NCBI RefSeq assembly: GCF_014851805.1
Contig: NZ_JACVAK010000004.1
Coordinates: forward strand, 186,001-250,000
Length of the DNA: 64,000 nucleotides
Direction of reading: 5' to 3'
Origin: Pseudoxanthomonas sp. PXM02
Lineage (GTDB): Bacteria > Pseudomonadota > Gammaproteobacteria > Xanthomonadales > Xanthomonadaceae
Within the stretch, counting starts at the first letter, position 1, and each line of letters starts with the position of its first letter. This document shows positions 1 to 64,000 of the stretch, piece after piece. The translations under genes and the position numbers were made by a program. The notes beneath the pieces are model-generated. The model was given only the letters and a program-made list of their open reading frames with translations, made no database searches and was not told the DNA's origin.

Positions 1-33
1 GCGGACGATGATGGTGGGACGCTGCTCGCTCAT
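1..33 (-). CDS. motB: MotB, flagellar stator protein (N-terminal fragment, runs off the window)
   Basis: Only the first 11 codons are inside the window, starting from an ATG on the minus strand at 33 and reading MSEQRPTIIVR. MotB proteins characteristically open with a short cytoplasmic segment of this type before their single membrane helix. The gene begins 9 bases after the motA stop codon, which is the usual motA-motB order. MotB would anchor the stator to peptidoglycan. The assignment rests on these residues and on context, so the rest of the gene is inferred. Confidence 0.75.
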   Translation of the reverse strand, partial: MSEQRPTIIVR

Positions 34-42
34 CGCCGTGGC

Positions 43-897
43 TTACTTGTTGGCCTTGAGGTGCGCTTCGAACTCGGCGAACGGCGGGCGTACGTCCGAG
101 GGCAGCGTCTTGCGGGCGAACTCCAGCGCGACGGCCGGGTTGTAGCCGCGCAGGCAGGCGAGCAGGGCGGTCTTCACCGACTCGTACATGCGGCTGTCCT
201 GTTCCACCTGCGCTTCGATCGCAGCGGCCAGCGGCGAGACGAAGCCGTAGGCCAGCAGGATGCCGAGGAACGTACCGACCAGCGCGGCCGCGACGTGCGC
301 GCCGACCGCGGCGATGTCGCCGCCGATCGAACCCATCGTCACGATGATGCCCAGCACCGCGGCCACGATGCCGAAGCCGGGCAGGCCGTCGGAGACCTTC
401 TGCAGCGCGTGCGCGGGCGCCATCGCCTCGTGGTGGTGCTTTTCCAGCTCCAGTTCGAGCAGCGGTTCCAGTTCGTGCGGTTCGATGTTGCTGCCCACCA
501 TCAGGCGCAGGCACTCGGTGAGGAAGTCGAGCAGGTGGTGGTCGGCGAGGATCTTGGGGTACTTCTGGAACAGTGGGCTGTTGGCCGGGTTCTCGATGTG
601 CTCTTCCAGCGACATGAAGCCGTCGCGGCGCGCCTTGTTGAGCATCTCGTGGATGAGCGTCAGTACGTCCAGGTAGTCGCCGGACTTGTACTTGGCGCCC
701 TTGAACACCGACAGCGTGGCCGCGAGCGTGCTCTTGACGACCTTGGTCGGATTGCTCGCCATGAAGGCGCCCAGTGCGGCGCCGCCGATGATGACCAGCT
801 CGAACGGTTGCCACAGGGCGGCCAGCTTGCCGTGCGCGCCAAGGTAGCCGCCGATCACGCTGAGCGTGACGATGATGAATCCGACGATGATGAGCAT
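43..897 (-). CDS. motA: Flagellar motor stator protein MotA
   Basis: The 284-residue product matches the usual MotA length of about 285. It starts MLIIVGFIIV and has two N-terminal membrane helices, a large cytoplasmic loop (about residues 50-165) and two C-terminal helices around the glycine-rich GFGIVAAVLGIIVTMG stretch, as in the MotA/TolQ/ExbB family. MotA and MotB form the proton-conducting stator of the flagellar motor in the inner membrane. The reading frame stays open upstream of 897, but the ATG at 897 gives the family's normal N terminus. motB follows after 9 bases, so the two are co-transcribed. Confidence 0.95.
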   Translation of the reverse strand: MLIIVGFIIVTLSVIGGYLGAHGKLAALWQPFELVIIGGAALGAFMASNPTKVVKSTLAATLSVFKGAKYKSGDYLDVLTLIHEMLNKARRDGFMSLEEHIENPANSPLFQKYPKILADHHLLDFLTECLRLMVGSNIEPHELEPLLELELEKHHHEAMAPAHALQKVSDGLPGFGIVAAVLGIIVTMGSIGGDIAAVGAHVAAALVGTFLGILLAYGFVSPLAAAIEAQVEQDSRMYESVKTALLACLRGYNPAVALEFARKTLPSDVRPPFAEFEAHLKANK

Positions 898-1002
898 GAC
901 GACGCGGCCGCAGGGTGGGGTCACCCAAGGATCGGCCTGTCGCCCGGTTTCTTGAGCGGCGACCGTTCGTCGGCCAGCCCTTCGGGATGACCTTCGGCAG
1001 GG

Positions 1003-1048
1003 TTGACTACAATTGTCGTCACGGGCATGTTGACGACAACTGTAGTCA
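1003..1048 (+). promoter_or_regulatory. BlaI-type double operator over a sigma-70-like promoter
   Basis: Two dyads occupy 1004-1021 (TGACTACAATTGTCGTCA) and 1031-1048 (TGACGACAACTGTAGTCA). The second is the reverse complement of the first apart from one core position. Both contain the ACA-N2-TGT arrangement of BlaI/MecI operators. A promoter can be read through them: TTGACT (1003-1008), 17 bases, CATGTT (1026-1031). The first dyad covers the -35 and the second covers the end of the -10 and the start region. The layout fits autorepression of the blaI-type gene that starts at 1061. Confidence 0.75.
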
Positions 1049-1060
1049 CCAGGTGAACCC

Positions 1061-1456
1061 ATGTCCGGCAAGGCCCGCAAGTCCATCGGCGACCAGGAAC
1101 TGGCGCTGCTCCAGCATCTTTCCGAGCACGGCGAGGCCAGCGTTGGCGAGGTGGCCGCCGCCTTCGGCGAGGCCCGCGGACTGGCCCGCTCCACCGTGCT
1201 GACCATGATGGAGCGGCTGCGTGCCAAAACCTATCTGCGGCGTCGCCAGGTGGACGGCGTGTATCGCTATGCACCGGTCGCGCAGTCCGAGGACGTGATG
1301 CGCAGCGCGGTGGGCAGCTTCGTCGAGAAGACGCTGCAGGGCTCGCTGTCGCCGTTCGTGGCGTGGATGTCGCAGCGCACCGAGGTAAGCGACGACGAAC
1401 TGGCGGAACTGGAAGCGCTCGTCGCCAACCTGCAGTCGAAGCGGAAGGAGGGCTGA
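1061..1456 (+). CDS. BlaI/MecI/CopY-family transcriptional repressor
   Basis: This is a 131-residue winged-helix repressor of the penicillinase-repressor family. The N-terminal half (about residues 8-80) has the characteristic pattern of an acidic helix (GDQELALLQHL), a recognition helix region (RSTVLTMMERLRAKTYLRRR) and a wing ending in YRYAPV. The C-terminal half would dimerise. Such repressors are normally cleaved or released through an M56 membrane sensor, and that partner follows after a single base. An AGGTGA ribosome-binding site precedes the ATG. The operators at 1004-1048 are its likely targets. No beta-lactamase gene is visible nearby, so the signal sensed is unknown. Confidence 0.9.
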   Translation: MSGKARKSIGDQELALLQHLSEHGEASVGEVAAAFGEARGLARSTVLTMMERLRAKTYLRRRQVDGVYRYAPVAQSEDVMRSAVGSFVEKTLQGSLSPFVAWMSQRTEVSDDELAELEALVANLQSKRKEG

Positions 1457-1457
1457 G

Positions 1458-3308
1458 ATGGACCTCGTCGCCTTCGCCGATGCCGTGATGGACCGCCTGC
1501 TCGCGGTCGGCCTGCAATCCCTGATGCTCGCCGCTCTCGTCTGGGCGTTGTGCCGTTACCTGCCGCGGCTGGATGCGCGTACCCGCGCCTGGCTGTGGTG
1601 GCTGGTCGCCACACAGATGGTGGTCGGGCTGGTCTGGCATGCACCGGTCGCATTGCCGCTGCTACCGGCGGAGTCCGTCACGGTGCCGGTTGCGACGATC
1701 ACGGCCGCGTCCCTGCCCGCGACGATGGCGACGGCATCCGCCACGACCGCGCTGGACCTCTCCGCGCCGGTGATGCAGGAATCCCGGTTCGATCTCGGTG
1801 TCCTCCTGCTGGCCGCCTGGCTGGCGGGTATCGCGGTAATGCTGGCGAACACGCTGCGCCATGCCTGGCGTTTGCGCGGTCAGATCGAACGCGCCCGCCC
1901 GTGCCGGGATCGCCGTGCGCGCGCGGTCTACCACACCCTGGTGCGTCGACTGGATGTCGCGGCCGCTCCCGTGCTGCTGGTCAGCGACGAGATCGATTCG
2001 CCGATGCTGGCCCGTCCCTGGCGCCCCGTGCTGATGTTGCCGGCCGCGAACATCGCCGGCATGGGCGACGACGACCTGCACATGGTGCTGCACCACGAGC
2101 TGGCCCATCTGCAGCGTCGCGACCTGTGGTGGGCGTGGATGCCGGCGCTGGCGCAGCACCTGTTCTTCTTCCATCCCGTCGCGCACCTGGCGGCGCGCGA
2201 GTACGGCTTTGCCCGTGAGGTCGCCTGCGATGCCGTCGTGCTCGCGGACGAACACCACGCCGCCCACGACTACGGACGCCTGCTGGTGAAGCTGGGCGTC
2301 TCGCCTGCCTCCGCTCCCGCGCTTGCGGGTGCCTCCCCCACGTTCCGCATTCTCAAGAGGAGACTGATGATGTTGCAGTCCACCGATTCCCCACTCCGCG
2401 AAGGCGCGCTGGTGCTGATCATCGGCATCATGGCGCTGGCCGTCATTCCCTACCGCGTGACCGCGCGCACCGCGCCCGTGGTCCCTCCGGTGGTGGCGCC
2501 CGCAGCGACGCCCACACCTGCCCCCGTCGCCGATCCCGTCATTGCGCCCACCCCGACGGCGGCACCGCAACCGGTCCTCGTCGCAGCTGCGACCGACATG
2601 CCTGCGCCGCCCGCACCACCCGCGCCGCCGAAGGTCGCAGTGCCCGCGCCGCCTGCACCTCCGCCGGCGCCAAAGGTTACGCCGCCGTCGCCGCCGCCGC
2701 CGCCGGCACTCCGCATGTCCGGCACGATGAGCATCGGGAACTCGCGCAACGGCGATGCCTACGTGCTCATCGACGGCGACGACGTGACCATGGCCGGCCA
2801 CAGCGACGACATCCGCACGGCGCAGCGTCTGCAGCAGGGCAATGCCCCGGTTATCTGGGTGCGGAAGAACGGCAAGCAATACGTGGTGCGCGATGCCGCC
2901 ACGGTGCAGCAGATGAAGGCGGCGCATGCGCCCGTCCAGGCGCTGGGTGAGCAGCAGGGCAAGCTCGGCGAACAGCAGGGTGCACTCGGCGAACGCCAGG
3001 GCGAATTGGGCTCGAAGCAGGGCGAGCTGGGCGAGAAGATGTCGGAGATCGCCACCGGGCAGGCCGCCGCCGCCCTGCGCGGCGACGCCACACGCGATGC
3101 TGCCAACGACCGCCGCATGAAGGCGCTGCAGGACGAACAGGAAGCGTTGGCCCGCCAGCAGGAAGTCCTGGCCCGCCAGCAGGAGCCGCTCGCGCGGCAG
3201 CAGGAAGCGTTGGCGCGCAAGCAGATGGCGGCGACCGACAAGATGCACCGCGACGTGGATCGTCTGCTGGGCGAAGCCATCCGCAGCGGCAAGGCGCAGC
3301 AACTCTGA
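1458..3308 (+). CDS. M56-family (BlaR1/MecR1-like) membrane metallopeptidase with proline-rich and heptad-repeat tail
   Basis: This is a 616-residue membrane peptidase and probable signalling partner of the upstream repressor. The first ~310 residues contain several hydrophobic helices and the zinc-binding HEXXH motif in VLHHELAHLQRRD, typical of M56. After a further membrane helix (about 320-335) the usual BlaR1 penicillin-sensor domain is absent. Instead there is a Pro/Ala-rich linker (about 340-415), a small domain, and two blocks of seven-residue repeats. Block one is LG-x-x-QG-x (from residue 496, nt 2943-3047). Block two is LARQQE-x (from residue 564, nt 3147-3230). The tail is periplasmic or cytoplasmic depending on topology, and is predicted to be alpha-helical or coiled coil. 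It is translationally close-coupled to the repressor (1-base gap). Confidence 0.85.
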   Translation: MDLVAFADAVMDRLLAVGLQSLMLAALVWALCRYLPRLDARTRAWLWWLVATQMVVGLVWHAPVALPLLPAESVTVPVATITAASLPATMATASATTALDLSAPVMQESRFDLGVLLLAAWLAGIAVMLANTLRHAWRLRGQIERARPCRDRRARAVYHTLVRRLDVAAAPVLLVSDEIDSPMLARPWRPVLMLPAANIAGMGDDDLHMVLHHELAHLQRRDLWWAWMPALAQHLFFFHPVAHLAAREYGFAREVACDAVVLADEHHAAHDYGRLLVKLGVSPASAPALAGASPTFRILKRRLMMLQSTDSPLREGALVLIIGIMALAVIPYRVTARTAPVVPPVVAPAATPTPAPVADPVIAPTPTAAPQPVLVAAATDMPAPPAPPAPPKVAVPAPPAPPPAPKVTPPSPPPPPALRMSGTMSIGNSRNGDAYVLIDGDDVTMAGHSDDIRTAQRLQQGNAPVIWVRKNGKQYVVRDAATVQQMKAAHAPVQALGEQQGKLGEQQGALGERQGELGSKQGELGEKMSEIATGQAAAALRGDATRDAANDRRMKALQDEQEALARQQEVLARQQEPLARQQEALARKQMAATDKMHRDVDRLLGEAIRSGKAQQL

Positions 3309-3319
3309 AGAATGGGGTC

Positions 3320-3343
3320 GCCGCGGACCGTGGTGTCCGCGGC
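3320..3343. terminator. Perfect 9-bp hairpin between convergent genes
   Basis: GCCGCGGAC (3320-3328) pairs with GTCCGCGGC (3335-3343) around a six-base loop. It lies in the 42-base gap between the M56 gene and the convergent DUF4031 gene. It lacks a clear T-tract on either side, so it is a candidate bidirectional terminator or mRNA end-stabiliser. Confidence 0.45.
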
Positions 3344-3350
3344 ACGCCGA

Positions 3351-3644
3351 TCAGGACGCGTCCGCGTCCAGCCCGCTCCACTGCGATCGCGCGACGCGGA
3401 TGATCGCGCGGACCTGTTCGCGGTCGCAGTGGCGCGAGATGGCGACGGCGCCGAGTCGCAATGCTTCCTCGCGCAAGGCTTCGTTGACGTCGTAGTGCGC
3501 GCCGCTGCGTTTGTCCTGGAAGGCGCGCCGCGGCATTCCCAGTCGTGCCGCCATCGCATGCAGCTCGTCCAGCGTGTCGGCCATCAGGTGGGCCCAGCGC
3601 TGTCCGCGCCAGAGCGTCACCGGATCGTCCACGTAGACGCTCAT
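3351..3644 (-). CDS. DUF4031 family protein
   Basis: A 97-residue soluble protein that opens with the family hallmark MSVYVDDP, followed by WAHLMADTLDELHAMA and a conserved HYDVNE segment near the middle. DUF4031 has no established biochemical role known to me. The ATG overlaps the stop of the DUF3037 gene (ATGA), so the two are translationally coupled. It is the last gene of the run CorA/ZntB, HipA-like kinase, DUF3037, DUF4031. Confidence 0.8.
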   Translation of the reverse strand: MSVYVDDPVTLWRGQRWAHLMADTLDELHAMAARLGMPRRAFQDKRSGAHYDVNEALREEALRLGAVAISRHCDREQVRAIIRVARSQWSGLDADAS

Positions 3645-4048
3645 CGCGGCGCGGTGGCCTTCGGTGGCCGCACCATGCGGTCCATTAGGTGTTCCAGCGT
3701 CGCCGGCAGGTCGCCGCAGCGGCCCATGTGCACCGGCGAGGTCTGGATGATGGAACTGCGCTTGGCCGTCAGCCAGTGGAAGCGGGCGCGCGGCGCCAGC
3801 AGGCCGATCGGCGCGGCGGCTTCGCCGCCACGGCAGATGGCGGGAATGGTGTCCAGGTGGCGGCGCAGCGATTCGATGTCCAGCGTGGGATCGAGCCCGC
3901 GCAGGCGCGCTTCGTCGAGTTCGATGCGCGCCTCGAGGAAGCCCGCGCGCTCGCACGACAGGATGATGCCGACGTTGACGAACTCTTCCCGCTCCACGCG
4001 CGGCACCACGCGGATCACCGCGTAGTCGTAGGTGTCATGCGCGTGCAC
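3641..4048 (-). CDS. DUF3037 family protein
   Basis: A 135-residue protein matching DUF3037: the N terminus contains HDTYDYAVIRVVPRVEREEF and then NVGIIL, and a later segment has LTAKRSSIIQTSPVH. The start is GTG at 4048, chosen because AGGAGG lies six bases upstream and because it begins the protein just before the conserved TYDYAV. The start lies inside the 3' end of the HipA-like gene (14-base overlap). DUF3037 genes are repeatedly found beside HipA-like kinase genes. The function is unknown; an accessory or antitoxin-like role is only a guess from that pairing. Confidence 0.8.
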   Translation of the reverse strand: MHAHDTYDYAVIRVVPRVEREEFVNVGIILSCERAGFLEARIELDEARLRGLDPTLDIESLRRHLDTIPAICRGGEAAAPIGLLAPRARFHWLTAKRSSIIQTSPVHMGRCGDLPATLEHLMDRMVRPPKATAPR

Positions 4049-4808
4049 GGATCGCCTCCTGCACGAACGCATCGCGCTCCGCCACGCGCCGCGTGAGGTA
4101 CGCCACATACGCCGCGCGCTGCGTCGCCGGATCGCCGAAGGCATCCGGGCCCTGCAGCCACGCGTCGGGCACGTTGGCGACGATGTCGGCGATCACGTTG
4201 TCGGAGAGGCGCGACGCCAGTTCCGCATCGACATCCGCCAAGCGCGAGGCCCAGCGCAGCAGTACGTGGTCGCGGATCAGCGGAAACGGTCTGCCGGCGC
4301 CCGACACTTCGCCGTCCCAGCCATGGTGGAAGTACAGCGCCGCCCCGTGATCGATCAGGTACAGCCTGCGATGCCACATCAGCAGGTTGGTGTTGCGCGC
4401 GGTGCGGTCGACATTGCTGATGAAGGCATCGAACCAGACGATGCGCGAGGCCAGGTCGGCATCCGGCTGTTCGGCGACCGGGTCGAAGTTCACCGCGCCG
4501 GGCAGGTAATCCATCGCCAGGTTGAGCCCGGCGCTGGCCTTGATCAGGTCCTGGATTTCCGGATCGCCTTCCGTGCGCGCGAGATCGGCGTCCAGTTCCA
4601 TCAGCGCCAGGTCGGGCATCGGCAACTGCAGCGCCTTGGCCAAGCCGCCGGCGATCAGTTCGGCCACCAGCGCTTTCGGGCCCTGGCCAGCACCACGGAA
4701 TTTCAGGACATACAGGCCGTCGTCGTCGGCTTCGACCACGGCGGGCATCGAGCCGCCTTCGCGCAGCGGGGTGACGTAACGGGTGGCAGTGCGGAGAGGG
4801 AGCGTCAT
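4035..4808 (-). CDS. HipA-like kinase domain protein (HipA_2 type)
   Basis: A 257-residue protein resembling the kinase core of HipA without its N-terminal subdomain. Visible kinase-like elements are a glycine-rich entry with an invariant Lys (YVLKFRGAGQGPKAL), a catalytic-loop-like segment WFDAFISNVDRTARNTNLL, and the metal-binding-type motif LIDHGAAL in place of DFG. HipA proteins are Ser/Thr kinases acting on translation factors in toxin-antitoxin systems. The substrate of this short family is not established. There is no HipB-like DNA-binding partner; the neighbours are DUF3037 and DUF4031. It starts 33 bases after the CorA/ZntB-like gene ends. Confidence 0.8.
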   Translation of the reverse strand: MTLPLRTATRYVTPLREGGSMPAVVEADDDGLYVLKFRGAGQGPKALVAELIAGGLAKALQLPMPDLALMELDADLARTEGDPEIQDLIKASAGLNLAMDYLPGAVNFDPVAEQPDADLASRIVWFDAFISNVDRTARNTNLLMWHRRLYLIDHGAALYFHHGWDGEVSGAGRPFPLIRDHVLLRWASRLADVDAELASRLSDNVIADIVANVPDAWLQGPDAFGDPATQRAAYVAYLTRRVAERDAFVQEAIRARA

Positions 4809-4841
4809 CAGGCCGTCAGGATACCCGACCGGGTCGATGGC

Positions 4842-5885
4842 TCAGGTGGAACGCGACACTCCCATGCGACGCAGCGCCAGATATACGGCCACGCTCGATG
4901 CCACGCCGAGCAGCAGGGCGAAGGCCAGGCCATGCGTGCTGTGCGCGAACGGCAGGCCGGGCAGGTTCATGCCGAACAGGCCGGCGACCAGGCTGGGCGG
5001 CAGCAGGAGCGCCGTGACCATCGACAGCACGTACAGATGCCGGTTGGTGCGCTCGGCCAGCTTCGCGGCCACTTCATCCTGCAGCAGGCGCGCGCGTTCC
5101 TGCAGTGTGGCGACGTCGCCGTCGAGGTCATCGAAGCGCTGGTTGAGGCGGGACACCGTCGCCAGGAGGTCGTCGTCCTCCTCGGTGACGTGGCGCTGCT
5201 CGAACTGCTTGAGCACGCGGCGCATGGCGGTGAGCGGCCGATGCAGGCGGACGGTCTGGTGCCGCAACTGGGCGAGGTCGCGCCGTTCCTCGCCGATGCT
5301 GTCGGCGAGCACACGGTCCTCGATGCGGTCCAGCCGCGTCGACAGGCTGTCGCTGCTGCGCTCCACCGTATCGGCGAAGCGCTCGACGATCGCCTCCAGC
5401 AGCCGGACGGGAGAGCCGACGCGAGCCTGCCCGGCGATGCTGCGGCGTGCGGCTTCCACCGACCGCAGCGGCTGGCGGCGCGCGGTGACCAGCAACGCGG
5501 GCGTCAGTGCGAAATGCAGCCAGCCGATGCCGTCATCGCCGCGCAGCTGGCCCTCAGCCGCGAGGTCCACGCCGCGCTGGTGCGTCCAGTCGACGAACAC
5601 GCCATGCGTGGCCTCCTCGTCGCGCTGCAGGCTGACGTAGGTGTCGGGAGACAGCAGCGCGGTGCGCGCTTCGTCGGGAAGCGGCAGCGTCGCAGCCAGA
5701 TGGGCGCTCCGCGCATCGCTGAGATCCAGGTGCAGCCAGTGCCAGGCGTCCGGTTCCGCGGCGTCAGGCGCCACCGCGCTCGCGGGCTGCGCGCGACCCT
5801 CCGCATCGATGCGGTACAGCCACAGGGCGCCCGGAAGGGCGGCGAGTGGCGCGGCGGACGCGTTCGGTGCGACAGGCGGCAACAT
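4842..5885 (-). CDS. CorA/ZntB-family divalent cation transporter
   Basis: A 347-residue inner-membrane transporter. A long cytoplasmic N-terminal domain with coiled-coil helices (about residues 130-280) is followed by two C-terminal membrane helices. The pore signature GMN is present as LFGMNLPGLP at the end of the first helix. The family forms pentamers that move Mg2+, Co2+ or Zn2+. The wide divergence of the N-terminal domain and the short ending resemble ZntB more than CorA, but the sequence alone does not decide the ion. It heads the minus-strand run leading into the HipA-like kinase gene. Confidence 0.85.
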   Translation of the reverse strand: MLPPVAPNASAAPLAALPGALWLYRIDAEGRAQPASAVAPDAAEPDAWHWLHLDLSDARSAHLAATLPLPDEARTALLSPDTYVSLQRDEEATHGVFVDWTHQRGVDLAAEGQLRGDDGIGWLHFALTPALLVTARRQPLRSVEAARRSIAGQARVGSPVRLLEAIVERFADTVERSSDSLSTRLDRIEDRVLADSIGEERRDLAQLRHQTVRLHRPLTAMRRVLKQFEQRHVTEEDDDLLATVSRLNQRFDDLDGDVATLQERARLLQDEVAAKLAERTNRHLYVLSMVTALLLPPSLVAGLFGMNLPGLPFAHSTHGLAFALLLGVASSVAVYLALRRMGVSRST

Positions 5886-5973
5886 GTTGCAGGCGTGCGG
5901 CAGCCACGGGTCAGGGAAATGACGGTCAGGCTACCGCCGTCATGTGCCGGTCTTATGACAGGCGCAGGGCCAG

Positions 5974-6441
5974 CTATCCGGCAGGCTGTGCTTCCGCGCC
6001 GCCACGCTGCAACGGGTCTGGCAAAGCCTCGCCGTTGGGGGTGAAGGCCAGCGAGACCGAATTCAGGCAGTGGCGTTCGCCGGTCGGTGGCGGGCCATCG
6101 GGGAACACATGGCCCAGGTGCGACTGGCAGCGGGCGCAGACGATCTCGGTGCGGATCATGCCGTAACTTGCGTCGCGGATGCGGCCGACATGGGCCTCGT
6201 CGACGGGCTGGAAGAAGCTGGGCCAGCCTGTGCCCGAGTCGAACTTCGCACTCGAGCGGAACAGTGGCAGTCCGCACAGGCGGCAGGTGTAGACGCCATC
6301 CAGCTTGTTGTCGAGGAACACGCCGCAGAACGGCGTCTCGGTGCCGTGGTGCAGCAGTACGCGCGCTTCCTCGTCGCTCAGTCCCGCGACCAGGGTGTCG
6401 CGCTGCGCATCGGTGGGCGGGGTCAGGTCGAAGGCGGTCAT
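5974..6441 (-). CDS. msrB: Peptide-methionine (R)-S-oxide reductase MsrB
   Basis: A 155-residue cytoplasmic enzyme reducing methionine-R-sulfoxide in proteins. It has the four zinc-binding cysteines in two CxxC pairs (CRLC and CARC), the substrate-pocket signature SGTGWPSFF, and the catalytic cysteine in RHCLNSVSL. There is no signal peptide. The length is normal for a stand-alone MsrB. It is preceded by an AT-richer promoter region and followed 88 bases later by the CorA/ZntB-like gene. Confidence 0.95.
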   Translation of the reverse strand: MTAFDLTPPTDAQRDTLVAGLSDEEARVLLHHGTETPFCGVFLDNKLDGVYTCRLCGLPLFRSSAKFDSGTGWPSFFQPVDEAHVGRIRDASYGMIRTEIVCARCQSHLGHVFPDGPPPTGERHCLNSVSLAFTPNGEALPDPLQRGGAEAQPAG

Positions 6442-6530
6442 GCGGAGACTCCTTGGGTATGCAGCCCTTATATGGTGCCGGGTGCAATGGCGCGCAAGAC
6501 GCGCGCTCCCATGCGCAGCGGCGGAAACGC

Positions 6531-6553
6531 GAAAGCCCCGCGTTGAGCGGGGC
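6531..6553 (-). terminator. Rho-independent terminator of the DUF3016 gene
   Basis: GCCCCGC (6535-6541) pairs with GCGGGGC (6547-6553) around a five-base loop. Read on the minus strand, the stem is followed by TTTC. It begins 31 bases downstream of the stop codon at 6585. Confidence 0.7.
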
Positions 6554-6584
6554 CTTCAGGTCGTGGTGACGCCCGGAAGCGGAA

Positions 6585-7157
6585 TCAGGGCGTCGAAGTG
6601 AGCGCCGGGCTGTCGCGGAACTCCTTGCGCAACCAGTCGTCGATCAGGCGTTTTTCGTAGCGGAGGTTGTCGTTACTGTTGATCTGTGCGCCCATCAGGA
6701 AAGCGTGGTCGACCAGCTTGCGTTCGCCTTCGGCGACCACCTGTCCATCCGCGCCCTTCAGGGTGAACGTGAGGGTCATGCGTGGCGGATAGATGTCCTT
6801 GACGATGCGGATGTCATCCAGGCCGGCGCGGGCCGTAGGCTCGTAACGGCCCGCTCGGTCGATGTCCGAAATGGTGACGTCCAGGGTCTGTCCGCGCGCG
6901 AGACGCTGACCCGCCTCGTCGCGCAGGTAGGTGGCAAGCTGGGTGACCCAGGTGCCGCGCGCGGATTCCCAGCGGTTACCGCTGTACTTGATGTCGCTGA
7001 ACTTCGCGGGGTCGGTCCAGCTGACGCTGACGGCGCCGCCATCCGCAGGCACGCTGCGCGGCAGGTCGGGATCGGTCACGTTCTTGGGGGCCGCCATGCC
7101 GGGCGCAGCGGAAGCCAGCGCGACGAGGGCGGTAAGCAGCAGGGCAGGCGCCTTCAT
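6585..7157 (-). CDS. Exported DUF3016-domain protein
   Basis: A 190-residue protein with a clear signal peptide (MKAPALLLTALVALASAAPGMA, cleaved near residue 23), placing it in the periplasm. The mature part contains the DUF3016-type pattern SVSWTDPAKFSDI, a central ISDIDRAGRYEP, and a C-terminal KRLIDDWLRKEF. No biochemical function is established for the family. The start at 7157 was chosen for its GGAGGA ribosome-binding site and for giving a proper signal peptide; the frame is open further upstream. It is a single-gene unit with its own terminator. Confidence 0.85.
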   Translation of the reverse strand: MKAPALLLTALVALASAAPGMAAPKNVTDPDLPRSVPADGGAVSVSWTDPAKFSDIKYSGNRWESARGTWVTQLATYLRDEAGQRLARGQTLDVTISDIDRAGRYEPTARAGLDDIRIVKDIYPPRMTLTFTLKGADGQVVAEGERKLVDHAFLMGAQINSNDNLRYEKRLIDDWLRKEFRDSPALTSTP

Positions 7158-7265
7158 GGCGGATCCTCCGTGGGTGTCACATGGAGTGTGCGCCCGGCGG
7201 CAGGGTCGGACAACGGGGATGGCCGCTCCGCGTCGCACCGCATTCAGTCGCGGTTTCCGAGCCGT

Positions 7266-8174
7266 TCAGAGGCTGCGCAGACGCTCCACGTCGCGCACCG
7301 GCGGCGCGCCGAACATGCGGCTGTACTCGCGGCTGAACTGCGACGGGCTTTCGTAGCCCACGCGGTGGCCGGCGCTGGCGGCATCCAGCACTTCGCTGAG
7401 CATCAACCGACGCGCTTCCTGCAGGCGCAGCTGCTTCTGGTACTGCAACGGGCTCATCGCCGTGACGGCCTTGAAGTGGTGGTGCAACGCCGACGCGCTC
7501 ATGTGCACCTCGCGCGCGATGTGGTCGATGCGCAGCGGCTTGGCGTAGTGCTCGCGCAGCCAATGGATGGCTTTGGCCACACGCTGGCCCTGGCTGTCGG
7601 CGATGCCGATGTGGCGCAGCATCGCGCCCTGCGGGCTGCACAGCACGCGGTAGAGGATCTCGCGTTCGATCAGCGGCGCCAGCAACGGGATGTCGCGCGG
7701 CGTGTCGAGCAGTTTCACCAGCCGGATCGCCGCGTCCACCATCTCGACGCTGCTGGGCTGCACGAACAGGCCGCGCGACGGCGGTGGCAGCGGCGCTTTT
7801 GCCGACTCGGCTTCGGTGACCATCTCGGCGATGGTGGCGGCGGACAGTTTCAGCACCAGGCACAGGTAGGGCGCTTCGGCGGAGGCTTCCGTCACCTGCC
7901 CGGTTACCGGCAGGTCGACCGACGCCACCACGAAACGGCTGGCGTCGTACTCGTAGACCTCGTCGGCGAGGATCGCGCGCTTGGCGCCCTGCACGATCAG
8001 GCACAGCGCCGCCTCCTGCACGCCCCGCGCCGGCAGCGCCATCGGCGCGCTGAGCCGCGAGAAGTTCAGAGCCGGGATCGCGGTGGTGTGGAAACCGTCC
8101 TCGCCGGTGGATCGTTCAATCAGCCGGGCCAGTTCGCGGACGCGGTCGTCGAGTTGCGGGGGGGTATCGGGCAT
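7266..8174 (-). CDS. AraC-family transcriptional regulator
   Basis: A 302-residue regulator with an N-terminal cupin-like AraC_N domain (about residues 20-180, including [12 protein letters not shown] and [17 protein letters not shown]). The C-terminal double helix-turn-helix (about 200-295) contains [28 protein letters not shown] and [18 protein letters not shown]. It is transcribed away from an SDR oxidoreductase gene and an aldo/keto reductase gene. AraC_N regulators of this type often activate the adjacent divergently transcribed oxidoreductase gene. The ATG at 8174 fits the family N terminus ([15 protein letters not shown]); the frame extends further upstream without support. Confidence 0.9.
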
Positions 8175-8373
8175 GGGGCGTGCCTGCGGGACGGGCAGAA
8201 GGGATGGGAGCGAGTCTACGCAGCGGGCCGCGGGATGGAATGGCTCGCGGGCGACCCCCGCAGGATCGGGCAAGGATCGTGGAGGAACCGGATATCGGCG
8301 TTCCCGTCATGGCGCCCAGACTGCGCTCCGTCCCGGCACAGCCCGTGCCGAGCTTCCCCCAACGAGGTGTCCC

Positions 8374-9108
8374 ATGTCCGGAATCGAAGGAAAAGTCATC
8401 GCCATCACCGGCGCCAGCAGCGGCATCGGCGAAGCCGCCGCGCGCGAACTCGCCCGCCGTGGCGCCAGGGTCGTGCTGGGTGCGCGCCGCACCGACCGTC
8501 TTGAAAAGCTCGTCGCCGAGATCGAAGCGGATGGCGGCGTCGCGCGCCAGCGTGCGCTCGACGTCACCCGCCTTGATGACGTGCAGGCGTTCGTCGATTT
8601 CGCCCGCAGCGAATTCGGCCGGCTCGACGTGATCATCAACAACGCAGGCGTGATGCCGCTGTCGCCGCTGGCCGCGCTGAAGATCGACGAATGGAACGCG
8701 ATGGTCGACGTCAACATCCGTGGTGTGCTGCACGGCATCGCAGCGGCCTTGCCGGTGATGCAGGCGCAGGGTGGTGGGCAGGTCATCAACGTGTCCTCCA
8801 TCGGCGGCCATGCCGTCTATCCGACCGCAGCGGTCTACTGCGCCACCAAGTACGCGGTGGTCGCCATCTCCGAAGGCTTGCGCCAGGAGCACCAGGACAT
8901 CCGCGTCACCGTCATCTCGCCCGGCGTGACCACCAGCGAACTGGCCAGCACCATCACCGATCCCGATGCGAAGGCAGGCATGGAGCAGTTCCGCCAGATC
9001 GCGATCCCCGCGGACGCCATCGCGCGCGCGATGGCCTACGCGATCGAGCAGCCCGCTGATGTCGATGTCAGCGAGATCATCGTGCGTCCGACCGCCAGCG
9101 CCTACTGA
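8374..9108 (+). CDS. SDR-family NAD(P)-dependent oxidoreductase
   Basis: A 244-residue short-chain dehydrogenase. It has the cofactor motif TGASSGIG (residues 12-19), the structural NNAG, a catalytic Ser in NVSSIGG, and the catalytic pair Tyr155/Lys159 in YCATK. Absence of a signal peptide places it in the cytoplasm. The physiological substrate cannot be read from the sequence. It lies 199 bases from the divergent AraC regulator, its likely controller, and about 100 bases before an aldo/keto reductase gene. The ATG at 8374 gives the canonical short N terminus before the beta-1 strand. Confidence 0.92.
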
Positions 9109-9162
9109 CCGTTCCATCTGCCGGCAACGAAGTTTTCCATCGTCGGGGTTGCCGCGGCAGCG

Positions 9163-9192
9163 GCGGGGGAGTGCAATGGCGCACTCCCCCGC
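9163..9192. terminator. 12-bp perfect hairpin between the SDR and aldo/keto reductase genes
   Basis: GCGGGGGAGTGC (9163-9174) pairs perfectly with GCACTCCCCCGC (9181-9192) around AATGGC. It is followed by only two Ts, and lies 54 bases after the SDR stop and 18 bases before the next start. It could terminate SDR transcription or act as an mRNA-processing/stability element that also restricts access to the downstream ribosome-binding region. Confidence 0.6.
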
Positions 9193-9209
9193 TTCTGGAA
9201 CACCCCTCC

Positions 9210-10244
9210 ATGGAATACCGCTATCTCGGCGCGTCCGGCTTCCGCGTGCCCGTCCTTTCCTTCGGTACCGGCACGTTCGGCGGGCAAGGCGCATTGTTCA
9301 GTGCATGGGGCAGCACCGACGTGGCCGAAGCGCGCCGCCTGGTCGATGTCTGCCTCGATGCCGGGCTGAACATGTTCGACAGCGCCGACGTCTACTCGAA
9401 GGGCGCGGCCGAGGAAATCCTCGGCGAAGCCATCAAGGGCAAGCCGCGCGATGCGCTGATCATTTCCACCAAGGCCACCTTCCGCTTCGGTGACGGCGAG
9501 AACCAGGTCGGCTCCTCACGCCACCACCTCATCAACGCCGTCGATGCCGCACTCAAGCGGCTCGGCACCGACTACATTGACCTGTTCCAGCTGCACGGCT
9601 TCGATGCGCGCCCGCCGGTGGAAGAAGTGCTGTCCACGCTGGACACGCTGGTGAAGGCCGGCAAGATCCGCTATCTGGGCGTGTCCAATTTCTCCGGCTG
9701 GCATTTGATGAAGTCGCTCGCGGCCGCCGACCGTCACGGCTGGTCGCGCTATGTGGCGCACCAGGCGTACTACTCGCTGGTGGGTCGCGATTACGAGTGG
9801 GAGCTGATGCCGCTGGCTGCCGACCAGGGTGTCGGTGCGGTCGTATGGAGCCCGCTGGGCTGGGGTCGCCTGACCGGCAAGATCCGCCGTGGCCAGCCGC
9901 TGCCGGAGAACAGTCGCCTGCAATCGCAGACCGCGCAGGACGCGGGTCCGCAGGTCGATCTGGAGTATCTGTACGACGTGGTCGATGCCCTGGACGAGGT
10001 CGCACAGGAAACCGGCAAGTCGATCCCGCAGGTCGCACTGAACTGGCTGCTGCAGCGTCCCACCGTCAGTACCGTGGTGATCGGCGCGCGCAACGAGGAG
10101 CAGCTGAAGCAGAACCTCGGCGCGGTGGGCTGGAACCTGTCGGCCGAGCAGGTGGCGAAGCTGGACAAGGCGAGCCAGCGTCCGAAGCCGTACCCGTACT
10201 GGCACCAGGCCGGCTTCGCCTATCGCAATCCCACGCCGGTCTGA
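9210..10244 (+). CDS. Aldo/keto reductase
   Basis: A 344-residue NADPH-dependent aldo/keto reductase with a TIM-barrel fold. The catalytic tetrad is visible as Asp57 and Tyr62 (FDSADVY), Lys88 (ISTKATF) and His129 (FQLHGF). The C-terminal cofactor-binding segment appears as STVVIGARNEEQLKQN. Length and motifs fit the YhdN/AKR12-like group active on small aldehydes and ketones. The start at 9210 follows a strong hairpin, and the N terminus MEYRYLGASGFRVP is typical. It may belong to the same regulon as the upstream SDR gene. Confidence 0.92.
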   Translation: MEYRYLGASGFRVPVLSFGTGTFGGQGALFSAWGSTDVAEARRLVDVCLDAGLNMFDSADVYSKGAAEEILGEAIKGKPRDALIISTKATFRFGDGENQVGSSRHHLINAVDAALKRLGTDYIDLFQLHGFDARPPVEEVLSTLDTLVKAGKIRYLGVSNFSGWHLMKSLAAADRHGWSRYVAHQAYYSLVGRDYEWELMPLAADQGVGAVVWSPLGWGRLTGKIRRGQPLPENSRLQSQTAQDAGPQVDLEYLYDVVDALDEVAQETGKSIPQVALNWLLQRPTVSTVVIGARNEEQLKQNLGAVGWNLSAEQVAKLDKASQRPKPYPYWHQAGFAYRNPTPV

Positions 10245-10283
10245 TGTCGTGGGCGCAGGGCGGGAATGCTCGCCCTGCTTCGT

Positions 10284-10311
10284 CTTGAAGGATCGCGCGG
10301 CCTGCTAGAGT
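10284..10311 (+). promoter_or_regulatory. Candidate sigma-70 promoter of the amidohydrolase gene
   Basis: CTTGAA (10284-10289), 16 bases, then TAGAGT (10306-10311). It lies 33 bases upstream of the ATG at 10344. Both boxes are partial matches. Confidence 0.4.
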
Positions 10312-10343
10312 CGCGCGGTCCTGTTTCCGTCCCTGGAGTGCCG

Positions 10344-11639
10344 ATGCGCCTGCACGCTCGTGTGGTGAATGTCCTTGCCGCTGTCCTGACCGTCGCCTGT
10401 GCGCCCGCGTTCGCGGCCACCACGTACGTCAAGGCAGGGCGCCTGCTGGATGTCGAGTCCGGCCGCCTGCTGACCGACCAGGCCATCGTCATCGAGGATG
10501 CGCGCATCACCGCCATCGGTCCCGCGGCGAGTACGCCGGTGCCCGCCGGCGCCACCGTCCACGACCTGTCGAACAGGACCGTGCTGCCAGGTCTGATGGA
10601 TGCGCACGTGCACCTGCATGGCGATGCCGATCTGCAAGGCTATCGCCGCCTGGCAATCTCGCTGCCGGCGGCCGCCATCAAGGGCGCGAAGAACGCGCGC
10701 ACCACACTGCTGGCCGGCTTCACCACCGTGCGCGTACCGGGCTCGCCCGGTTACGCCGACGTGGCCTTGCGCGATGCGATCGCCGCGGGTGAAGTCGACG
10801 GTCCGCGCATCCTTGCCGGTGGCGTCTCCATCGGCATCACCGGTGGCCACTGCAGCGACAACAACCTGCTGCCGGCCGAGTACAAGGCGGTGGGCGAGGG
10901 TGTTGCCGACGGTCCCTGGGCCGCGCGCCAGAAGGTGCGGCAGAACGTCAAGTTCGGTGCCGACTTCATCAAGACCTGCTCCACCGGCGGGGTGCTGTCG
11001 AAGGGCACTGAAGTCGGCGCGCCCCAGTATTCGCTGGAAGAACTGACGGCGCTCGTCGACGAGGCGCATGCGCTGGGCCGCAAGGTCGCCTCGCACGCGC
11101 ACGGCGCCACCGGCATCCGCAACGCGCTGCTGGCCGGCGTGGACTCCATCGAGCACGCGAGCTTCATCGACGACGCCGGCATCGCGCTGGCGAAGAAGAA
11201 CGGCACCGTGCTGGTGATGGACATCTACAACACCGAATACATCCTCGGTGAAGGCGAGAAGGCCGGCTTCCTGCCGGAGTCGCTGGAGAAGGAGCGCCGC
11301 GTCGGCGCGACCCAGCGCGAGAACTTCCGCAAGGCACACCAGGCCGGCGTGATCATGGGGTTCGGCACCGATGGCGGCGTCTATCCGCACGGCCTCAATG
11401 CGCGCCAGTTCTCGCGCATGGTGCAGTTCGGCATGACCCCGCTGCAGGCGATCCGCTCCGCCACCGTCGTCAACGCGCGCCTGTTCGGCGTCGACAAGGA
11501 CGCGGGCGTGCTGAAGCCGGGCTATTACGCCGACCTGATCGCCGTCGATGGCGATCCGCTGCAGGACGTGGCCGTGCTGGAGAACGTCGGCTTCGTGATG
11601 AAGCAGGGTCGCGTCTACAAGAACACCGCGAGCGAATGA
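10344..11639 (+). CDS. Exported metal-dependent amidohydrolase
   Basis: A 431-residue amidohydrolase-superfamily enzyme with an N-terminal signal peptide (cleavage near residue 25, after AFA). The metal-binding HxH is in GLMDAHVHLHG. A lysine suited to carboxylation lies in ADFIKTCSTGG, further histidines in VASHAHG and IEHASF, and the catalytic aspartate in GFGTDGG. This set matches the imidazolonepropionase-like/Xaa-Pro (prolidase-type) group, which includes exported dipeptidases of Xanthomonadaceae. The exact substrate, a peptide or a lactone, is uncertain. The ATG at 10344 was chosen because it starts the signal peptide. The frnE-like gene follows after 10 bases. Confidence 0.88.
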   Translation: MRLHARVVNVLAAVLTVACAPAFAATTYVKAGRLLDVESGRLLTDQAIVIEDARITAIGPAASTPVPAGATVHDLSNRTVLPGLMDAHVHLHGDADLQGYRRLAISLPAAAIKGAKNARTTLLAGFTTVRVPGSPGYADVALRDAIAAGEVDGPRILAGGVSIGITGGHCSDNNLLPAEYKAVGEGVADGPWAARQKVRQNVKFGADFIKTCSTGGVLSKGTEVGAPQYSLEELTALVDEAHALGRKVASHAHGATGIRNALLAGVDSIEHASFIDDAGIALAKKNGTVLVMDIYNTEYILGEGEKAGFLPESLEKERRVGATQRENFRKAHQAGVIMGFGTDGGVYPHGLNARQFSRMVQFGMTPLQAIRSATVVNARLFGVDKDAGVLKPGYYADLIAVDGDPLQDVAVLENVGFVMKQGRVYKNTASE

Positions 11640-11649
11640 GGCGCACCGC

Positions 11650-12306
11650 ATGTCCAACCCCGTGAAGATCGATTTCGTCTCCGACGTCGCCTGCCCCTGG
11701 TGTGCGATCGGTCTGGCGGCCCTCGAGCGCGCAATGGCGAATGTCGGTGGCGACCTGCAGGTCGAACTGCATTTCCAGCCGTTCGAGTTGAATCCCGACA
11801 TGGGGCCGCAGGGCGAGTCGATCGCCGAGCATCTCGGCAGGAAGTACGGGATGAGCGCGGAGCAGCTGGCGCAGAACGGTGAGGCACTACGCCAGCGCGG
11901 CGAAGCGCTGGGCGTGCGCATCGACCTGCAGAAGCGCGACCATATCTACAACACCTTCGACGCGCACCGCCTGCTGCACTGGGCGGGCGGGCTCGGCGAA
12001 GCGCCGCAGCACGCGCTCAAGCGTGCGCTGCTGCAGGCCTACCACGGCGAAGGACGCAACGTGTCCGACCGCGAAACCCTGGTGGCGATCACGGGCGAAG
12101 CGGGTCTCGACGTCGTCGAAGCGAGACGTGTCCTGGAGACGGATGCCTTCGCTGCGCAGGTCCGCGAGCGCGAGCACTTCTACCAGCAGCACGGCATTCG
12201 TGCGGTGCCGTCGGTGATCTTCAACGACCGCCACCTGGTGCAGGGCGGCCAGCCGGTCGAGGTGTTCGAACAGGCCCTGCGGCAGCTGGCCGGACTCAAC
12301 GGCTGA
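11650..12306 (+). CDS. DsbA-family oxidoreductase, FrnE type
   Basis: A 218-residue cytoplasmic thioredoxin-fold protein. The active site CPWC is at residues 15-18, right after the first strand. The conserved C-terminal cis-proline region appears as IRAVPSVIFNDRHLVQGGQP. The family includes FrnE disulfide isomerases and 2-hydroxychromene-2-carboxylate isomerase relatives. It lies 10 bases after the amidohydrolase gene, suggesting co-transcription. Its 3' end overlaps the convergent DUF1579 gene by 11 bases. Confidence 0.9.
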   Translation: MSNPVKIDFVSDVACPWCAIGLAALERAMANVGGDLQVELHFQPFELNPDMGPQGESIAEHLGRKYGMSAEQLAQNGEALRQRGEALGVRIDLQKRDHIYNTFDAHRLLHWAGGLGEAPQHALKRALLQAYHGEGRNVSDRETLVAITGEAGLDVVEARRVLETDAFAAQVREREHFYQQHGIRAVPSVIFNDRHLVQGGQPVEVFEQALRQLAGLNG

Positions 12307-12793
12307 CGCGGGTGTAGCGCGTCTCCACCGCACGCGTCTCTTCGCCCTGCGGGTTGATGTTGAACATGGTGATCACCAGCGTGTCCGGATCGGGCTGCTC
12401 CAGCGTCGTGCGCCAGCCCCAGCGCGGGCCACCCTGCCCGTCGCCGTAGCTGCCGAGCACATCGGGGAGCGAGCCGCCGCCGCCGGTCGAGAACATGATG
12501 CTGCTGCCAGTGCCGAAACTTTCCACCCAGGCGGATTCCCAGCGTCCTTCGTCCAGGTGGTAGCCGTACATCACGACACCTTCGATCGGTTCGTCGTTGT
12601 AGCAGCTTTCGTACTCGTGGATCAGGAAGCGACCGCCCAGCACGCTGCGGATGCGCCCGCGCTGCGGCGCTTCGCAGGCGAGTTCGTCCGGGATGAACCA
12701 CAGGCGGAAGCTGCCTTCCCAGTCGCCGGCCATCTGCGCCAGTTGCCGGTGCGGGCCGCTCGCAAGCGATGCTTCGAATGCTTCTTTTCCCAT
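12296..12793 (-). CDS. DUF1579 family protein
   Basis: A 165-residue protein with the DUF1579 pattern: GDWEGSFRLWF near the start, LGGRFLIHEYES, then GYHLDEGRWESAWVESFG. The fold is predicted to be a lipocalin-like beta barrel, and no function is established. The start at 12793 follows GGAGG at nine bases; an upstream in-frame ATG has no better signal. It converges on the FrnE-type gene with an 11-base 3' overlap. Confidence 0.85.
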   Translation of the reverse strand: MGKEAFEASLASGPHRQLAQMAGDWEGSFRLWFIPDELACEAPQRGRIRSVLGGRFLIHEYESCYNDEPIEGVVMYGYHLDEGRWESAWVESFGTGSSIMFSTGGGGSLPDVLGSYGDGQGGPRWGWRTTLEQPDPDTLVITMFNINPQGEETRAVETRYTRVSR

Positions 12794-12885
12794 GGTGCCC
12801 GCCTCCGTGAAGGGAGCGGGCATCATGCCACCCGGTCGAGGCGCCCGGCCGCGGTGGCATGTCCGCATTGCGCGAGGGTCAGGGA

Positions 12886-13098
12886 TCAGCCGTGGCGGGC
12901 CAGCAGGATGGCTTCGTTGCTCGGCATCTCGACGACCACGGCGGTGGGGATGCCATGGTGCTGGTGCAGGGTGGCGGCGAGCAGCTTGGCGCTCTCGCGC
13001 GCATCGCCGAGGTTGTCGAACCAGTTGCGGCCGTACTGGCCTTCGTAGAGTTGCCAGCCTTTGTCATTGGCGGCGATGGTGAACAGCAGGCGGGGCAT
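12886..13098 (-). CDS. Small uncharacterised protein (70 aa)
   Basis: The product is MPRLLFTIAANDKGW... ending EAILLARHG. The codon choice matches its neighbours (GC-rich third positions). A GGAG lies upstream of the ATG, and there is no overlap with other genes. The pattern of an N-terminal beta strand, a Trp, and an alanine-rich helix (ARESAKLLAATLHQHHG) recalls short stress-type domains with an F/W-strand-helix layout. I do not recognise a named family. No signal peptide or membrane segment is seen. Confidence 0.65.
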   Translation of the reverse strand: MPRLLFTIAANDKGWQLYEGQYGRNWFDNLGDARESAKLLAATLHQHHGIPTAVVVEMPSNEAILLARHG

Positions 13099-13238
13099 AA
13101 CGGACTCCAGTCAACACGCCGGGCAGGGAACCGGCGTGCGCACTGTGCGCGAATGTGTCAGTTATCACATTCGGCGGACGCCCCGAATGCGGGTAGGAAA
13201 AGTCCTACGCCGCTGTAGGCGCGATACCCGGGCTGCCG

Positions 13239-13925
13239 TCAGCGCAGCAGCGGCTCCAGCGCCTTCCACACGTGGTCGCGCAGCTTGGGCTGGGCACTGG
13301 CGACCGGGTGCAGGTTGTCGGCCTGGTAGGCGTTGCGGTCCAGCGCGATCGGTTCCAGCAGGAACGGCAGCAGCGCGGTGCTGTACTGCCTGGACAGCGC
13401 AGTGAAGTTCTGTTCGAAGCCGCGCGTGTATTCGGGACCGAAGTTGGGCGGCATGCGCATCCCGACCAGCAGCACCTTCGCCTTCGTGGCCTGCGCCGCC
13501 TTGATCATCTTTTCCAGGTTGGCGCGGCTCTGTGCGAGCGGCAGACCGCGCAGGCCGTCGTTGGCGCCCAGCGCAATGACGACGACGGCAGGCGTGTGGC
13601 GCTGCAGTTCCGCCGAGATGCGTGCCGCACCACCCGCGGTGGTTTCGCCGCTGATACTGGCATTGACCACGCGCCAGCCAGGCTTGGTCTTGCCGATGCG
13701 GTCTGCCGTGAGCGACACCCAGCCCTGCGTCGGCGCCAGCCCGTAAGCGGCGGACAACGAATCGCCCATCACCAGGATGGTGCGAGCGCCCTTCGCCGGT
13801 GCAGCCGATGCCGTCTGCGCTGCGACCGGACGTGCGAATAATGCGACGAGCAGCAGCAGCGACAAGCCCATGGCCCATTGCAGGCGTGCGCGAGGGACCC
13901 CATACCTGATCAAATTAAGAAACAT
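13239..13925 (-). CDS. tesA: Periplasmic arylesterase/thioesterase TesA (GDSL hydrolase)
   Basis: A 228-residue SGNH hydrolase. An N-terminal hydrophobic segment (about residues 17-36, ending PVAAQ) is a signal peptide or anchor. The catalytic Ser56 sits in GDSLS, the oxyanion Gly/Asn in GANDGLRG, and the Asp/His pair in DNLHP. TesA hydrolyses acyl-CoA, esters and lysophospholipids in the periplasm. The start codon is only 16 bases from the first ATG of the divergent ABC-transporter gene. If both first ATGs are used, the two promoters must lie inside the opposite coding regions; a start nearer MGLSLLLL would relieve this. Confidence 0.9.
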   Translation of the reverse strand: MFLNLIRYGVPRARLQWAMGLSLLLLVALFARPVAAQTASAAPAKGARTILVMGDSLSAAYGLAPTQGWVSLTADRIGKTKPGWRVVNASISGETTAGGAARISAELQRHTPAVVVIALGANDGLRGLPLAQSRANLEKMIKAAQATKAKVLLVGMRMPPNFGPEYTRGFEQNFTALSRQYSTALLPFLLEPIALDRNAYQADNLHPVASAQPKLRDHVWKALEPLLR

Positions 13926-13941
13926 TTAATCCACGCTCCCG

Positions 13942-14688
13942 ATGATTCACGAAATGACCGACGAGACGATCATGGCCGACGCCAGCAGACTCCACCCTGA
14001 AGCCGCCACCCGCCACGCCGTCCTGGATGTGCAGGGACTTGGCAAGCATGTACCGCTGCCCGAGGGCGCACTGACGATACTCGACGACATCGGGTTCCGC
14101 ATCGAACATGGCGATACGGTCGCGATCGTGGGTGCGTCGGGCTCGGGCAAGAGCACGCTGCTGTCGCTGCTGGCCGGCCTCGACGTCCCGAGTGCGGGCA
14201 CGGTGACGCTGGACGGCGAGCGCCTCTCCGACATGGACGAAGACGGCCGCGCCCGCGTGCGCGGCGACAAGGTCGGCTTCGTGTTCCAGAGCTTCCAGCT
14301 GCTGCCGTCGCTGACAGCGCTGGAGAACGTCATGCTGCCGCTGGAGCTGCGTGGCGACACCGATGTGGAAGGCCCGGCACGGCAGATCCTGGAGAAGGTC
14401 GGCCTCGGCCAGCGCCTCGGCCATTACCCGCGCCAGTTGTCGGGGGGTGAGCAGCAGCGCGTGGCGCTCGCACGTGCGTTCGTCACGCGGCCGTCGTTGC
14501 TGTTCGCGGACGAGCCCACCGGCAACCTCGACACGCACACCGGGCAGGCCATCGTCGAACTGCTGTTCGCGCTGAATGCCGATGCCGGTACCACGCTCGT
14601 GCTGGTGACGCATGACGACCATCTCGCGGCGCGCTGCCAGCGCCTGATCCGGTTGGATGCCGGTCGCCTGCAGGGCGCTGCCGCATGA
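13942..14688 (+). CDS. ybbA: ABC transporter ATP-binding protein, YbbA type
   Basis: A 248-residue ATPase of the LolD/MacB class. It has a Walker A GASGSGKST (residues 64-72), a Q-loop in FVFQSFQLLPSL, a signature LSGGEQQRVALARA, a Walker B LLFADEPTGNLD and an H-loop in LVTHDDH. It pairs with the FtsX-type permease that overlaps its stop codon (ATGA). The ybbAP genes next to tesA reproduce the E. coli order. The role is probably extraction of lipids or hydrophobic molecules rather than import. Internal ATGs at 13954 and 13972 are alternative starts and would widen the spacer to tesA. Confidence 0.92.
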   Translation: MIHEMTDETIMADASRLHPEAATRHAVLDVQGLGKHVPLPEGALTILDDIGFRIEHGDTVAIVGASGSGKSTLLSLLAGLDVPSAGTVTLDGERLSDMDEDGRARVRGDKVGFVFQSFQLLPSLTALENVMLPLELRGDTDVEGPARQILEKVGLGQRLGHYPRQLSGGEQQRVALARAFVTRPSLLFADEPTGNLDTHTGQAIVELLFALNADAGTTLVLVTHDDHLAARCQRLIRLDAGRLQGAAA

Positions 14689-17186
14689 GGACGCTGGCGC
14701 TGGCGTGGCGCCAACTGCGGCGTGATCTCGCTGCCGGTGACGTCCGCATCCTGTTCGCGGCGCTGGTGCTGGCGGTCGTCGCCGTCACCGCCGTCGGCTT
14801 CGTCACCGATCGCGCCGAACGTGCGCTGGCGATCGAAGCGAACCGGCTGCTGGGCGGCGATGTCGTCGTGCGCGGTGATGCGCCGCCAACCGATGCCCTG
14901 CGCGCACTCGCCGCAGCGCCCGGCCTCCGTGTGACCGAAACGCAGGAACTGCAGAGCATGATCCGCGCCGGCGAATCGCTGTCGCTGGGCGACCTGCGCG
15001 CGCTGGGCGAGGGCTTTCCACTGCGCGGCAGCTTCCGCGTGATCGATCGCGCTGGTGGCGCCGAACGCGATGCCGGCGGCATTCCTGCGCCGGGCACACT
15101 ATGGATCAGCCAGGCAGGCGCGGAGACGCTGGGCGCCAAGCTGGGCGACGAGATCGGCATCGGCACGCGCTCGTTGAAGCTCGCAGCGCTGGTGGCGCAA
15201 GAGCCCGATGCGGCGCTCGATTACTTCAATGTCGCACCCAAGGTCTTCCTCAATCTCGCCGACCTGCCGTCCACCGGCCTGGTGCAGGAAGGCAGTCGCC
15301 TGCGCTATCGCCTGGTCGTCGCGGGTGACGCCGCAGCGGTCGAAACCTTCACCGCGGCGGTGAAGCCGCAGCTCGTGCGCGGCCAGCGCATGGAGACGAT
15401 CCAGGACGCACGCCCGGAAGTGCGCTCCGCGCTGGATCGCGCCAGCCGCTTCCTCGGCCTAGCCGCATTGGTATCCGTCGTACTGGCCGCCGTCGCCGTC
15501 GCGATGGCGGCGCGCCGGCACAGCGAGCGCCATCTGTCGGGCACCGCGGTGATGCGCTGCCTCGGTGCGCAGCAGCGCACGCTGGTCGGCATCCATGTCG
15601 GCGAACTGGTGTTGTTGGGGTTGGCCGCCTGCACGGTCGGTGTGCTGATCGCGTTCGGACTGCAGTGGGGTATCGGCAGCTGGCTGCAGCAGTCGTTGAA
15701 GATCGATATTCCGCCGGCGGGCGTGATGCCGGCCTTGCAAGGCTATGGCGTCGGCATGATCGTGCTGCTTGCCTTCGGCGCACCGCCGGTGCTGGCGCTG
15801 CGCCGTGTTCCTGCGCTGCGCGTGCTGCGTCGTGATCTCGACCGTACCGAGCCGAGCGCCTGGCTGGTGGCACTGACCGGCTTCGTTGGCCTGGGTGCGC
15901 TGCTGTGGTGGAAGGCGGGTTCACCGACGCTCGGCACGGCGATGCTGGTCGGCATCATCGGGACGCTGGCCGTGCTCGCGCTGCTGGCATGGATGCTGAT
16001 CGTGCTGGTGCGCCGCCTGCGTTCGCGCCTGCGGGGCAGCCTGCGCTACGGGCTGGCCAATGTCAGCCGTCGCGCGGGGACGTCCATCGCGCAGGTGTCC
16101 GCACTCGGCCTCGGGCTGATGGCGTTGCTGTTGCTGACCTTCGTGCGCACCGACCTGCTGGATCGCTGGCAGCTGGCGCTCTCCGCCAACGCGCCGAACC
16201 GCTTCATCATCAACGTGCAGCCGGACCAGGTGGATCCGGTGAAGACATTCATGCAGGCGCGTGGGCTGTCGACGGTCGACCTGTACCCGATGATCCGCGG
16301 TCGCCTGGTCGAGCTCAACGGCAAGCCCACCAGCGGCGCCGACTACGAAGAGGCCGACGAGCGCACCCAGCGTCGCGCGGATCGCGAGTTCAACCTGTCG
16401 ATGGCCGCGACGCTGCGCGACGACAACAAGGTCACGGCAGGCGAATTCTGGACCGGACGCACGCCGTCCTCGCCCGAACTGTCGGTCGAAGAGGACTTCG
16501 CTGAAGGACTGGGCTGGAAACTGGGCGACCAGGTCGCGTTCGACATCGCCGGCCAGCGCTTCGAGGGCCGCATCACCAGCCTGCGCAGCGTGGACTGGGA
16601 AAGCTTCCGCCCCAACTTCTTCGTCGTCGCCTCGCCGGGCGCGCTGGACGGCTACTCGGCCAGCTACATCACTGCGGTCAGCGTGCCTGCCGGCGATAGC
16701 GCGTTTACGCGCGAACTGGTCAACCAGTTCCCGAACCTGTCGGTGATCGACGTCGAGGCGGTGCTGAACCAGGTGCGCAGCACGGCGGAGCAGGTCTCGC
16801 AGGTGGTGCAGGTGGTGTTCTGGTTCTCGCTGGCGGCGGGCCTGCTGGTGCTGATGGCCGCGGTGAGCGCGAGCCAGGACGAGCGGCTGCTGGAAGGCGG
16901 CGTGATGCGCGTACTGGGCGGCAGCCGTCGCCAGCTGCGTTTGGCGCAGGCGTCGGAGTTCGCGGCCATCGGACTGCTGGCAGGACTGGTGGCGGCCATC
17001 GCAGCGTCCGTGCTTTCAGGCGTGGTGGCCACGCAGGTGTTCGACCTGCCATGGAAGGCGAACTGGCAGCTGGCCGCCATCGGTGGCGGCCTCGGCATGC
17101 TGGCCGCGCTGGGTGCCGGCCTGTTCGCGACACGCAAGGTGCTGGACGCACCGCCATCGGTAACGCTGCGCGAACTGCAGGGATGA
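14685..17186 (+). CDS. ybbP: ABC transporter permease, YbbP type (FtsX/MacB fold)
   Basis: An 833-residue inner-membrane permease. An N-terminal membrane helix (about residues 20-40) leads to a large periplasmic domain. Two FtsX-type four-helix membrane domains follow, around 250-400 and 700-825. Typical permease segments are MRCLGAQQRTLVGIHVGELV in the first and MRVLGGSRRQLRLAQASEF in the second. The duplicated layout and the length match YbbP of E. coli. It is translationally coupled to the ATPase gene by a four-base overlap. Confidence 0.92.
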   Translation: MRTLALAWRQLRRDLAAGDVRILFAALVLAVVAVTAVGFVTDRAERALAIEANRLLGGDVVVRGDAPPTDALRALAAAPGLRVTETQELQSMIRAGESLSLGDLRALGEGFPLRGSFRVIDRAGGAERDAGGIPAPGTLWISQAGAETLGAKLGDEIGIGTRSLKLAALVAQEPDAALDYFNVAPKVFLNLADLPSTGLVQEGSRLRYRLVVAGDAAAVETFTAAVKPQLVRGQRMETIQDARPEVRSALDRASRFLGLAALVSVVLAAVAVAMAARRHSERHLSGTAVMRCLGAQQRTLVGIHVGELVLLGLAACTVGVLIAFGLQWGIGSWLQQSLKIDIPPAGVMPALQGYGVGMIVLLAFGAPPVLALRRVPALRVLRRDLDRTEPSAWLVALTGFVGLGALLWWKAGSPTLGTAMLVGIIGTLAVLALLAWMLIVLVRRLRSRLRGSLRYGLANVSRRAGTSIAQVSALGLGLMALLLLTFVRTDLLDRWQLALSANAPNRFIINVQPDQVDPVKTFMQARGLSTVDLYPMIRGRLVELNGKPTSGADYEEADERTQRRADREFNLSMAATLRDDNKVTAGEFWTGRTPSSPELSVEEDFAEGLGWKLGDQVAFDIAGQRFEGRITSLRSVDWESFRPNFFVVASPGALDGYSASYITAVSVPAGDSAFTRELVNQFPNLSVIDVEAVLNQVRSTAEQVSQVVQVVFWFSLAAGLLVLMAAVSASQDERLLEGGVMRVLGGSRRQLRLAQASEFAAIGLLAGLVAAIAASVLSGVVATQVFDLPWKANWQLAAIGGGLGMLAALGAGLFATRKVLDAPPSVTLRELQG

Positions 17187-17196
17187 TGAAGTCAGG

Positions 17197-17490
17197 CTAG
17201 TGACGACGACCGTCGTCGTCGCTGGCGAAGTCCTCGGCCCGCACCGGCATCGCATCGAAGCGGCGTTCGTAAGCCCGTTCTTCGATCACGCGCTCGATCT
17301 CGTCCTCGGGCAGATCGGGCGCACCGTACACCGCGTAGGCGATGCTGCCGTCCGCACGTTCACCGACCTGATGCAGGCGATAGCGTGCGTGGCCGCCGCC
17401 GCTGTTCTCGGGATAGTGGACCGGCGGGCGTCCGCCTTCCAGGTCCATCTCGCTGTTATCCACCACGCCACCTACGAACAACGCTCTCAT
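17197..17490 (-). CDS. Small uncharacterised protein (97 aa)
   Basis: The product starts MRALFVGGVVDNSE, contains RPPVHYPENSGGGHARYRLH and a central beta-rich YAVYGAPDLPEDE, and ends in an acidic tail SDDDGRRH. GGAGAG precedes the chosen ATG, and the frame upstream lacks support. Codon use is like that of the neighbours. I recognise no named family. The gene converges with ybbP at an 11-base gap and is separated from rtcB by the rtcB terminator, so it is probably transcribed separately or by read-through. Confidence 0.7.
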   Translation of the reverse strand: MRALFVGGVVDNSEMDLEGGRPPVHYPENSGGGHARYRLHQVGERADGSIAYAVYGAPDLPEDEIERVIEERAYERRFDAMPVRAEDFASDDDGRRH

Positions 17491-17593
17491 CTTCCACTCT
17501 CCGGCAGGACGATGATCGCGAGTCTGGCAGCCGCGATGTTCGCGCAGGGTCAAGCAAACATTGCGCGAGTGCGAACGAAGCGTTTGGCAAAGC

Positions 17594-17629
17594 TGAATAA
17601 AAGAAGGGGCGAGCCGAAGCTCACCCCTT
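17594..17629 (-). terminator. Intrinsic terminator of rtcB with UUCG loop, overlapping the stop codon
   Basis: On the minus strand an 11-bp stem (plus positions 17604-17614 with 17619-17629, one G-T pair) closes a TTCG tetraloop and is followed by CTTTTATT. The rtcB stop codon at 17621-17623 lies inside the stem. Confidence 0.85.
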
Positions 17630-18844
17630 GATGCACACTACCTGGCGCAGTGTGTGGACCACCTCCACCAGGTCGGACTGCGCGGCCATGACGGCATCGA
17701 TGTCCTTGTAGGCGGCCGGCGATTCGTCGATCACACCGGCGTCCTTGCGGCACTCGACGTGCGCCGTGGCCTCGCGGTGCTGCGACAGCGTGATCTGCTG
17801 GCGCGCGGCGGTACGGCTCAGCACGCGACCGGCGCCGTGGCTGCAGCTGTGGAAGCTGTCCGCGTTGCCCTTGCCGCGCACGATGAAGCTCTTCGCGCCC
17901 ATGCTGCCGGGAATGATCCCCAGCTCGCCGGCACGCGCGCTCACCGCGCCCTTGCGGGTGACCAGCAGATCCACGCCGCCATGCGTCTCCTTCTGCACGT
18001 AGTTGTGGTGGCAGTTGACCGCCATCTTCTCCAACTGGAACTTCGGCAGGCGTTGGCGCATCTCGGCCAGCACGCGCGACATCATCGCTTCACGGTTCTC
18101 GCGGGCGTAGTCCTGTGCCCACGACACCGCTTCCACGTAGTCGTCGAACAGGGGCTCGCCTTCCATGAAGAAGGCCAGGTCCTTGTCCGGCAGGTGGAAG
18201 CCGAGCACGCGGTGCGCCAACTGCTCGCGCGCGCGTTCGATGAAGTACGTGCCGATCAGGTTGCCGGTGCCGCGCGAACCGCTGTGCAGCATCACCCACA
18301 CCGCGTCGGCCTCGTCCAGGCAGATCTCGATGAAGTGGTTGCCGCCGCCCAGCGTGCCGATCTGGCGGTCCAGCTTGTCGGTGCGGATCTTGCGGTGCTT
18401 CTGCTTGATCGCCTCCAGGCGCGGCTCCAGCCCCGACTGCGCGATGCGGGTGGCGATGCTGTCGGGTAGCTTCCAGTGCTCGCCACCGCGGCCGTTGCCG
18501 ACCGGCACGCTGCGTTCGATGCTCGAGCGCAACTGCGCCAGGTTGTCGGGCAGGTCCTTCGCGCGCAGCGTGGTGCGTACTGCGGCCATGCCGCAGCCGA
18601 TGTCCACGCCGACGGCGGCCGGGATGATGGCGCCGCGGGTCGGGATGACCGAGCCCACGGTGGCGCCCTTGCCCAGGTGCACGTCGGGCATCACCGCGAC
18701 CCACGGGCCGACGAAGGGGATCGCCGCGATGTTCCGCAGCTGCTCGTGGGCGCCCTGGTCCAGCGGCACGCCGCGCACCCAGCCCTTGATCGGCGTGGTG
18801 CTGTGCTCGGCATGCAGCAGTTCGAATTGGGATTGCATGTTCAT
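17621..18844 (-). CDS. rtcB: RtcB-family RNA-splicing ligase
   Basis: A 407-residue RNA ligase joining 2',3'-cyclic phosphate (or 3'-phosphate) ends to 5'-OH ends in a GTP- and Mn2+-dependent reaction. Manganese-binding residues are visible in VGVDIGCGMAAVRT, GGGNHFIEI and HSGSRGTG. A further conserved segment is AVNCHHNYVQKE. The guanylylated histidine is His336 in SCSHGAGRVLSR. It lies downstream of a slipin gene and two tRNA-like elements on the same strand, which suggests an RNA-repair unit. RtcA, archease and the CARF-type regulator RtcR are not visible in the window. The terminator is built into its 3' end. Confidence 0.95.
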   Translation of the reverse strand: MNMQSQFELLHAEHSTTPIKGWVRGVPLDQGAHEQLRNIAAIPFVGPWVAVMPDVHLGKGATVGSVIPTRGAIIPAAVGVDIGCGMAAVRTTLRAKDLPDNLAQLRSSIERSVPVGNGRGGEHWKLPDSIATRIAQSGLEPRLEAIKQKHRKIRTDKLDRQIGTLGGGNHFIEICLDEADAVWVMLHSGSRGTGNLIGTYFIERAREQLAHRVLGFHLPDKDLAFFMEGEPLFDDYVEAVSWAQDYARENREAMMSRVLAEMRQRLPKFQLEKMAVNCHHNYVQKETHGGVDLLVTRKGAVSARAGELGIIPGSMGAKSFIVRGKGNADSFHSCSHGAGRVLSRTAARQQITLSQHREATAHVECRKDAGVIDESPAAYKDIDAVMAAQSDLVEVVHTLRQVVCIKG

Positions 18845-18869
18845 GTCGTCATTCCATTGAATGGATAAA

Positions 18870-18909
18870 GCCCCCTCCCCCGTTCACGGGGGAGGGTTGA
18901 GGTGGGGGC
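18870..18909. repeat. REP-like palindromic element, copy 1 (inverted to copy 2)
   Basis: A 40-base unit containing a 10-bp hairpin, CCCTCCCCCG (18873-18882) with CGGGGGAGGG (18887-18896), followed by a conserved GGTGGGGGC tail. The reverse complement of copy 2 matches it along the full length with a few substitutions. It lies between slipin and rtcB. Confidence 0.75.
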
Positions 18910-18948
18910 GTACACATGCGCGGTCGATCCGTCTCCCGTGCTCCGTTT

Positions 18949-18988
18949 GCCCCCATCCCAGCCTTCCCCCGCATGCGGGGGAAGGGGC
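18949..18988. repeat. REP-like palindromic element, copy 2 (inverted to copy 1)
   Basis: Contains a 24-base palindrome at 18962-18985 (CCTTCCCCCG, CATG, CGGGGGAAGG) preceded by GCCCCCATCCCAG. Together with copy 1 it makes a head-to-head pair resembling a BIME. It sits nine bases downstream of the slipin stop, so transcripts would end or be processed in a very stable structure before rtcB. Confidence 0.75.
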
Positions 18989-18997
18989 AGCGCACTA

Positions 18998-20116
18998 CTA
19001 CTTCAACGTCACCAGCTGCTTCAGCACGCCATCCAGGCCGCCGAACACGGTGAGCTTGTCGATCTTCTCGGTGACCTTTTCCAGCGCCTCGAGCTCCTTC
19101 AGGCGCATCAGCACCGGCGATTCGTCGATCAGCTTGGCGGTGTTGAGCAGGGAACGCGTGGCGTTCGCCTCCTCGCGACGACGGATCACGTTGGCCTGCG
19201 CCTGCTTCTCCGCCTGCACCACCGCGTTGAGAATCTCCTTCATCTCGCCCGGCAGGATCACGTCCTTCACGCCGACGCCCAGCACGTCCACGCCGAGGCC
19301 GGTCAACTGGCCGCGCACGTAGGCGAAGATGTCGGCGTCCAGCGAGGCCTTGTCGCCCAGCAGTTCGTCCAGCGTCTTGGCGGAGACCGCCTTGCGCAGG
19401 CCGTACTGCAGTTCGCGGTAGACGAAGTCGCCGACCTTGGCCACCTTGGTGCGCGATGCCACCACGTCAGTGACGCGGGTGCTCGCGGCCAGGTTCACGC
19501 GCAGGCTGACCTTGTCACGGGTCAACAGCTCCTGGCCCGAGACCTCGATCGTCTGCATGCGCAGGTCGACCACCTCCACCACCACGTTCTTCCGGAAGTT
19601 CCAGAAGGCGTAGCTACCTGCCGCGAGCGTGCGCTCGAGCTTGCCGTCGATGAACACCAGGCCGGCAAACTCCGCCGGCACATCGGCCACCACGGCCAGC
19701 TTCGACAGCGAGCCCAGCTGGCGCAGACGACGCGCGACGGCGGCGTCCACTTCCAGCGAGGCCAGCGTCACCGTCTGCACCTCGACCTTCACCAGGCCGA
19801 TCCAGTACAGGCGCCGCGTGCCGGGCGGCAGCACGTCTTCCAGCTTGCCGTTCTTCAGCACCAGGCCCACCTGGTCCACCCCGATGTCGGCGCAGACGAA
19901 GGTCTCGCCCAGGCGCTCGCCCAGGCCGACGATCAGCGCGTCGACGTCGTGGCCGCTGTACTCCGGCGCGGCGATGTTGAAGAAGCGCACCTCGGTGCGA
20001 CCCATCGGGTCGAACCAGCGGTACACACCCGGCGCGAGCACACGCTCGAACCGACGGTTGCGATACACCAGGCCGCGCTCGCCGTCACCGATCACGACCC
20101 TCTTGGTCCAGAACAT
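18998..20116 (-). CDS. Slipin / SPFH-domain protein with repeated N-terminal modules
   Basis: A 372-residue band-7/SPFH protein. The SPFH core spans about residues 185-300 (VVVEVVDLRMQTIEVSGQEL, then VGDFVYRELQYGLRKAV). A helical C-terminal part with EILNAVVQAEKQAQANVIRR follows, typical of slipin oligomerisation. The N terminus has no obvious membrane helix. Instead a short module is repeated three times: GLVYRNRRFERVLAPGVYRW, GLVLKNGKLEDVLPPGTRR and GLVFIDGKLERTLAAGSYAF. The start at 20116 has an AGGAG site. SPFH proteins scaffold membrane microdomains. Slipin genes are known neighbours of rtcB, but the link is not understood mechanistically. Confidence 0.9.
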   Translation of the reverse strand: MFWTKRVVIGDGERGLVYRNRRFERVLAPGVYRWFDPMGRTEVRFFNIAAPEYSGHDVDALIVGLGERLGETFVCADIGVDQVGLVLKNGKLEDVLPPGTRRLYWIGLVKVEVQTVTLASLEVDAAVARRLRQLGSLSKLAVVADVPAEFAGLVFIDGKLERTLAAGSYAFWNFRKNVVVEVVDLRMQTIEVSGQELLTRDKVSLRVNLAASTRVTDVVASRTKVAKVGDFVYRELQYGLRKAVSAKTLDELLGDKASLDADIFAYVRGQLTGLGVDVLGVGVKDVILPGEMKEILNAVVQAEKQAQANVIRRREEANATRSLLNTAKLIDESPVLMRLKELEALEKVTEKIDKLTVFGGLDGVLKQLVTLK

Positions 20117-20489
20117 GGCGTTGTTCTCCTTGTTGGCTCTGGTGGTTCGATCCGGGTTGTCTGCATCGTCGCGACGGATCGAACTCCGCGACGGTGGAGT
20201 GCCGGCTGCAACCTGCAGCCGACGGAAGAAGGCGGAAACGCCCCTGGACGGAGACGGTGCGGACAGCCGGCGCTGTCGGCGGAGGCGTCGTGGCGACAAT
20301 CCGATCCGGAGATCGCATCGAGCGCCACGCGCATCCGCGTCGAGGGCGCGGTGCCGGCACCGTCCCCGCTGCGACGTGTCGTCTTCCTGCAGTCCTTCGC
20401 GGAAAGACGTCGCGCCACACGGGGCGTTTCCTGGGTGGGACATGCGTCCCGGTGTCATGACGTGAAAGGTCATGTGCCCTTGCAGGCGT
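20117..20489 (-). other. 373-base leader between the tRNA-like elements and the slipin gene
   Basis: No convincing gene on either strand. The slipin frame stays open upstream but its codon usage and composition become atypical. The stretch holds the slipin ribosome-binding site at its end (AGGAG). It would be the leader of a transcript that runs through the tRNA-like elements, or it may contain a separate slipin promoter that I could not identify. Confidence 0.5.
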
Positions 20490-20557
20490 TGGAGCGGGAG
20501 TCGAACCCGCGACCGTCGGATTTACTGTCCGATGCTCTACCCATCTGAGCTATCCAG
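20490..20557 (-). ncRNA. tRNA-like element B (degenerate, GUA in the anticodon position)
   Basis: On the minus strand the sequence has T8-A9, a D-arm (GCTC/GAGC), a five-bp anticodon stem (TCGGA/TCCGA) with a seven-base loop CAGTAAA, a five-base variable region and a perfect T-arm (GCGGG, TTCGACT, CCCGC). It departs from real tRNAs in four ways. Base 33 is A instead of U. The acceptor stem is only TGGA/TCCA. No CCA follows. A Tyr anticodon sits on a class I body, whereas bacterial tRNA-Tyr is class II. It starts immediately after the CCA of element A, so both probably come from one transcript. Confidence 0.7.
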
Positions 20558-20627
20558 TGGTGGACGAACCGGATTCGAACCGGTGGCCAACGGCTTGCGC
20601 CGCTGCTCTGCCGCTGAGCTTTCGTCC
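20558..20627 (-). ncRNA. tRNA-like element A with encoded CCA and no anticodon
   Basis: A 70-base minus-strand element folding as a tRNA half-mimic. The seven-base acceptor GGACGAA pairs with TTCGTCC. The D-arm is GCTC/GAGC with GG in its loop, and the T-arm is ACCGG, TTCGAAT, CCGGT with the canonical T-loop. A discriminator A and CCA are encoded. The anticodon arm is replaced by a 5-6 bp stem (GCGGC/GCCGT) closed by the tetraloop GCAA, so it cannot decode. It lies upstream of slipin and rtcB on the same strand. A tRNA mimic for RNA processing, or a decoy or substrate for repair, is an inference. Confidence 0.75.
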
Positions 20628-20678
20628 GCTCGAGGAACACCTTCTCCCACGCTTCGGCATACGCCACGGCAGCGCCGC

Positions 20679-20782
20679 GCGCACCGGACGGGATCCAAAC
20701 CCGTACCGCTGTAGCGTGTTCGATCGATGCTCCTCATTGCCGGCTGTCGCCAACCGGCAATTCGTTCGGGCGCGATGCGCCC
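20679..20782 (-). ncRNA. Further structured element upstream, possibly a third tRNA-like fold
   Basis: On the minus strand four helices can be drawn. A T-arm-like hairpin ACGGG, TTTGGAT, CCCGT occupies 20688-20704. A perfect 8-bp hairpin ATTGCCGG/CCGGCAAT spans 20736-20761. An 8-bp long-range stem (20773-20780 with 20679-20686, one G-T pair) encloses both. The last competes with a local 6-bp hairpin GGGCGC/GCGCCC (20768-20782). The T-loop-like sequence TTTGGAT deviates from consensus. The assignment as RNA rests on structure and location only. Confidence 0.4.
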
Positions 20783-20967
20783 TTGTGGTGTCCATTCCCC
20801 GCGCCGCTCGCGTCGAAGCATCACAACGCAGCGCACATGCGCCGGTCGCAGCCGCGCCCCTGCCTCGGGACGCGTGGACGCGCTACCCGGATGCTCCAGG
20901 GCGGAAAGAAACTTCCGTGGTGGAATGGAAAAAACCTGGTCGATGCATGCGCATCCTCCGCGAACGC

Positions 20968-21008
20968 TGAAAACAAAACGCCCCCGGGACTTGCGACCCG
21001 AGGGCGTT
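20968..21008 (-). terminator. Intrinsic terminator of the 41-codon gene
   Basis: AACGCCC and CGGG (20977-20983, 20985-20988) pair with CCCG and GGGCGTT (20997-21000, 21002-21008), with one internal mismatch. On the minus strand the stem is followed by TTGTTTTC. It separates the small gene at 21060-21185 from the tRNA-like/slipin/rtcB region. Confidence 0.8.
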
Positions 21009-21018
21009 CGCGTTCCTC

Positions 21019-21043
21019 GGGAGATCGGGGTGGCCGATCTCCC
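21019..21043. other. 10-bp perfect hairpin in the 3' untranslated region of the small gene
   Basis: GGGAGATCGG (21019-21028) pairs with CCGATCTCCC (21034-21043) around GGTGG. It sits 16 bases after the stop of the small minus-strand gene and before its terminator. It could protect the mRNA 3' end or be part of a structured RNA. Confidence 0.6.
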
Positions 21044-21059
21044 AGGGAGTCAGCCGATG

Positions 21060-21185
21060 TCAGGTATCCAGATGCCGTGCGGATTCGTTGCCGTGCTTGG
21101 CATCGAAGGCATACGCACGCACGCGCAGGCCGCAGCGCGATGGCTGCAGGTCGAGCGTGTTGGCGGTGTCGTACGCGGGCTTCAT
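21060..21185 (-). CDS. Small protein of 41 aa with its own promoter and terminator
   Basis: The product starts MKPAYDTANTLDLQPSRCGL and ends ESARHLDT. It is polar, with one cysteine, no membrane segment and no signal peptide. The codons follow the strong GC3 bias of the genome, which supports real coding. A sigma-70-type promoter (21233-21261) and an intrinsic terminator (20968-21008) bracket it closely, so the transcription unit is about 250 bases. No clear Shine-Dalgarno sequence precedes the ATG, which weakens the case for translation; the transcript could instead act as a small RNA. I do not recognise the family. Confidence 0.55.
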   Translation of the reverse strand: MKPAYDTANTLDLQPSRCGLRVRAYAFDAKHGNESARHLDT

Positions 21186-21232
21186 GGAAATCAGTCTGGT
21201 GAAAAAACAGCCGCAGGGGCCGAAGGCCGCGC

Positions 21233-21261
21233 ACGATACGCCGGTTGTTTTGTTCGCGCAA
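21233..21261 (-). promoter_or_regulatory. Sigma-70-type promoter of the small gene
   Basis: On the minus strand TTGCGC (21256-21261), 17 bases, TATCGT (21233-21238), within an AT-rich patch that is unusual for this genome. Expected transcription starts about 40 bases before the ATG at 21185. Confidence 0.6.
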
Positions 21262-21363
21262 CACTTTTTTAATTTTGTTTTGCGCAGCCGATGAGCGGTG
21301 TCGGAAACGGTCGCCAGTGGCCAGCCGCTAGAATGGCGTCCTCCTTCCCCTCGCGTGCCGCCC

Positions 21364-22416
21364 GTGGCCTCTCGATTCTCCGATCCCGCGCTCGACGCAT
21401 TGATGCTGCCCTTCGCACAGGGTCCGCTCACCTGGCCTTCCGGACCGGTGCTGTTCCTGCGTGCGCGCGACGGTGCTGCGTTGCGCCAGTTCCCGCTGGC
21501 GCAACTGGTCTGCGAGCAGAGTTTCCGTCCGGATGCCGAACTGCTGGAGCGCGCGGGGTTGCGCGTCGTTGCCGATGCCGCCTCGGACGGTGCGCGCTAT
21601 CCGCTGGTGCTGGTACTGCCGCCGCGACAGCGCGAAGAGGCGCGTGCATTGTTGGCGCGTGCGCTGCAACTGGCCCAACCTGGCGGCATCGTCGTCGCTT
21701 CGATGACCAACAACGAGGGGGCGAAGTCTGGAGAGGCGGACCTGAAGCAACTCACCGGCATCGCGGGCACGCTGACCAAGTTCCATTGCCGTACGTTCTG
21801 GACTCGCGCGCTCGGCGAAGGAACGGATGAGGCACTGCTACGGCAGTGGGCCGCGCTCGACGCGCCACGCCGCATCGAGAACGGTCGCTTCCTCAGCCGT
21901 CCTGGCGTGTTCGCCTGGAATCGCATCGATCCTGCCTCCGCGCTGCTCGTCGAATGCCTGCCGAACGACATCAGCGGCCATGGTGCGGATCTCGGCGCGG
22001 GATGGGGCTTCCTGTCACTCGCGTTGCTGGAACGCTGCCCGGGTATTACGGGACTGGATCTCTACGAGGCAGAAGCGCGAGCACTCGCTCTGGCCAAAGA
22101 GAACCTGGGCGCGGTGACGTCATCCGCACGCATCGATTTCCGCTGGCACGACGTGACCGGTGGTTTGCCGGAACGTTACGACTTCATCGTCAGCAATCCG
22201 CCGTTCCACACGCAGAGTCGAGCGGATCGACCCGACATCGGCCAGCGATTCATCACCGTAGCTGCTTCGGCGCTGAAGCCGGGTGGACGGTTGTGGCTGG
22301 TGGCCAACCGTCACCTGCCGTACGAGCAGACCTTGAACGACAGCTTCGGTGAGGTACGGGTGGCCGGCGAGCGCGATGGTTTCAAGGTGATCGCGGCCAC
22401 GAAGGCGAGGCGCTGA
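21364..22416 (+). CDS. rsmC: 16S rRNA (guanine-N2) methyltransferase, RsmC family
   Basis: A 350-residue class I SAM-dependent methyltransferase. The C-terminal catalytic domain has the SAM motif GADLGAGWGFLSLAL and the N2-guanine methyltransferase signature VSNPPFH. The N-terminal half is the degenerate duplicate domain typical of RsmC (G1207 methylation in E. coli). The start is uncertain. GTG at 21364 (VASRFSDPAL) is preferred because a TAGAAT -10-like box at 21329-21334 would fall inside the gene if the ATG at 21298 were used. It heads an operon with rsuA and a HAD phosphatase. Confidence 0.88.
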   Translation: MASRFSDPALDALMLPFAQGPLTWPSGPVLFLRARDGAALRQFPLAQLVCEQSFRPDAELLERAGLRVVADAASDGARYPLVLVLPPRQREEARALLARALQLAQPGGIVVASMTNNEGAKSGEADLKQLTGIAGTLTKFHCRTFWTRALGEGTDEALLRQWAALDAPRRIENGRFLSRPGVFAWNRIDPASALLVECLPNDISGHGADLGAGWGFLSLALLERCPGITGLDLYEAEARALALAKENLGAVTSSARIDFRWHDVTGGLPERYDFIVSNPPFHTQSRADRPDIGQRFITVAASALKPGGRLWLVANRHLPYEQTLNDSFGEVRVAGERDGFKVIAATKARR

Positions 22417-22420
22417 GCGC

Positions 22421-23128
22421 ATGAAGATCGTCAAGCACATCGCCAACCTCGGCTACGGCAGCCGCAAGCAGGTGCAGTGGATGTTCCGCGAGGGTCGCAT
22501 CACGGATGCAGGCGGCGAGGTGTTGTATGCCGACGACCCGGTCGACCACGACGCCATCCGCGTGGATGGCGAGCCGCTGGATCCTGCGCCCGGCCTGACC
22601 ATACTGCTGCACAAGCCGGTGGGTTACACCTGTTCGACCAAGGACACGGGGCGCATCGTCTACGACCTGTTTCCGTCGCGCTTCCGCGATCGCTCGCCGG
22701 TGCTGTCGACGGTGGGGCGGCTGGATCGCGAAACCAGCGGTCTGCTGCTGCTCACCGACGACGGCGGGTTGCTGCACCGGATCATTTCGCCGAAGGCCAA
22801 CCTGCCGAAGGTGTACGACGCAACGCTGGCGCAGGATCTGCGCGGCGACGAGGGTGCGATCTTCGCCAGTGGCACGCTGATGCTGGAGTCGGAGCAGACG
22901 CCGCTGGCGCCCGCGGGACTCGAGGTGATCGATCCGCGCCATGGGCACCTGACGCTGACCGAAGGGCGCTACCACCAGGTGCGCCGCATGTTCGCCGCCG
23001 TCGGCAACCACGTTGAAGCGCTGCATCGCAGCCGCGTCGGCGGACTGACATTGGACGGTCTGGCGCCGGGCGAATGGCGTATCCTCGACGACAGCGACCT
23101 GCAGCGTTTGTTCGGGGGCGCCGCATGA
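22421..23128 (+). CDS. rsuA: Ribosomal small subunit pseudouridine synthase RsuA family
   Basis: A 235-residue pseudouridine synthase. It has an N-terminal S4 domain (MKIVKHIANLGYGSRKQVQW, then REGRITDAG) and the catalytic motif VGRLDRETSGLLLLT with its essential Asp. The later KVYDATL and RYHQVRRMFAA segments are typical of the RsuA/RluE branch. E. coli RsuA makes pseudouridine 516 in 16S rRNA. The gene starts four bases after rsmC, and its stop overlaps the next start (ATGA), so two rRNA-modifying enzymes are co-expressed. Confidence 0.92.
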   Translation: MKIVKHIANLGYGSRKQVQWMFREGRITDAGGEVLYADDPVDHDAIRVDGEPLDPAPGLTILLHKPVGYTCSTKDTGRIVYDLFPSRFRDRSPVLSTVGRLDRETSGLLLLTDDGGLLHRIISPKANLPKVYDATLAQDLRGDEGAIFASGTLMLESEQTPLAPAGLEVIDPRHGHLTLTEGRYHQVRRMFAAVGNHVEALHRSRVGGLTLDGLAPGEWRILDDSDLQRLFGGAA

Positions 23129-23817
23129 CGACGTCGTTGTCGCTGCCGTTCACGCCGACGGCGGTGATCTTCGACATGGACGGGCTGATGCTCGACAGCG
23201 AGCGCGCGATCATCGGTTGCCTCGCGGAGGCTGCGCGCGAGCTCGGACACGATCTGCCGGACGTGCTGTGGCTGGCGATGGTCGGTCACAGCGAAGCCGT
23301 GTGCCGGCACCTGCTGGATGAAGCGGTCGGAGAGACGCAGCGCAACCTCATCCTGCAGCGGTCGCACGTGCTGTACGACGCGGTGGTCGCTGCTGGTGTT
23401 CCGCACCGTCCGGGCATCCTGGCGATGCTGGACTTCCTGCAGGCGCGCGGCATTCCCCGTGCCGTCGCCACGTCGACGCGCCGGCCGTTGGCGCTGAAGA
23501 AGCTGGAGGCTTCTGGCCTGTTGCCGCGCTTCGATGCCATCTGCACCAGCAGCGATGTCGAGCACCCCAAGCCCGCGCCCGATGTCTACCTGCTGGCCGC
23601 GCGCTCGTTGGGCGTCGATCCGGTGCAATGTCTGGTCCTCGAAGACTCACCGACCGGCGTGCGCGCCGCACTGGCCGCAGGCATGTACCCGATCCAGATC
23701 CCCGATCTGCTCGAGCCCGACGACACCGTGCGTGCGCTCGGCCATCTGATCCTGCCATCGCTCGACGAGGCGCGCGTGTTGCTGGAGCGGCGGCTGACGA
23801 CACATCCGGATGTCTGA
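23125..23817 (+). CDS. HAD-superfamily phosphatase (phosphoglucomutase-like)
   Basis: A 230-residue haloacid-dehalogenase hydrolase. Motif I is IFDMDGLMLDSE (nucleophile and acid/base Asp), motif II is AVATSTRR, motif III is the Lys in VEHPKPAPDVYLLA, and motif IV is LVLEDSPTGVRAA. An alpha-helical cap lies between motifs I and II, as in subclass I. Relatives dephosphorylate or isomerise small sugar phosphates; the substrate cannot be stated. It is translationally coupled to rsuA. Confidence 0.9.
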   Translation: MTTSLSLPFTPTAVIFDMDGLMLDSERAIIGCLAEAARELGHDLPDVLWLAMVGHSEAVCRHLLDEAVGETQRNLILQRSHVLYDAVVAAGVPHRPGILAMLDFLQARGIPRAVATSTRRPLALKKLEASGLLPRFDAICTSSDVEHPKPAPDVYLLAARSLGVDPVQCLVLEDSPTGVRAALAAGMYPIQIPDLLEPDDTVRALGHLILPSLDEARVLLERRLTTHPDV

Positions 23818-23818
23818 T

Positions 23819-23840
23819 GTGGGAGCGACGTAAGTCGCGA
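23819..23840 (+). repeat. REP element upstream of the RAYT gene
   Basis: A 22-base sequence starting GTGGGAGCGACG with an internal hairpin GCGAC-GTAA-GTCGC. It is an exact inverted match of 24423-24444. It begins inside the tail of the HAD gene region, immediately after its stop codon. Confidence 0.85.
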
Positions 23841-23937
23841 AGCGTTCCCGTGAAAAGCCGATACCCCGGCAAGCGGTTCTCCGATGGCGCTCTATGCTGT
23901 GCTTGCCATGCTTACCTTCGTCCACAGGAGGTAAGCG

Positions 23938-24390
23938 ATGTCGGGCTATTCGGAACTGAGAAAAGGCCGCTCCTCCCAGGCCGGTCAGGTCTACATGGTG
24001 ACCTTCACGACCGCGAATCGCCGTCCGCTCTTCCTTCAGCCGGAACGCGCCATGGATGCCTGCCGCGCGATGACCTCATCACGGTTGTGGTATCGCTCCA
24101 GGCTGCTGTGCTGGGTGCTGATGCCGGACCACTGGCATGGCGTGATCGAGCTCGGTTCGCTGGATAGCTTGTCGACAACGGTGCAGCGATTGAAATCCAA
24201 CAGCGGCCGATTCATTCGCCTGAATCACCCCGAATCCGGCATCGTGTGGGAGAAGGGATTCCACGATCATGCATTGCGCAGCGGGCCGTCGATTGTCGCG
24301 GCGGGACGCTACATCGTGGCCAATCCCTTGCGCGCCGGATTGGCGCGAAGCGTGGCGGAGTATGCGTGGTGGGATGCGGTCTGGCTCTGA
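23938..24390 (+). CDS. REP-associated tyrosine transposase (RAYT, Y1 HUH family)
   Basis: A 150-residue single-strand nuclease of the IS200/IS605-like Y1 group. The HUH metal motif is present in MPDHWHGVIEL. The conserved N terminus has GQVYMVTFTTANRRPLF. The C-terminal Tyr lies in AAGRYIVANPLRAGL, the signature of RAYTs. A strong AGGAGG site precedes the ATG. The gene stands between two exact inverted REP copies. RAYTs are usually single-copy domesticated genes that mobilise or maintain REPs rather than autonomous transposons. Confidence 0.93.
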   Translation: MSGYSELRKGRSSQAGQVYMVTFTTANRRPLFLQPERAMDACRAMTSSRLWYRSRLLCWVLMPDHWHGVIELGSLDSLSTTVQRLKSNSGRFIRLNHPESGIVWEKGFHDHALRSGPSIVAAGRYIVANPLRAGLARSVAEYAWWDAVWL

Positions 24391-24422
24391 TCGCCACTAT
24401 GCGTTTTGGCGAAGGAAAAGCA

Positions 24423-24444
24423 TCGCGACTTACGTCGCTCCCAC
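24423..24444 (-). repeat. REP element downstream of the RAYT gene
   Basis: The reverse complement is identical over 22 bases to 23819-23840. It lies 33 bases after the RAYT stop. The rest of the gap to the DUF1415 gene (to 24512) shows no gene. Confidence 0.85.
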
Positions 24445-24512
24445 ACCCGACACCGCTGCACCGAACATTTCCGCACCCAACATCCCCGCGCCCCATATCA
24501 CGAGCGATCCCG

Positions 24513-25085
24513 TTACTCCGCAAACAGCTTCTGCCACCCCGCATGCCCCAGCGCATCCAGCGTCTTCACGTTGCGCTCGACGATCACGTCGGGATCAGGG
24601 AAGGCTTCCACCGCGCGGTCAATGCTGGCTTCGCGCAGCAGGTGCAGGGTGGGGTAGGGCGAGCGGTTGGTGTAGTTGCTGATGTCGTCCGGCATGGTGC
24701 CGGCGAACTGGTAGTCCGGGTGGAAGCTGGCCACCTGGATCTCGCCCTGCAGGTCCAGCGCCTCGACCGCAGCGTCCGCGTTTTCGAGGAAGTCGTTGTA
24801 GTCCAGGAAGTCCGTCAACACATCCGGGTGCACGATCAGCGTGGTGTCGACCTGATCGGGATCGGTGTCGCGCAACAGCACCAGTTCTTCGGCCAGCTCC
24901 TCCAGCAGCGCTTCGGGCGTGCTGGCATCACTCAGTACGAAGCGGACCTGCTGCTTCACGTACACCGCCTTGGCGAACGGGCACAGGTTGAGCCCGATCA
25001 CGGCGCGCTCCACCCAGCGGCGGGTCGCGTCGATCGGGTCGCTGCCCTCGACGGTGTCGGGCGTATCAGTCACGGAAGTTGTCAA
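24513..25085 (-). CDS. DUF1415 family protein
   Basis: A 190-residue soluble protein with the DUF1415 hallmark near its start, IGLNLCPFAKAV, including the conserved Cys-Pro. Later come LIVHPDVLTDFLDYNDFL and ASFHPDYQFAG, and SPYPTLHLLREASID follows. No biochemical function is established for the family. It is likely co-transcribed with yajQ, whose 3' end it overlaps by 20 bases if the first ATG is used. Confidence 0.87.
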   Translation of the reverse strand: MTTSVTDTPDTVEGSDPIDATRRWVERAVIGLNLCPFAKAVYVKQQVRFVLSDASTPEALLEELAEELVLLRDTDPDQVDTTLIVHPDVLTDFLDYNDFLENADAAVEALDLQGEIQVASFHPDYQFAGTMPDDISNYTNRSPYPTLHLLREASIDRAVEAFPDPDVIVERNVKTLDALGHAGWQKLFAE

Positions 25086-25548
25086 ACTGCAGCGGCAGCT
25101 CGAATTCGGTCTTCTTCAGCAGCGCAATGACGTCCTGCAGGTCGTCACGCTTCTTGCCGGTGACACGCAGCTTGTCGCCGTTGATCTGCGCTTCGACCTT
25201 CAGCTTGGCGTCCTTGATGGTCGAGACGATCTTCTTGGCCAGCTTCTGCTCGATGCCCTGCTGGACGGTGATCTTCTGGCGTGCACCGGCCAGGTTGGTT
25301 TCCACGTCGCCGAACTCCAGGCAGCGCGCATCGATCTGGCGCGCGATCAGGCGCGCACGCAGGATGTCGGTCATCTGCTTGAGCTGGAAGTCGCTGGGCG
25401 CGGACTGGGTGATCAGCTTCTCTTCCAGCACGAACTTGGCGTCCACGCCCTTGAAGTCGAATCGGGTGGACAGTTCGCGGTTGGCCTGGTCCACGGCATT
25501 GGTCAGCTCGTGGACGTTGACTTCGGAGACGACGTCGAAAGAGGGCAT
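25066..25548 (-). CDS. yajQ: YajQ-family cyclic-di-GMP-binding protein
   Basis: A 160-residue protein matching the YajQ family in full. The N terminus is MPSFDVVSEVNVHELTNAVD, then STRFDFKG, KQMTDILRARLIARQID and a C-terminal KRDDLQDVIALLKK. A Xanthomonas member of this family binds cyclic di-GMP and modulates a LysR-type virulence regulator; older work describes nucleotide or phage-RNA binding. A TAGAAT -10-like box on the minus strand (25576-25581) overlaps the stop codon of the upstream gene and may drive yajQ. Confidence 0.93.
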   Translation of the reverse strand: MPSFDVVSEVNVHELTNAVDQANRELSTRFDFKGVDAKFVLEEKLITQSAPSDFQLKQMTDILRARLIARQIDARCLEFGDVETNLAGARQKITVQQGIEQKLAKKIVSTIKDAKLKVEAQINGDKLRVTGKKRDDLQDVIALLKKTEFELPLQFDNFRD

Positions 25549-25578
25549 GGGGGAAATCCTGTAGCGGGGCGCGGAATT

Positions 25579-26277
25579 CTACCGTGTGTCGGCAAGCGCG
25601 GCCCCGTCCGTGGACGGTGGCCGGGACAGGGAGCGCGCCATGCCTGCCACGCGACGGACGGTCTCGCAGGCGAGCAGGGGGACGATCCAGCTGCACCACA
25701 GCAGCGTGGCGATCAGCGTGGGGGAAGGCGCCAATCCGCTGGCGATCGCGACCGGCAACGAGAGGCGGAAGATGATCGGGGCCAGCGTCACCGCGTAGTT
25801 GCGCGTCATCCAGCGCCGGTGCCTGTCCACGTCGCGCCGGCGGATCGCGATCAGTCCTGTCAAGGCGGTGGTGAGCCAGGCCAGAGCCGTTGCAGCGAAT
25901 GCCAGGCGGATGGCGAACGGCGCCGGTGAGGTGGCGATCAGTCCAGTGGCGCCGATGGCCGCCACCAGCAGGCCGACCAGATAGACGCGGCCCGCCAGAC
26001 GATGCAGTCGTGGACTGCGCAGGCGCAACTGCGTCAGGAACTGCACCGGCCCGAGCAGCACGGTGGTGAGGCCGCCGGCGAGATGCAGCCACAGCCAGCT
26101 GCGTCGCGTCATGAACATGCCGTAGGCAGCCGAATCGAGGTGCCGGTACTTGCCGTAGGCGGCGAGCAGGAACTCGAGGCTGACGAACCCGAGCAGCAAC
26201 CACAGGGCGGCCCAGGTCAGGCGCAACGGCAGGCGCGAACGCGGGGATCGACGGGTGCGTGCGGCGTTCCCTGTCAT
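25579..26277 (-). CDS. DUF2306-type integral membrane protein
   Basis: A 232-residue protein with about six hydrophobic segments from residue 17 onward. Conserved polar spots are LHLAGGLTTVLLGPVQFL, LHRLAGRVYLVGLL and RRWMTRNYAVTLAPIIFRL, matching the DUF2306 pattern of membrane histidines and arginines. Some relatives resemble cytochrome b561-type or ferric-reductase-like folds; the function here is unknown. The start at 26277 follows AAAGGCAGG; the frame extends upstream without support. Confidence 0.75.
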   Translation of the reverse strand: MTGNAARTRRSPRSRLPLRLTWAALWLLLGFVSLEFLLAAYGKYRHLDSAAYGMFMTRRSWLWLHLAGGLTTVLLGPVQFLTQLRLRSPRLHRLAGRVYLVGLLVAAIGATGLIATSPAPFAIRLAFAATALAWLTTALTGLIAIRRRDVDRHRRWMTRNYAVTLAPIIFRLSLPVAIASGLAPSPTLIATLLWCSWIVPLLACETVRRVAGMARSLSRPPSTDGAALADTR

Positions 26278-26347
26278 CGGCCTGCCTTTCGGGTGGGTGG
26301 GCGCAGGGTAGCGCACGCGCGTCGACGCGGCGAGGCGATAATGCCGC

Positions 26348-27232
26348 ATGACTCCGCCCCGTCCTTCGCTGGCTTCCGCCGTCCTGCTGATGCTGGCGGC
26401 CGTCCTGATGTTCGCCCTGATGGACGCGGGCCTGAAGCTGCTTTCCTCGCACTACCCGCCGCTGCAGGTCGCCGCGCTGCGTGGCCTTTCATCGCTCCCG
26501 CTCGTCGCGCTGTGGGTGCTGGCCACGGTACCGGTGCGTTCGCTGCTGCACGTGTACTGGCCACTGCATCTGCTGCGTGGCGCGCTGGGCGTGGCGATGA
26601 TGGCGGGGTTCGTCTATGGCCTGCGCACCATGCCGTTGTCCACGGCGTATGCGATCACCTTCGTCGCACCGCTGCTGGTCACCGCGATGGCCGGGCCGCT
26701 GCTGAAGGAAAAGGTGGGTACGGCACGATGGATTGCGATCGGCATCGGTCTGGTCGGCGTGCTGGTGATCCTGCGGCCGACCGGCGAAGGCATGCTGACC
26801 GGTGGCGGGCTGGCGATCCTCATCGCGGCCATCTGCTACGCCATGGGTGCGGTCACCGTGCGCATGCTGGCGCAGCGCGACAGTACGCAGGCGATGGTGT
26901 TCTGGTTCGTCGTGATGCTCTCGCTGGGCGCCTTGCTGCTGGCCTTGCCGGCGTGGAAGCCGTTGCAGCCGGCGCATGGCTGGATCATCGCGGGCGTCGG
27001 CGTCTCCGGATCGCTGGCACAGGTGGCGCTGACCGAAGCCTTCCGCCGCGGCGAGGCGTCGCTGATCGCACCGCTGGAGTACACCGCGTTGCTGTGGGGC
27101 GTGCTGCTGGACGTGGCGCTGTGGTCGGTGCTGCCGGACGGCGTCACCTGGATCGGTGCCGGCATCATCGTCGCCAGCGGCCTGTACCTGCTGCGGCGGG
27201 AAAAGGTGCACGTGGAAGCGGAGCATCCCTGA
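26348..27232 (+). CDS. DMT-superfamily (EamA) transporter
   Basis: A 294-residue inner-membrane protein with ten predicted helices in two EamA repeats. The first contains LRGLSSLPLVALW and TAYAITFVAPLLVTA. The second contains AEAFRR-like TEAFRRGEASLIAPLEYTALLW. EamA carriers export or import small metabolites, and the substrate cannot be inferred. The gene is transcribed divergently from the DUF2306 gene with about 70 bases between starts. Confidence 0.9.
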   Translation: MTPPRPSLASAVLLMLAAVLMFALMDAGLKLLSSHYPPLQVAALRGLSSLPLVALWVLATVPVRSLLHVYWPLHLLRGALGVAMMAGFVYGLRTMPLSTAYAITFVAPLLVTAMAGPLLKEKVGTARWIAIGIGLVGVLVILRPTGEGMLTGGGLAILIAAICYAMGAVTVRMLAQRDSTQAMVFWFVVMLSLGALLLALPAWKPLQPAHGWIIAGVGVSGSLAQVALTEAFRRGEASLIAPLEYTALLWGVLLDVALWSVLPDGVTWIGAGIIVASGLYLLRREKVHVEAEHP

Positions 27233-27262
27233 CGATCCGTTGTTTTGCGGCATGATGCGGCC

Positions 27263-27820
27263 ATGCCTATCGTCCTCGTCCTGGTGTTCGTGTTCCTGCT
27301 GCTCGCGCTGTGGGTGGTGCTGTTGCCGCTCTCGTTGTGGCAGCGCTACCGCTACGGTCGCGCACGCCGCATGGCGCGTGGCTGGCTGCTGACGCTCAAT
27401 GCCTGGAGCCTGCTGGTGTCGGTGGCGATCTTCGTCGCGGTCAGCGCGTTCGGCCTGTTCTGGTGGCCTGACAGCCTGGTCGGCGCAGGTATGGGGCTGG
27501 CCGCAGGTGGCGTCCTCGGCCTGATCGGCGTATGGCTGACGCGCTGGGACGTGGCGCCGCAAGGCGTGTACTACCAGCCCAATGCCTGGCTGGCGCTGCT
27601 GCTGGTCGCCATCGTGGCGGGCCGCATCGTGTGGGGCACGGTGCAGATGGTGCAGTACTGGCGTTCGGACAGTGTGCCGGCCACGCATGCGCTGCTGAGC
27701 GGGCACGGCAGCCTGCTGGCGGTGGGCGGCCTGCTGCTGGGCTATTACCTGGTCTACGCCTGGTGCGTGAAGTGGCGCGTCGCCCGGCTGGAGCGGTTGC
27801 GCGGCTACGGCGCGCGCTGA
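27263..27820 (+). CDS. Uncharacterised integral membrane protein (185 aa)
   Basis: The sequence has about five or six hydrophobic helices: MPIVLVLVFVFLLLALWVVL at the start, then segments around residues 40-65, 70-90, 110-130 and 145-170. A basic loop RYRYGRARRMARGW follows the first helix and places it inside. The last 15 residues are basic. I do not assign a family with confidence, though the layout is reminiscent of CcdC-like/DUF1453 proteins. It starts 30 bases after the EamA gene, so it is probably co-transcribed. Confidence 0.65.
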   Translation: MPIVLVLVFVFLLLALWVVLLPLSLWQRYRYGRARRMARGWLLTLNAWSLLVSVAIFVAVSAFGLFWWPDSLVGAGMGLAAGGVLGLIGVWLTRWDVAPQGVYYQPNAWLALLLVAIVAGRIVWGTVQMVQYWRSDSVPATHALLSGHGSLLAVGGLLLGYYLVYAWCVKWRVARLERLRGYGAR

Positions 27821-27852
27821 CGGGTTCGGCGACAGGGCACGTTCCGCACCAC

Positions 27853-27887
27853 ACAAAAAGAAGCGGCGGACCCGGAAGCCCGCCGCT
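27853..27887 (-). terminator. Intrinsic terminator of ompW
   Basis: AGCGGCGG (27862-27869) pairs with CCGCCGCT (27880-27887). On the minus strand the stem is followed by TCTTTTTGTG. It is 24 bases downstream of the ompW stop and may also serve the convergent membrane-protein gene. Confidence 0.8.
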
Positions 27888-27911
27888 GTACCGACGCGTT
27901 GGAGCGATGGA

Positions 27912-28544
27912 TCAGAAGCGCGCGCCGATACCCACCCCCACGACCCACGGGTCGATGGTCAGTTCTTCGCCGGTGCCCTGGCCGGCGACGCGCACACCGG
28001 CGTCGCCCTTCATGTAGCGCGCATCAGTGCGCGCGAACCAGGTTTCGTTGATGTTGAAGTCGATGCCGGCCGTGGCGATCGCGCCCTTGGCGGTCTCGAG
28101 GCCCACATGGGCGCCGTCACCACCGATCGTCTCGTTGCTGAAGTTGGACTCGTAATAGCCCAGACCCACGAACGGGCGCATCACCTTGTCGGGCGTGCCG
28201 AAGTGGTACTGGCCGCTCAACGCGATCGGCTGCTGGTCGACAGTGCCGATCTTGCCGGCGCCATCGGCCTTCACGCGATGGTTGAACTTGTCGGCCGCAC
28301 CCCACAGTTCCACCGCGATGTTGTCGGTGGCATACCAACTGGCGCTGATCACGGGCGCGACATCGCCATCGATCTTCAGGCCGGGCGCGGGATCGCGGTC
28401 GGGCTTGAGGATGGCGGCGCCACCCACCACGGCAAAACGCTTGCTGGACGTGGAAGCGCCGGTATCTGTCGTTGCGTCCTGCGCAAAGGCCGGAACGGCG
28501 ATGAGGGAAGCCAGGGCAATCGTGAGGGTTCGAATGGACGTCAT
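27912..28544 (-). CDS. ompW: OmpW-family outer-membrane protein
   Basis: A 210-residue protein with a signal peptide (residues 1-22, ending PAFA). It forms an eight-stranded barrel of the OmpW type: alternating hydrophobic strands such as ISASWYATDNIAVELWG and MRPFVGLGYYESNF, a DARYMKGD segment, and a terminal aromatic IGARF as outer-membrane insertion signal. OmpW proteins form narrow hydrophobic channels and often respond to stress. It is a single-gene unit with its own terminator. Confidence 0.9.
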   Translation of the reverse strand: MTSIRTLTIALASLIAVPAFAQDATTDTGASTSSKRFAVVGGAAILKPDRDPAPGLKIDGDVAPVISASWYATDNIAVELWGAADKFNHRVKADGAGKIGTVDQQPIALSGQYHFGTPDKVMRPFVGLGYYESNFSNETIGGDGAHVGLETAKGAIATAGIDFNINETWFARTDARYMKGDAGVRVAGQGTGEELTIDPWVVGVGIGARF

Positions 28545-28843
28545 GCAGGAATCTCCTGTTCTGTTTTCTTATGTCCCTTCCGTGCAATGCGTGATGCGTC
28601 ATTGCCGTCAGGGCGAGCGCACCGTAACCAGCCACGCATGAATGCCCCCTACCCCGCGACGTGAATCGATCGACAACGCAATGGATATGTCGCGGTTTAC
28701 GGCAGGTATTTCACGGTGTCTGCATGTGGCTGAGCCGGAACGCCGCATTTGTTCATTCGTCGGGGCGATGGCGGGCGTTTGGCCGAACGGCATGACGCGG
28801 CCACGCCGCTGCGCTACTGTTCGCGCAACACGGGGTGTCCACC
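28545..28843. other. 299-base divergent intergenic region
   Basis: No gene is seen. It must hold the promoters of ompW (minus) and of the DUF1801 gene (plus). The sequence just upstream of ompW is AT-richer (TTCTGTTTTCTTATG region). On the plus strand a weak -10-like TACTGT lies about 30 bases before the DUF1801 start. No operator symmetry was recognised. Confidence 0.5.
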
Positions 28844-29293
28844 ATGGCGAGCAGCAAGGCGAAGACGGTCGAGGACTATCTGGCGGAACTGCCGGAGGAG
28901 CGGCGGATCGTGGTGTCGGCGGTACGCGACCTGGTCAACCGGTATGTGCCCGAGGGTTATGTCGAGACGATGAGCTGGGGCATGGTCTGCTGGGAGATAC
29001 CGCTGTCGCGCTACCCGACCACCTACAACAAGCAGCCGCTGTCGTACGTCGCGCTGGCGGCGCAGAAGCAGTACTACGCGCTGTACCTGACGACGTGCTA
29101 CGCGAACTCCGCCCAGGACGTCGTACTTCGCAATGCCTATGCGGATGCCGGCAAGCGGCTGGACATGGGCAAGAGCTGCCTGCGCTTCAAGGCGCTGGAT
29201 GACCTGCTGCCCGACGTGATCGGAGCGGTGATCGCGTCGACGCCAGTGGACGCGCATATTGCACAATACGAAGCCAGCCGCGCACGGAAGTGA
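28844..29293 (+). CDS. DUF1801-domain protein (YdhG-like)
   Basis: A 149-residue soluble protein. It follows the family plan: TVEDYLAELPEERRIVVSAVRDLV, then PEGYVETMSWGMVCWEIPLS, a central YVALAAQKQYYALYL and a C-terminal FKALDDLLPDVIGAVI. DUF1801 proteins have a compact alpha/beta fold related to iron-chaperone frataxin-like folds in annotation, without a proven role. The ATG at 28844 is preferred to GTG at 28835. The LacI-type gene follows after five bases, but the two need not share function. Confidence 0.85.
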   Translation: MASSKAKTVEDYLAELPEERRIVVSAVRDLVNRYVPEGYVETMSWGMVCWEIPLSRYPTTYNKQPLSYVALAAQKQYYALYLTTCYANSAQDVVLRNAYADAGKRLDMGKSCLRFKALDDLLPDVIGAVIASTPVDAHIAQYEASRARK

Positions 29294-29298
29294 CCCGC

Positions 29299-30333
29299 AT
29301 GCCCCCTGCCAAACGCAAGCCGCGCACCGGACGCGCCCGGACGGAGATGCCGTCGCCCGGCGATCACCTGACGATGGCGGATCTGGCGAAAGTGGCCGGT
29401 GTATCGGCGATCACGGTATCGCGCGCCCTGCGCGACAGCCCGCTGGTCAACGCGGAAACGCGGGCGCGGGTGCGCGAGGTGGCGCAGCAGTACGGCTACG
29501 CGTTCAACGTGAGCGCGCGCAATCTCAAGCTCCGCCGCAGTATGACGGTGGCGGTGGTGGTGGAAATGAAACCCACCGTCGAACGGCAGATGTCGGGGCC
29601 GTATCCGCTCGATCTGCTGGGCGGCATCACCCAGGAGCTAACCTCCACCGGTTACAGCGTGCTGCTGACGTCACTGCAGGGTGGTTCGCTGCCGAACGTG
29701 CAGGCCGCCGACGGCGTGATCCTGCTCGGCCAGGGCGCGCACGAAGATGCCATGCATGCCGTGCAGCGCTGGGGGCGGCCGATGGTCGTCTGGGGCGCGG
29801 TCAGCCGGCACGAGTCGCAGGTGGTGGTCGGCAGCGACAACCATCGCGGCGGCACGCTGGCGGCGGAACGTTTCATCGCGCTGGGGCGTCGTCGGCCGGC
29901 GTTCCTTGGCGATCCGGCCCATGGCGAGTTCGCCGAACGCCTGGACGGTTTCGCCGCGACGCTGGCCCGGCACGGGATCACCCCGCTGACGCCCAGCGTC
30001 GCCAGCTTCACCGTCGGTGCGGGCGCCGATGCCGTCCACGCGTTGCTGCAGGCGCATCCGCAGGTCGACGCCCTGTTTGCCGCCAGCGACCTGCTGGCCA
30101 TCGGTGCGATCCGGGCGCTGATCGAGCGTGGCCGCCGCGTGCCGGAGGACGTCTCCGTGATCGGCTACGACGACACGCCGCTGGGCGCGACCTACGTGCC
30201 GCCGCTGACCTCGGTGCACCAGAACTTCATCGACGCCGGCGTGCTGCTGGCGCGCAAGGTCCGCGCCCTGATCGAGGGGGAAGCGGCCGTCTCCGAGACG
30301 CTGCCCACGCATCTGGTGGTCCGCGCGACCTGA
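29299..30333 (+). CDS. LacI/GalR-family transcriptional regulator
   Basis: A 344-residue repressor. The N-terminal helix-turn-helix (about residues 25-75) reads LTMADLAKVAGVSAITVSRAL, followed by the hinge VSARNLKLRRS. The periplasmic-binding-protein-like sensor domain has the family motifs ADGVILLG, FAASDLLAIGAIRAL and DVSVIGYDDTPLG. The adjacent glycoside phosphorylase, TonB receptor and MFS genes mark it as regulator of an alpha-glucoside uptake locus. Two operator-like sites at 30485-30512 cover the promoter of that locus. Confidence 0.92.
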   Translation: MPPAKRKPRTGRARTEMPSPGDHLTMADLAKVAGVSAITVSRALRDSPLVNAETRARVREVAQQYGYAFNVSARNLKLRRSMTVAVVVEMKPTVERQMSGPYPLDLLGGITQELTSTGYSVLLTSLQGGSLPNVQAADGVILLGQGAHEDAMHAVQRWGRPMVVWGAVSRHESQVVVGSDNHRGGTLAAERFIALGRRRPAFLGDPAHGEFAERLDGFAATLARHGITPLTPSVASFTVGAGADAVHALLQAHPQVDALFAASDLLAIGAIRALIERGRRVPEDVSVIGYDDTPLGATYVPPLTSVHQNFIDAGVLLARKVRALIEGEAAVSETLPTHLVVRAT

Positions 30334-30484
30334 GCGCAGGAAACTGCTGCATCGCAGCGTCCACCCGGTGGACAGTCCGGCCGGGTGCGGGACCGGAAAA
30401 GAGCTGTAGTCCGTTGAATCTCAATGTTTTTCCTTGCCCTGGCCCCCATGTTGGCGGAACCGGCTTACCCGCTGTGTCGTGATC

Positions 30485-30526
30485 TGACATCGATAACTTG
30501 ACATCGATAACAACGGCTCCTAGCTT
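30485..30526 (+). promoter_or_regulatory. Tandem LacI-type operators on a near-consensus promoter
   Basis: TGACATCGATAAC occurs twice in tandem (30485-30497 and 30499-30511), 14 bases apart. Both copies fit the LacI-family half-palindrome TGNNANCGNTNNCA around the central CG. The second copy overlaps a perfect -35 TTGACA (30498-30503), followed after 17 bases by TAGCTT (30521-30526). The rest of the 30334-30573 gap shows no gene. Repression by the upstream LacI-type protein is the natural reading. Confidence 0.78.
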
Positions 30527-30573
30527 GCCTCCGCCCCGGGCTGTCGGCCCGGAATGATCAGGTCAGCGTGGGG

Positions 30574-33500
30574 ATGTCGGTGGAAGAGCGTCGGGAACAG
30601 ACAGCAGGGGTGGCAACGCAGGAGCGCCAGGGTCCGACCGACCCGTGGCGGCTCACGCAGCGGGGTTTCGACGCCGCGCGGGCTGCGCGTGACGAAACCC
30701 TGTTCGCCCTGGCAAACGGCACGCTGGGCGTGCGCGGCGCGCTGGAAGAGGGTGACAGCGCCAGCGACGGGACCTTCCTGTCCAGCGTGTACGAACAGAA
30801 CCCTATCCACTACCACGAGCGTTTCCCCGGCTTCACCCGCAGTACCGACACGCGCGTGCCGGTGGCCGAAGGCAAACACATCCGGCTGCAGTTCGGCGAC
30901 CAGCCGCTGCGCCTGTCCGAAACCGAGTGGCTCGAGTTCGAGCGCACGTTGGATCTGGAGGCCGGTGCATTGCATCGCCGCCTGCGCCTGAAAACGCCGC
31001 AAGGCCACACACTTGAGATCACCGCACGTCGCGTGGTGCCGCTGGCGGAGCGCGCGCTGCTGGCGATCCGTTTCGAAGTGGCCTCCGTCGACTACACCGG
31101 CCCGCTGGCGCTGTGCTCGTCCATCGAGACGGGCCGCCAGGCGATCGAGCAGGGCGATGATCCGCGCATCGGCGTGCATGGCGGCAAGGACCTGCAGGTT
31201 TCCGACGAACACGCCGATGCCGATGGCGCGCGCCTCGCGCAGCGCACGCACCACAGTGACATGGCGCTGGTCTGCGCACAGCAGCACCGTCTGTCGCCGG
31301 GCCTGATCTTCGAGAGCGCAACGGCCGGGGTGGGGCGCGTCGAGCAGCGTTTCGTCTCCACCCTGACGCCTAGCGCGTCGGTGGTGATCGAGAAGTTCGT
31401 CGTCTACGACGATGGCAACGGCACCGCGGCCGATGGCGTGGATGCGGTCCTAACGCGCGCGCAATCGGCGGGCTTCGAGGCCATCGCCGAGGCGCAGGCC
31501 GAGGCGATGCGCGCGTTCTGGCAGCGTGCCGGATTGTCGGTGGACGGCGATCCCGCGGCGGAACTTGCGCTGCGCTTCAATCTGTTCCACCTGCTGCAGT
31601 CCGCCGGCCGCGACGGCATCACCGGCACCGCCGCCAAGGGCATCACCGGCGAGGGTTACGAAGGCCACTGCTTCTGGGATACCGAGGCCTTCGTGCTGCC
31701 GGTGATGGCGTTCACCGCGCCGGACGTGGCGCGCGCCATGCTGATGTACCGCTACCGCACGCTGGACGGCGCACGCGAGACCGCACGCGCGATGAACCAT
31801 CCGCGCGGCGCGCTCTATCCGTGGCGCACGATCGCCGGCCGCGAATGTTCCGCGCACTATCCCAGCGGCTCGGCGGCGTACCACATCAACGCCGCCATCG
31901 CGTACGGGATCGGGCTTTATCTCGACGCCAGCGATGATCTCGACTTCCTCAGCGAGGCTGGCGCCGAGATTCTTTTCGAGACGGCGCGCATCTGGCCACA
32001 GGCCGGACACTTCAATCCGCGACTCGGTGGTGCGTTCTGCATCCATGAAGTGACCGGTCCGGACGAATACACCACCCTGGTCAACAACAACTGGTACACC
32101 AACCGCATGGCGCAGCGGCACCTTGAGCGCGCTGTGGACGCGTGGTCGCGGCTGTCGGCCGAACGGCCGCAGGCACTCGCCGCGCTGGCATCGCGCATCG
32201 GACTGGATGCCGATGAAGTCGTTCTCTGGCAGCGCGCCGCCGATGCCATGCATCTGCCGGTCGACGAAGCGCTGGGTATCCATCCGCAGGACGACGACTT
32301 CCTCGGCAAGCCGCGCTGGCCGTTCCCGAAGCGCGAAGGACCGCATCGTCCGCTGCTGCTCGATTACCACCCGCTCACGCTATACCGCCACCAGGTCTGC
32401 AAGCAGGCCGACGTGGTGATGGCGCTGGTGCTGGCGGGCGATGGCATCGACGCGGGCAGCAAGCGCCGCGACTTCGACTACTACGAAGCCGTCACCACGC
32501 ACGACTCCACGCTGTCGGCGCCGGTGTTCGGCATCCTCGCCAGTGAAGTGGGGCAGGACGAGAAGGCGTGGCGTTACTTCGATGCAAGCCTGCGCGTGGA
32601 CCTGGACGACCTGCACGGCAACACCGACCACGGCGTGCACATGGCCGCGATGGCGGGCAGCTGGCTGGGCCTGGTGCAGGGCTTCGGCGGCTTGCGTGTG
32701 GCGGACGGACGCCTGGCATTTGCGCCCACGCTGCCGGCGGCATGGACGGGTTATGGCTTCAACCTGCGCTGGCTCGGGTGCGCGCTGCGGGTGGATGTGG
32801 ACGCACGTGGCGTGCGCTACCGGCTGGATGAAGGCGACAGGCTGGCCTTCCGGCACGCCGGTAGTGAAGTGGTGCTCACGCTGGGTCGCGAGGCCGTGCT
32901 GCCGCTGGCCGTGCCGACACCGCCGAAGGCGACCTTTCCGCGCGTCTGCGATGCGCTGGTCTTCGACCTGGATGGCGTGCTGACCGATACCGCACACACG
33001 CATTACCGCGCCTGGAAGCGTCTGGCCGACGAGATCGGCGTGCCCTTCGACCTGCAGGTCAACGAGCGGCTCAAGGGCGTGGACCGGATGGCATCGCTGG
33101 AGATCATCCTGGAGCGTGCGTCGCGTGCTTACACGCCCGACGAGAAGCGCGCGCTGGCCGACACCAAGAATGGCTACTACGTGCAGGAAATCGCCAGCGT
33201 CGGCCCGCAGGATCTGTTCGACGGCGTGCGCGAGGTGCTGGATGCCGCGCGTGCGGCCGGGCTGAAGCTGGGGCTGGCCTCGGCCAGCCGCAATGCGCCG
33301 GCGCTGCTCGACAAGCTGGGTATCGCCGACTGCTTCGACTACATCGCCGATGCCGGTCGCATCGTGCGCGCCAAGCCGGACCCGGCCATCTTCCTGGATG
33401 TCGCCGCCGCACTGGGCGTACCGGCGCACCGCTGCATCGGCGTGGAAGACGCCGCTGCCGGCGTCGAGGCCATCCATGCCGCGGGCATGGCGGCCATCGG

Positions 33501-33588
33501 GATCGGCGATGCGCGTGCGCTGCGCCACGCCGATGCCGTGATTCCCCGCATCGCCGATTTCGACCTGAGGACGTTCGTTTCGCCTTGA
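30574..33588 (+). CDS. GH65 glycoside phosphorylase fused to beta-phosphoglucomutase
   Basis: A 1004-residue two-enzyme fusion. Residues about 20-770 are a family 65 phosphorylase. They comprise an N-terminal super-sandwich domain, an (alpha/alpha)6 barrel with GHCFWDTEAFVLPV and YPWRTIAGRECSAHYPSGSA, the general-acid Glu498 in TGPDEYTTLVNNN, and HHxxCKQADVV-like HQVCKQADVVMAL near the phosphate site. Residues about 785-1004 are a HAD beta-phosphoglucomutase with Asp798/Asp800 in VFDLDGVLTDT, SASRNA, and AKPDPAIF. It would split an alpha-glucosyl disaccharide (maltose, trehalose, kojibiose or nigerose) with phosphate and convert the beta-glucose 1-phosphate to glucose 6-phosphate. GTG at 30568 is an alternative start. 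Confidence 0.9.
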   Translation: MSVEERREQTAGVATQERQGPTDPWRLTQRGFDAARAARDETLFALANGTLGVRGALEEGDSASDGTFLSSVYEQNPIHYHERFPGFTRSTDTRVPVAEGKHIRLQFGDQPLRLSETEWLEFERTLDLEAGALHRRLRLKTPQGHTLEITARRVVPLAERALLAIRFEVASVDYTGPLALCSSIETGRQAIEQGDDPRIGVHGGKDLQVSDEHADADGARLAQRTHHSDMALVCAQQHRLSPGLIFESATAGVGRVEQRFVSTLTPSASVVIEKFVVYDDGNGTAADGVDAVLTRAQSAGFEAIAEAQAEAMRAFWQRAGLSVDGDPAAELALRFNLFHLLQSAGRDGITGTAAKGITGEGYEGHCFWDTEAFVLPVMAFTAPDVARAMLMYRYRTLDGARETARAMNHPRGALYPWRTIAGRECSAHYPSGSAAYHINAAIAYGIGLYLDASDDLDFLSEAGAEILFETARIWPQAGHFNPRLGGAFCIHEVTGPDEYTTLVNNNWYTNRMAQRHLERAVDAWSRLSAERPQALAALASRIGLDADEVVLWQRAADAMHLPVDEALGIHPQDDDFLGKPRWPFPKREGPHRPLLLDYHPLTLYRHQVCKQADVVMALVLAGDGIDAGSKRRDFDYYEAVTTHDSTLSAPVFGILASEVGQDEKAWRYFDASLRVDLDDLHGNTDHGVHMAAMAGSWLGLVQGFGGLRVADGRLAFAPTLPAAWTGYGFNLRWLGCALRVDVDARGVRYRLDEGDRLAFRHAGSEVVLTLGREAVLPLAVPTPPKATFPRVCDALVFDLDGVLTDTAHTHYRAWKRLADEIGVPFDLQVNERLKGVDRMASLEIILERASRAYTPDEKRALADTKNGYYVQEIASVGPQDLFDGVREVLDAARAAGLKLGLASASRNAPALLDKLGIADCFDYIADAGRIVRAKPDPAIFLDVAAALGVPAHRCIGVEDAAAGVEAIHAAGMAAIGIGDARALRHADAVIPRIADFDLRTFVSP

Positions 33589-33663
33589 CCGCACGGGGCC
33601 ACAGAAGCCGCGGCGGGCAGCCTGTCACTACAACAACAATCGCATTACGTGGAGGGAGAGACC

Positions 33664-36066
33664 ATGAAACACAGCAAGCACCCGATGCGCTACGCCCTGT
33701 CGGCCGCCATCGCGATGGCGCTCGCGCCGACGCTGGCCGCCGCACAGGACGCCGCCCCGGCCGCCGCAAAGGACGACGCGACCACGCTGGACGCCGTCGT
33801 CGTCAGCGGTACCGCCAAGTTCAAGGGACTGCGCAAGCGCGACGCCAGCTTCTCGATCAGCACGGCGACGCCCGAGCAGATCCAGGAAACCGCACCCACC
33901 AGCACTGCCGACCTGCTGAAGATCGTGCCGGGCGTGTGGGCCGAGGCCAGCGGCGGCGGTACCGGCGCCAACGTCTTCGTGCGCGGCATGCCGTCGGAAG
34001 GCGACGCGCCGTTCTTCACCCTGCAGCTGGACGGCTCGCCGATCTTTCCGCCGCCGACCCTGTCGTTCCTCGAGAACACCACGCTGTTCCGCATCGACGA
34101 CACCATCGCGCGCGTCGAAGGCCTGCGTGGCGGTCCCAGCCCGATCTACTCCAACGGCCAGCCGGGCGTCACGGTCAACTTCATCCAGAAGAAGGGCGAG
34201 GACACGCCGGAAGGCCTGGTGCGCGTGACGCTGGGTACCGACAGCCTGCAGCGCGTCGACTTCTACAGTGGCGGTCCGCTGAGCGCCGAGAGTGGCTGGT
34301 ACTACAGCGTGGGCGGCTTCTACCGCGAGACCGACGGCGTGCGCCAGACGGGCTTCCCGGTCGAGAAGGGCGGCCAGCTGAGCGCCGCGCTGACCAAGCG
34401 CTGGGCCGAAGGCGAGTTCAACCTCTACGCCCGTCACACCGATGACAAGAACACCTTCTACACCGCGGTGCCGCTGGTCTCGCGCAACAACGGCGAAGAC
34501 ATCTCCAGCTTCCCCGGCCTGGACGCGACCACCGGCACGCTGGTCGGCGACGACTTCCGTCGCGTGACGCTGCCGACCGGCGTCGGCAACCAGACGATGA
34601 CGCGCGACCTGGCCGATGGCCGCGGCGTGGACATCGACGTGTTCGGCGGTTCGCTGGACTGGTACGTCGGCAACTGGACCATCAGCGACAAGTTCAACTA
34701 CATCAAGGGCGATGCGCCGACCTACGCGCTGTTCACCGGCGCCAACCCGCAGACGCTGTCGTCCTACATCACCGACACCTACGGCGCGGGCGTGACCGGC
34801 ACCGGCACGTTCGTCAATGGCGGTGGCGCGGTGGATCCGAACCAGCAGGTGCTGACGGCGGGCTTCTGGGTGGTGGAGAAGGAAATCAGCTCGTTCACCA
34901 ACGACCTGCGCTTCAGCGTCGACCTGACCGACAGCAACTCGCTGACCTTCGGCGTGTACTACGCGGACTACTCGTCCAAGGACCGCTGGTGGCTGGGCAA
35001 CAACATGCTGCTGACGGCGCAGGACAACGCCCGCCGGGTGAACCTGGCGCTGTCCGATGGTCGCGTGGCGACGCGTGACGGCTTCGTCGGCAACGCGTTC
35101 TACAACATCCGCGGCGACTACGACGGCCAGAACACCGCCTTCTTCATCGCCGACGAGTGGACCGTCAACGACCGCATCCGCCTGGATGCCGGCGTGCGCT
35201 ACGAGCGGCAGGAAGTGAACGGCACGGTGTGGGACCCGATCACGGTCGACCTGGACGGCGATCAGAACACGCTGTACGACAACGCCACGTCCGTCTCCAC
35301 CACGCCGCGCAGCATCGACCAGAACGACAGCGATGTGTCCTGGACGGCCGGCCTGAACTACACGCTCAACGACAACGTCAGCCTGTTCGGTCGCGTCAAC
35401 TCGGGCTTCACCTTCCCGCAGTTCGACAACCTGCGCGATGGCGCCAACAACAAGACCGAGATCGACCAGTACGAGCTGGGCCTGAAGGCGGGCGGCGAGA
35501 CGTACGAGATGTACCTGACCGCGTTCTTCAACGACTTCACCGGCCTGCGCTACCAGGCGTTCGACAACAACGGCAACAACGTCGTGATCATCGGCGACTC
35601 GAAGGCGCGTGGCCTGGAGTTCGAGGGTGCGTGGCGTCCCGCCGGCGGTTTCGAACTGGCGTGGAACGCAACCTGGCTGCGCGCCAAGTACGGCGACTTC
35701 GCCACCTACGACGGCAACCAGGTAGTGCGCCAGCCGAAGTTCCGCGCGCGGCTGACGCCCAGCTACTACTGGTCGCTGCCGTGGGGCGACCTGAAGGCGT
35801 TCGCCACCTACACGCACGTGGGTGACCGGTACTCCGATCCCGCGAACGGCCAGGTGCTGCCGTCGTACGACACCTGGGACATCGGTGCCAGCGCGCATGT
35901 GGGCGACCACTGGGAGTTCACCTTCTCGGGCCGCAACGTCACCGACGAGATCGCGCTGACCGAGGGCAATGCCCGCGTGCTGGGCAACGCGACCAGTGGC
36001 GGCGTGTTCATGGGCCGTCCGCTGGAAGGCACGTCGTACCAGGCTTCCGTCGCGTACCGCTGGTGA
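33664..36066 (+). CDS. TonB-dependent receptor of the alpha-glucoside locus
   Basis: An 800-residue outer-membrane receptor. It has a signal peptide (cleaved after LAAAQ near residue 24), a TonB-box-like LDAVVVSG, a plug domain (about 45-165, with RDASFSISTATPEQIQE, then NVFVRGMP and VEGLRGGPSPIYSNG) and a 22-strand barrel ending in the aromatic VAYRW. The strong GGAGGGAGAG site fixes the start at 33664. Its position between the GH65-PGM gene and an MFS gene, behind LacI operators, suggests it imports alpha-glucosides (oligosaccharides) across the outer membrane. Confidence 0.92.
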   Translation: MKHSKHPMRYALSAAIAMALAPTLAAAQDAAPAAAKDDATTLDAVVVSGTAKFKGLRKRDASFSISTATPEQIQETAPTSTADLLKIVPGVWAEASGGGTGANVFVRGMPSEGDAPFFTLQLDGSPIFPPPTLSFLENTTLFRIDDTIARVEGLRGGPSPIYSNGQPGVTVNFIQKKGEDTPEGLVRVTLGTDSLQRVDFYSGGPLSAESGWYYSVGGFYRETDGVRQTGFPVEKGGQLSAALTKRWAEGEFNLYARHTDDKNTFYTAVPLVSRNNGEDISSFPGLDATTGTLVGDDFRRVTLPTGVGNQTMTRDLADGRGVDIDVFGGSLDWYVGNWTISDKFNYIKGDAPTYALFTGANPQTLSSYITDTYGAGVTGTGTFVNGGGAVDPNQQVLTAGFWVVEKEISSFTNDLRFSVDLTDSNSLTFGVYYADYSSKDRWWLGNNMLLTAQDNARRVNLALSDGRVATRDGFVGNAFYNIRGDYDGQNTAFFIADEWTVNDRIRLDAGVRYERQEVNGTVWDPITVDLDGDQNTLYDNATSVSTTPRSIDQNDSDVSWTAGLNYTLNDNVSLFGRVNSGFTFPQFDNLRDGANNKTEIDQYELGLKAGGETYEMYLTAFFNDFTGLRYQAFDNNGNNVVIIGDSKARGLEFEGAWRPAGGFELAWNATWLRAKYGDFATYDGNQVVRQPKFRARLTPSYYWSLPWGDLKAFATYTHVGDRYSDPANGQVLPSYDTWDIGASAHVGDHWEFTFSGRNVTDEIALTEGNARVLGNATSGGVFMGRPLEGTSYQASVAYRW

Positions 36067-36234
36067 TGCCTTCCGCCCGCGACCCCGCGGGCGCGCATCC
36101 GCCCTGCGCCGTCTCTCCCCGGCGTGGTGGCGGATGCACTCTCCTGATGGTCGCCGCGCCGGCTCCGGCGCGGCGATCCGCCTCGCGGTCCGGCCGATGC
36201 GGCTAGGATGCGCACGACTCTTCCGGTACCGCCC

Positions 36235-37476
36235 ATGACGCGCACCCGCATGATCCTGGCGATGATCCTGACGTACATGATCTTCGCCATGCTGTTGAAC
36301 TCCGTGGGCACGGTGATCCTGCAGTCCATCCAGGGCTTCGGCATCACCAAGGCCGACGCCAGCCTGCTGGAGGCGTTCAAGGACCTGCCGATCGCGGTCA
36401 CCTCGTTCCTGGTGGCCTCGTTCCTGCCGCGACTGGGCTACCGCCGCGCGATGATGCTCGGCCTGCTGCTGGTCGCCGCCGCCTGCGTGGCGATGCCGAT
36501 GCTGCAGGCGTTCTGGGCGACCAAACTGCTGTTCACCACGGTGGGCGTGGCGTTCGCGCTGGTGAAGGTGTCGGTCTATTCCAGCATCGGCCTGCTGACC
36601 GAAGGACCCAAGGCGCATGCCGCGTTGACCAGCACGGTGGAAGGCTGGTTCATGGTCGGCATCCTCGGCAGCGCGTGGCTGTTCGCGGCCTTCATCAATG
36701 CCGACATGCCGGGCGATCCGGTGTGGCTGGATGTCTACTGGGTGCTGGCGGCGATGTGCATTGCCGTTGTCGTGCTGCTGGCGACCTGCACGCTGGACGA
36801 GCGTGCGGCGCAGGATGGGCACGCTGCGGGCGAGTCCTTCATCGACATGTTCCGCCTGCTCGCGTTGCCGCTGGTGGTGGTGTTCCTGGTGTCGGCCTTC
36901 CTCTACGTGCTGATGGAACAGGCGATCAACACGTGGCTGCCGACGTTCAACCGCGAGATCCTGCACCTGCCCACCACGCTCAGCGTGCAGGCGGCCAGCA
37001 TCTTCGCCGGCTCACTGGCGCTGGGACGGTTGGGTGGCGGCGTGCTGCTGCGGCGCATCCCGTGGTTCTGGCTGCTGTCCGCGTGCGTGGTGGCGATGGC
37101 GGTGCTGGTGTTGCTGGCCCTGCCGCTGGCGGCCAACGTGCAGGCGCGCGAGGGCATGACGTGGTGGAACGCACCTGCTGCCGCGTACGTGTTCCCGATG
37201 ATCGGCCTGCTGATGGCGCCGATCTACCCGGCGATCAATTCGGTGGTGCTCAGTGCGCTGCCGAAGTCGCGGCACGCAGCGATGACCGGGCTCATCGTCG
37301 TGTTCTCCGCACTGGGCGGCACCACCGGTTCGTACGTGACCGGCCAGCTGTTCGCGCACTTCGACGGCTCGCGGGCGTTCTACCTGCTGCTGGCGCCGAT
37401 GGCGATGCTGCTAGTGTCGATGGCGCTGCTGCAGCGCGCAGTGTCGAAGCGTCCAGGCATTCCGCTGGCGGCGTAA
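36235..37476 (+). CDS. MFS transporter, probably for the sugar of this locus
   Basis: A 413-residue inner-membrane carrier with 12 predicted helices. The first runs from MILAMILTYMIFAMLLNSVG, and the central loop contains DERAAQDGHAAGES. Typical MFS loops are PRLGYRRAMMLG after helix 2 and RLGGGVLLRRIP after helix 8. The ATG at 36235 is preferred, since a TAGGAT -10-like box at 36204-36209 lies on top of the alternative ATG at 36208. This suggests an additional promoter inside the locus. The substrate is inferred from the GH65 and TonB-receptor neighbours. Confidence 0.88.
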   Translation: MTRTRMILAMILTYMIFAMLLNSVGTVILQSIQGFGITKADASLLEAFKDLPIAVTSFLVASFLPRLGYRRAMMLGLLLVAAACVAMPMLQAFWATKLLFTTVGVAFALVKVSVYSSIGLLTEGPKAHAALTSTVEGWFMVGILGSAWLFAAFINADMPGDPVWLDVYWVLAAMCIAVVVLLATCTLDERAAQDGHAAGESFIDMFRLLALPLVVVFLVSAFLYVLMEQAINTWLPTFNREILHLPTTLSVQAASIFAGSLALGRLGGGVLLRRIPWFWLLSACVVAMAVLVLLALPLAANVQAREGMTWWNAPAAAYVFPMIGLLMAPIYPAINSVVLSALPKSRHAAMTGLIVVFSALGGTTGSYVTGQLFAHFDGSRAFYLLLAPMAMLLVSMALLQRAVSKRPGIPLAA

Positions 37477-37489
37477 CGTGCGGGCGTTG

Positions 37490-37515
37490 ACGCCACCTCG
37501 CAAGAGGGGTGGCGT
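37490..37515. terminator. Hairpin after the MFS gene
   Basis: ACGCCACC (37490-37497) pairs with GGTGGCGT (37508-37515), with further TC/GA pairing near the loop. There is no T-tract, so it may be a terminator or a 3'-end stabiliser for the sugar-locus mRNA. Confidence 0.45.
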
Positions 37516-37546
37516 ATCGTGTCGCTCCCCGAACACGAGACGACGC

Positions 37547-38002
37547 ATGAACGCGACCGGCGTGGCCCTGGCCCTGTTCATCGGCATGCTGTTGCCGTTG
37601 CAGGCACTGATCAATGCGTCGCTCGGCCGGCAGACCTTCGGGCCGCTGTTCGCGTCGCTGTGCTCGTTCCTTGTGGGCACGGGCGTCCTGCTTGCCTGGT
37701 GGCTGCTGACGCGCCCGGTGTTCGTGCCTACCGCACTTGCGAAGGTGCCGTGGTGGGCATGGATGGGTGGCGCGATTGGCGCGGTGTTCGTCGCTTCGGC
37801 GACATTGCTGGTGCCGCGATTGGGCGCGGCATCGCTGATCTGCCTGGTGGTCGCCGGGCAGCTGGTGGGTTCGGTCGTGCTGGACCATTACGGCGTGCTG
37901 CACGCGCGGCAGCCGGTGGATGCGTTGCGCGTGGTCGGCCTGTTGCTGGTGGTCGCCGGCGCGCTGCTGGTGGTGAAGCCCTGGCAGTCCGCGGGCGCTT
38001 GA
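37547..38002 (+). CDS. DMT-family transporter of the DUF606/YdcZ type
   Basis: A 151-residue membrane protein with five predicted helices, half the size of EamA carriers. Helix one contains IGMLLPLQALINASLGRQ and the loop after it GPLFASLCSFLVG, both typical of YdcZ/DUF606 proteins. The last helix is VVGLLLVVAGALLVV. Members act as homo- or heterodimers of short DMT subunits; the substrate is unknown. The next gene starts three bases after its stop. Confidence 0.85.
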   Translation: MNATGVALALFIGMLLPLQALINASLGRQTFGPLFASLCSFLVGTGVLLAWWLLTRPVFVPTALAKVPWWAWMGGAIGAVFVASATLLVPRLGAASLICLVVAGQLVGSVVLDHYGVLHARQPVDALRVVGLLLVVAGALLVVKPWQSAGA

Positions 38003-38005
38003 GGG

Positions 38006-38527
38006 GTGGGTGATCTGCTGACCGGTCTGCCGCCGAGCATCGGCGCGGACTGCCGCGTGCTGGTGCTGGGGTCGATGCCGGGCGATGCCTCGTTGCACGC
38101 CGCACGTTACTACGCGCATCCCCGTAACCGGTTCTGGCCGCTGATGGCGTCGCTGTGCGGGTTCTCGACCGACCTGCCGTATGAAGCACGCATGCGTGGC
38201 TTGCATGAGGGCGGCGTCGGCCTATGGGATGTCATCGGCCAGTGCGAACGTCGTGGCAGCCTGGACGCCAGCATCGTGCGCGGGACCGAGGTCGCCAACC
38301 CGGTGGCCGACCTGCTGGTGGCGCATCGCAGCATCCAGGCGATCGCGCTGAATGGAGGAAAGGCCGCCGAGGCGTTCCGTCGTCATGTCGAGCCGCAGCT
38401 GCCGCAGACGCAGCGGCCAGTCGTGTTCGCGCTGCCATCGACCAGTCCTGCCAACGCCTCCTTCCAGTACGAGCGGCTGCGCGCGGCATGGGACGCGATT
38501 GCGCCTTTGCTGCGTGTCCGCGGCTGA
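38006..38527 (+). CDS. DNA-deoxyinosine glycosylase (uracil-DNA glycosylase superfamily)
   Basis: A 173-residue base-excision repair enzyme. The UDG-fold motif I is LVLGSMPGDASLHAARYYAHPRNRFWP, which is the signature of the hypoxanthine-DNA glycosylase (family 6) branch. A later segment, GVGLWDVIGQCERRGSLDASI, and LPSTSPANAS near the C terminus form the second motif. It would remove deoxyinosine arising from adenine deamination. The start is GTG at 38006, three bases after the upstream stop. Confidence 0.87.
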   Translation: MGDLLTGLPPSIGADCRVLVLGSMPGDASLHAARYYAHPRNRFWPLMASLCGFSTDLPYEARMRGLHEGGVGLWDVIGQCERRGSLDASIVRGTEVANPVADLLVAHRSIQAIALNGGKAAEAFRRHVEPQLPQTQRPVVFALPSTSPANASFQYERLRAAWDAIAPLLRVRG

Positions 38528-38668
38528 CAATGCGGCAGCGTATCGTGGCGCACTGGGGTCCGACCAAAGCGATACCACTGCGTGCGGCGCAGCGCGTGAT
38601 GCCGCCGTGACGCGGCACCGGCGGCCCGCAATGTCCCGCCATGGACAGCAAATAACACCAATGAATGG

Positions 38669-38697
38669 TTGGCGCATCGCGTCGTGCCGGCCACAAT
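38669..38697 (+). promoter_or_regulatory. Candidate promoter of aceF-lpd
   Basis: TTGGCG (38669-38674), 17 bases, CACAAT (38692-38697), placed 38 bases before the aceF start. The 208-base gap from 38528 has no gene. This suggests aceF-lpd can be transcribed on its own, although aceE is not in the window. Confidence 0.45.
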
Positions 38698-38735
38698 AGG
38701 GGTTCCCCTCTTCACGCCCCCACCGGAGTAACGCC

Positions 38736-40166
38736 ATGTCCGACATCAAGGAAGCCAAAGTCCCCGATATCGGTGACTACGACGGCGTACCGGTGATCGA
38801 AATCCTGGTGGCCGTGGGCGACACGGTGAAGAAGGACCAGGGCCTGGTGACGCTGGAATCGGACAAGGCGACGATGGAAGTGCCGTCCGCGTTCTCCGGC
38901 GTGGTGAAGGAGATCAAGGTCAAGCTCGGCGACGAACTGGCCGAGGGCGCCGTCGTCGCGCTGATCGAAGTCAGTAAAGGCGCTGCCGAGGCCAAGCCGG
39001 CCGCCGCCGCACCGGCCCCGACGGCCGCCGCCGAGACCGGCGCGAAGGTCGAGCCGGTCGCCGTCTCGCCGACGCCGGACAAGATCGCTCAGCGCGAGAT
39101 CGCGCAGGAGCGCGCCGCACCGGCGGTCGCGCCCGCCGCGTCGCGCGTGTTGGACGACAAGCCGGGCATCGATCCCGAAGCGTCGCCGCCGCGCACCCCG
39201 CCGGTCGAGTTCAAGGCCGACCGCGTGCTGCCGGAGAAGGTCGCCTACGCCAGCCCTGCAGTGCGCCTGTTCGCGCGCGAGCTGGGCGTGGACCTCAACC
39301 AGGTGAAAGGCACCGAGCGCGGTGGCCGCATCAGCAAGGAAGACGTGCAGAAGTACGTCAAGGGCGCGCTGGCGGGCGGCGTGGCCGCGCCGGCAGCCGC
39401 AGGCGCGCCGGTCGCCGCGGGTGGCGGGCTCAACCTGCTGCCGTGGCCGAAGGTGGACTTCAGCAAGTTCGGCGAGACCGAAGTCGTCCAGCTGTCGCGC
39501 ATCAAGAAGATTTCCGGCGCCAACCTGGCGCGCAACTGGGCGATGATCCCGCACGTCACCCAGCACGACCACGCCGACATCACCGACCTGGAAGCGCTGC
39601 GCGTGGCGCTGAACAAGGAAAACGAGAAGGCCGGCATCAAGCTGACCATGCTCGCCTTCCTGATGAAGGCCAGCGTCTCGGCGCTGAAGAAGTTCCCCGA
39701 CTTCAACGCCTCGCTGGATGCCAGCGGCGAGAACCTCACGCTGAAGAAGTATTTCCATGTCGGCTTCGCCGCCGACACGCCGAACGGCCTGGTCGTGCCG
39801 GTGATCCGCGACGTCGACAAGAAGGGCGTCAACGAGATCGCGCAGGAAAGCGGCGAGCTGGCGAAGAAGGCGCGCGAAGGCAAGTTGGGCCCGGCCGAGA
39901 TGTCGGGCGGCTGCTTCTCGATCTCCTCGCTGGGCGGCATCGGCGGCGTGGCGTTCACGCCCATCGTCAATGCGCCGGAAGTCGCCATCCTCGGCGTGTC
40001 CAAGTCGTCGATCCAGCCGGTGTGGGACGGCAAGCAGTTCCAGCCGCGCCTGATGCTGCCGCTGTCGCTGAGCTACGACCACCGCGTGATCGACGGCGCT
40101 GCCGCCGCGCGCTTCACCGCCTATCTCGCCCAGTTGCTCGGCGACATGCGCCGCGTGCTGCTGTAA
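38736..40166 (+). CDS. aceF: Pyruvate dehydrogenase E2, dihydrolipoamide acetyltransferase
   Basis: A 476-residue E2 subunit. It has a single N-terminal lipoyl domain (residues 1-80; the lipoylated Lys44 in LESDKAT), an Ala/Pro-rich linker, and a peripheral-subunit-binding domain near 165-205 (ASPAVRLFARELGVDLNQVKG). A C-terminal acetyltransferase follows, ending with SLSYDHRVIDGAAAA, where His and Asp are catalytic. E. coli E2 has three lipoyl domains; this one has one, while two more sit on the E3 gene that follows. The E1 gene (aceE) is not within the window, which is common in Xanthomonadaceae. Confidence 0.95.
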   Translation: MSDIKEAKVPDIGDYDGVPVIEILVAVGDTVKKDQGLVTLESDKATMEVPSAFSGVVKEIKVKLGDELAEGAVVALIEVSKGAAEAKPAAAAPAPTAAAETGAKVEPVAVSPTPDKIAQREIAQERAAPAVAPAASRVLDDKPGIDPEASPPRTPPVEFKADRVLPEKVAYASPAVRLFARELGVDLNQVKGTERGGRISKEDVQKYVKGALAGGVAAPAAAGAPVAAGGGLNLLPWPKVDFSKFGETEVVQLSRIKKISGANLARNWAMIPHVTQHDHADITDLEALRVALNKENEKAGIKLTMLAFLMKASVSALKKFPDFNASLDASGENLTLKKYFHVGFAADTPNGLVVPVIRDVDKKGVNEIAQESGELAKKAREGKLGPAEMSGGCFSISSLGGIGGVAFTPIVNAPEVAILGVSKSSIQPVWDGKQFQPRLMLPLSLSYDHRVIDGAAAARFTAYLAQLLGDMRRVLL

Positions 40167-40179
40167 GGAGACCGAGACC

Positions 40180-42324
40180 ATGGCGAACACGATCGAAGTC
40201 AAAGTCCCCGACATCGGCGATTACAGCGATGTGCCGGTCATCGAAATCCTGGTCGCCGTCGGCGACACGGTGAAGAAGGACCAGGGCCTGGTGACGCTGG
40301 AGTCCGACAAGGCCACGCTGGAAGTGCCGTCCTCGGCCGCCGGTGTGGTGAAGGAAATCAAGGTCAAGCTGGGCGACACCCTGTCCGAAGGCAGTGTGGT
40401 GGCCGTGCTGGAAGCCGAAGGTGCTGCCGCGTCCACGCCGGCCCCGGCTGTGCCTGCAGCCCCCGCCGCGCCTGCACCGACGCCCGCCGCTGCACCCGCA
40501 CCTGTCGTCGCGGCGCCGGCGGCCGCACCGGCAGCTGCCGGTGGCGGTGGTTTGATCGAAGCCAAGGTCCCCGATATCGGCGACTACGACGGTGTGCCGG
40601 TCATCGAGATCCTGGTCGCCGTGGGCGACACGGTGAAGAAGGACCAAGGCCTGGTCACGCTGGAATCGGACAAGGCGACGATGGAAGTCCCGTCGCCGGC
40701 CGCCGGCGTGGTGAAGGAAATCAAGGTCAAGCTCGGCGACGAACTGGCCGAGGGCAGCCTGGTCGCGATCCTGGAAGGCGAGGGCGCCGCTGCGGCGCCG
40801 GCCAAGGCCGCGCCGGTGGCACCGTCCCCGGCAGCACCCGCCGCACCGACGACCTCGGCGCCGAAGCCGGCGCTGGGCACCGGCAAGCCGGCCGACATCG
40901 AATGCCGCATCGTCGTGATCGGTTCCGGCCCGGGCGGCTACACCGCCGCGTTCCGCGCCGCCGACCTTGGCCTGGATACCGTGCTGATCGAACGTTATGA
41001 AGCGCTCGGCGGCGTCTGCCTCAATGTCGGCTGCATTCCGTCGAAGGCGCTGCTGCACGCAGCGGCACTGATCGAGGAAGCCTCGCACTCCGAAGACATC
41101 GGCATCAGCTTCGGCAAGCCGAAGATCGACATCGACAAGCTGCGCGGCTTCAAGCAGGACAAGGTCGTCGGCCAGTTCACCAAGGGCCTGGCCGGCATGG
41201 CCAAGCAGCGCAAGGTGCGTACGATCACCGGCGTGGCGAAGTTCGTCTCGCCGAACGAGCTGGAGATCGTGGGCAGCGACGGCAAGACGCAGCTGCTGCG
41301 CTTCGAGCAGTGCATCATCGCCGCCGGTTCGCAGGCGGTGAAGCTGCCGAACTTCCCGTGGGACGACCCGCGCGTGATGGATTCCACCGACGCGCTGCAG
41401 CTGGCCGACGTGCCGAAGAAGCTGCTCGTCGTCGGTGGCGGCATCATCGGCCTGGAGATGGCGACGGTGTACCGCGCACTGGGTGCCGAAGTCACCGTGG
41501 TCGAATTCATGGACCAGCTGATGCCGGGCGCCGACAAGGACCTGGTGAAGCCGCTGGCCGACCGTTTGAAGAAGCAGGGCGTGGCCGTGCACCTGAAGAC
41601 CAAGGCCGCCAAGGTCGAAGCGTCGAAGAAGGGCATCACCGTCGGCTTCGAAAGCGCCACCGAAGGCCAGAAGCCGGAACTCGAATCGGGCACGTGGGAT
41701 CGCGTGCTGGTTGCGGTCGGCCGTTCGCCGAACGGCGGCAAGCTGGATGCCGACAAGGCCGGCGTTACCGTCACCGATCGTGGCTTCGTGCCCGTCGATG
41801 CGCAGATGCGCACCAACGTGCCGCACATCTTCGCCATCGGCGACCTGGTCGGCCAGCCGATGCTGGCGCACAAGGCGACGCACGAGGGCAAGCTGGCGGC
41901 GGAAGTGGCGGCCGGCGAGAAGAAGGAGTGGGTCGCGCGGGTGATCCCGTCGGTGGCCTACACCGATCCGGAAATCGCGTGGGTCGGCGTGACCGAGACC
42001 GAAGCCAAGGCCAAGGGCCTGAAGATCGGCGTGGGCAAGTTCCCGTGGGTCGCGTCCGCGCGTGCGGTCGGCATCGGCCGCGGCGAGGGTTCGACCAAGC
42101 TGATCTTCGACGAGCACACCCACCGCATCATCGGCGCCGGCATCGTCGGCGTGCATGCGGGCGACCTGATCAGTGAACTGGCGCTGGCGATCGAGATGGG
42201 CGCGGAAGCGGGCGACATCGGTGCAACCATCCACCCGCACCCCACGCTCAGCGAATCGGTGGCGATGGCGGCCGAAGTCTACGAAGGCACGATCACCGAC
42301 CTGTACATCCCGAAGAAGAAGTGA
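40180..42324 (+). CDS. lpd: Dihydrolipoyl dehydrogenase (E3) with two N-terminal lipoyl domains
   Basis: A 714-residue flavoprotein. Residues 1-80 and about 122-200 are lipoyl domains (Lys44 and Lys165 in ESDKAT), joined and followed by Ala/Pro-rich linkers. The E3 part begins near 240 with the FAD motif VVIGSGPGGYTAAFRAA. It has the redox disulfide CLNVGC, the NAD motif VVGGGIIGLEMATVY and the His-Glu pair in HPHPTLSE. Most E3 proteins carry no lipoyl domain, and those of some Gram-negatives carry one. The second domain is more similar to that of aceF than to the first, suggesting duplication or gene conversion. It starts 13 bases after aceF. Confidence 0.95.
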   Translation: MANTIEVKVPDIGDYSDVPVIEILVAVGDTVKKDQGLVTLESDKATLEVPSSAAGVVKEIKVKLGDTLSEGSVVAVLEAEGAAASTPAPAVPAAPAAPAPTPAAAPAPVVAAPAAAPAAAGGGGLIEAKVPDIGDYDGVPVIEILVAVGDTVKKDQGLVTLESDKATMEVPSPAAGVVKEIKVKLGDELAEGSLVAILEGEGAAAAPAKAAPVAPSPAAPAAPTTSAPKPALGTGKPADIECRIVVIGSGPGGYTAAFRAADLGLDTVLIERYEALGGVCLNVGCIPSKALLHAAALIEEASHSEDIGISFGKPKIDIDKLRGFKQDKVVGQFTKGLAGMAKQRKVRTITGVAKFVSPNELEIVGSDGKTQLLRFEQCIIAAGSQAVKLPNFPWDDPRVMDSTDALQLADVPKKLLVVGGGIIGLEMATVYRALGAEVTVVEFMDQLMPGADKDLVKPLADRLKKQGVAVHLKTKAAKVEASKKGITVGFESATEGQKPELESGTWDRVLVAVGRSPNGGKLDADKAGVTVTDRGFVPVDAQMRTNVPHIFAIGDLVGQPMLAHKATHEGKLAAEVAAGEKKEWVARVIPSVAYTDPEIAWVGVTETEAKAKGLKIGVGKFPWVASARAVGIGRGEGSTKLIFDEHTHRIIGAGIVGVHAGDLISELALAIEMGAEAGDIGATIHPHPTLSESVAMAAEVYEGTITDLYIPKKK

Positions 42325-42929
42325 TCCGCCTACTGGCCCGCGTCTGGTTGGCGGGGGCCTTGTTGGCCTCCAGCGCCGCTGCGCTGGCGTGTACCTGTGG
42401 CCCGGTGGACTCGCGCGACCTTGACGATCTGGCGGCGCGGAACGCCTACGTCGCCTTGGTCCGGGTTTCTGCTGTCGAGCTGGTGCGCGAGTCCGCGCTG
42501 CGGGATTTTCTTGGCGACACTCCCTCGTCGGCCAGGCTGTACGGAACCCCGTATCAAACCGGGGGAGCCGTCGCTCGTTACGTGCTGGTGGAGCAGATCA
42601 AGGGCAAGGCGCTGACCGGGATCCCCCGGTTGGAATACGAATTGGCAACCGGGTGCACGAGGGGCGTTGCGCCGGGAGATTTCCTGCTGCTGTTCTGGGA
42701 TCAGCCGGGCACGGTGCTTAAACCGTCGGCGTGCGAGTCGCGGATCGTAAATCTGGGGGCGTACCTGGGCTTCGATCACCTGCTGTTGGCAGGCCTACGC
42801 GAAAACGTCGCCTCAGGCCGCCCCATGCATCCCTGCGACTTGGATTCGGGGCCACCTTCCGACGATGCGACATGCATCGAGCGCAGACGTCAGTCCGAGG
42901 CGTTGGACAGGGCGCTGGGCAATCCGTAG
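42321..42929 (+). CDS. Exported cysteine-containing protein of unknown function
   Basis: A 202-residue protein with a signal peptide (about residues 1-22). The mature N terminus CTCGPVDSRDL begins directly at a Cys-x-Cys, and further cysteines occur in ATGCTRG, SACES, HPCDL and ATCIER, so disulfides are likely. The start GTG overlaps the lpd stop (GTGA). A N-terminal Cys-x-Cys after the signal peptide recalls TIMP/NTR-like domains found in secreted proteins, but I cannot confirm this. A lipoprotein is also possible, since no clear lipobox is seen. The link to lpd appears positional only. Confidence 0.75.
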   Translation: MIRLLARVWLAGALLASSAAALACTCGPVDSRDLDDLAARNAYVALVRVSAVELVRESALRDFLGDTPSSARLYGTPYQTGGAVARYVLVEQIKGKALTGIPRLEYELATGCTRGVAPGDFLLLFWDQPGTVLKPSACESRIVNLGAYLGFDHLLLAGLRENVASGRPMHPCDLDSGPPSDDATCIERRRQSEALDRALGNP

Positions 42930-42965
42930 GCCGGATTCTCTACTCTTTCTCTTTCGTTGTGCGCC

Positions 42966-43169
42966 TCATGCGGGCAATGGCATCGCTTTCGCCGCGCGCC
43001 GTGCCTCGATCCGCTTCCACACCTTTTCATGGAAGTGGAACACCACTGTATTGGTGGCCGGCTCGATCAGCGCCAGCGCGCCGCCCACCAGCAGGCTGCC
43101 GGTGAACAGGTAGCCCAGAGTGAAGGCCACCGCGAAATGCAGGATCGCGAAGCTGAGGGTCTTGTTCAC
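42966..43169 (-). CDS. DUF2061 small membrane protein
   Basis: A 67-residue inner-membrane protein with two helices, LSFAILHFAVAFTLGYLF and SLLVGGALALIEPATNTVV, followed by the family's HFHEKVWKRI segment. DUF2061 proteins are small and uncharacterised. The start is GTG at 43169 (CTGGAG upstream), giving VNKTLSF; upstream codons look non-coding. A small palindrome ATAGCC-AAT-GGCTAT (43249-43263) lies 80 bases before it and could be an operator. Confidence 0.82.
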   Translation of the reverse strand: MNKTLSFAILHFAVAFTLGYLFTGSLLVGGALALIEPATNTVVFHFHEKVWKRIEARRAAKAMPLPA

Positions 43170-43276
43170 GGTGGGGCTCCAGATGAGAACTGGTCTCAAG
43201 TATGGGCGCCCCGCGCCGGCCGTCCAATGAAACGATCTGCTCGATTCCATAGCCAATGGCTATCAATGAGCGCCGC

Positions 43277-44218
43277 TCAGAACCGGAAGGTCACGCCGGC
43301 CATGGGGCCGTGGACCTTGAACTCGCCCGTCATCTTGCCGGTGACATCGACGGTGCCGACGCCGGACTCGGCGGGCGCCTCGAACGAGCCGCGGTAATCG
43401 TCGCTGAGCTTCAGGCGGAACCAGTCATAGCCCACGTGAATGCCGAGGCGCTCGGTGACCAGATACTCGACCAGCAGGCCGCCGCGCTCGAAATGGCCGC
43501 GCTCGTCGATGAAATCGCCCCAGCGGGTATCCAGATATTGGGCCTGTGCCTCAAGGCGGAGCCGCGGCGTGGGCGACCAGCTCAATCGGGTATGCAGGTT
43601 GGGCGAGGTGCCGTCGCGCTTCCAGTGGAACGTCTCCCATTGGGGCTCCACCTCGCCGGTGCCCGTGCTCGTGCCTGTCCCGCGCGCTTCGAGTGTCGCA
43701 TGGGTGATGCCCGCGCCCAGGCCCCACTGGAAGCGGGGCGTATCGATGACGGCGAAGTCGTAGTTCAGGCTGGCCAGTTCGAAGCTGATGCGGCCGTCCA
43801 CGTCGATGGCGGGGACTTCGACCGGCTCGCCCGGAACCTCGACCTCGTCGAAGATGTTCCCGGGGTCGATCCAGTCACCGTCGAAATTCCACGACTGGTC
43901 GCGCCGGTAGTCGTAGTAGTTCAGGCGCAGCGACTGGCGCGGGGTCATGTTGAAGGCGAGTTCGCCGCGCGGACGCCAGCGGCCATCGGCATCGATGCCG
44001 CCCGACGCGGCGAGGTCTTCCGACTGTTCGCCGTCGGTGGCGACCCCCGTGCCGTCGAATCGGATGTTGGCCTCCGGATTGAAGGCCGACAGCCGGAGCT
44101 CGAAGCGCGCGTCTTCGGCGAAGTCCTGTGCCGATGCGGTCATTGAGAAGCACGACAGCGGAAGGCAGGCGAGAGCGGACGCGAGCACGTGCGTGCGATG
44201 GGGGCGAGGCCGTTTCAT
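43277..44218 (-). CDS. Outer-membrane beta-barrel protein
   Basis: A 313-residue protein with a signal peptide (cleavage after TASAQ near residue 31). The mature part is rich in alternating strands: ARFELRLSAF, SLRLNYYDYRRDQ, GLLVEYLVTERLGIHVGYDW and a C-terminal AGVTFRF with terminal Phe, as in OMPs assembled by BAM. It resembles small porin-like proteins found in Xanthomonadaceae, without a specific known function. The ATG at 44218 gives a proper signal peptide. It is divergent from a TonB-dependent receptor gene. Confidence 0.8.
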   Translation of the reverse strand: MKRPRPHRTHVLASALACLPLSCFSMTASAQDFAEDARFELRLSAFNPEANIRFDGTGVATDGEQSEDLAASGGIDADGRWRPRGELAFNMTPRQSLRLNYYDYRRDQSWNFDGDWIDPGNIFDEVEVPGEPVEVPAIDVDGRISFELASLNYDFAVIDTPRFQWGLGAGITHATLEARGTGTSTGTGEVEPQWETFHWKRDGTSPNLHTRLSWSPTPRLRLEAQAQYLDTRWGDFIDERGHFERGGLLVEYLVTERLGIHVGYDWFRLKLSDDYRGSFEAPAESGVGTVDVTGKMTGEFKVHGPMAGVTFRF

Positions 44219-44762
44219 GGGCGTTCCATGCAGGGGGAGAGCCTCTACCCTCGCCATCGAAGGGTCGTCATAGGGTGAATTGAATGAACGGCCCGCGCCT
44301 GCGTACGCCTGCTTGCGCCGACACGAAGAGAGGTTACGGCGGTGGCTTGAACATGGGGTGCAGCGGCCATCGTGTGCGGTGAGATGGCCGCGCCCGCCGT
44401 CGCATGGATGCGCCCAAGCCTCGCGAAATCGCCCCAACAAAGTGCATCGGTGCACCTGCGATGTGCAGCGGAAACAAAGTTGCGCGATGAGCATGCGGGA
44501 TCGTTGACGATGCTGCGCGCGCGGTGATATTCCGTTGATCGGGAGGCTTTACAGGACATGGCGCGCTGCATGCGCGCCGTCGTCGTGTGCCCGGAAAAGC
44601 CGTCGTGCGATCGCACTGCCTCCTGCACCGCCATGCCCCACGCAGCACATGGTCGCCAGACCATGCCGATGATGCGTGCGCCCATGTCCTGGCTCCTGCT
44701 TCAGACGATGTGCCGCATGCGTCGCGTGCGAGCACCACCTCGACCCTTTCCCGGAGTGCTGC
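44219..44762. other. 544-base divergent intergenic region
   Basis: No convincing gene is seen. It separates the minus-strand barrel protein from the plus-strand TonB receptor and must hold both promoters. It contains a hairpin GGCGCGC-TGCAT-GCGCGCC (44560-44578) and a stretch rich in GTGCATC/GATGTGC-type palindromic words around 44440-44465. Open frames here have poor codon usage. Confidence 0.5.
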
Positions 44763-47186
44763 ATGAAGAAACGCCCCCGCAACGCCCAGCCGTTCCGTCG
44801 TACGCCACTCGCATTGGCGACCCACCTGTTGCTGGCGACCATCGCGCTGCCTGCACTGGCGCAGGAAGCGCCCGAGGGTGCGGCGCGCTCTGCCACGGAT
44901 CTGGACACGGTCACGGTGACCGCCACGCGGCGCGAGGAAAGCGTGCAGGAGGTGCCGATCAACATCACGGCGGTCACCGGGACCGATATCGAACAGCAGG
45001 GACTGAAGGATCTCGCCGACCTGGTCCGGACCGTGCCGGGCCTGTTCCTGGTGGACCAGGGCGGACGCGACGCCAACAAGCTGGTGGTGCGTGGCCTCAA
45101 CGTCGACAGTCTCGCCGGTTATGACGGCAACATCGATGGCGGTGGCGTGGTGGCGCAGTACATCGGCGACATCCCGCTGTTCATGGATTTCCGCCTGATC
45201 GACATCGATCGTGTGGAAGCCCTGCTCGGTCCGCAGGGCACGCTGTACGGTGCGGGCACGCTGGGCGGCGCCATCCGCTACCTGCCGGCCCGTCCGGTGC
45301 TGGGCGAGACCTCGTTCGTCGTCGGTGGTGGCCTGAATGTCATGAGCAAGTCGGATGACGTCGGCAGCGAGGCGCGCTTCACCGTCAACCTGCCGGTCGG
45401 CGAGAAGGGCGCGTTCCGCGCGGCCGTGGCCTACGTGGAGGATCCGGGTTTCATCGACTACGGTTACGTGGTGCGGGAAGGCGGCGTCTCCAACCCGCAG
45501 CCGGACCCCTCCGATCCTGCCGACGTCGCGGCCAACCTGCGCTACGTCAAGGACGCCAACTACACCGACGTGCTGACCAGCCGGCTGGGCTTCCGCTACG
45601 AATTCACGCCGTCGGTCACGGCGGACCTGTCGTACTACTACCAGAAGCAGGAAGCCGGCGGACGCACGATCAATCATCGCGAGGCGTTCGGCACCGGACG
45701 CTATGTCTCCGCGCAGCGCTACCTCGAACCGAACGATCGCGAGAACCATCTGCTGAGCCTGGAGCTGAATGCTGATCTTGGCTTCGCGACGCTGACCTCG
45801 GCCACCGGCTATTCGGAATACACCGACGACGGTCAGCGCGACCAGACCGATCTGCTCCTCAACTTCGAATACGGTTACGAGGATTTCCCGACGTTCTCCG
45901 CGTTCACCCACGAGGAGACCGAGCAGAAGCGCTACAACCAGGAGCTCCGCCTGGTGTCCAACACGGAAGGTCCGTGGAACTGGATCGTCGGCGCGTTCTA
46001 CAACCGCGCGGACACCTACGGCACCAGCATCGAGTACACGCCAGGCCTGCCGGCCTATTGGGGCGTGGATCGCCCCGACGAGATCGAGTACTACTCGCTG
46101 GCGGACACGCGCTTCGAAGAGCGCGCGCTGTTCGGTGAGCTGGACTACGACATCACCGACAAGTGGAGCGTCACCGTCGGTGCACGACGCTTCGACTACA
46201 AGGTCGATGCCACCTCGGGCTTCGACCTGCCGCTGCTTTACACGGCGCTGGGTGAGCGCGGCCCGACCGAAATCGTGCCGGCGCTGGAAGCGGTGCGTGT
46301 TTCGGACAAGGACTCCATCTTCAAGTTCAACACCGCCTACCAGTTCAACGACAGGTTGCTGGGCTACTTCACCGTCAGCGAGGGCTACCGGCCGGGCGGA
46401 TCGAACGTCATTCCTTCCTGCCCCGATCCGCTGCCGCCCGAGCAGAACGTCTGCGCCTTGCCCAACGAACTGCTGATCCAGCCGGACAAGACGCGCAACC
46501 ATGAAATCGGGATCAAGAGCAGCTGGCTGGATGGTCGGCTGGTCGTCAATGGCGCGCTGTACTACATCGACTGGGAAGACATCCAGGTCGCCGGCACGAC
46601 GGTCAACGGCAACCTGCCGATCACCGTCAACGGCGGCACGGCGGAAAGCCGGGGTGTGGAACTGAGTGTGGCTGCGCGGCTGCTGGAAGGGTTGCGCGCG
46701 AACTTCAGCTACTCGTACAACCAGGCGGAACTGACGCAGGATGCCATCGGCATCGTGGGCGGCCAGGATGCGCTCGACGGCGATCGCCTGCCCGGTTCTC
46801 CGGAGCAGCAGGCGAACCTCTCGTTGAACTATTACCGGCCACTTGCCAACGGCTGGGCCTGGAGCATGGATTACAGCGTCCACGCCCAGGGCGATGTCTA
46901 TTCACGGGTCGGGCTGCGCAACAATGGCGAAATCCTGCCGGGCTACAGCACGCACAACGTGGCGTGGACGCTGTTCGGCGACAAGTGGGACGTCCGCCTG
47001 TATGTGCGCAACCTGTTCGACAAGTACGCCGCGACCGGTATCCGCAGCACGCCGGCCTTCATCCGCTCGATCGACGGCGATCCGGATGGCGATGGCGTGG
47101 CCGACTACTCCTTCGCGCTGCGCAGCTACTACAAGGCGGTGCTGGAGCCCCGCCGCGTCGGCGTGGATTTCACATATCGCTTCTGA
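44763..47186 (+). CDS. TonB-dependent receptor
   Basis: An 807-residue outer-membrane receptor. The signal peptide ends in ALPALAQ near residue 34. A TonB-box-like segment TDLDTVTVTATRREE follows. The plug (about 55-170) has VQEVPINITAVTGTDIEQ, then KLVVRGLNV and VEALLGPQGTLYGAGTLGGAI. The barrel ends in VGVDFTYRF. No siderophore or sugar motif allows a substrate call. The ATG at 44763 is followed by a typical positively charged N terminus. The TPR-sulfotransferase gene follows after 27 bases and likely shares its transcript. Confidence 0.92.
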   Translation: MKKRPRNAQPFRRTPLALATHLLLATIALPALAQEAPEGAARSATDLDTVTVTATRREESVQEVPINITAVTGTDIEQQGLKDLADLVRTVPGLFLVDQGGRDANKLVVRGLNVDSLAGYDGNIDGGGVVAQYIGDIPLFMDFRLIDIDRVEALLGPQGTLYGAGTLGGAIRYLPARPVLGETSFVVGGGLNVMSKSDDVGSEARFTVNLPVGEKGAFRAAVAYVEDPGFIDYGYVVREGGVSNPQPDPSDPADVAANLRYVKDANYTDVLTSRLGFRYEFTPSVTADLSYYYQKQEAGGRTINHREAFGTGRYVSAQRYLEPNDRENHLLSLELNADLGFATLTSATGYSEYTDDGQRDQTDLLLNFEYGYEDFPTFSAFTHEETEQKRYNQELRLVSNTEGPWNWIVGAFYNRADTYGTSIEYTPGLPAYWGVDRPDEIEYYSLADTRFEERALFGELDYDITDKWSVTVGARRFDYKVDATSGFDLPLLYTALGERGPTEIVPALEAVRVSDKDSIFKFNTAYQFNDRLLGYFTVSEGYRPGGSNVIPSCPDPLPPEQNVCALPNELLIQPDKTRNHEIGIKSSWLDGRLVVNGALYYIDWEDIQVAGTTVNGNLPITVNGGTAESRGVELSVAARLLEGLRANFSYSYNQAELTQDAIGIVGGQDALDGDRLPGSPEQQANLSLNYYRPLANGWAWSMDYSVHAQGDVYSRVGLRNNGEILPGYSTHNVAWTLFGDKWDVRLYVRNLFDKYAATGIRSTPAFIRSIDGDPDGDGVADYSFALRSYYKAVLEPRRVGVDFTYRF

Positions 47187-47213
47187 CGACACGCGTCGCG
47201 TGACGGCCGGGGC

Positions 47214-48809
47214 ATGCGCATGAGCGATGCCCCGGCGCTGCCGGCGGCGCTGGCCGATGCGTGGCGCCGCCGCGACTGGGGGGCGATGGAGCGGCTGGCC
47301 ATGGCCTGGTTGCAGGCCCGTCCGGACGATGTGCCGGTGCGTTTCGCGCTGGGGGTGGCATTGCTGGAGCGACAGCGGGCGCAGGCCGCGGCCGCCCAGC
47401 TCCAGCGCGTGACAGAACTCGCTCCCGGCCACGCGGACGCGTGGGCGCAGCACGCGCGCGCACTGTCGTTGCTGCAACGCCCTGCGGAGGCGGTCGTTGC
47501 GGCGGACCGGGCGTTGGCTCTGGCCCCCCGGGATGCGCGCACGCTGGATGCGCTGGGCGTCGTCTACAGTCGTGCCAATGCGCACGTGCGCGCGGTCGCG
47601 TTGTTCCGTCATGCCGTCTCGGTTATGCCGACGCACGCCGCGTATCGATACAACCTGGCGTCGTCGCTGACCTTCTGCGGAGAGTTCGACGCCGCCGAGC
47701 AGGAGTACGAAGCCTGTCTGGCGCAGGATCCCCTTCACTGGCGCGCCCACTCCTCGCTTTCCCGCCTCCGCCGCCAGACGCCGGAGTCCAACCACCTGCA
47801 GCGACTGCATGCGGTGCTGGCGGAGACCGGCGGCGACGCGGATGCACAGCTGCATGTCCATCACGCACTGTTCAAGGAATACGAAGATCTGGGCGACCAT
47901 GCGCACGCCTTCTCGCACCTGCAGGCGGGCAAGCATGCGCGGCGCGGCGTGCTGGACTACCGGCCGGAGCGCGACGCGGCGCTGTTCGACGCATTGAGAG
48001 AGGCCTTCCCGGTGCCGATTCCGTCGGACGAGGGGCATGACAGTCGCGAGCCGTTGTTCGTGGTCGGACTGCCGCGCACCGGCACGACGCTCGTCGAACG
48101 CATCCTGTCATCGCATCCGCAGGTACATGCGGCGGGCGAGCTGCAGAACTTCGGCGTGCTGCTGAAGCGCGCCAGTGGCAGCGCCACGCGCCACCTGCTG
48201 GACCCGGACACGATCCGTCGCGCGTCGGCGCTGGACTGGCGGAAGCTGGGGGCCGACTACGTGGCCAGCACCCGACCGGATACGGGCGGGACGGCGCATT
48301 TCATCGACAAGCTGCCGCACAACTTCCTCTACGCCGCGTACATCGCGCGTGCACTGCCGCGTGCACGGATCGTTTGCCTGCGGCGCCATCCACTGGACAG
48401 CTGCCTGTCCAACTTCCGCCAGTTGTTCGCGCTCAACACCCCGTACTTCGACTACGCCAACGATCTGCTGGACACCGGCCGCTACTACCTCCATTTCGAT
48501 CGGCTCGTCGCGCACTGGCGTGAGATCCTGCCGGAGAGGCTGCTGGAGGTGGCGTATGAGGACATCGTCAGCGAGCCGGAGATCGCCGCCCGCCGGCTGC
48601 TCGCGTTCTGCGGGTTGCCCTGGGACGACGCCTGCCTGGACTTCCACCAGAACCCGCAACCGGTGGCGACGGCCAGCGCGGTCCAGGTGCGCCAGCCGCT
48701 GTACCGCTCGGCCTTGGGGCGCTGGAGGCACTATGCGCCCCAGTTGTCCGACCTGCGCCGGCTGCTGGAGGCGGGGGGCGTGGAGACCGGCGGCAGCCTG
48801 GAAAAGTGA
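47214..48809 (+). CDS. TPR-domain sulfotransferase
   Basis: A 531-residue cytoplasmic protein. Residues about 1-210 are tetratricopeptide-type repeats (for example ALGVALLERQRAQAAAAQL, DALGVVYSRANAHVRAVAL, YNLASSLTFCGEFDAAEQEY). Residues about 275-520 are a PAPS-dependent sulfotransferase with the 5'-phosphosulfate loop GLPRTGTTLVERIL and the 3'-phosphate motif RRHPLDSCLSNF. Such TPR-sulfotransferases occur repeatedly next to TonB-dependent receptors in Gram-negative genomes; the acceptor is unknown. ATG at 47220 is an equally good start. Confidence 0.88.
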   Translation: MRMSDAPALPAALADAWRRRDWGAMERLAMAWLQARPDDVPVRFALGVALLERQRAQAAAAQLQRVTELAPGHADAWAQHARALSLLQRPAEAVVAADRALALAPRDARTLDALGVVYSRANAHVRAVALFRHAVSVMPTHAAYRYNLASSLTFCGEFDAAEQEYEACLAQDPLHWRAHSSLSRLRRQTPESNHLQRLHAVLAETGGDADAQLHVHHALFKEYEDLGDHAHAFSHLQAGKHARRGVLDYRPERDAALFDALREAFPVPIPSDEGHDSREPLFVVGLPRTGTTLVERILSSHPQVHAAGELQNFGVLLKRASGSATRHLLDPDTIRRASALDWRKLGADYVASTRPDTGGTAHFIDKLPHNFLYAAYIARALPRARIVCLRRHPLDSCLSNFRQLFALNTPYFDYANDLLDTGRYYLHFDRLVAHWREILPERLLEVAYEDIVSEPEIAARRLLAFCGLPWDDACLDFHQNPQPVATASAVQVRQPLYRSALGRWRHYAPQLSDLRRLLEAGGVETGGSLEK

Positions 48810-48833
48810 AGCCCCGGGGGCAGCCGGGGCTTC
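48808..48833 (+). terminator. Hairpin at the end of the sulfotransferase gene
   Basis: GAAGCCCCGG (48808-48817) pairs with CCGGGGCTTC (48824-48833) around six bases. The stem starts inside the stop codon. There is no strong T-tract after it, so termination may be partial. Confidence 0.55.
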
Positions 48834-49021
48834 GTGGAAGGCCTGTGGCGGAGCATCGGACGAGGAAGTTGAGCAGCAGGCCTTGCAGGGACTGACAGGC
48901 GGTTTCCGTCAAAGTTCCGAAGAATTTCCGGGAAAATTCTGAATAGGGAAACGGTTACACGCAGCGGGCACAAGGGCTGCGGGCAGATCGTGCCCGCGGA
49001 CCGTCTTTCGACCTTTGGCGG

Positions 49022-49051
49022 TTGTCCCGGAAATTGTCCCGCTGCTATACT
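49022..49051 (+). promoter_or_regulatory. Promoter of the atp operon
   Basis: TTGTCC (49022-49027), 18 bases, TATACT (49046-49051), about 60 bases before atpI. It is the best match in the 278-base gap. The gap also contains an 8-bp inverted repeat GCGGGCAC (48964-48971) with GTGCCCGC (48990-48997) and no gene. Confidence 0.65.
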
Positions 49052-49111
49052 TTTGCGGCTCGGCCGAGGCGCTTTACTGCCTCTTACCCGCCAATTCCGT
49101 AGGGCTTTCGT

Positions 49112-49483
49112 GTGCTGAATTCCGTCGCTACGGGCCGGCGGCTAGTGTTGCGCGCCGCTGTCTGGCAGACGGGGGCGGTACTGCTGGTCGCGCTGCTGTT
49201 CCTGCTCCGGGGCGTGCCCCAGGCGGTCGCAGCGGCTGTCGGAGGGCTGGCGATCGTGGCTGGTGCGCTGCTGGCGGCCTGGATGGCGTTCGGTGGCGGT
49301 GTCCTCGGGGCCGTCTCGGCGATGTTGAGGCTGGTCGCGGGGATGGTGGTGAAGTGGGTCGTGGTGATTGGCGTGCTGGTGATAGGCGCGGGGCTGTACA
49401 AGCTGCCCCCGCTGCCATTGCTGGCGGGCGTGATCACCGGACTGGTGGCACAGGTGCTGGTCGTGGCCGGCAAGCAGCGATAA
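49112..49483 (+). CDS. atpI: ATP synthase subunit I (AtpI)
   Basis: A 123-residue membrane protein with four hydrophobic helices, the first starting after the basic MLNSVATGRRLVLR. It is the expected first gene of a proteobacterial atp operon. AtpI assists assembly of the c-ring or Mg2+ supply and is not part of the final enzyme. The start is GTG at 49112. It lies 28 bases before atpB. Confidence 0.88.
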   Translation: MLNSVATGRRLVLRAAVWQTGAVLLVALLFLLRGVPQAVAAAVGGLAIVAGALLAAWMAFGGGVLGAVSAMLRLVAGMVVKWVVVIGVLVIGAGLYKLPPLPLLAGVITGLVAQVLVVAGKQR

Positions 49484-49511
49484 CCCAATCTAGACGAAAG
49501 GTTTCCGACTC

Positions 49512-50309
49512 ATGGCGGGCGAAGCTCTGACTCCCACCAGCTACATCCAGCACCACCTGAAGAACCTCACGGCCCAGGTGGGCGGTGAGGGTCCGTTCTG
49601 GACGATCAACGTCGACACCTTCGTGACCGCCGTGCTGATGGGCCTGGTCATCGTGTTCGCCTTCTGGCTGGCCACGCGCAAGGCCACCGCCGGCGTGCCG
49701 GGCAAGTGGCAGGCGTTCGTCGAGATCATGCTCGAGTTCGTCGACAAGCAGGCCCGCGACACCTACCACGGGACCAGCAAGCTGGTGACGCCCATCGCGA
49801 TCACCATCTTCTTCTGGATCCTGATGATGAACCTGCTGAAGATGATCCCGGCAGACTTCATCGCCAAGCCGCTCGAACTGATGGGCGTGCACTACTGGAA
49901 GCCGGTTCCCACCGCCGACGTCAACGCCACCCTCGGCATGTCGATCAGCGTGTTCTTCCTGATGCTGGTCTTCGCCTTCCGCTCGAAGGGCCTGGGCGGT
50001 TTCGCACACGAATTCCTGACGGCGCCGTTCGGCAAGTGGATGATGCCGTTCAACCTGATCCTCAACATCGTCGAATGGGTCAGCAAGCCCATTTCGCTGG
50101 CGATGCGACTGTTCGGCAACATGTTCGGCGGCGAGATCGTCTTCCTGCTGATCTGGGTGCTGGGCGGCGCGGGCATCGTGGGCATGCTCGGCGGCGCGGC
50201 GTTCGGCCTCGGCTGGATGCTGTTCCACCTGCTGGTCATCCCGCTGCAGGCCTTCATCTTCATGATGCTGTCGATCGTCTACCTCAGCTTGTCGGAAGAC
50301 AGCCACTAA
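49512..50309 (+). CDS. atpB: F1F0 ATP synthase subunit a
   Basis: A 265-residue integral membrane subunit forming the proton half-channels. The essential arginine is in ISLAMRLFGNMFGGE. The last helices contain VIPLQAFIFMMLSIVYLSL, typical of subunit a, with the conserved Gln. The GAAAGG site is upstream. Confidence 0.96.
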   Translation: MAGEALTPTSYIQHHLKNLTAQVGGEGPFWTINVDTFVTAVLMGLVIVFAFWLATRKATAGVPGKWQAFVEIMLEFVDKQARDTYHGTSKLVTPIAITIFFWILMMNLLKMIPADFIAKPLELMGVHYWKPVPTADVNATLGMSISVFFLMLVFAFRSKGLGGFAHEFLTAPFGKWMMPFNLILNIVEWVSKPISLAMRLFGNMFGGEIVFLLIWVLGGAGIVGMLGGAAFGLGWMLFHLLVIPLQAFIFMMLSIVYLSLSEDSH

Positions 50310-50360
50310 CGTTTCCGCTTCACCGTTTCGCTTCGTACCATCCACCTTTCAAGCACTTAA

Positions 50361-50675
<315 letters not shown>

Positions 50676-50781
50676 TCCGTCGCGTGCACGCCTGACCGTA
50701 GGGCTTCCGCCCGCGGTCAGTCACCAGGCGTAGCTGGGCCGGCGCGATTTGCGCGGGCCCTTCATCACCGGCAGGTTTACG

Positions 50782-51252
50782 ATGAATATCAATCTCACTC
50801 TGTTCGCCCAGGCGCTGGCCTTCGCCGGTCTGATCTGGATCATTGCGACCAAAATCTGGCCGCCGCTGCTGGCTGCCATCGAAGAACGCCAGCAGAAGAT
50901 CGCTGACGGCCTCGCTGCTGCAGACCGCGCCAAGCGCGATCTGGAGCAGGCCGAGGACCAAGTCAACGAGGCGTTGAAGGAAGCCCGCGTCAAGGCCAAC
51001 GAGATCATCGACCAGGCCCACGCGCGCGCCAACCAGATCGTCGACGCGGCCAAGAACGAAGCGATCGCCGAAGCCAACCGCCAGAAGGCGCTGGCCGAAG
51101 CCGAGATCGACGCCGCCGCCACGCGTGCCCGCGAAGACCTGCGCAAGCAGGTGTCCGCGCTGGCCGTCAGTGGTGCCGAGAAGCTGCTGAAGCGCGAGAT
51201 CGACGCCAACGCCCACAAGGCGCTGCTCGACGAACTCGCTGCCGAAATCTGA
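50782..51252 (+). CDS. atpF: F1F0 ATP synthase subunit b
   Basis: A 156-residue stalk subunit. One N-terminal helix ([26 protein letters not shown]) anchors a long charged coiled coil from about residue 30 to the end. The ATG at 50782 matches the family start. A 106-base gap separates it from atpE; it contains a sequence of symmetric GC words but no gene. Confidence 0.95.
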
Positions 51253-51269
51253 TCCGGACGATCTGATCG

Positions 51270-51797
51270 ATGAGCCAGGCCCTTACCGTCGCCCGTCCCT
51301 ACGCCCGCGCCGCTTTCGCGACCGCGCACGGCGAAGGTGCTCTCGCTGCCTGGTCGCAGGCGCTGGGTTTCGCCGCGCATGCCGCGGCGGACCCGCGCGT
51401 GGCCGCGCTGCTGCCCAACCCGCGCCTGCTGCCCGCCGAAGCGGTGACGCTGCTGGCGCCGGAAGGCGCGAGCGAGTCGTTCTCGCGATTCCTCGCCGTG
51501 CTCGCCGATGCGCGCCGCCTGGCGCAGCTGCCGGAGATCGCCGGCCTGTTCGAGGAACTGCGGGCCGAGGCCGAGCACATCGTGAAGGCCAAGGTCACCT
51601 CGGCGACGGCGCTGCCGTCGGCCGAACTCGACCAGATCAAGGTGGCGCTGAAGAAGCGCTTCGGCCGCGAGATCGAGGTCGAGACGTCGGTCGACGCATC
51701 GCTGATCGGCGGCGCCGTGATCGATGCCGGCAGCGTGGTGATCGACGGCTCGCTGAAGGGCAAGCTGGCGCGCCTGCAGTCGGCGCTGACGCACTGA
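51270..51797 (+). CDS. atpH: F1 ATP synthase subunit delta
   Basis: A 175-residue protein with the delta/OSCP fold. The N-terminal helices start with [14 protein letters not shown]. The C-terminal signature is [20 protein letters not shown] followed by [17 protein letters not shown]. It links b to the F1 head. It is 17 bases after atpF. Confidence 0.95.
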
Positions 51798-51843
51798 ATT
51801 CCCATTGAACCGCCGCGCGCAAGCCGGCACACAGGACTTACCC

Positions 51844-53391
<1,548 letters not shown>

Positions 53392-53399
53392 TACGACGT

Positions 53400-53457
53400 G
53401 TAGAGCGGAGCTTGCTCCGCTGATCGGACACTAAAGCGGAGCAGAGCTCCGCTCTAC
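53400..53457. repeat. REP-like inverted repeat inside the atp operon
   Basis: GTAGAGCGGAGC (53400-53411) and its exact reverse complement GCTCCGCTCTAC (53446-53457) bracket inner, also complementary AGCGGAGC/GCTCCGCT words, giving two nested hairpins. The element fills almost the entire 77-base gap between atpA and atpG and sits 12 bases before the atpG start. Confidence 0.85.
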
Positions 53458-53468
53458 GGGAAGAAGAG

Positions 53469-54332
53469 ATGGCAGGCGGACGCGAAATCAAAACCAAGAT
53501 CAAGAGCGTGCAGAACACCCGCAAGGTGACGCGCGCGCTCGAGATGGTCTCGGCCTCCAAGATCCGCAAGGCCCAGGACCGCATGAAGACTTCGCGCCCG
53601 TACGCGCGCGCGATGAAGCAGGTGATCGGTCACCTGGCCCAGGCCAATACCGATTACCAGCATCCCTTCATGGTGGAGCGCAAGGACGTCAAGCGCGTCG
53701 GCTTCATCATCGTGTCGTCCGACCGCGGCCTGGCCGGCGGCCTGAACAACAACCTGTTCCGCAAGATGCTGGGCGAGATCCGCCAGTGGAACGAGAAGGG
53801 CGTCGAGGTCGACGTGGTCACCATCGGCCAGAAGGCCTCGGTGTACTTCCGTCGCGTGAAGGTCAACATGCTGGCCAGCGTGTCCCACCTGGGCGATGCG
53901 CCCAAGCTGGACCAGCTGATCGGCGTGATCAAGGTGATGCTGGACGCCTATACCGAAGGCAAGCTGGATCGCGTGTTCGTCGTCTACAACGACTTCGTCA
54001 ACACGATGACCCAGCGCGCCGCGTTCGACCAGCTGCTGCCGCTGCCGGCGTCGGAGACGCAGGTCGCGCACCACGACTGGGACTACATCTACGAACCCGA
54101 TGCCGAGACCGTGCTCGACCACGTGATCACGCGCTACATCGAATCGCTGGTGTACCAGGCCGTGCTGGAAAACATCGCTTCTGAACACGCGGCGCGCATG
54201 GTGGCCATGAAGGCCGCCAGCGACAACGCCAACAAGCTCATCGGTACCCTGCAGCTGGTCTACAACAAGGCCCGCCAGGCGGCGATCACCCAGGAAATTT
54301 CCGAAATCGTCGGCGGCGCGGCGGCAGTCTGA
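53469..54332 (+). CDS. atpG: F1 ATP synthase subunit gamma
   Basis: A 287-residue central-stalk subunit. The N terminus has the conserved [26 protein letters not shown]-type helix (start of motif [13 protein letters not shown]), and the C-terminal helix has [16 protein letters not shown]. It is normal in length. The ribosome-binding site GAAGAAGAG follows directly on the REP-like repeat, so the stem may affect translation of this gene. Confidence 0.96.
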
Positions 54333-54359
54333 CGCGCGTAGTCACAAGAATTCATCTAG

Positions 54360-55778
<1,419 letters not shown>

Positions 55779-55857
55779 GCGACGCGCGGCGGGTCACTCC
55801 GCCATCGCGTGAACGTCCGGCGGGCTTCGGCCCGCCCCACGAGCCAAAGAGAGTTCC

Positions 55858-56280
55858 ATGAGCACCATCCGTTGCGACATCGTCAGTGCCGAGCAGGAGA
55901 TCTTCCACGGTGAAGCCACCCTGGTCGTCGCCACCGGCGAGCTGGGCGAACTCGGCATCGCGCCGAAGCACGCGCCGCTGATCACCCGCCTGAAGCCGGG
56001 CAAGGTGGTGGTGACGCTGGCCTCCGGCGAGCAGCTGGACTTCGCCATTTCCGGCGGCATCCTGGAAGTGCAGCCGCAGGTCGTCACCGTGCTGGCCGAC
56101 ACCGCGATCCGCGCGCAGGACATCGACGAAGCCTCGGTCCGCAAGGCCAAGGAAGAAGCCGAGCGCATCCTGTCCAAGCAGGATCCGAAGATGAGCATCG
56201 AGGAAGCCCAGGCCCAGCTGGCCATGAGCATCGCCCAGCTCAGCGCGCTGGAGCGCCTGCGCAAGAACCTCAAGCACTGA
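55858..56280 (+). CDS. atpC: F1 ATP synthase subunit epsilon
   Basis: A 140-residue protein with the N-terminal beta-sandwich ([39 protein letters not shown]) and two C-terminal helices that can inhibit ATP hydrolysis. It is the last gene of the operon; a strong terminator follows at 56305. Confidence 0.96.
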
Positions 56281-56304
56281 GGTCGGTCGCCATCGCGTCA
56301 TCGG

Positions 56305-56335
56305 AACGCCGGCCTCGCGCCGGCGTTTTCGTTTC
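56305..56335 (+). terminator. Intrinsic terminator of the atp operon
   Basis: AACGCCGGC (56305-56313) pairs with GCCGGCGTT (56319-56327) around CTCGC and is followed by TTCGTTTCC. It lies 25 bases after atpC and may also act for the convergent gtrA gene. Confidence 0.9.
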
Positions 56336-56340
56336 CGTCG

Positions 56341-56754
56341 TCAGCGGTACACCACGTGCCGCCACAGGAAGAACGCGACCACCGCCAGTGCGCCCTCCAC
56401 CAACGGCTTGGCCAGCCAGGCATGCGCGAGCCCCAGCGTGCCGGCGACCCAGGTGATGGCCAGCGTGCTGATCGCGGTCAACGGGATCCAGACCAGCAGG
56501 AACTTGGCGAAGCGCCACCAGCCCAGCCGGGCGTTGCCCGCCTGCGCGAACGTCACCCGCCCGTTCAACCAGAAACCGAGCACCGCGCCGCCGATGCGGC
56601 CGGCCAGATTAGCGGGCGCGGCGGCGATGCCCAGTGCGGTCAGCGCCACGAACAGCAGCCAGTCCAGCAGCAGTTGCAGCAGGCCGACCACGATGAAGCT
56701 GCCGCCTTGGCGGAACAGCGTGTGGCGGGGGGCGGAAGGCGTCATACACGCCAT
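56341..56754 (-). CDS. GtrA-family membrane protein
   Basis: A 137-residue protein with four hydrophobic helices (about residues 20-40, 45-65, 85-105, 115-132). It shows the GtrA pattern: [19 protein letters not shown], then [20 protein letters not shown] and a final [10 protein letters not shown]. GtrA proteins are proposed flippases for lipid-linked glucosyl units or related sugars. The start at 56754 has CAGGTAAC upstream; an ATG at 56745 is an alternative. Confidence 0.85.
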
Positions 56755-56866
56755 GTTACCTGCGGGTATCGGTCCCGGTGGCACGCCCCGGACGCGATCT
56801 GCGTTCGGGAAAGGAGTTGTTACCATGCGATCTCTTCGCACCACGCATTTACCCAGGGAAGTCCAG

Positions 56867-58228
56867 ATGAAGCCATTGCACGTCGTGATCCTCGCCGCCG
56901 GCGAGGGCAAGCGCATGAAGTCCGCGTTGCCCAAGGTGCTGCAGCCGGTTGCCGGACGGCCGATGCTGGGGCATGTGATCGACGCGGCGCGTGCGCTGTC
57001 GCCGGCGGGTGTGCACGTGGTCTACGGCCACGGGGGCGACCAGGTGCAGGCCGCGTTCGCCGACCAGCCCGATCTGCATTGGGCGCACCAGGCGCAGCAA
57101 CTCGGCACCGGCCATGCGGTGGCGCAGGCGATGCCGGAGATTCCCGACGGTGCGCGCGTGCTGGTGCTGTACGGCGACGTGCCACTGACCCGCAGTGAAA
57201 CCCTGCAGCGCCTGCTGGATGCGCCGGGTCGCCTGGCGGTGCTGGTCGCCGAACCGATCGATCCCGCCGGCTATGGCCGCATCGTCCGCGATGAAGCGGG
57301 TCGCGTGGCCGCCATCGTCGAGCACAAGGACGCCGACGAAGACCAGCGCCGCATCCGCACCATCAACACCGGCATCATCGCCGCCGACGCCAGCGCGCTG
57401 AAGGGCTGGCTCGCACGGCTGTCCAACAACAATGCGCAGGGCGAGTACTACCTGACCGACGTGTTCGCGATGGCGGCGGAAGAGTTCACGCCCGCGGAAA
57501 TGGTGCTGGTCGGCGAGCCGATCGAAGCCGAAGGCGCCAACGATCCCTGGCAGCTGTCGCAGCTCGAACGCGCCTACCAGCTGCGCGCCGCGCGTGCGCT
57601 GTGCACGCAGGGCGCGCGCCTGATCGATCCCGCCCGTTTCGATCAACGTGGCACGGTGACGGTCGGCCGCGATGTGCAGATCGACGTCGACGTGGTGCTG
57701 GAAGGCGAGGTCGAACTGGGCGACGGTGTCGTCATCGGTCCGTTCTGCCGTCTCAAGGACGTGAAGCTCGCTGCCGGCACGCTGGTGCGCGCGCACTGCG
57801 ACCTGGAAGGTGTCGTCAGCGAAGGCGCCGCATTGATCGGTCCCTACGCGCGTCTTCGCCCGGGCACGCAACTCGCGGACGGCGTGCATGTCGGCAACTT
57901 CGTGGAAACGAAGAACGCGCGCATCGGCGTGGGCAGCAAGGCCAACCACCTGACCTATCTCGGCGATACCGTGATCGGCACCGGCACCAACATCGGTGCC
58001 GGCACCATTACCTGCAACTACGATGGTGTGAACAAGTTCGTCACCACCATCGGCGACCGCGTCTTCGTTGGCTCCAATTCGTCGCTGGTCGCGCCGGTCA
58101 CGCTGGCCGACGGCGCCACGATCGGCGCGGGCTCGGTGATCTCGAAGAATGCGCCGGCCGACACGTTGACGGTCGCGCGTGCGCGCCAGGTCAGCATCGA
58201 AGGGTGGCAGCGGCCGGTGAAGAAGTAG
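56867..58228 (+). CDS. glmU: Bifunctional UDP-GlcNAc pyrophosphorylase / glucosamine-1-phosphate acetyltransferase GlmU
   Basis: A 453-residue enzyme making UDP-GlcNAc for peptidoglycan and lipopolysaccharide. The N-terminal uridylyltransferase has [20 protein letters not shown] and YGDVPLTR. The C-terminal half is a left-handed beta-helix of hexapeptide repeats with the acetyltransferase segment [11 protein letters not shown], and then [14 protein letters not shown]. The start at 56867 gives the exact canonical N terminus, although the frame is open much further upstream. Location downstream of the atp operon is conserved in many proteobacteria. Confidence 0.96.
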
Positions 58229-58239
58229 CTCGCGTTCGC

Positions 58240-58824
58240 ATGGTGAGCGTCGGCCACATCCTGCGCGGCTCGGCGGAGCTCAATCGGCTGAGAAGCCGCA
58301 TCAAGGCCACGTTCTTGGATCGGCAACTGTCCAAGGAGCACTGGTCGGTATGGGCCGATGCCTGCAAGGATTTCCACCGGGAGTTCGAACACTTGGTGTA
58401 CCCGGGTGGGACTGTGATGCTGAATCGCGTCAGGCAGCAGGATCTTGTGGCGCTGCAGACTGCCGTCGTCTTCTTGCTCGCTGATCCGATGCACTTTCGT
58501 TCGGGCTACCTGAAGGAGCATCTCTGGCGTTGGCTGGCGCATTGTCCGCTTCAAGCAAGAGAACTGTCCCAGCTTGAACGGGCAGCCTTGCGGTACCTCG
58601 ACCGGGCGGCATCCCGCGAGTTCTTCGCGATGTGCAAATTCATGCACCGTCGGGGGAGGGACAGATTCTGGTCTTCCGTATCCGCGACGTTGCTGTCGTC
58701 AGACGTGGCAAAGGTCCGGCGCGCCGAACTACTGCTGATCCACAAGGGAAGCCTGTTCGCGGGCGCGATGGCGCGGCGGCGCATCATGCGTAACCTGGCC
58801 CACGAGCGGTACGGACGGATCTAG
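58240..58824 (+). CDS. Uncharacterised protein (194 aa)
   Basis: The product starts MVSVGHILRGSAELNRLRSR and is rich in basic residues and helices (RQLSKEHWSVWADACKDFHR, LVALQTAVVFLLADP), ending HERYGRI. There is no signal peptide or membrane helix. Third-position GC is lower than in its neighbours over parts of the gene, so a recent acquisition is possible. It starts 11 bases after glmU. Its stop TAG shares four bases (CTAG) with the stop of the convergent histidine-kinase gene. I recognise no family. Confidence 0.65.
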   Translation: MVSVGHILRGSAELNRLRSRIKATFLDRQLSKEHWSVWADACKDFHREFEHLVYPGGTVMLNRVRQQDLVALQTAVVFLLADPMHFRSGYLKEHLWRWLAHCPLQARELSQLERAALRYLDRAASREFFAMCKFMHRRGRDRFWSSVSATLLSSDVAKVRRAELLLIHKGSLFAGAMARRRIMRNLAHERYGRI

Positions 58825-60145
58825 ACTTCCGGCAGCTGGATCGACACGCACAACCCGCCACCCTCGCGGTTATGCAGCGACAGTCGCCCGCCGTGCGCTT
58901 CGATGATCTCGCGGGTCAGTGCGAGGCCCAGGCCGGTACCGTTGCGCTTGGTGGAATAGAACGGCACCAGCGCGTTCTGCAGCACGGCATCGTTCATACC
59001 GGTGCCGCGGTCCATCACCTCGATGCGCAGCCAGCCGGGCAGGCGCGTGAGTCGCACGGATACGCCCTCGGGCGTCGTGCCGGACTCGTGCGCGTTCTTC
59101 AGCAGGTTGAGGAGCGCCTGTTCCAGCTGCGCCACGTCGATGCGGCCATCGATCTCCGTTTCGGTCATCAGCAGATCGAAACCGATCTGCCGTTGCAGTC
59201 CTTCGAAGAACGCACGCCAGTGCACCGTCTGCAGCTGCGGCGAGGGCAGCTTGGCGAAGCGGGCATAGCCGCGGATGAAGCCTTCCAGGTGACGCGCGCG
59301 GTCCTCGATGGTGCCGAACACTTCCTCCAGCCGCTCGTGGCGGCCGCGGCGCACGAGTTCGGCACCCGAGTGCGCGAGCGAGGCTACCGGCGCGAGCGAA
59401 TTGTTGAGTTCGTGGCTGATCACACGGATGACCTTTTTCCACGTCATCACTTCCTGCCGGCGCAGTTCGCTGGTCAGCAGGCGCAGCAGGAGCAGTTCGT
59501 GCGGGCGTCCGTTGAGGCGGAAGCTGCGGCGCGCGAGGTGGTAGACCTGTTCCTCGCCGTCTTCTTCCTCGCTGCCGATGGCGAACAGGCTGTCGCCGCC
59601 ACGGGCGAGGGCTTCGCGCATCTCGACCGGCGCGGCGCCGATCAACGCGTCGTAGTCCTGGCCTTCCAGCTTCCAGCCACTGTGCAGCAGCTTGCGTGCC
59701 GCCACGTTGGCGAAGACGACCCGACGGACGCCGTCGCCGCCGGGCGCGACCAGCAGCATGGCCACCGGCGTGTTCTGCACCATGGTGTCGAGCAGCAGCT
59801 CGCGCTCGACCAGGCTCAGGCGCTGTTCGCGCAGTACGTCGCCCAGGGACGAATGCGCCTGCACCAGTTCCGCAAGCTCGTCGTTGCCACGCCAGTGGAT
59901 ACCGAAGTTGTATTCGCCGTCGCGGTAGCTGTTGACGCTGCCGGCCAATGCGCGGAACAGCGAGTACGTGCTGCGCAGGCCGCGGCGGATCGCCCACATC
60001 GCCAGCGGCAGCACGACGATGGCGGAGACCAGCACGGCCACGACATCGTCGCCGATCCAGTGCGACAGCACGACCGGCATCACCACCGCCAGCGCGAGCA
60101 GCGGCAGCAGCCAGGACAGCACGCGGCCGGCGAGCGAGCGACGGA

Positions 60146-60149
<4 letters not shown>
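58821..60149 (-). CDS. Sensor histidine kinase (NtrY-like)
   Basis: A 442-residue membrane sensor. Two N-terminal helices (about residues 10-30 and 35-55) are followed by a HAMP-like and PAS-like region. The phosphoacceptor His246 is in VISHELNNSLAP, and the ATPase domain has an N-box in LLNLLKNAHE and G-boxes in DRGTGMND and GTGLGLALTREII. Only a short external loop lies between the helices, so it probably senses an intramembrane or cytoplasmic signal. Its start overlaps the stop of the response-regulator gene (ATGA). Confidence 0.93.
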
Positions 60150-61483
<1,334 letters not shown>

Positions 61484-61486
61484 GCG

Positions 61487-62701
61487 CTATAGCCTAACCG
61501 AAGGGCTGCGACTGACGAGGTGCGGTGGAATGCGCCGGACCATGCGGGCGGGCCACGTGGCGGCGAGTTGCACAAGCACGGCGGTGACAACCGTTGCCAC
61601 CGGCAGGATCCAGGGAGAGGAGGCCGACGCCATCCATGCCGGCACCAGGCGCGGCAACAGCACGGCGGCGATGATGACGGCGGACAGCGCTGCGACGGCT
61701 GCCAGCAGCAGGTATTCCCATCGCAGCCGGTGGGCCAGCTGCGCACTGCTCGCGCCGAAGGCCCGGCGGAGGCTGAGTTCCTGCCGATGATCGTGTACCC
61801 AGCGGTGACCGCCGAGCACCAGCATTCCCAGTGTCGACAGCCACCAGGCGAGGCAGGCGATCACCGATGTCCAGGCATGCCGCATCGCTCCCGAGGATGC
61901 GTGCGCACGCAGTTCCATCAGGCTGACGGGCGCGGCGATCGCGGCGTCGGGATACCGCGCGGCAAGCTGACTGCGTATCCGCATGGCGAGAGCATCGGTA
62001 TGTCCCGTGTGGCGTACGAAGAAGTGGGCGTCGCCGGCACGCGTCATGCGGACGGGCAGCACGAGCGCCGTGCCATCCGGGCGGTGCGCGGTGGCGGGCA
62101 GCGGGATCGTCGGTATCACGCCGACGACACGCAGTTGTTTGCCGGGTAGCACCTGCAGCGTACGCCCCACGGGATCGGCCGTGCCGTACAGGCGCTGCGC
62201 GAGTGCTGCAGAGAGGAGGGCTGGCGCCGGATCGGTATGCAGGCGACGCTGGTCGCCGGTGTAGTCCTGGTACTCGGATGTTGCGAAACGACGGCCTTGC
62301 GAGGGCGCCAACCCCAGTGTCGACAGAAAGGCCTCGTCCGCAAGGTAGACGGTGGCCAACGGGCGCGATCGCACTTCGTCGCCGGCCCATACGTGTGCGC
62401 TCCAGGCGCTGGTGCCGTATGGCGTCTGGTTGCCGACCGCGACCGACTCGACGTCCGGCAACGCACGCAACGTCCGGACGACCGAAGCGCTACCGGGATC
62501 TTCGCCATGCGCCGGCTGGAACCAGGGCACGACCAGCACGCGGTCGTCATCGATGCCGGTGGGTGCCGCCCTTTGCGCGTGCGCTGCCAGCAAGGCCTGC
62601 CAGGCGTATGCGCACAGCACCATGCCGATGGCGAGCTGCAGCGCGAGCCATCCCGTGCCTGCATGGGGACGACCCAGCAGCAGGAAGGAAGAAGCGGGCA
62701 T
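61487..62701 (-). CDS. ABC transporter permease of the MacB/FtsX type (copy 2)
   Basis: A 404-residue membrane protein. A first helix (about residues 15-40) is followed by a long periplasmic domain with conserved YGTADPVGRTLQVLPGKQL. Three C-terminal helices follow; the loop between the first two has ELSLRRAFGASSAQLAHRL, the FtsX-type coupling helix. It diverges from copy 1 and lacks its own ATPase here. The start at 62701 follows GAAGGG. The response-regulator gene follows after three bases. Confidence 0.85.
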   Translation of the reverse strand: MPASSFLLLGRPHAGTGWLALQLAIGMVLCAYAWQALLAAHAQRAAPTGIDDDRVLVVPWFQPAHGEDPGSASVVRTLRALPDVESVAVGNQTPYGTSAWSAHVWAGDEVRSRPLATVYLADEAFLSTLGLAPSQGRRFATSEYQDYTGDQRRLHTDPAPALLSAALAQRLYGTADPVGRTLQVLPGKQLRVVGVIPTIPLPATAHRPDGTALVLPVRMTRAGDAHFFVRHTGHTDALAMRIRSQLAARYPDAAIAAPVSLMELRAHASSGAMRHAWTSVIACLAWWLSTLGMLVLGGHRWVHDHRQELSLRRAFGASSAQLAHRLRWEYLLLAAVAALSAVIIAAVLLPRLVPAWMASASSPWILPVATVVTAVLVQLAATWPARMVRRIPPHLVSRSPSVRL

Positions 62702-62761
62702 GGAGGTATCCCTTCGGCCGTGCACGCCCACGGGCGTGCACGGCGTGATGGAAACGTGGGA

Positions 62762-63985
62762 TCAGGCGGTGCGCGTCGCCACCGCCGGCGGTACCGACGC
62801 GGCCTTGCGCGCGGGCCCGTACACCGCGACCTGGCCGAGCAGCCACAGCAGCACTGCACCGACCGGCAGGTACAGCAGCGGCAGGCGGGGCAGCTCGTAC
62901 TTGCCCATCAGCAGCTGGTTGATGCCGTACGCGAGGATCATGCCGATGACGATGCCGATGGTCGCCAGCAGGAAGTTCTCGGTCTGGAAGTAACGCAGGA
63001 TCTGTCCCTTCGTCGCGCCCAGCGCCCGGCGGATGCCGATCTGCTTGGTGCGCTGCTGCACCCAGAAGCTGGCCAGGCCGACGATGCCCAACGCGGTGAC
63101 GACCAGCAACGAGACGATCACGGTCAGCAGCAGCCATGCCATCGCGCGGTCGCCGCGGTAGTAGTCCTGCATGATGTCGGTGAACGTGCCCTCGCGCAGG
63201 ATCAGCCGGCGTGCGCTGTTCTTCTCCAGCGTGGCGATCGCCGCCTTCTGCACCTCGGCGCGACGATCCGGCGTGGTGCGCAGTACGAACACGCCCATCG
63301 TCAGGTCCTTCGCCGGCAGGATCATCGTGTAGCCGGCTTCGGCCGGTCCGCCGTTGTCATTGGTGCGGATCAGACGGTCGACCACGCCGATCACGCGATG
63401 AGGCGCGTTGTCGGCATTCCACGCGTAGATGTTCTTGCCGATCGCGCTCTCGCCAGGGAACAGCTTGTTCGCCAGCTCGCGACTGATGATCACTGCCGGC
63501 ATCATCACCCTGGCGTTCTGCTTGTTGATCTCGGTCCAGTTGACGTACTCGTCGGCGTTGAAGTCGCGGCCTTCCGCCAGCTTCAGCCCCAGCGTGTCGA
63601 TGACCGCGTCGCCGAGATAGACGTTGGCCAGCGCGCTTGGCCGCTCCTGTTCCGGCGCCAGCTGGATGGAGCTGTTCCACGACGAGTTGTCGAACGGCAC
63701 ATGGTTGATGCTGCCGGCGGCCTTGACGCCCGGCAGTGCGCGCAGGCTGGCGACGTCCTGCTTCACCAGTGCATCGGCCTCGGGGTTCTCGCCGAGGTTG
63801 CCCATGCTGATGCGCACGATCTCCTCGTTGGCCAGGCCGGTGGGGCGGTCGATGCGCTCCAGTCGCTGGGTGATCAGGAAGACCGCGTTGCAGATGATGG
63901 CGCACGACAGCGCCACTTCCAGCACGATCAGCGCGGCGGCCGTCTTGTGGCGGGCCAGGGTGGAAAGAATGGGGCGGATGTCCAT
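62762..63985 (-). CDS. ABC transporter permease of the MacB/FtsX type (copy 1)
   Basis: A 407-residue membrane protein. It has an N-terminal helix (about residues 15-40), a periplasmic MacB-type domain with LFPGESAIGKNIYAWN, and three C-terminal helices with the coupling loop KQIGIRRALGATKGQILRYF. It ends in PARKAASVPPAVATRTA, as in MacB relatives. It is followed 60 bases later by the second permease gene, then by the two-component genes. The partner ATPase is probably upstream, outside the window. Confidence 0.88.
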   Translation of the reverse strand: MDIRPILSTLARHKTAAALIVLEVALSCAIICNAVFLITQRLERIDRPTGLANEEIVRISMGNLGENPEADALVKQDVASLRALPGVKAAGSINHVPFDNSSWNSSIQLAPEQERPSALANVYLGDAVIDTLGLKLAEGRDFNADEYVNWTEINKQNARVMMPAVIISRELANKLFPGESAIGKNIYAWNADNAPHRVIGVVDRLIRTNDNGGPAEAGYTMILPAKDLTMGVFVLRTTPDRRAEVQKAAIATLEKNSARRLILREGTFTDIMQDYYRGDRAMAWLLLTVIVSLLVVTALGIVGLASFWVQQRTKQIGIRRALGATKGQILRYFQTENFLLATIGIVIGMILAYGINQLLMGKYELPRLPLLYLPVGAVLLWLLGQVAVYGPARKAASVPPAVATRTA

Positions 63986-64000
63986 GACGTGCCTCTTGGA

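Follow-up and report, generated by a model that had tools for sequence, protein, structure and literature searches.

A structured RNA is encoded directly ahead of a slipin gene in the window, by which the whole analysed stretch of 64,000 nucleotides is meant, within a genome of 4.34 Mb, and the strict partner of this RNA is slipin and not the nearby gene for RtcB, an RNA-sealing enzyme. Two tandem tRNA-like elements are, as the covariation among aligned loci indicates, domains of this RNA, which would measure at least about 530 nt (20762-20234). We consider it rather probable that slipin has this RNA as its partner, acting in trans, when tRNAs are repaired through RtcB, in analogy to Rsr with YrlA.

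Organization of the locus

On the minus strand, the structured RNA with its two tRNA-like elements is followed by slipin, two REP-like hairpins, rtcB and a terminator-like hairpin, so that the one-strand order of elements, slipin, REP pair, rtcB and terminator proposed in an earlier sequence-only reading of this DNA is borne out. The features are:

20763..20925, minus strand: possible 5' domain that would precede the core of the RNA (RNAalifold helices in alignment A1)
20633..20762, minus strand: 130-nt conserved core, free of tRNA parts (model R1; compensatory helices)
20560..20628, minus strand: tRNA-like element 1 (ARAGORN, Rfam tRNA model, compensatory changes)
20486..20559, minus strand: tRNA-like element 2 (ARAGORN, Rfam tRNA model, compensatory changes)
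20456..20474, minus strand: hairpin 3, a copy of an anticodon arm with the loop CUUUCAC (sequence; own tRNA loops)
20437..20450, minus strand: hairpin 4, of the type GGGAC GCAU GUCCC (pair count, helix 6)
20234..20431, minus strand: 3' domain with a long-range closing helix of 11 bp, GGAAACGCCCC / GGGGCGUUUCC (pair count, helices 7 and 8)
18998..20116, minus strand: slipin, an SPFH/Band_7 protein of 372 aa (Pfam Band_7, E=1.1e-29)
18873..18985, minus strand: two REP-like hairpins, 18985-18962 and 18896-18873 (read from the sequence)
17621..18844, minus strand: rtcB, RNA ligase of 407 aa (Pfam RtcB, E=1e-125)
17604..17629, minus strand: terminator-like stem with T tail after rtcB (terminator scan)

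What had been described as a 373-base leader extends over about 369 nt from element 2 to the ATG of slipin; most of it belongs to the structured RNA as its 3' part and is no plain leader. In the window the terminator scan gave no terminator-like site that would separate the RNA from slipin; the scan is weak by itself, its four sites in the stretch comparing with 2.5 +/- 1.7 in shuffled sequence. The REP-like pair between slipin and rtcB is probably incidental, since the gap between the two genes is shorter than 100 nt in 15/33 related loci.

The tRNA-like elements and hairpin 3

Both ARAGORN and the Rfam tRNA model call the two abutting elements on the minus strand, the latter with 45.8 bits for element 1 and 48.8 bits for element 2 at a gathering score of 29, which makes them the two lowest-scoring of the 46 tRNA matches in the genome (next lowest 50.8 bits). 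In element 1, D and T arms are combined with an acceptor stem, after which comes an encoded CCA-like end that a simple end test recovers in 27/34 loci; a tetraloop replaces the 7-nt anticodon loop. Element 2 starts directly thereafter with an acceptor of only 4 bp (UGGA with UCCA); its D and T arms are near-invariant, its three 'anticodon' letters vary between loci and position 33 is A in the window. The 7-bp acceptor and the 7-nt anticodon loop with U33, taken together as marks of a functional tRNA, are found in neither element 1 nor element 2, and real tRNAs for the same amino acids are encoded elsewhere.

The loop of hairpin 3 in the window equals that of the tRNA-Glu(UUC) of this genome, and over the 34 aligned loci it is of Glu type in 13, of Asp type in ten and of Tyr type in six, the rest being CUGUUAC (two), CUGUAAC (one) or unlike any of these (two). 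In 29/34 loci the loop is thus identical to a Glu, Asp or Tyr loop of the own genome, a count for which a simple chance test is weak because the distinct loops are few and close to each other. When the four loci with other loop lengths are excluded, U33 of element 2 is retained in 14/30 loci and five of the 24 distinct 7-nt loops match a tRNA loop of the own genome, with 2.4 expected (p=0.05), and an anticodon identity of element 2 is not claimed.

A larger covarying RNA

Among 120 relatives, rtcB was found in 65, and 60 rtcB loci were fetched. Alignment A1 unites 34 loci, the window and 33 relatives (L031-L063), with slipin directly before rtcB and sufficient upstream sequence; L064, which is without slipin, and L065, the sequence of which ends early, were left out. 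In all 33 of these fetched relatives rtcB stands beside slipin, and the tandem elements lie upstream of slipin in 34/34 aligned loci, which is more than chance.

On this alignment RNAalifold proposes 132 pairs, 61 of which show change on both sides. For the tRNA elements 98.9% of the pairs are standard, and both sides have changed in 56 cells, where shuffles give 10.8 +/- 3.3. For the core and the 3' domain 96.7% are standard, with 183 both-sided changes against 46.8 +/- 5.4; these pair counts are favoured by the derivation of the structure from the same alignment, and structures shifted by one to three columns fall to 30-49% standard pairs. The possible 5' domain, with helices at columns 56-62 with 103-118, 128-151 and 156-179 of A1 (RNAalifold), lies outside this controlled count, and its alignment is poor in L058.

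The sequence-only reading had asked whether the elements might be missing from related slipin-rtcB loci, or be decayed tRNAs lacking compensatory base changes. Neither turned out to be so in the aligned loci, in which the same placement and the compensatory changes rule out decayed tRNAs. The two tandem elements of that reading are present, not as free-standing units but, as far as the alignment indicates, as domains of the larger RNA.

Apart from tRNA, no Rfam family reaches its gathering score in the stretch 12000-26000 of the window, nor for the RNA in 17 related loci, the one exception being an RNase P gene in L265 that lies on the opposite strand more than 2 kb upstream of its slipin; a known Rfam RNA as the identity of the whole was therefore rejected. 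Where the two elements meet, the YrlA model reaches 29.8 bits, its gathering score being 69, and homology to YrlA was equally rejected as a family membership; a weak match is expected because in any tandem tRNA pair the T arm of the first precedes the D arm of the second. A literature search, to which the text of Burroughs and Aravind 2016 did not belong, found no paper on the larger RNA.

The RNA accompanies slipin rather than rtcB

Model R1 covers only the 130-nt core and contains no tRNA part. It matches 38/120 relatives, 74/398 genomes of the order and 3/369 genomes of the class, the latter three including the own genome and another genome of its family. Twenty R1 loci outside the first 34 were fetched, and in all of them slipin, 47-80% identical to that of the window, follows downstream, whereas rtcB comes after slipin in 15, before the RNA in two (L172 and L173) and is not near in three; since the gene can be missing from the neighbourhood, the RNA needs no rtcB beside it. 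Two or more T-arm motifs are present in 19 of these 20 loci and one in the remaining locus. Conversely, genome G056 (locus L064) has an rtcB 79% identical to that of the window, yet no slipin beside it and no R1 match. In every inspected locus with the RNA it lies upstream of slipin, even with rtcB elsewhere. The pairing of slipin and RtcB with a tRNA mimic, as it had been read from the window, is real, but it is to slipin that the RNA is tied.

Reach beyond the order

The association extends well beyond the order. A scan of named genomes with the slipin alignment used 80 of at least 561 loci, three of which were dropped as too short; in each of the 77 left among the named loci listed, slipin is preceded by a T-arm motif at a distance of no more than 720 nt, with two or more motifs in 73, and R1 matches 58 of the 80 named loci listed with E below 1e-6. 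Even sampling gave slipin at E<=1e-60 in 21/369 genomes of the class and 23/398 of the phylum, yielding 39 usable loci (one of 40 dropped), of which 37, and 31/33 outside the order, carry a T-arm motif within 700 nt upstream of slipin; the opposite strand and the inside of slipin as controls gave 1/39 each. The motif, which detects a T arm and not the entire RNA, is absent within 700 nt in two of the 39 evenly sampled slipins, L284 and L290, the latter having tRNA-like genes further upstream. What had been called a variant arrangement of slipin, RtcB and a tRNA mimic is no isolated case, and the tie between RNA and slipin is found in many bacteria.

Relation to RNA repair

In three Betaproteobacteria, two Acidovorax loci (L265 and L268) and Formivibrio citricus (L267), rtcR (PF06956) is divergent from the RNA, and in L265 and L267, the two loci covered by this count, rtcA (PF01137) is located downstream of rtcB. 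Together with the covarying tRNA-like folds, these relatives uphold the assignment of the locus to the RNA-repair type. The whole genome of the window gave no match for RtcR (PF06956), RtcA (PF01137) or TROVE/Rsr, in agreement with the earlier remark that none of the three is visible, and the lack of RtcR and RtcA, as it touches on regulation by damaged tRNA, is counted against the explanation favoured here. Among the 120 relatives six match TROVE/Rsr at E<=0.001, three of them over the cut-off.

Sigma-54-like sites are located ahead of the RNA in L265, L267 and L268. Of all upstream stretches 13/154 were hit in forward and 8/154 in reverse direction, with 2.3% per shuffled stretch; 11 of the forward matches are positioned at -478 to -596, and some come from close relatives. 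Such sites count as supporting evidence solely in loci that have RtcR as well.

Predicted structure of the slipin

Slipin is predicted to have the SPFH fold, with a mean pLDDT of 83.4 and a pTM of 0.59 in the AlphaFold model. In this model two extra beta-modules (residues 4-47 and 73-117) precede the SPFH domain, a third (141-184) continues into it and a long C-terminal helix follows. Foldseek places stomatin first (1.7e-14), and stomatin and HflK/C match better than vault, the cage chains of which give E-values of 1.5e-9 to 2.1e-7 with a TM of 0.35-0.41 by query length in alignments that are longer than the slipin query. Sequence searches against Pfam and PDB returned only SPFH members, with no match to vault families, MVP repeat or shoulder. 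The SPFH fold is known for rings and cages (PMC12624060).

Discussion

The locus would thus represent the Band-7 (slipin) branch of RtcB RNA-repair systems. A single structured transcript of roughly 0.5-0.7 kb would be made just ahead of slipin, slipin would form a ring or cage and the RNA would dock on it, presenting tRNA shapes which might gather tRNA-cutting or tRNA-sealing enzymes or damaged tRNAs, while RtcB would reseal the tRNA breaks. Slipin with its RNA would then correspond to the pair of Rsr (Ro60) and the tRNA mimic YrlA in rsr-yrlBA-rtcBA operons, and the tRNA mimics may serve as substrates, scaffolds or sensors of repair. In favour of this explanation count the tandem elements of all 34 aligned loci, the compensatory changes, the slipin that follows the RNA in all 20 fetched R1 loci, the T-arm motifs of the wider samples, rtcR and rtcA in the betaproteobacterial loci, the SPFH fold and the joint control of rtcB and a slipin gene in Anabaena. 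Besides the lack of RtcR and RtcA, the three fetched loci without a nearby rtcB, the two sampled slipins without a T-arm motif within 700 nt, the reverse-strand matches of the sigma-54 scan and the constant place of the RNA before slipin, which would also suit a role in cis, speak against it.

That the elements are ordinary or decaying tRNA genes which happen to lie here deserves next to no credence: they are indeed the lowest-scoring tRNA matches of the genome, but they abut in the same order and place in all 34 loci with compensatory changes, element 1 is without a normal anticodon loop, the acceptor of element 2 has only 4 bp and the genome has its real tRNAs for the same amino acids elsewhere. 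Regulation in cis is a more serious, if unlikely, alternative. The tRNA-like domains in the slipin mRNA would sense tRNA-cutting nucleases or the processing enzymes RNase P and RNase Z/E and set the expression of slipin, and of rtcB too where it is co-transcribed, the RNA having no partner role of its own. With such a leader agree the position of the RNA directly before slipin in all inspected loci and the resemblance of element 1, including its frequent CCA-like end, to a processing substrate; but the large covarying core and the 3' domain exceed the needs of a tRNA-type sensor, an rtcB upstream of the RNA as in L172 and L173 would escape control and no terminator-like site separates the RNA from slipin in the window.

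The variability of element 2 invites a further reading, in which the RNA would mainly absorb anticodon nucleases, with the element 2 loop and hairpin 3 as exchangeable arms fitted to local toxins. The difference among 16 close loci amounts to 37% in the loop of element 2 and 2.6% in the T arm of the same element, compared with 14% at the fourfold sites of slipin and 21% at those of rtcB; the loop stands above fourfold sites in 104 of 120 pairs, which are non-independent, and in eight disjoint pairs it gives 22/56 (p=2.4e-6 against 0.139 and 0.0014 against 0.21). The loops of hairpin 3 shared with own tRNAs and the lack of a normal anticodon loop in element 1 also point in this direction. Against it, the same loci show differences of 30% in the nearby leader and 28% in the P4 loop of the core, and in disjoint pairs the excess of the loop is not significant over the leader (p=0.08) and borderline over the P4 loop (p=0.046). 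Positive selection, suggestive when measured against fourfold sites, is for this reason not claimed, an arms race at the loop is not indicated by the comparison with the nearby leader, and the loop appears, from these alignments, to be free or mildly diversifying. Few of its distinct loops equal a real tRNA loop, U33 is kept in just 14/30, relaxed constraint accounts for the variation as well and the nuclease in question is only hypothetical, which leaves absorption of nucleases as the main role distinctly improbable.

A bolder version, likewise held to be unlikely, would turn the RNA into a display board of anticodon arms on a vault-like slipin cage, which catches or senses lineage-specific anticodon nucleases and passes the targets of these nucleases on to RtcB; an uncuttable tRNA body, element 1, would stand beside the exchangeable arms of the element 2 loop and hairpin 3. 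Rsr/YrlA and slipin with its tRNA mimic would on that account be two answers to one need, with eukaryotic vaults and their vault RNA as a distant cousin. The reading preferred here, the RNA as partner of slipin in RtcB-based repair, turns into a question that can now be tested, namely whether an SPFH ring binds a tRNA-mimic RNA and aids RtcB in mending cut tRNAs.

Comparison with known systems

The kind of system predicted in 2016 has, to our knowledge, been little studied, and its RNA partner has so far been only a prediction. Burroughs and Aravind (2016, NAR 44:8525) are said to have described SPFH/Band-7 modules with a novel tRNA-like molecule in RtcB systems. As far as the proposal is rendered in the part of a citing paper available, a Band-7 protein and a cognate tRNA-like RNA are encoded beside RtcB (PMC13404743). 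The present locus likewise has a Band-7 protein gene, a tRNA-like RNA and rtcB side by side; in the window two tRNA-like units and an anticodon-arm hairpin are parts of a larger RNA that has a conserved core of its own and a 3' domain, and the genome is without RtcA or RtcR.

With the Salmonella rsr-yrlBA-rtcBA operon, to the extent of the portion consulted (Hughes et al. 2020, PMC7790460), the locus shares RtcB, a tRNA-mimic RNA and a candidate RNA-holding protein, but the genome of the window has no TROVE/Rsr, RtcA or RtcR and the YrlA score is 29.8 bits against the required 69. In Pseudomonas aeruginosa the gene of the SPFH protein PaFlo8 is situated inside the rtcA, rtcB, rtcR locus, again an SPFH gene with rtcB, and the accessible part of that account names no RNA (PMC13086221). 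In Anabaena the single repressor TrcR governs rtcB together with a slipin gene and an operon of 26 tRNAs (PMC10272220); unlike in the window these genes are scattered, and the accessible sections of the paper describe no tRNA-mimic RNA.

The vault particle, major vault protein with vault RNA, resembles the slipin model in its beta-modules, SPFH domain and long C-terminal helix, but slipin is closer to stomatin and HflK/C, the TM to vault chains is low (0.35-0.41) and no vault-family sequence matches. To these systems the present analysis probably adds the larger RNA with its fold and core model, the tie to slipin over rtcB and the reach of this tie, so that a system with a merely predicted RNA partner gains a defined, covarying and alignable RNA, for the core of which a working covariance model exists. 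If the preferred reading is true, Ro60/Y RNA and perhaps vaults, both long without a settled function, would have a bacterial parallel in slipin and its tRNA-mimic RNA.

Sequence around the slipin unit

The gap between the slipin gene and rtcB in the window holds inverted REP-like hairpins (18985-18873), and since this gap ranges from 57 to 976 nt among relatives, the hairpins look inserted. On the other side, the stretch at 21183-20976, between the tRNA-like RNA and the divergent methyltransferase gene, carries a short reading frame followed by a terminator-like hairpin.

Features upstream of the RNA in the window and of rtcB at other loci (the latter by ARAGORN, coordinates with rtcB on the plus strand)
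Window, ATG 21183, stop 21061-21059: short reading frame
Window, 21009-20976: strong terminator-like hairpin, after the short reading frame
L075:4458-4614: tRNA gene(s) upstream of rtcB
L077:4550-4626: tRNA gene(s) upstream of rtcB
L085 and L086, about 4745-4897: tRNA gene(s) upstream of rtcB

These four loci, in which tRNA genes (His, Asp, Lys) lie immediately 5' of rtcB, come from other families of the order, and their rtcB is more distant. At L064, a locus of genome G056, rtcB is 79% identical and has no adjoining slipin gene; the RNA core, the conserved part lacking the tRNA-like elements, found no match in that genome.

Neighbours of other slipin units

Upstream of the tRNA-like RNA on a Thiodiazotropha contig lies a reverse transcriptase gene (Pfam RVT_1) on the opposite strand (L252:648-1967), and PcfJ-like genes stand upstream of two further slipin units, amid tRNA calls (L260:576-2198, L264:459-1781). 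Arrays of tRNA genes adjoin the unit at L229:32-1543, with nine calls upstream, and at L281:499-3876, with Lys, Gly and Val upstream, nine more calls downstream of slipin and a fragment of rtcB at the locus edge. Both arrays are reminiscent of the tRNA operon of Anabaena, whose repressor is common to rtcB and a slipin gene (PMC10272220).
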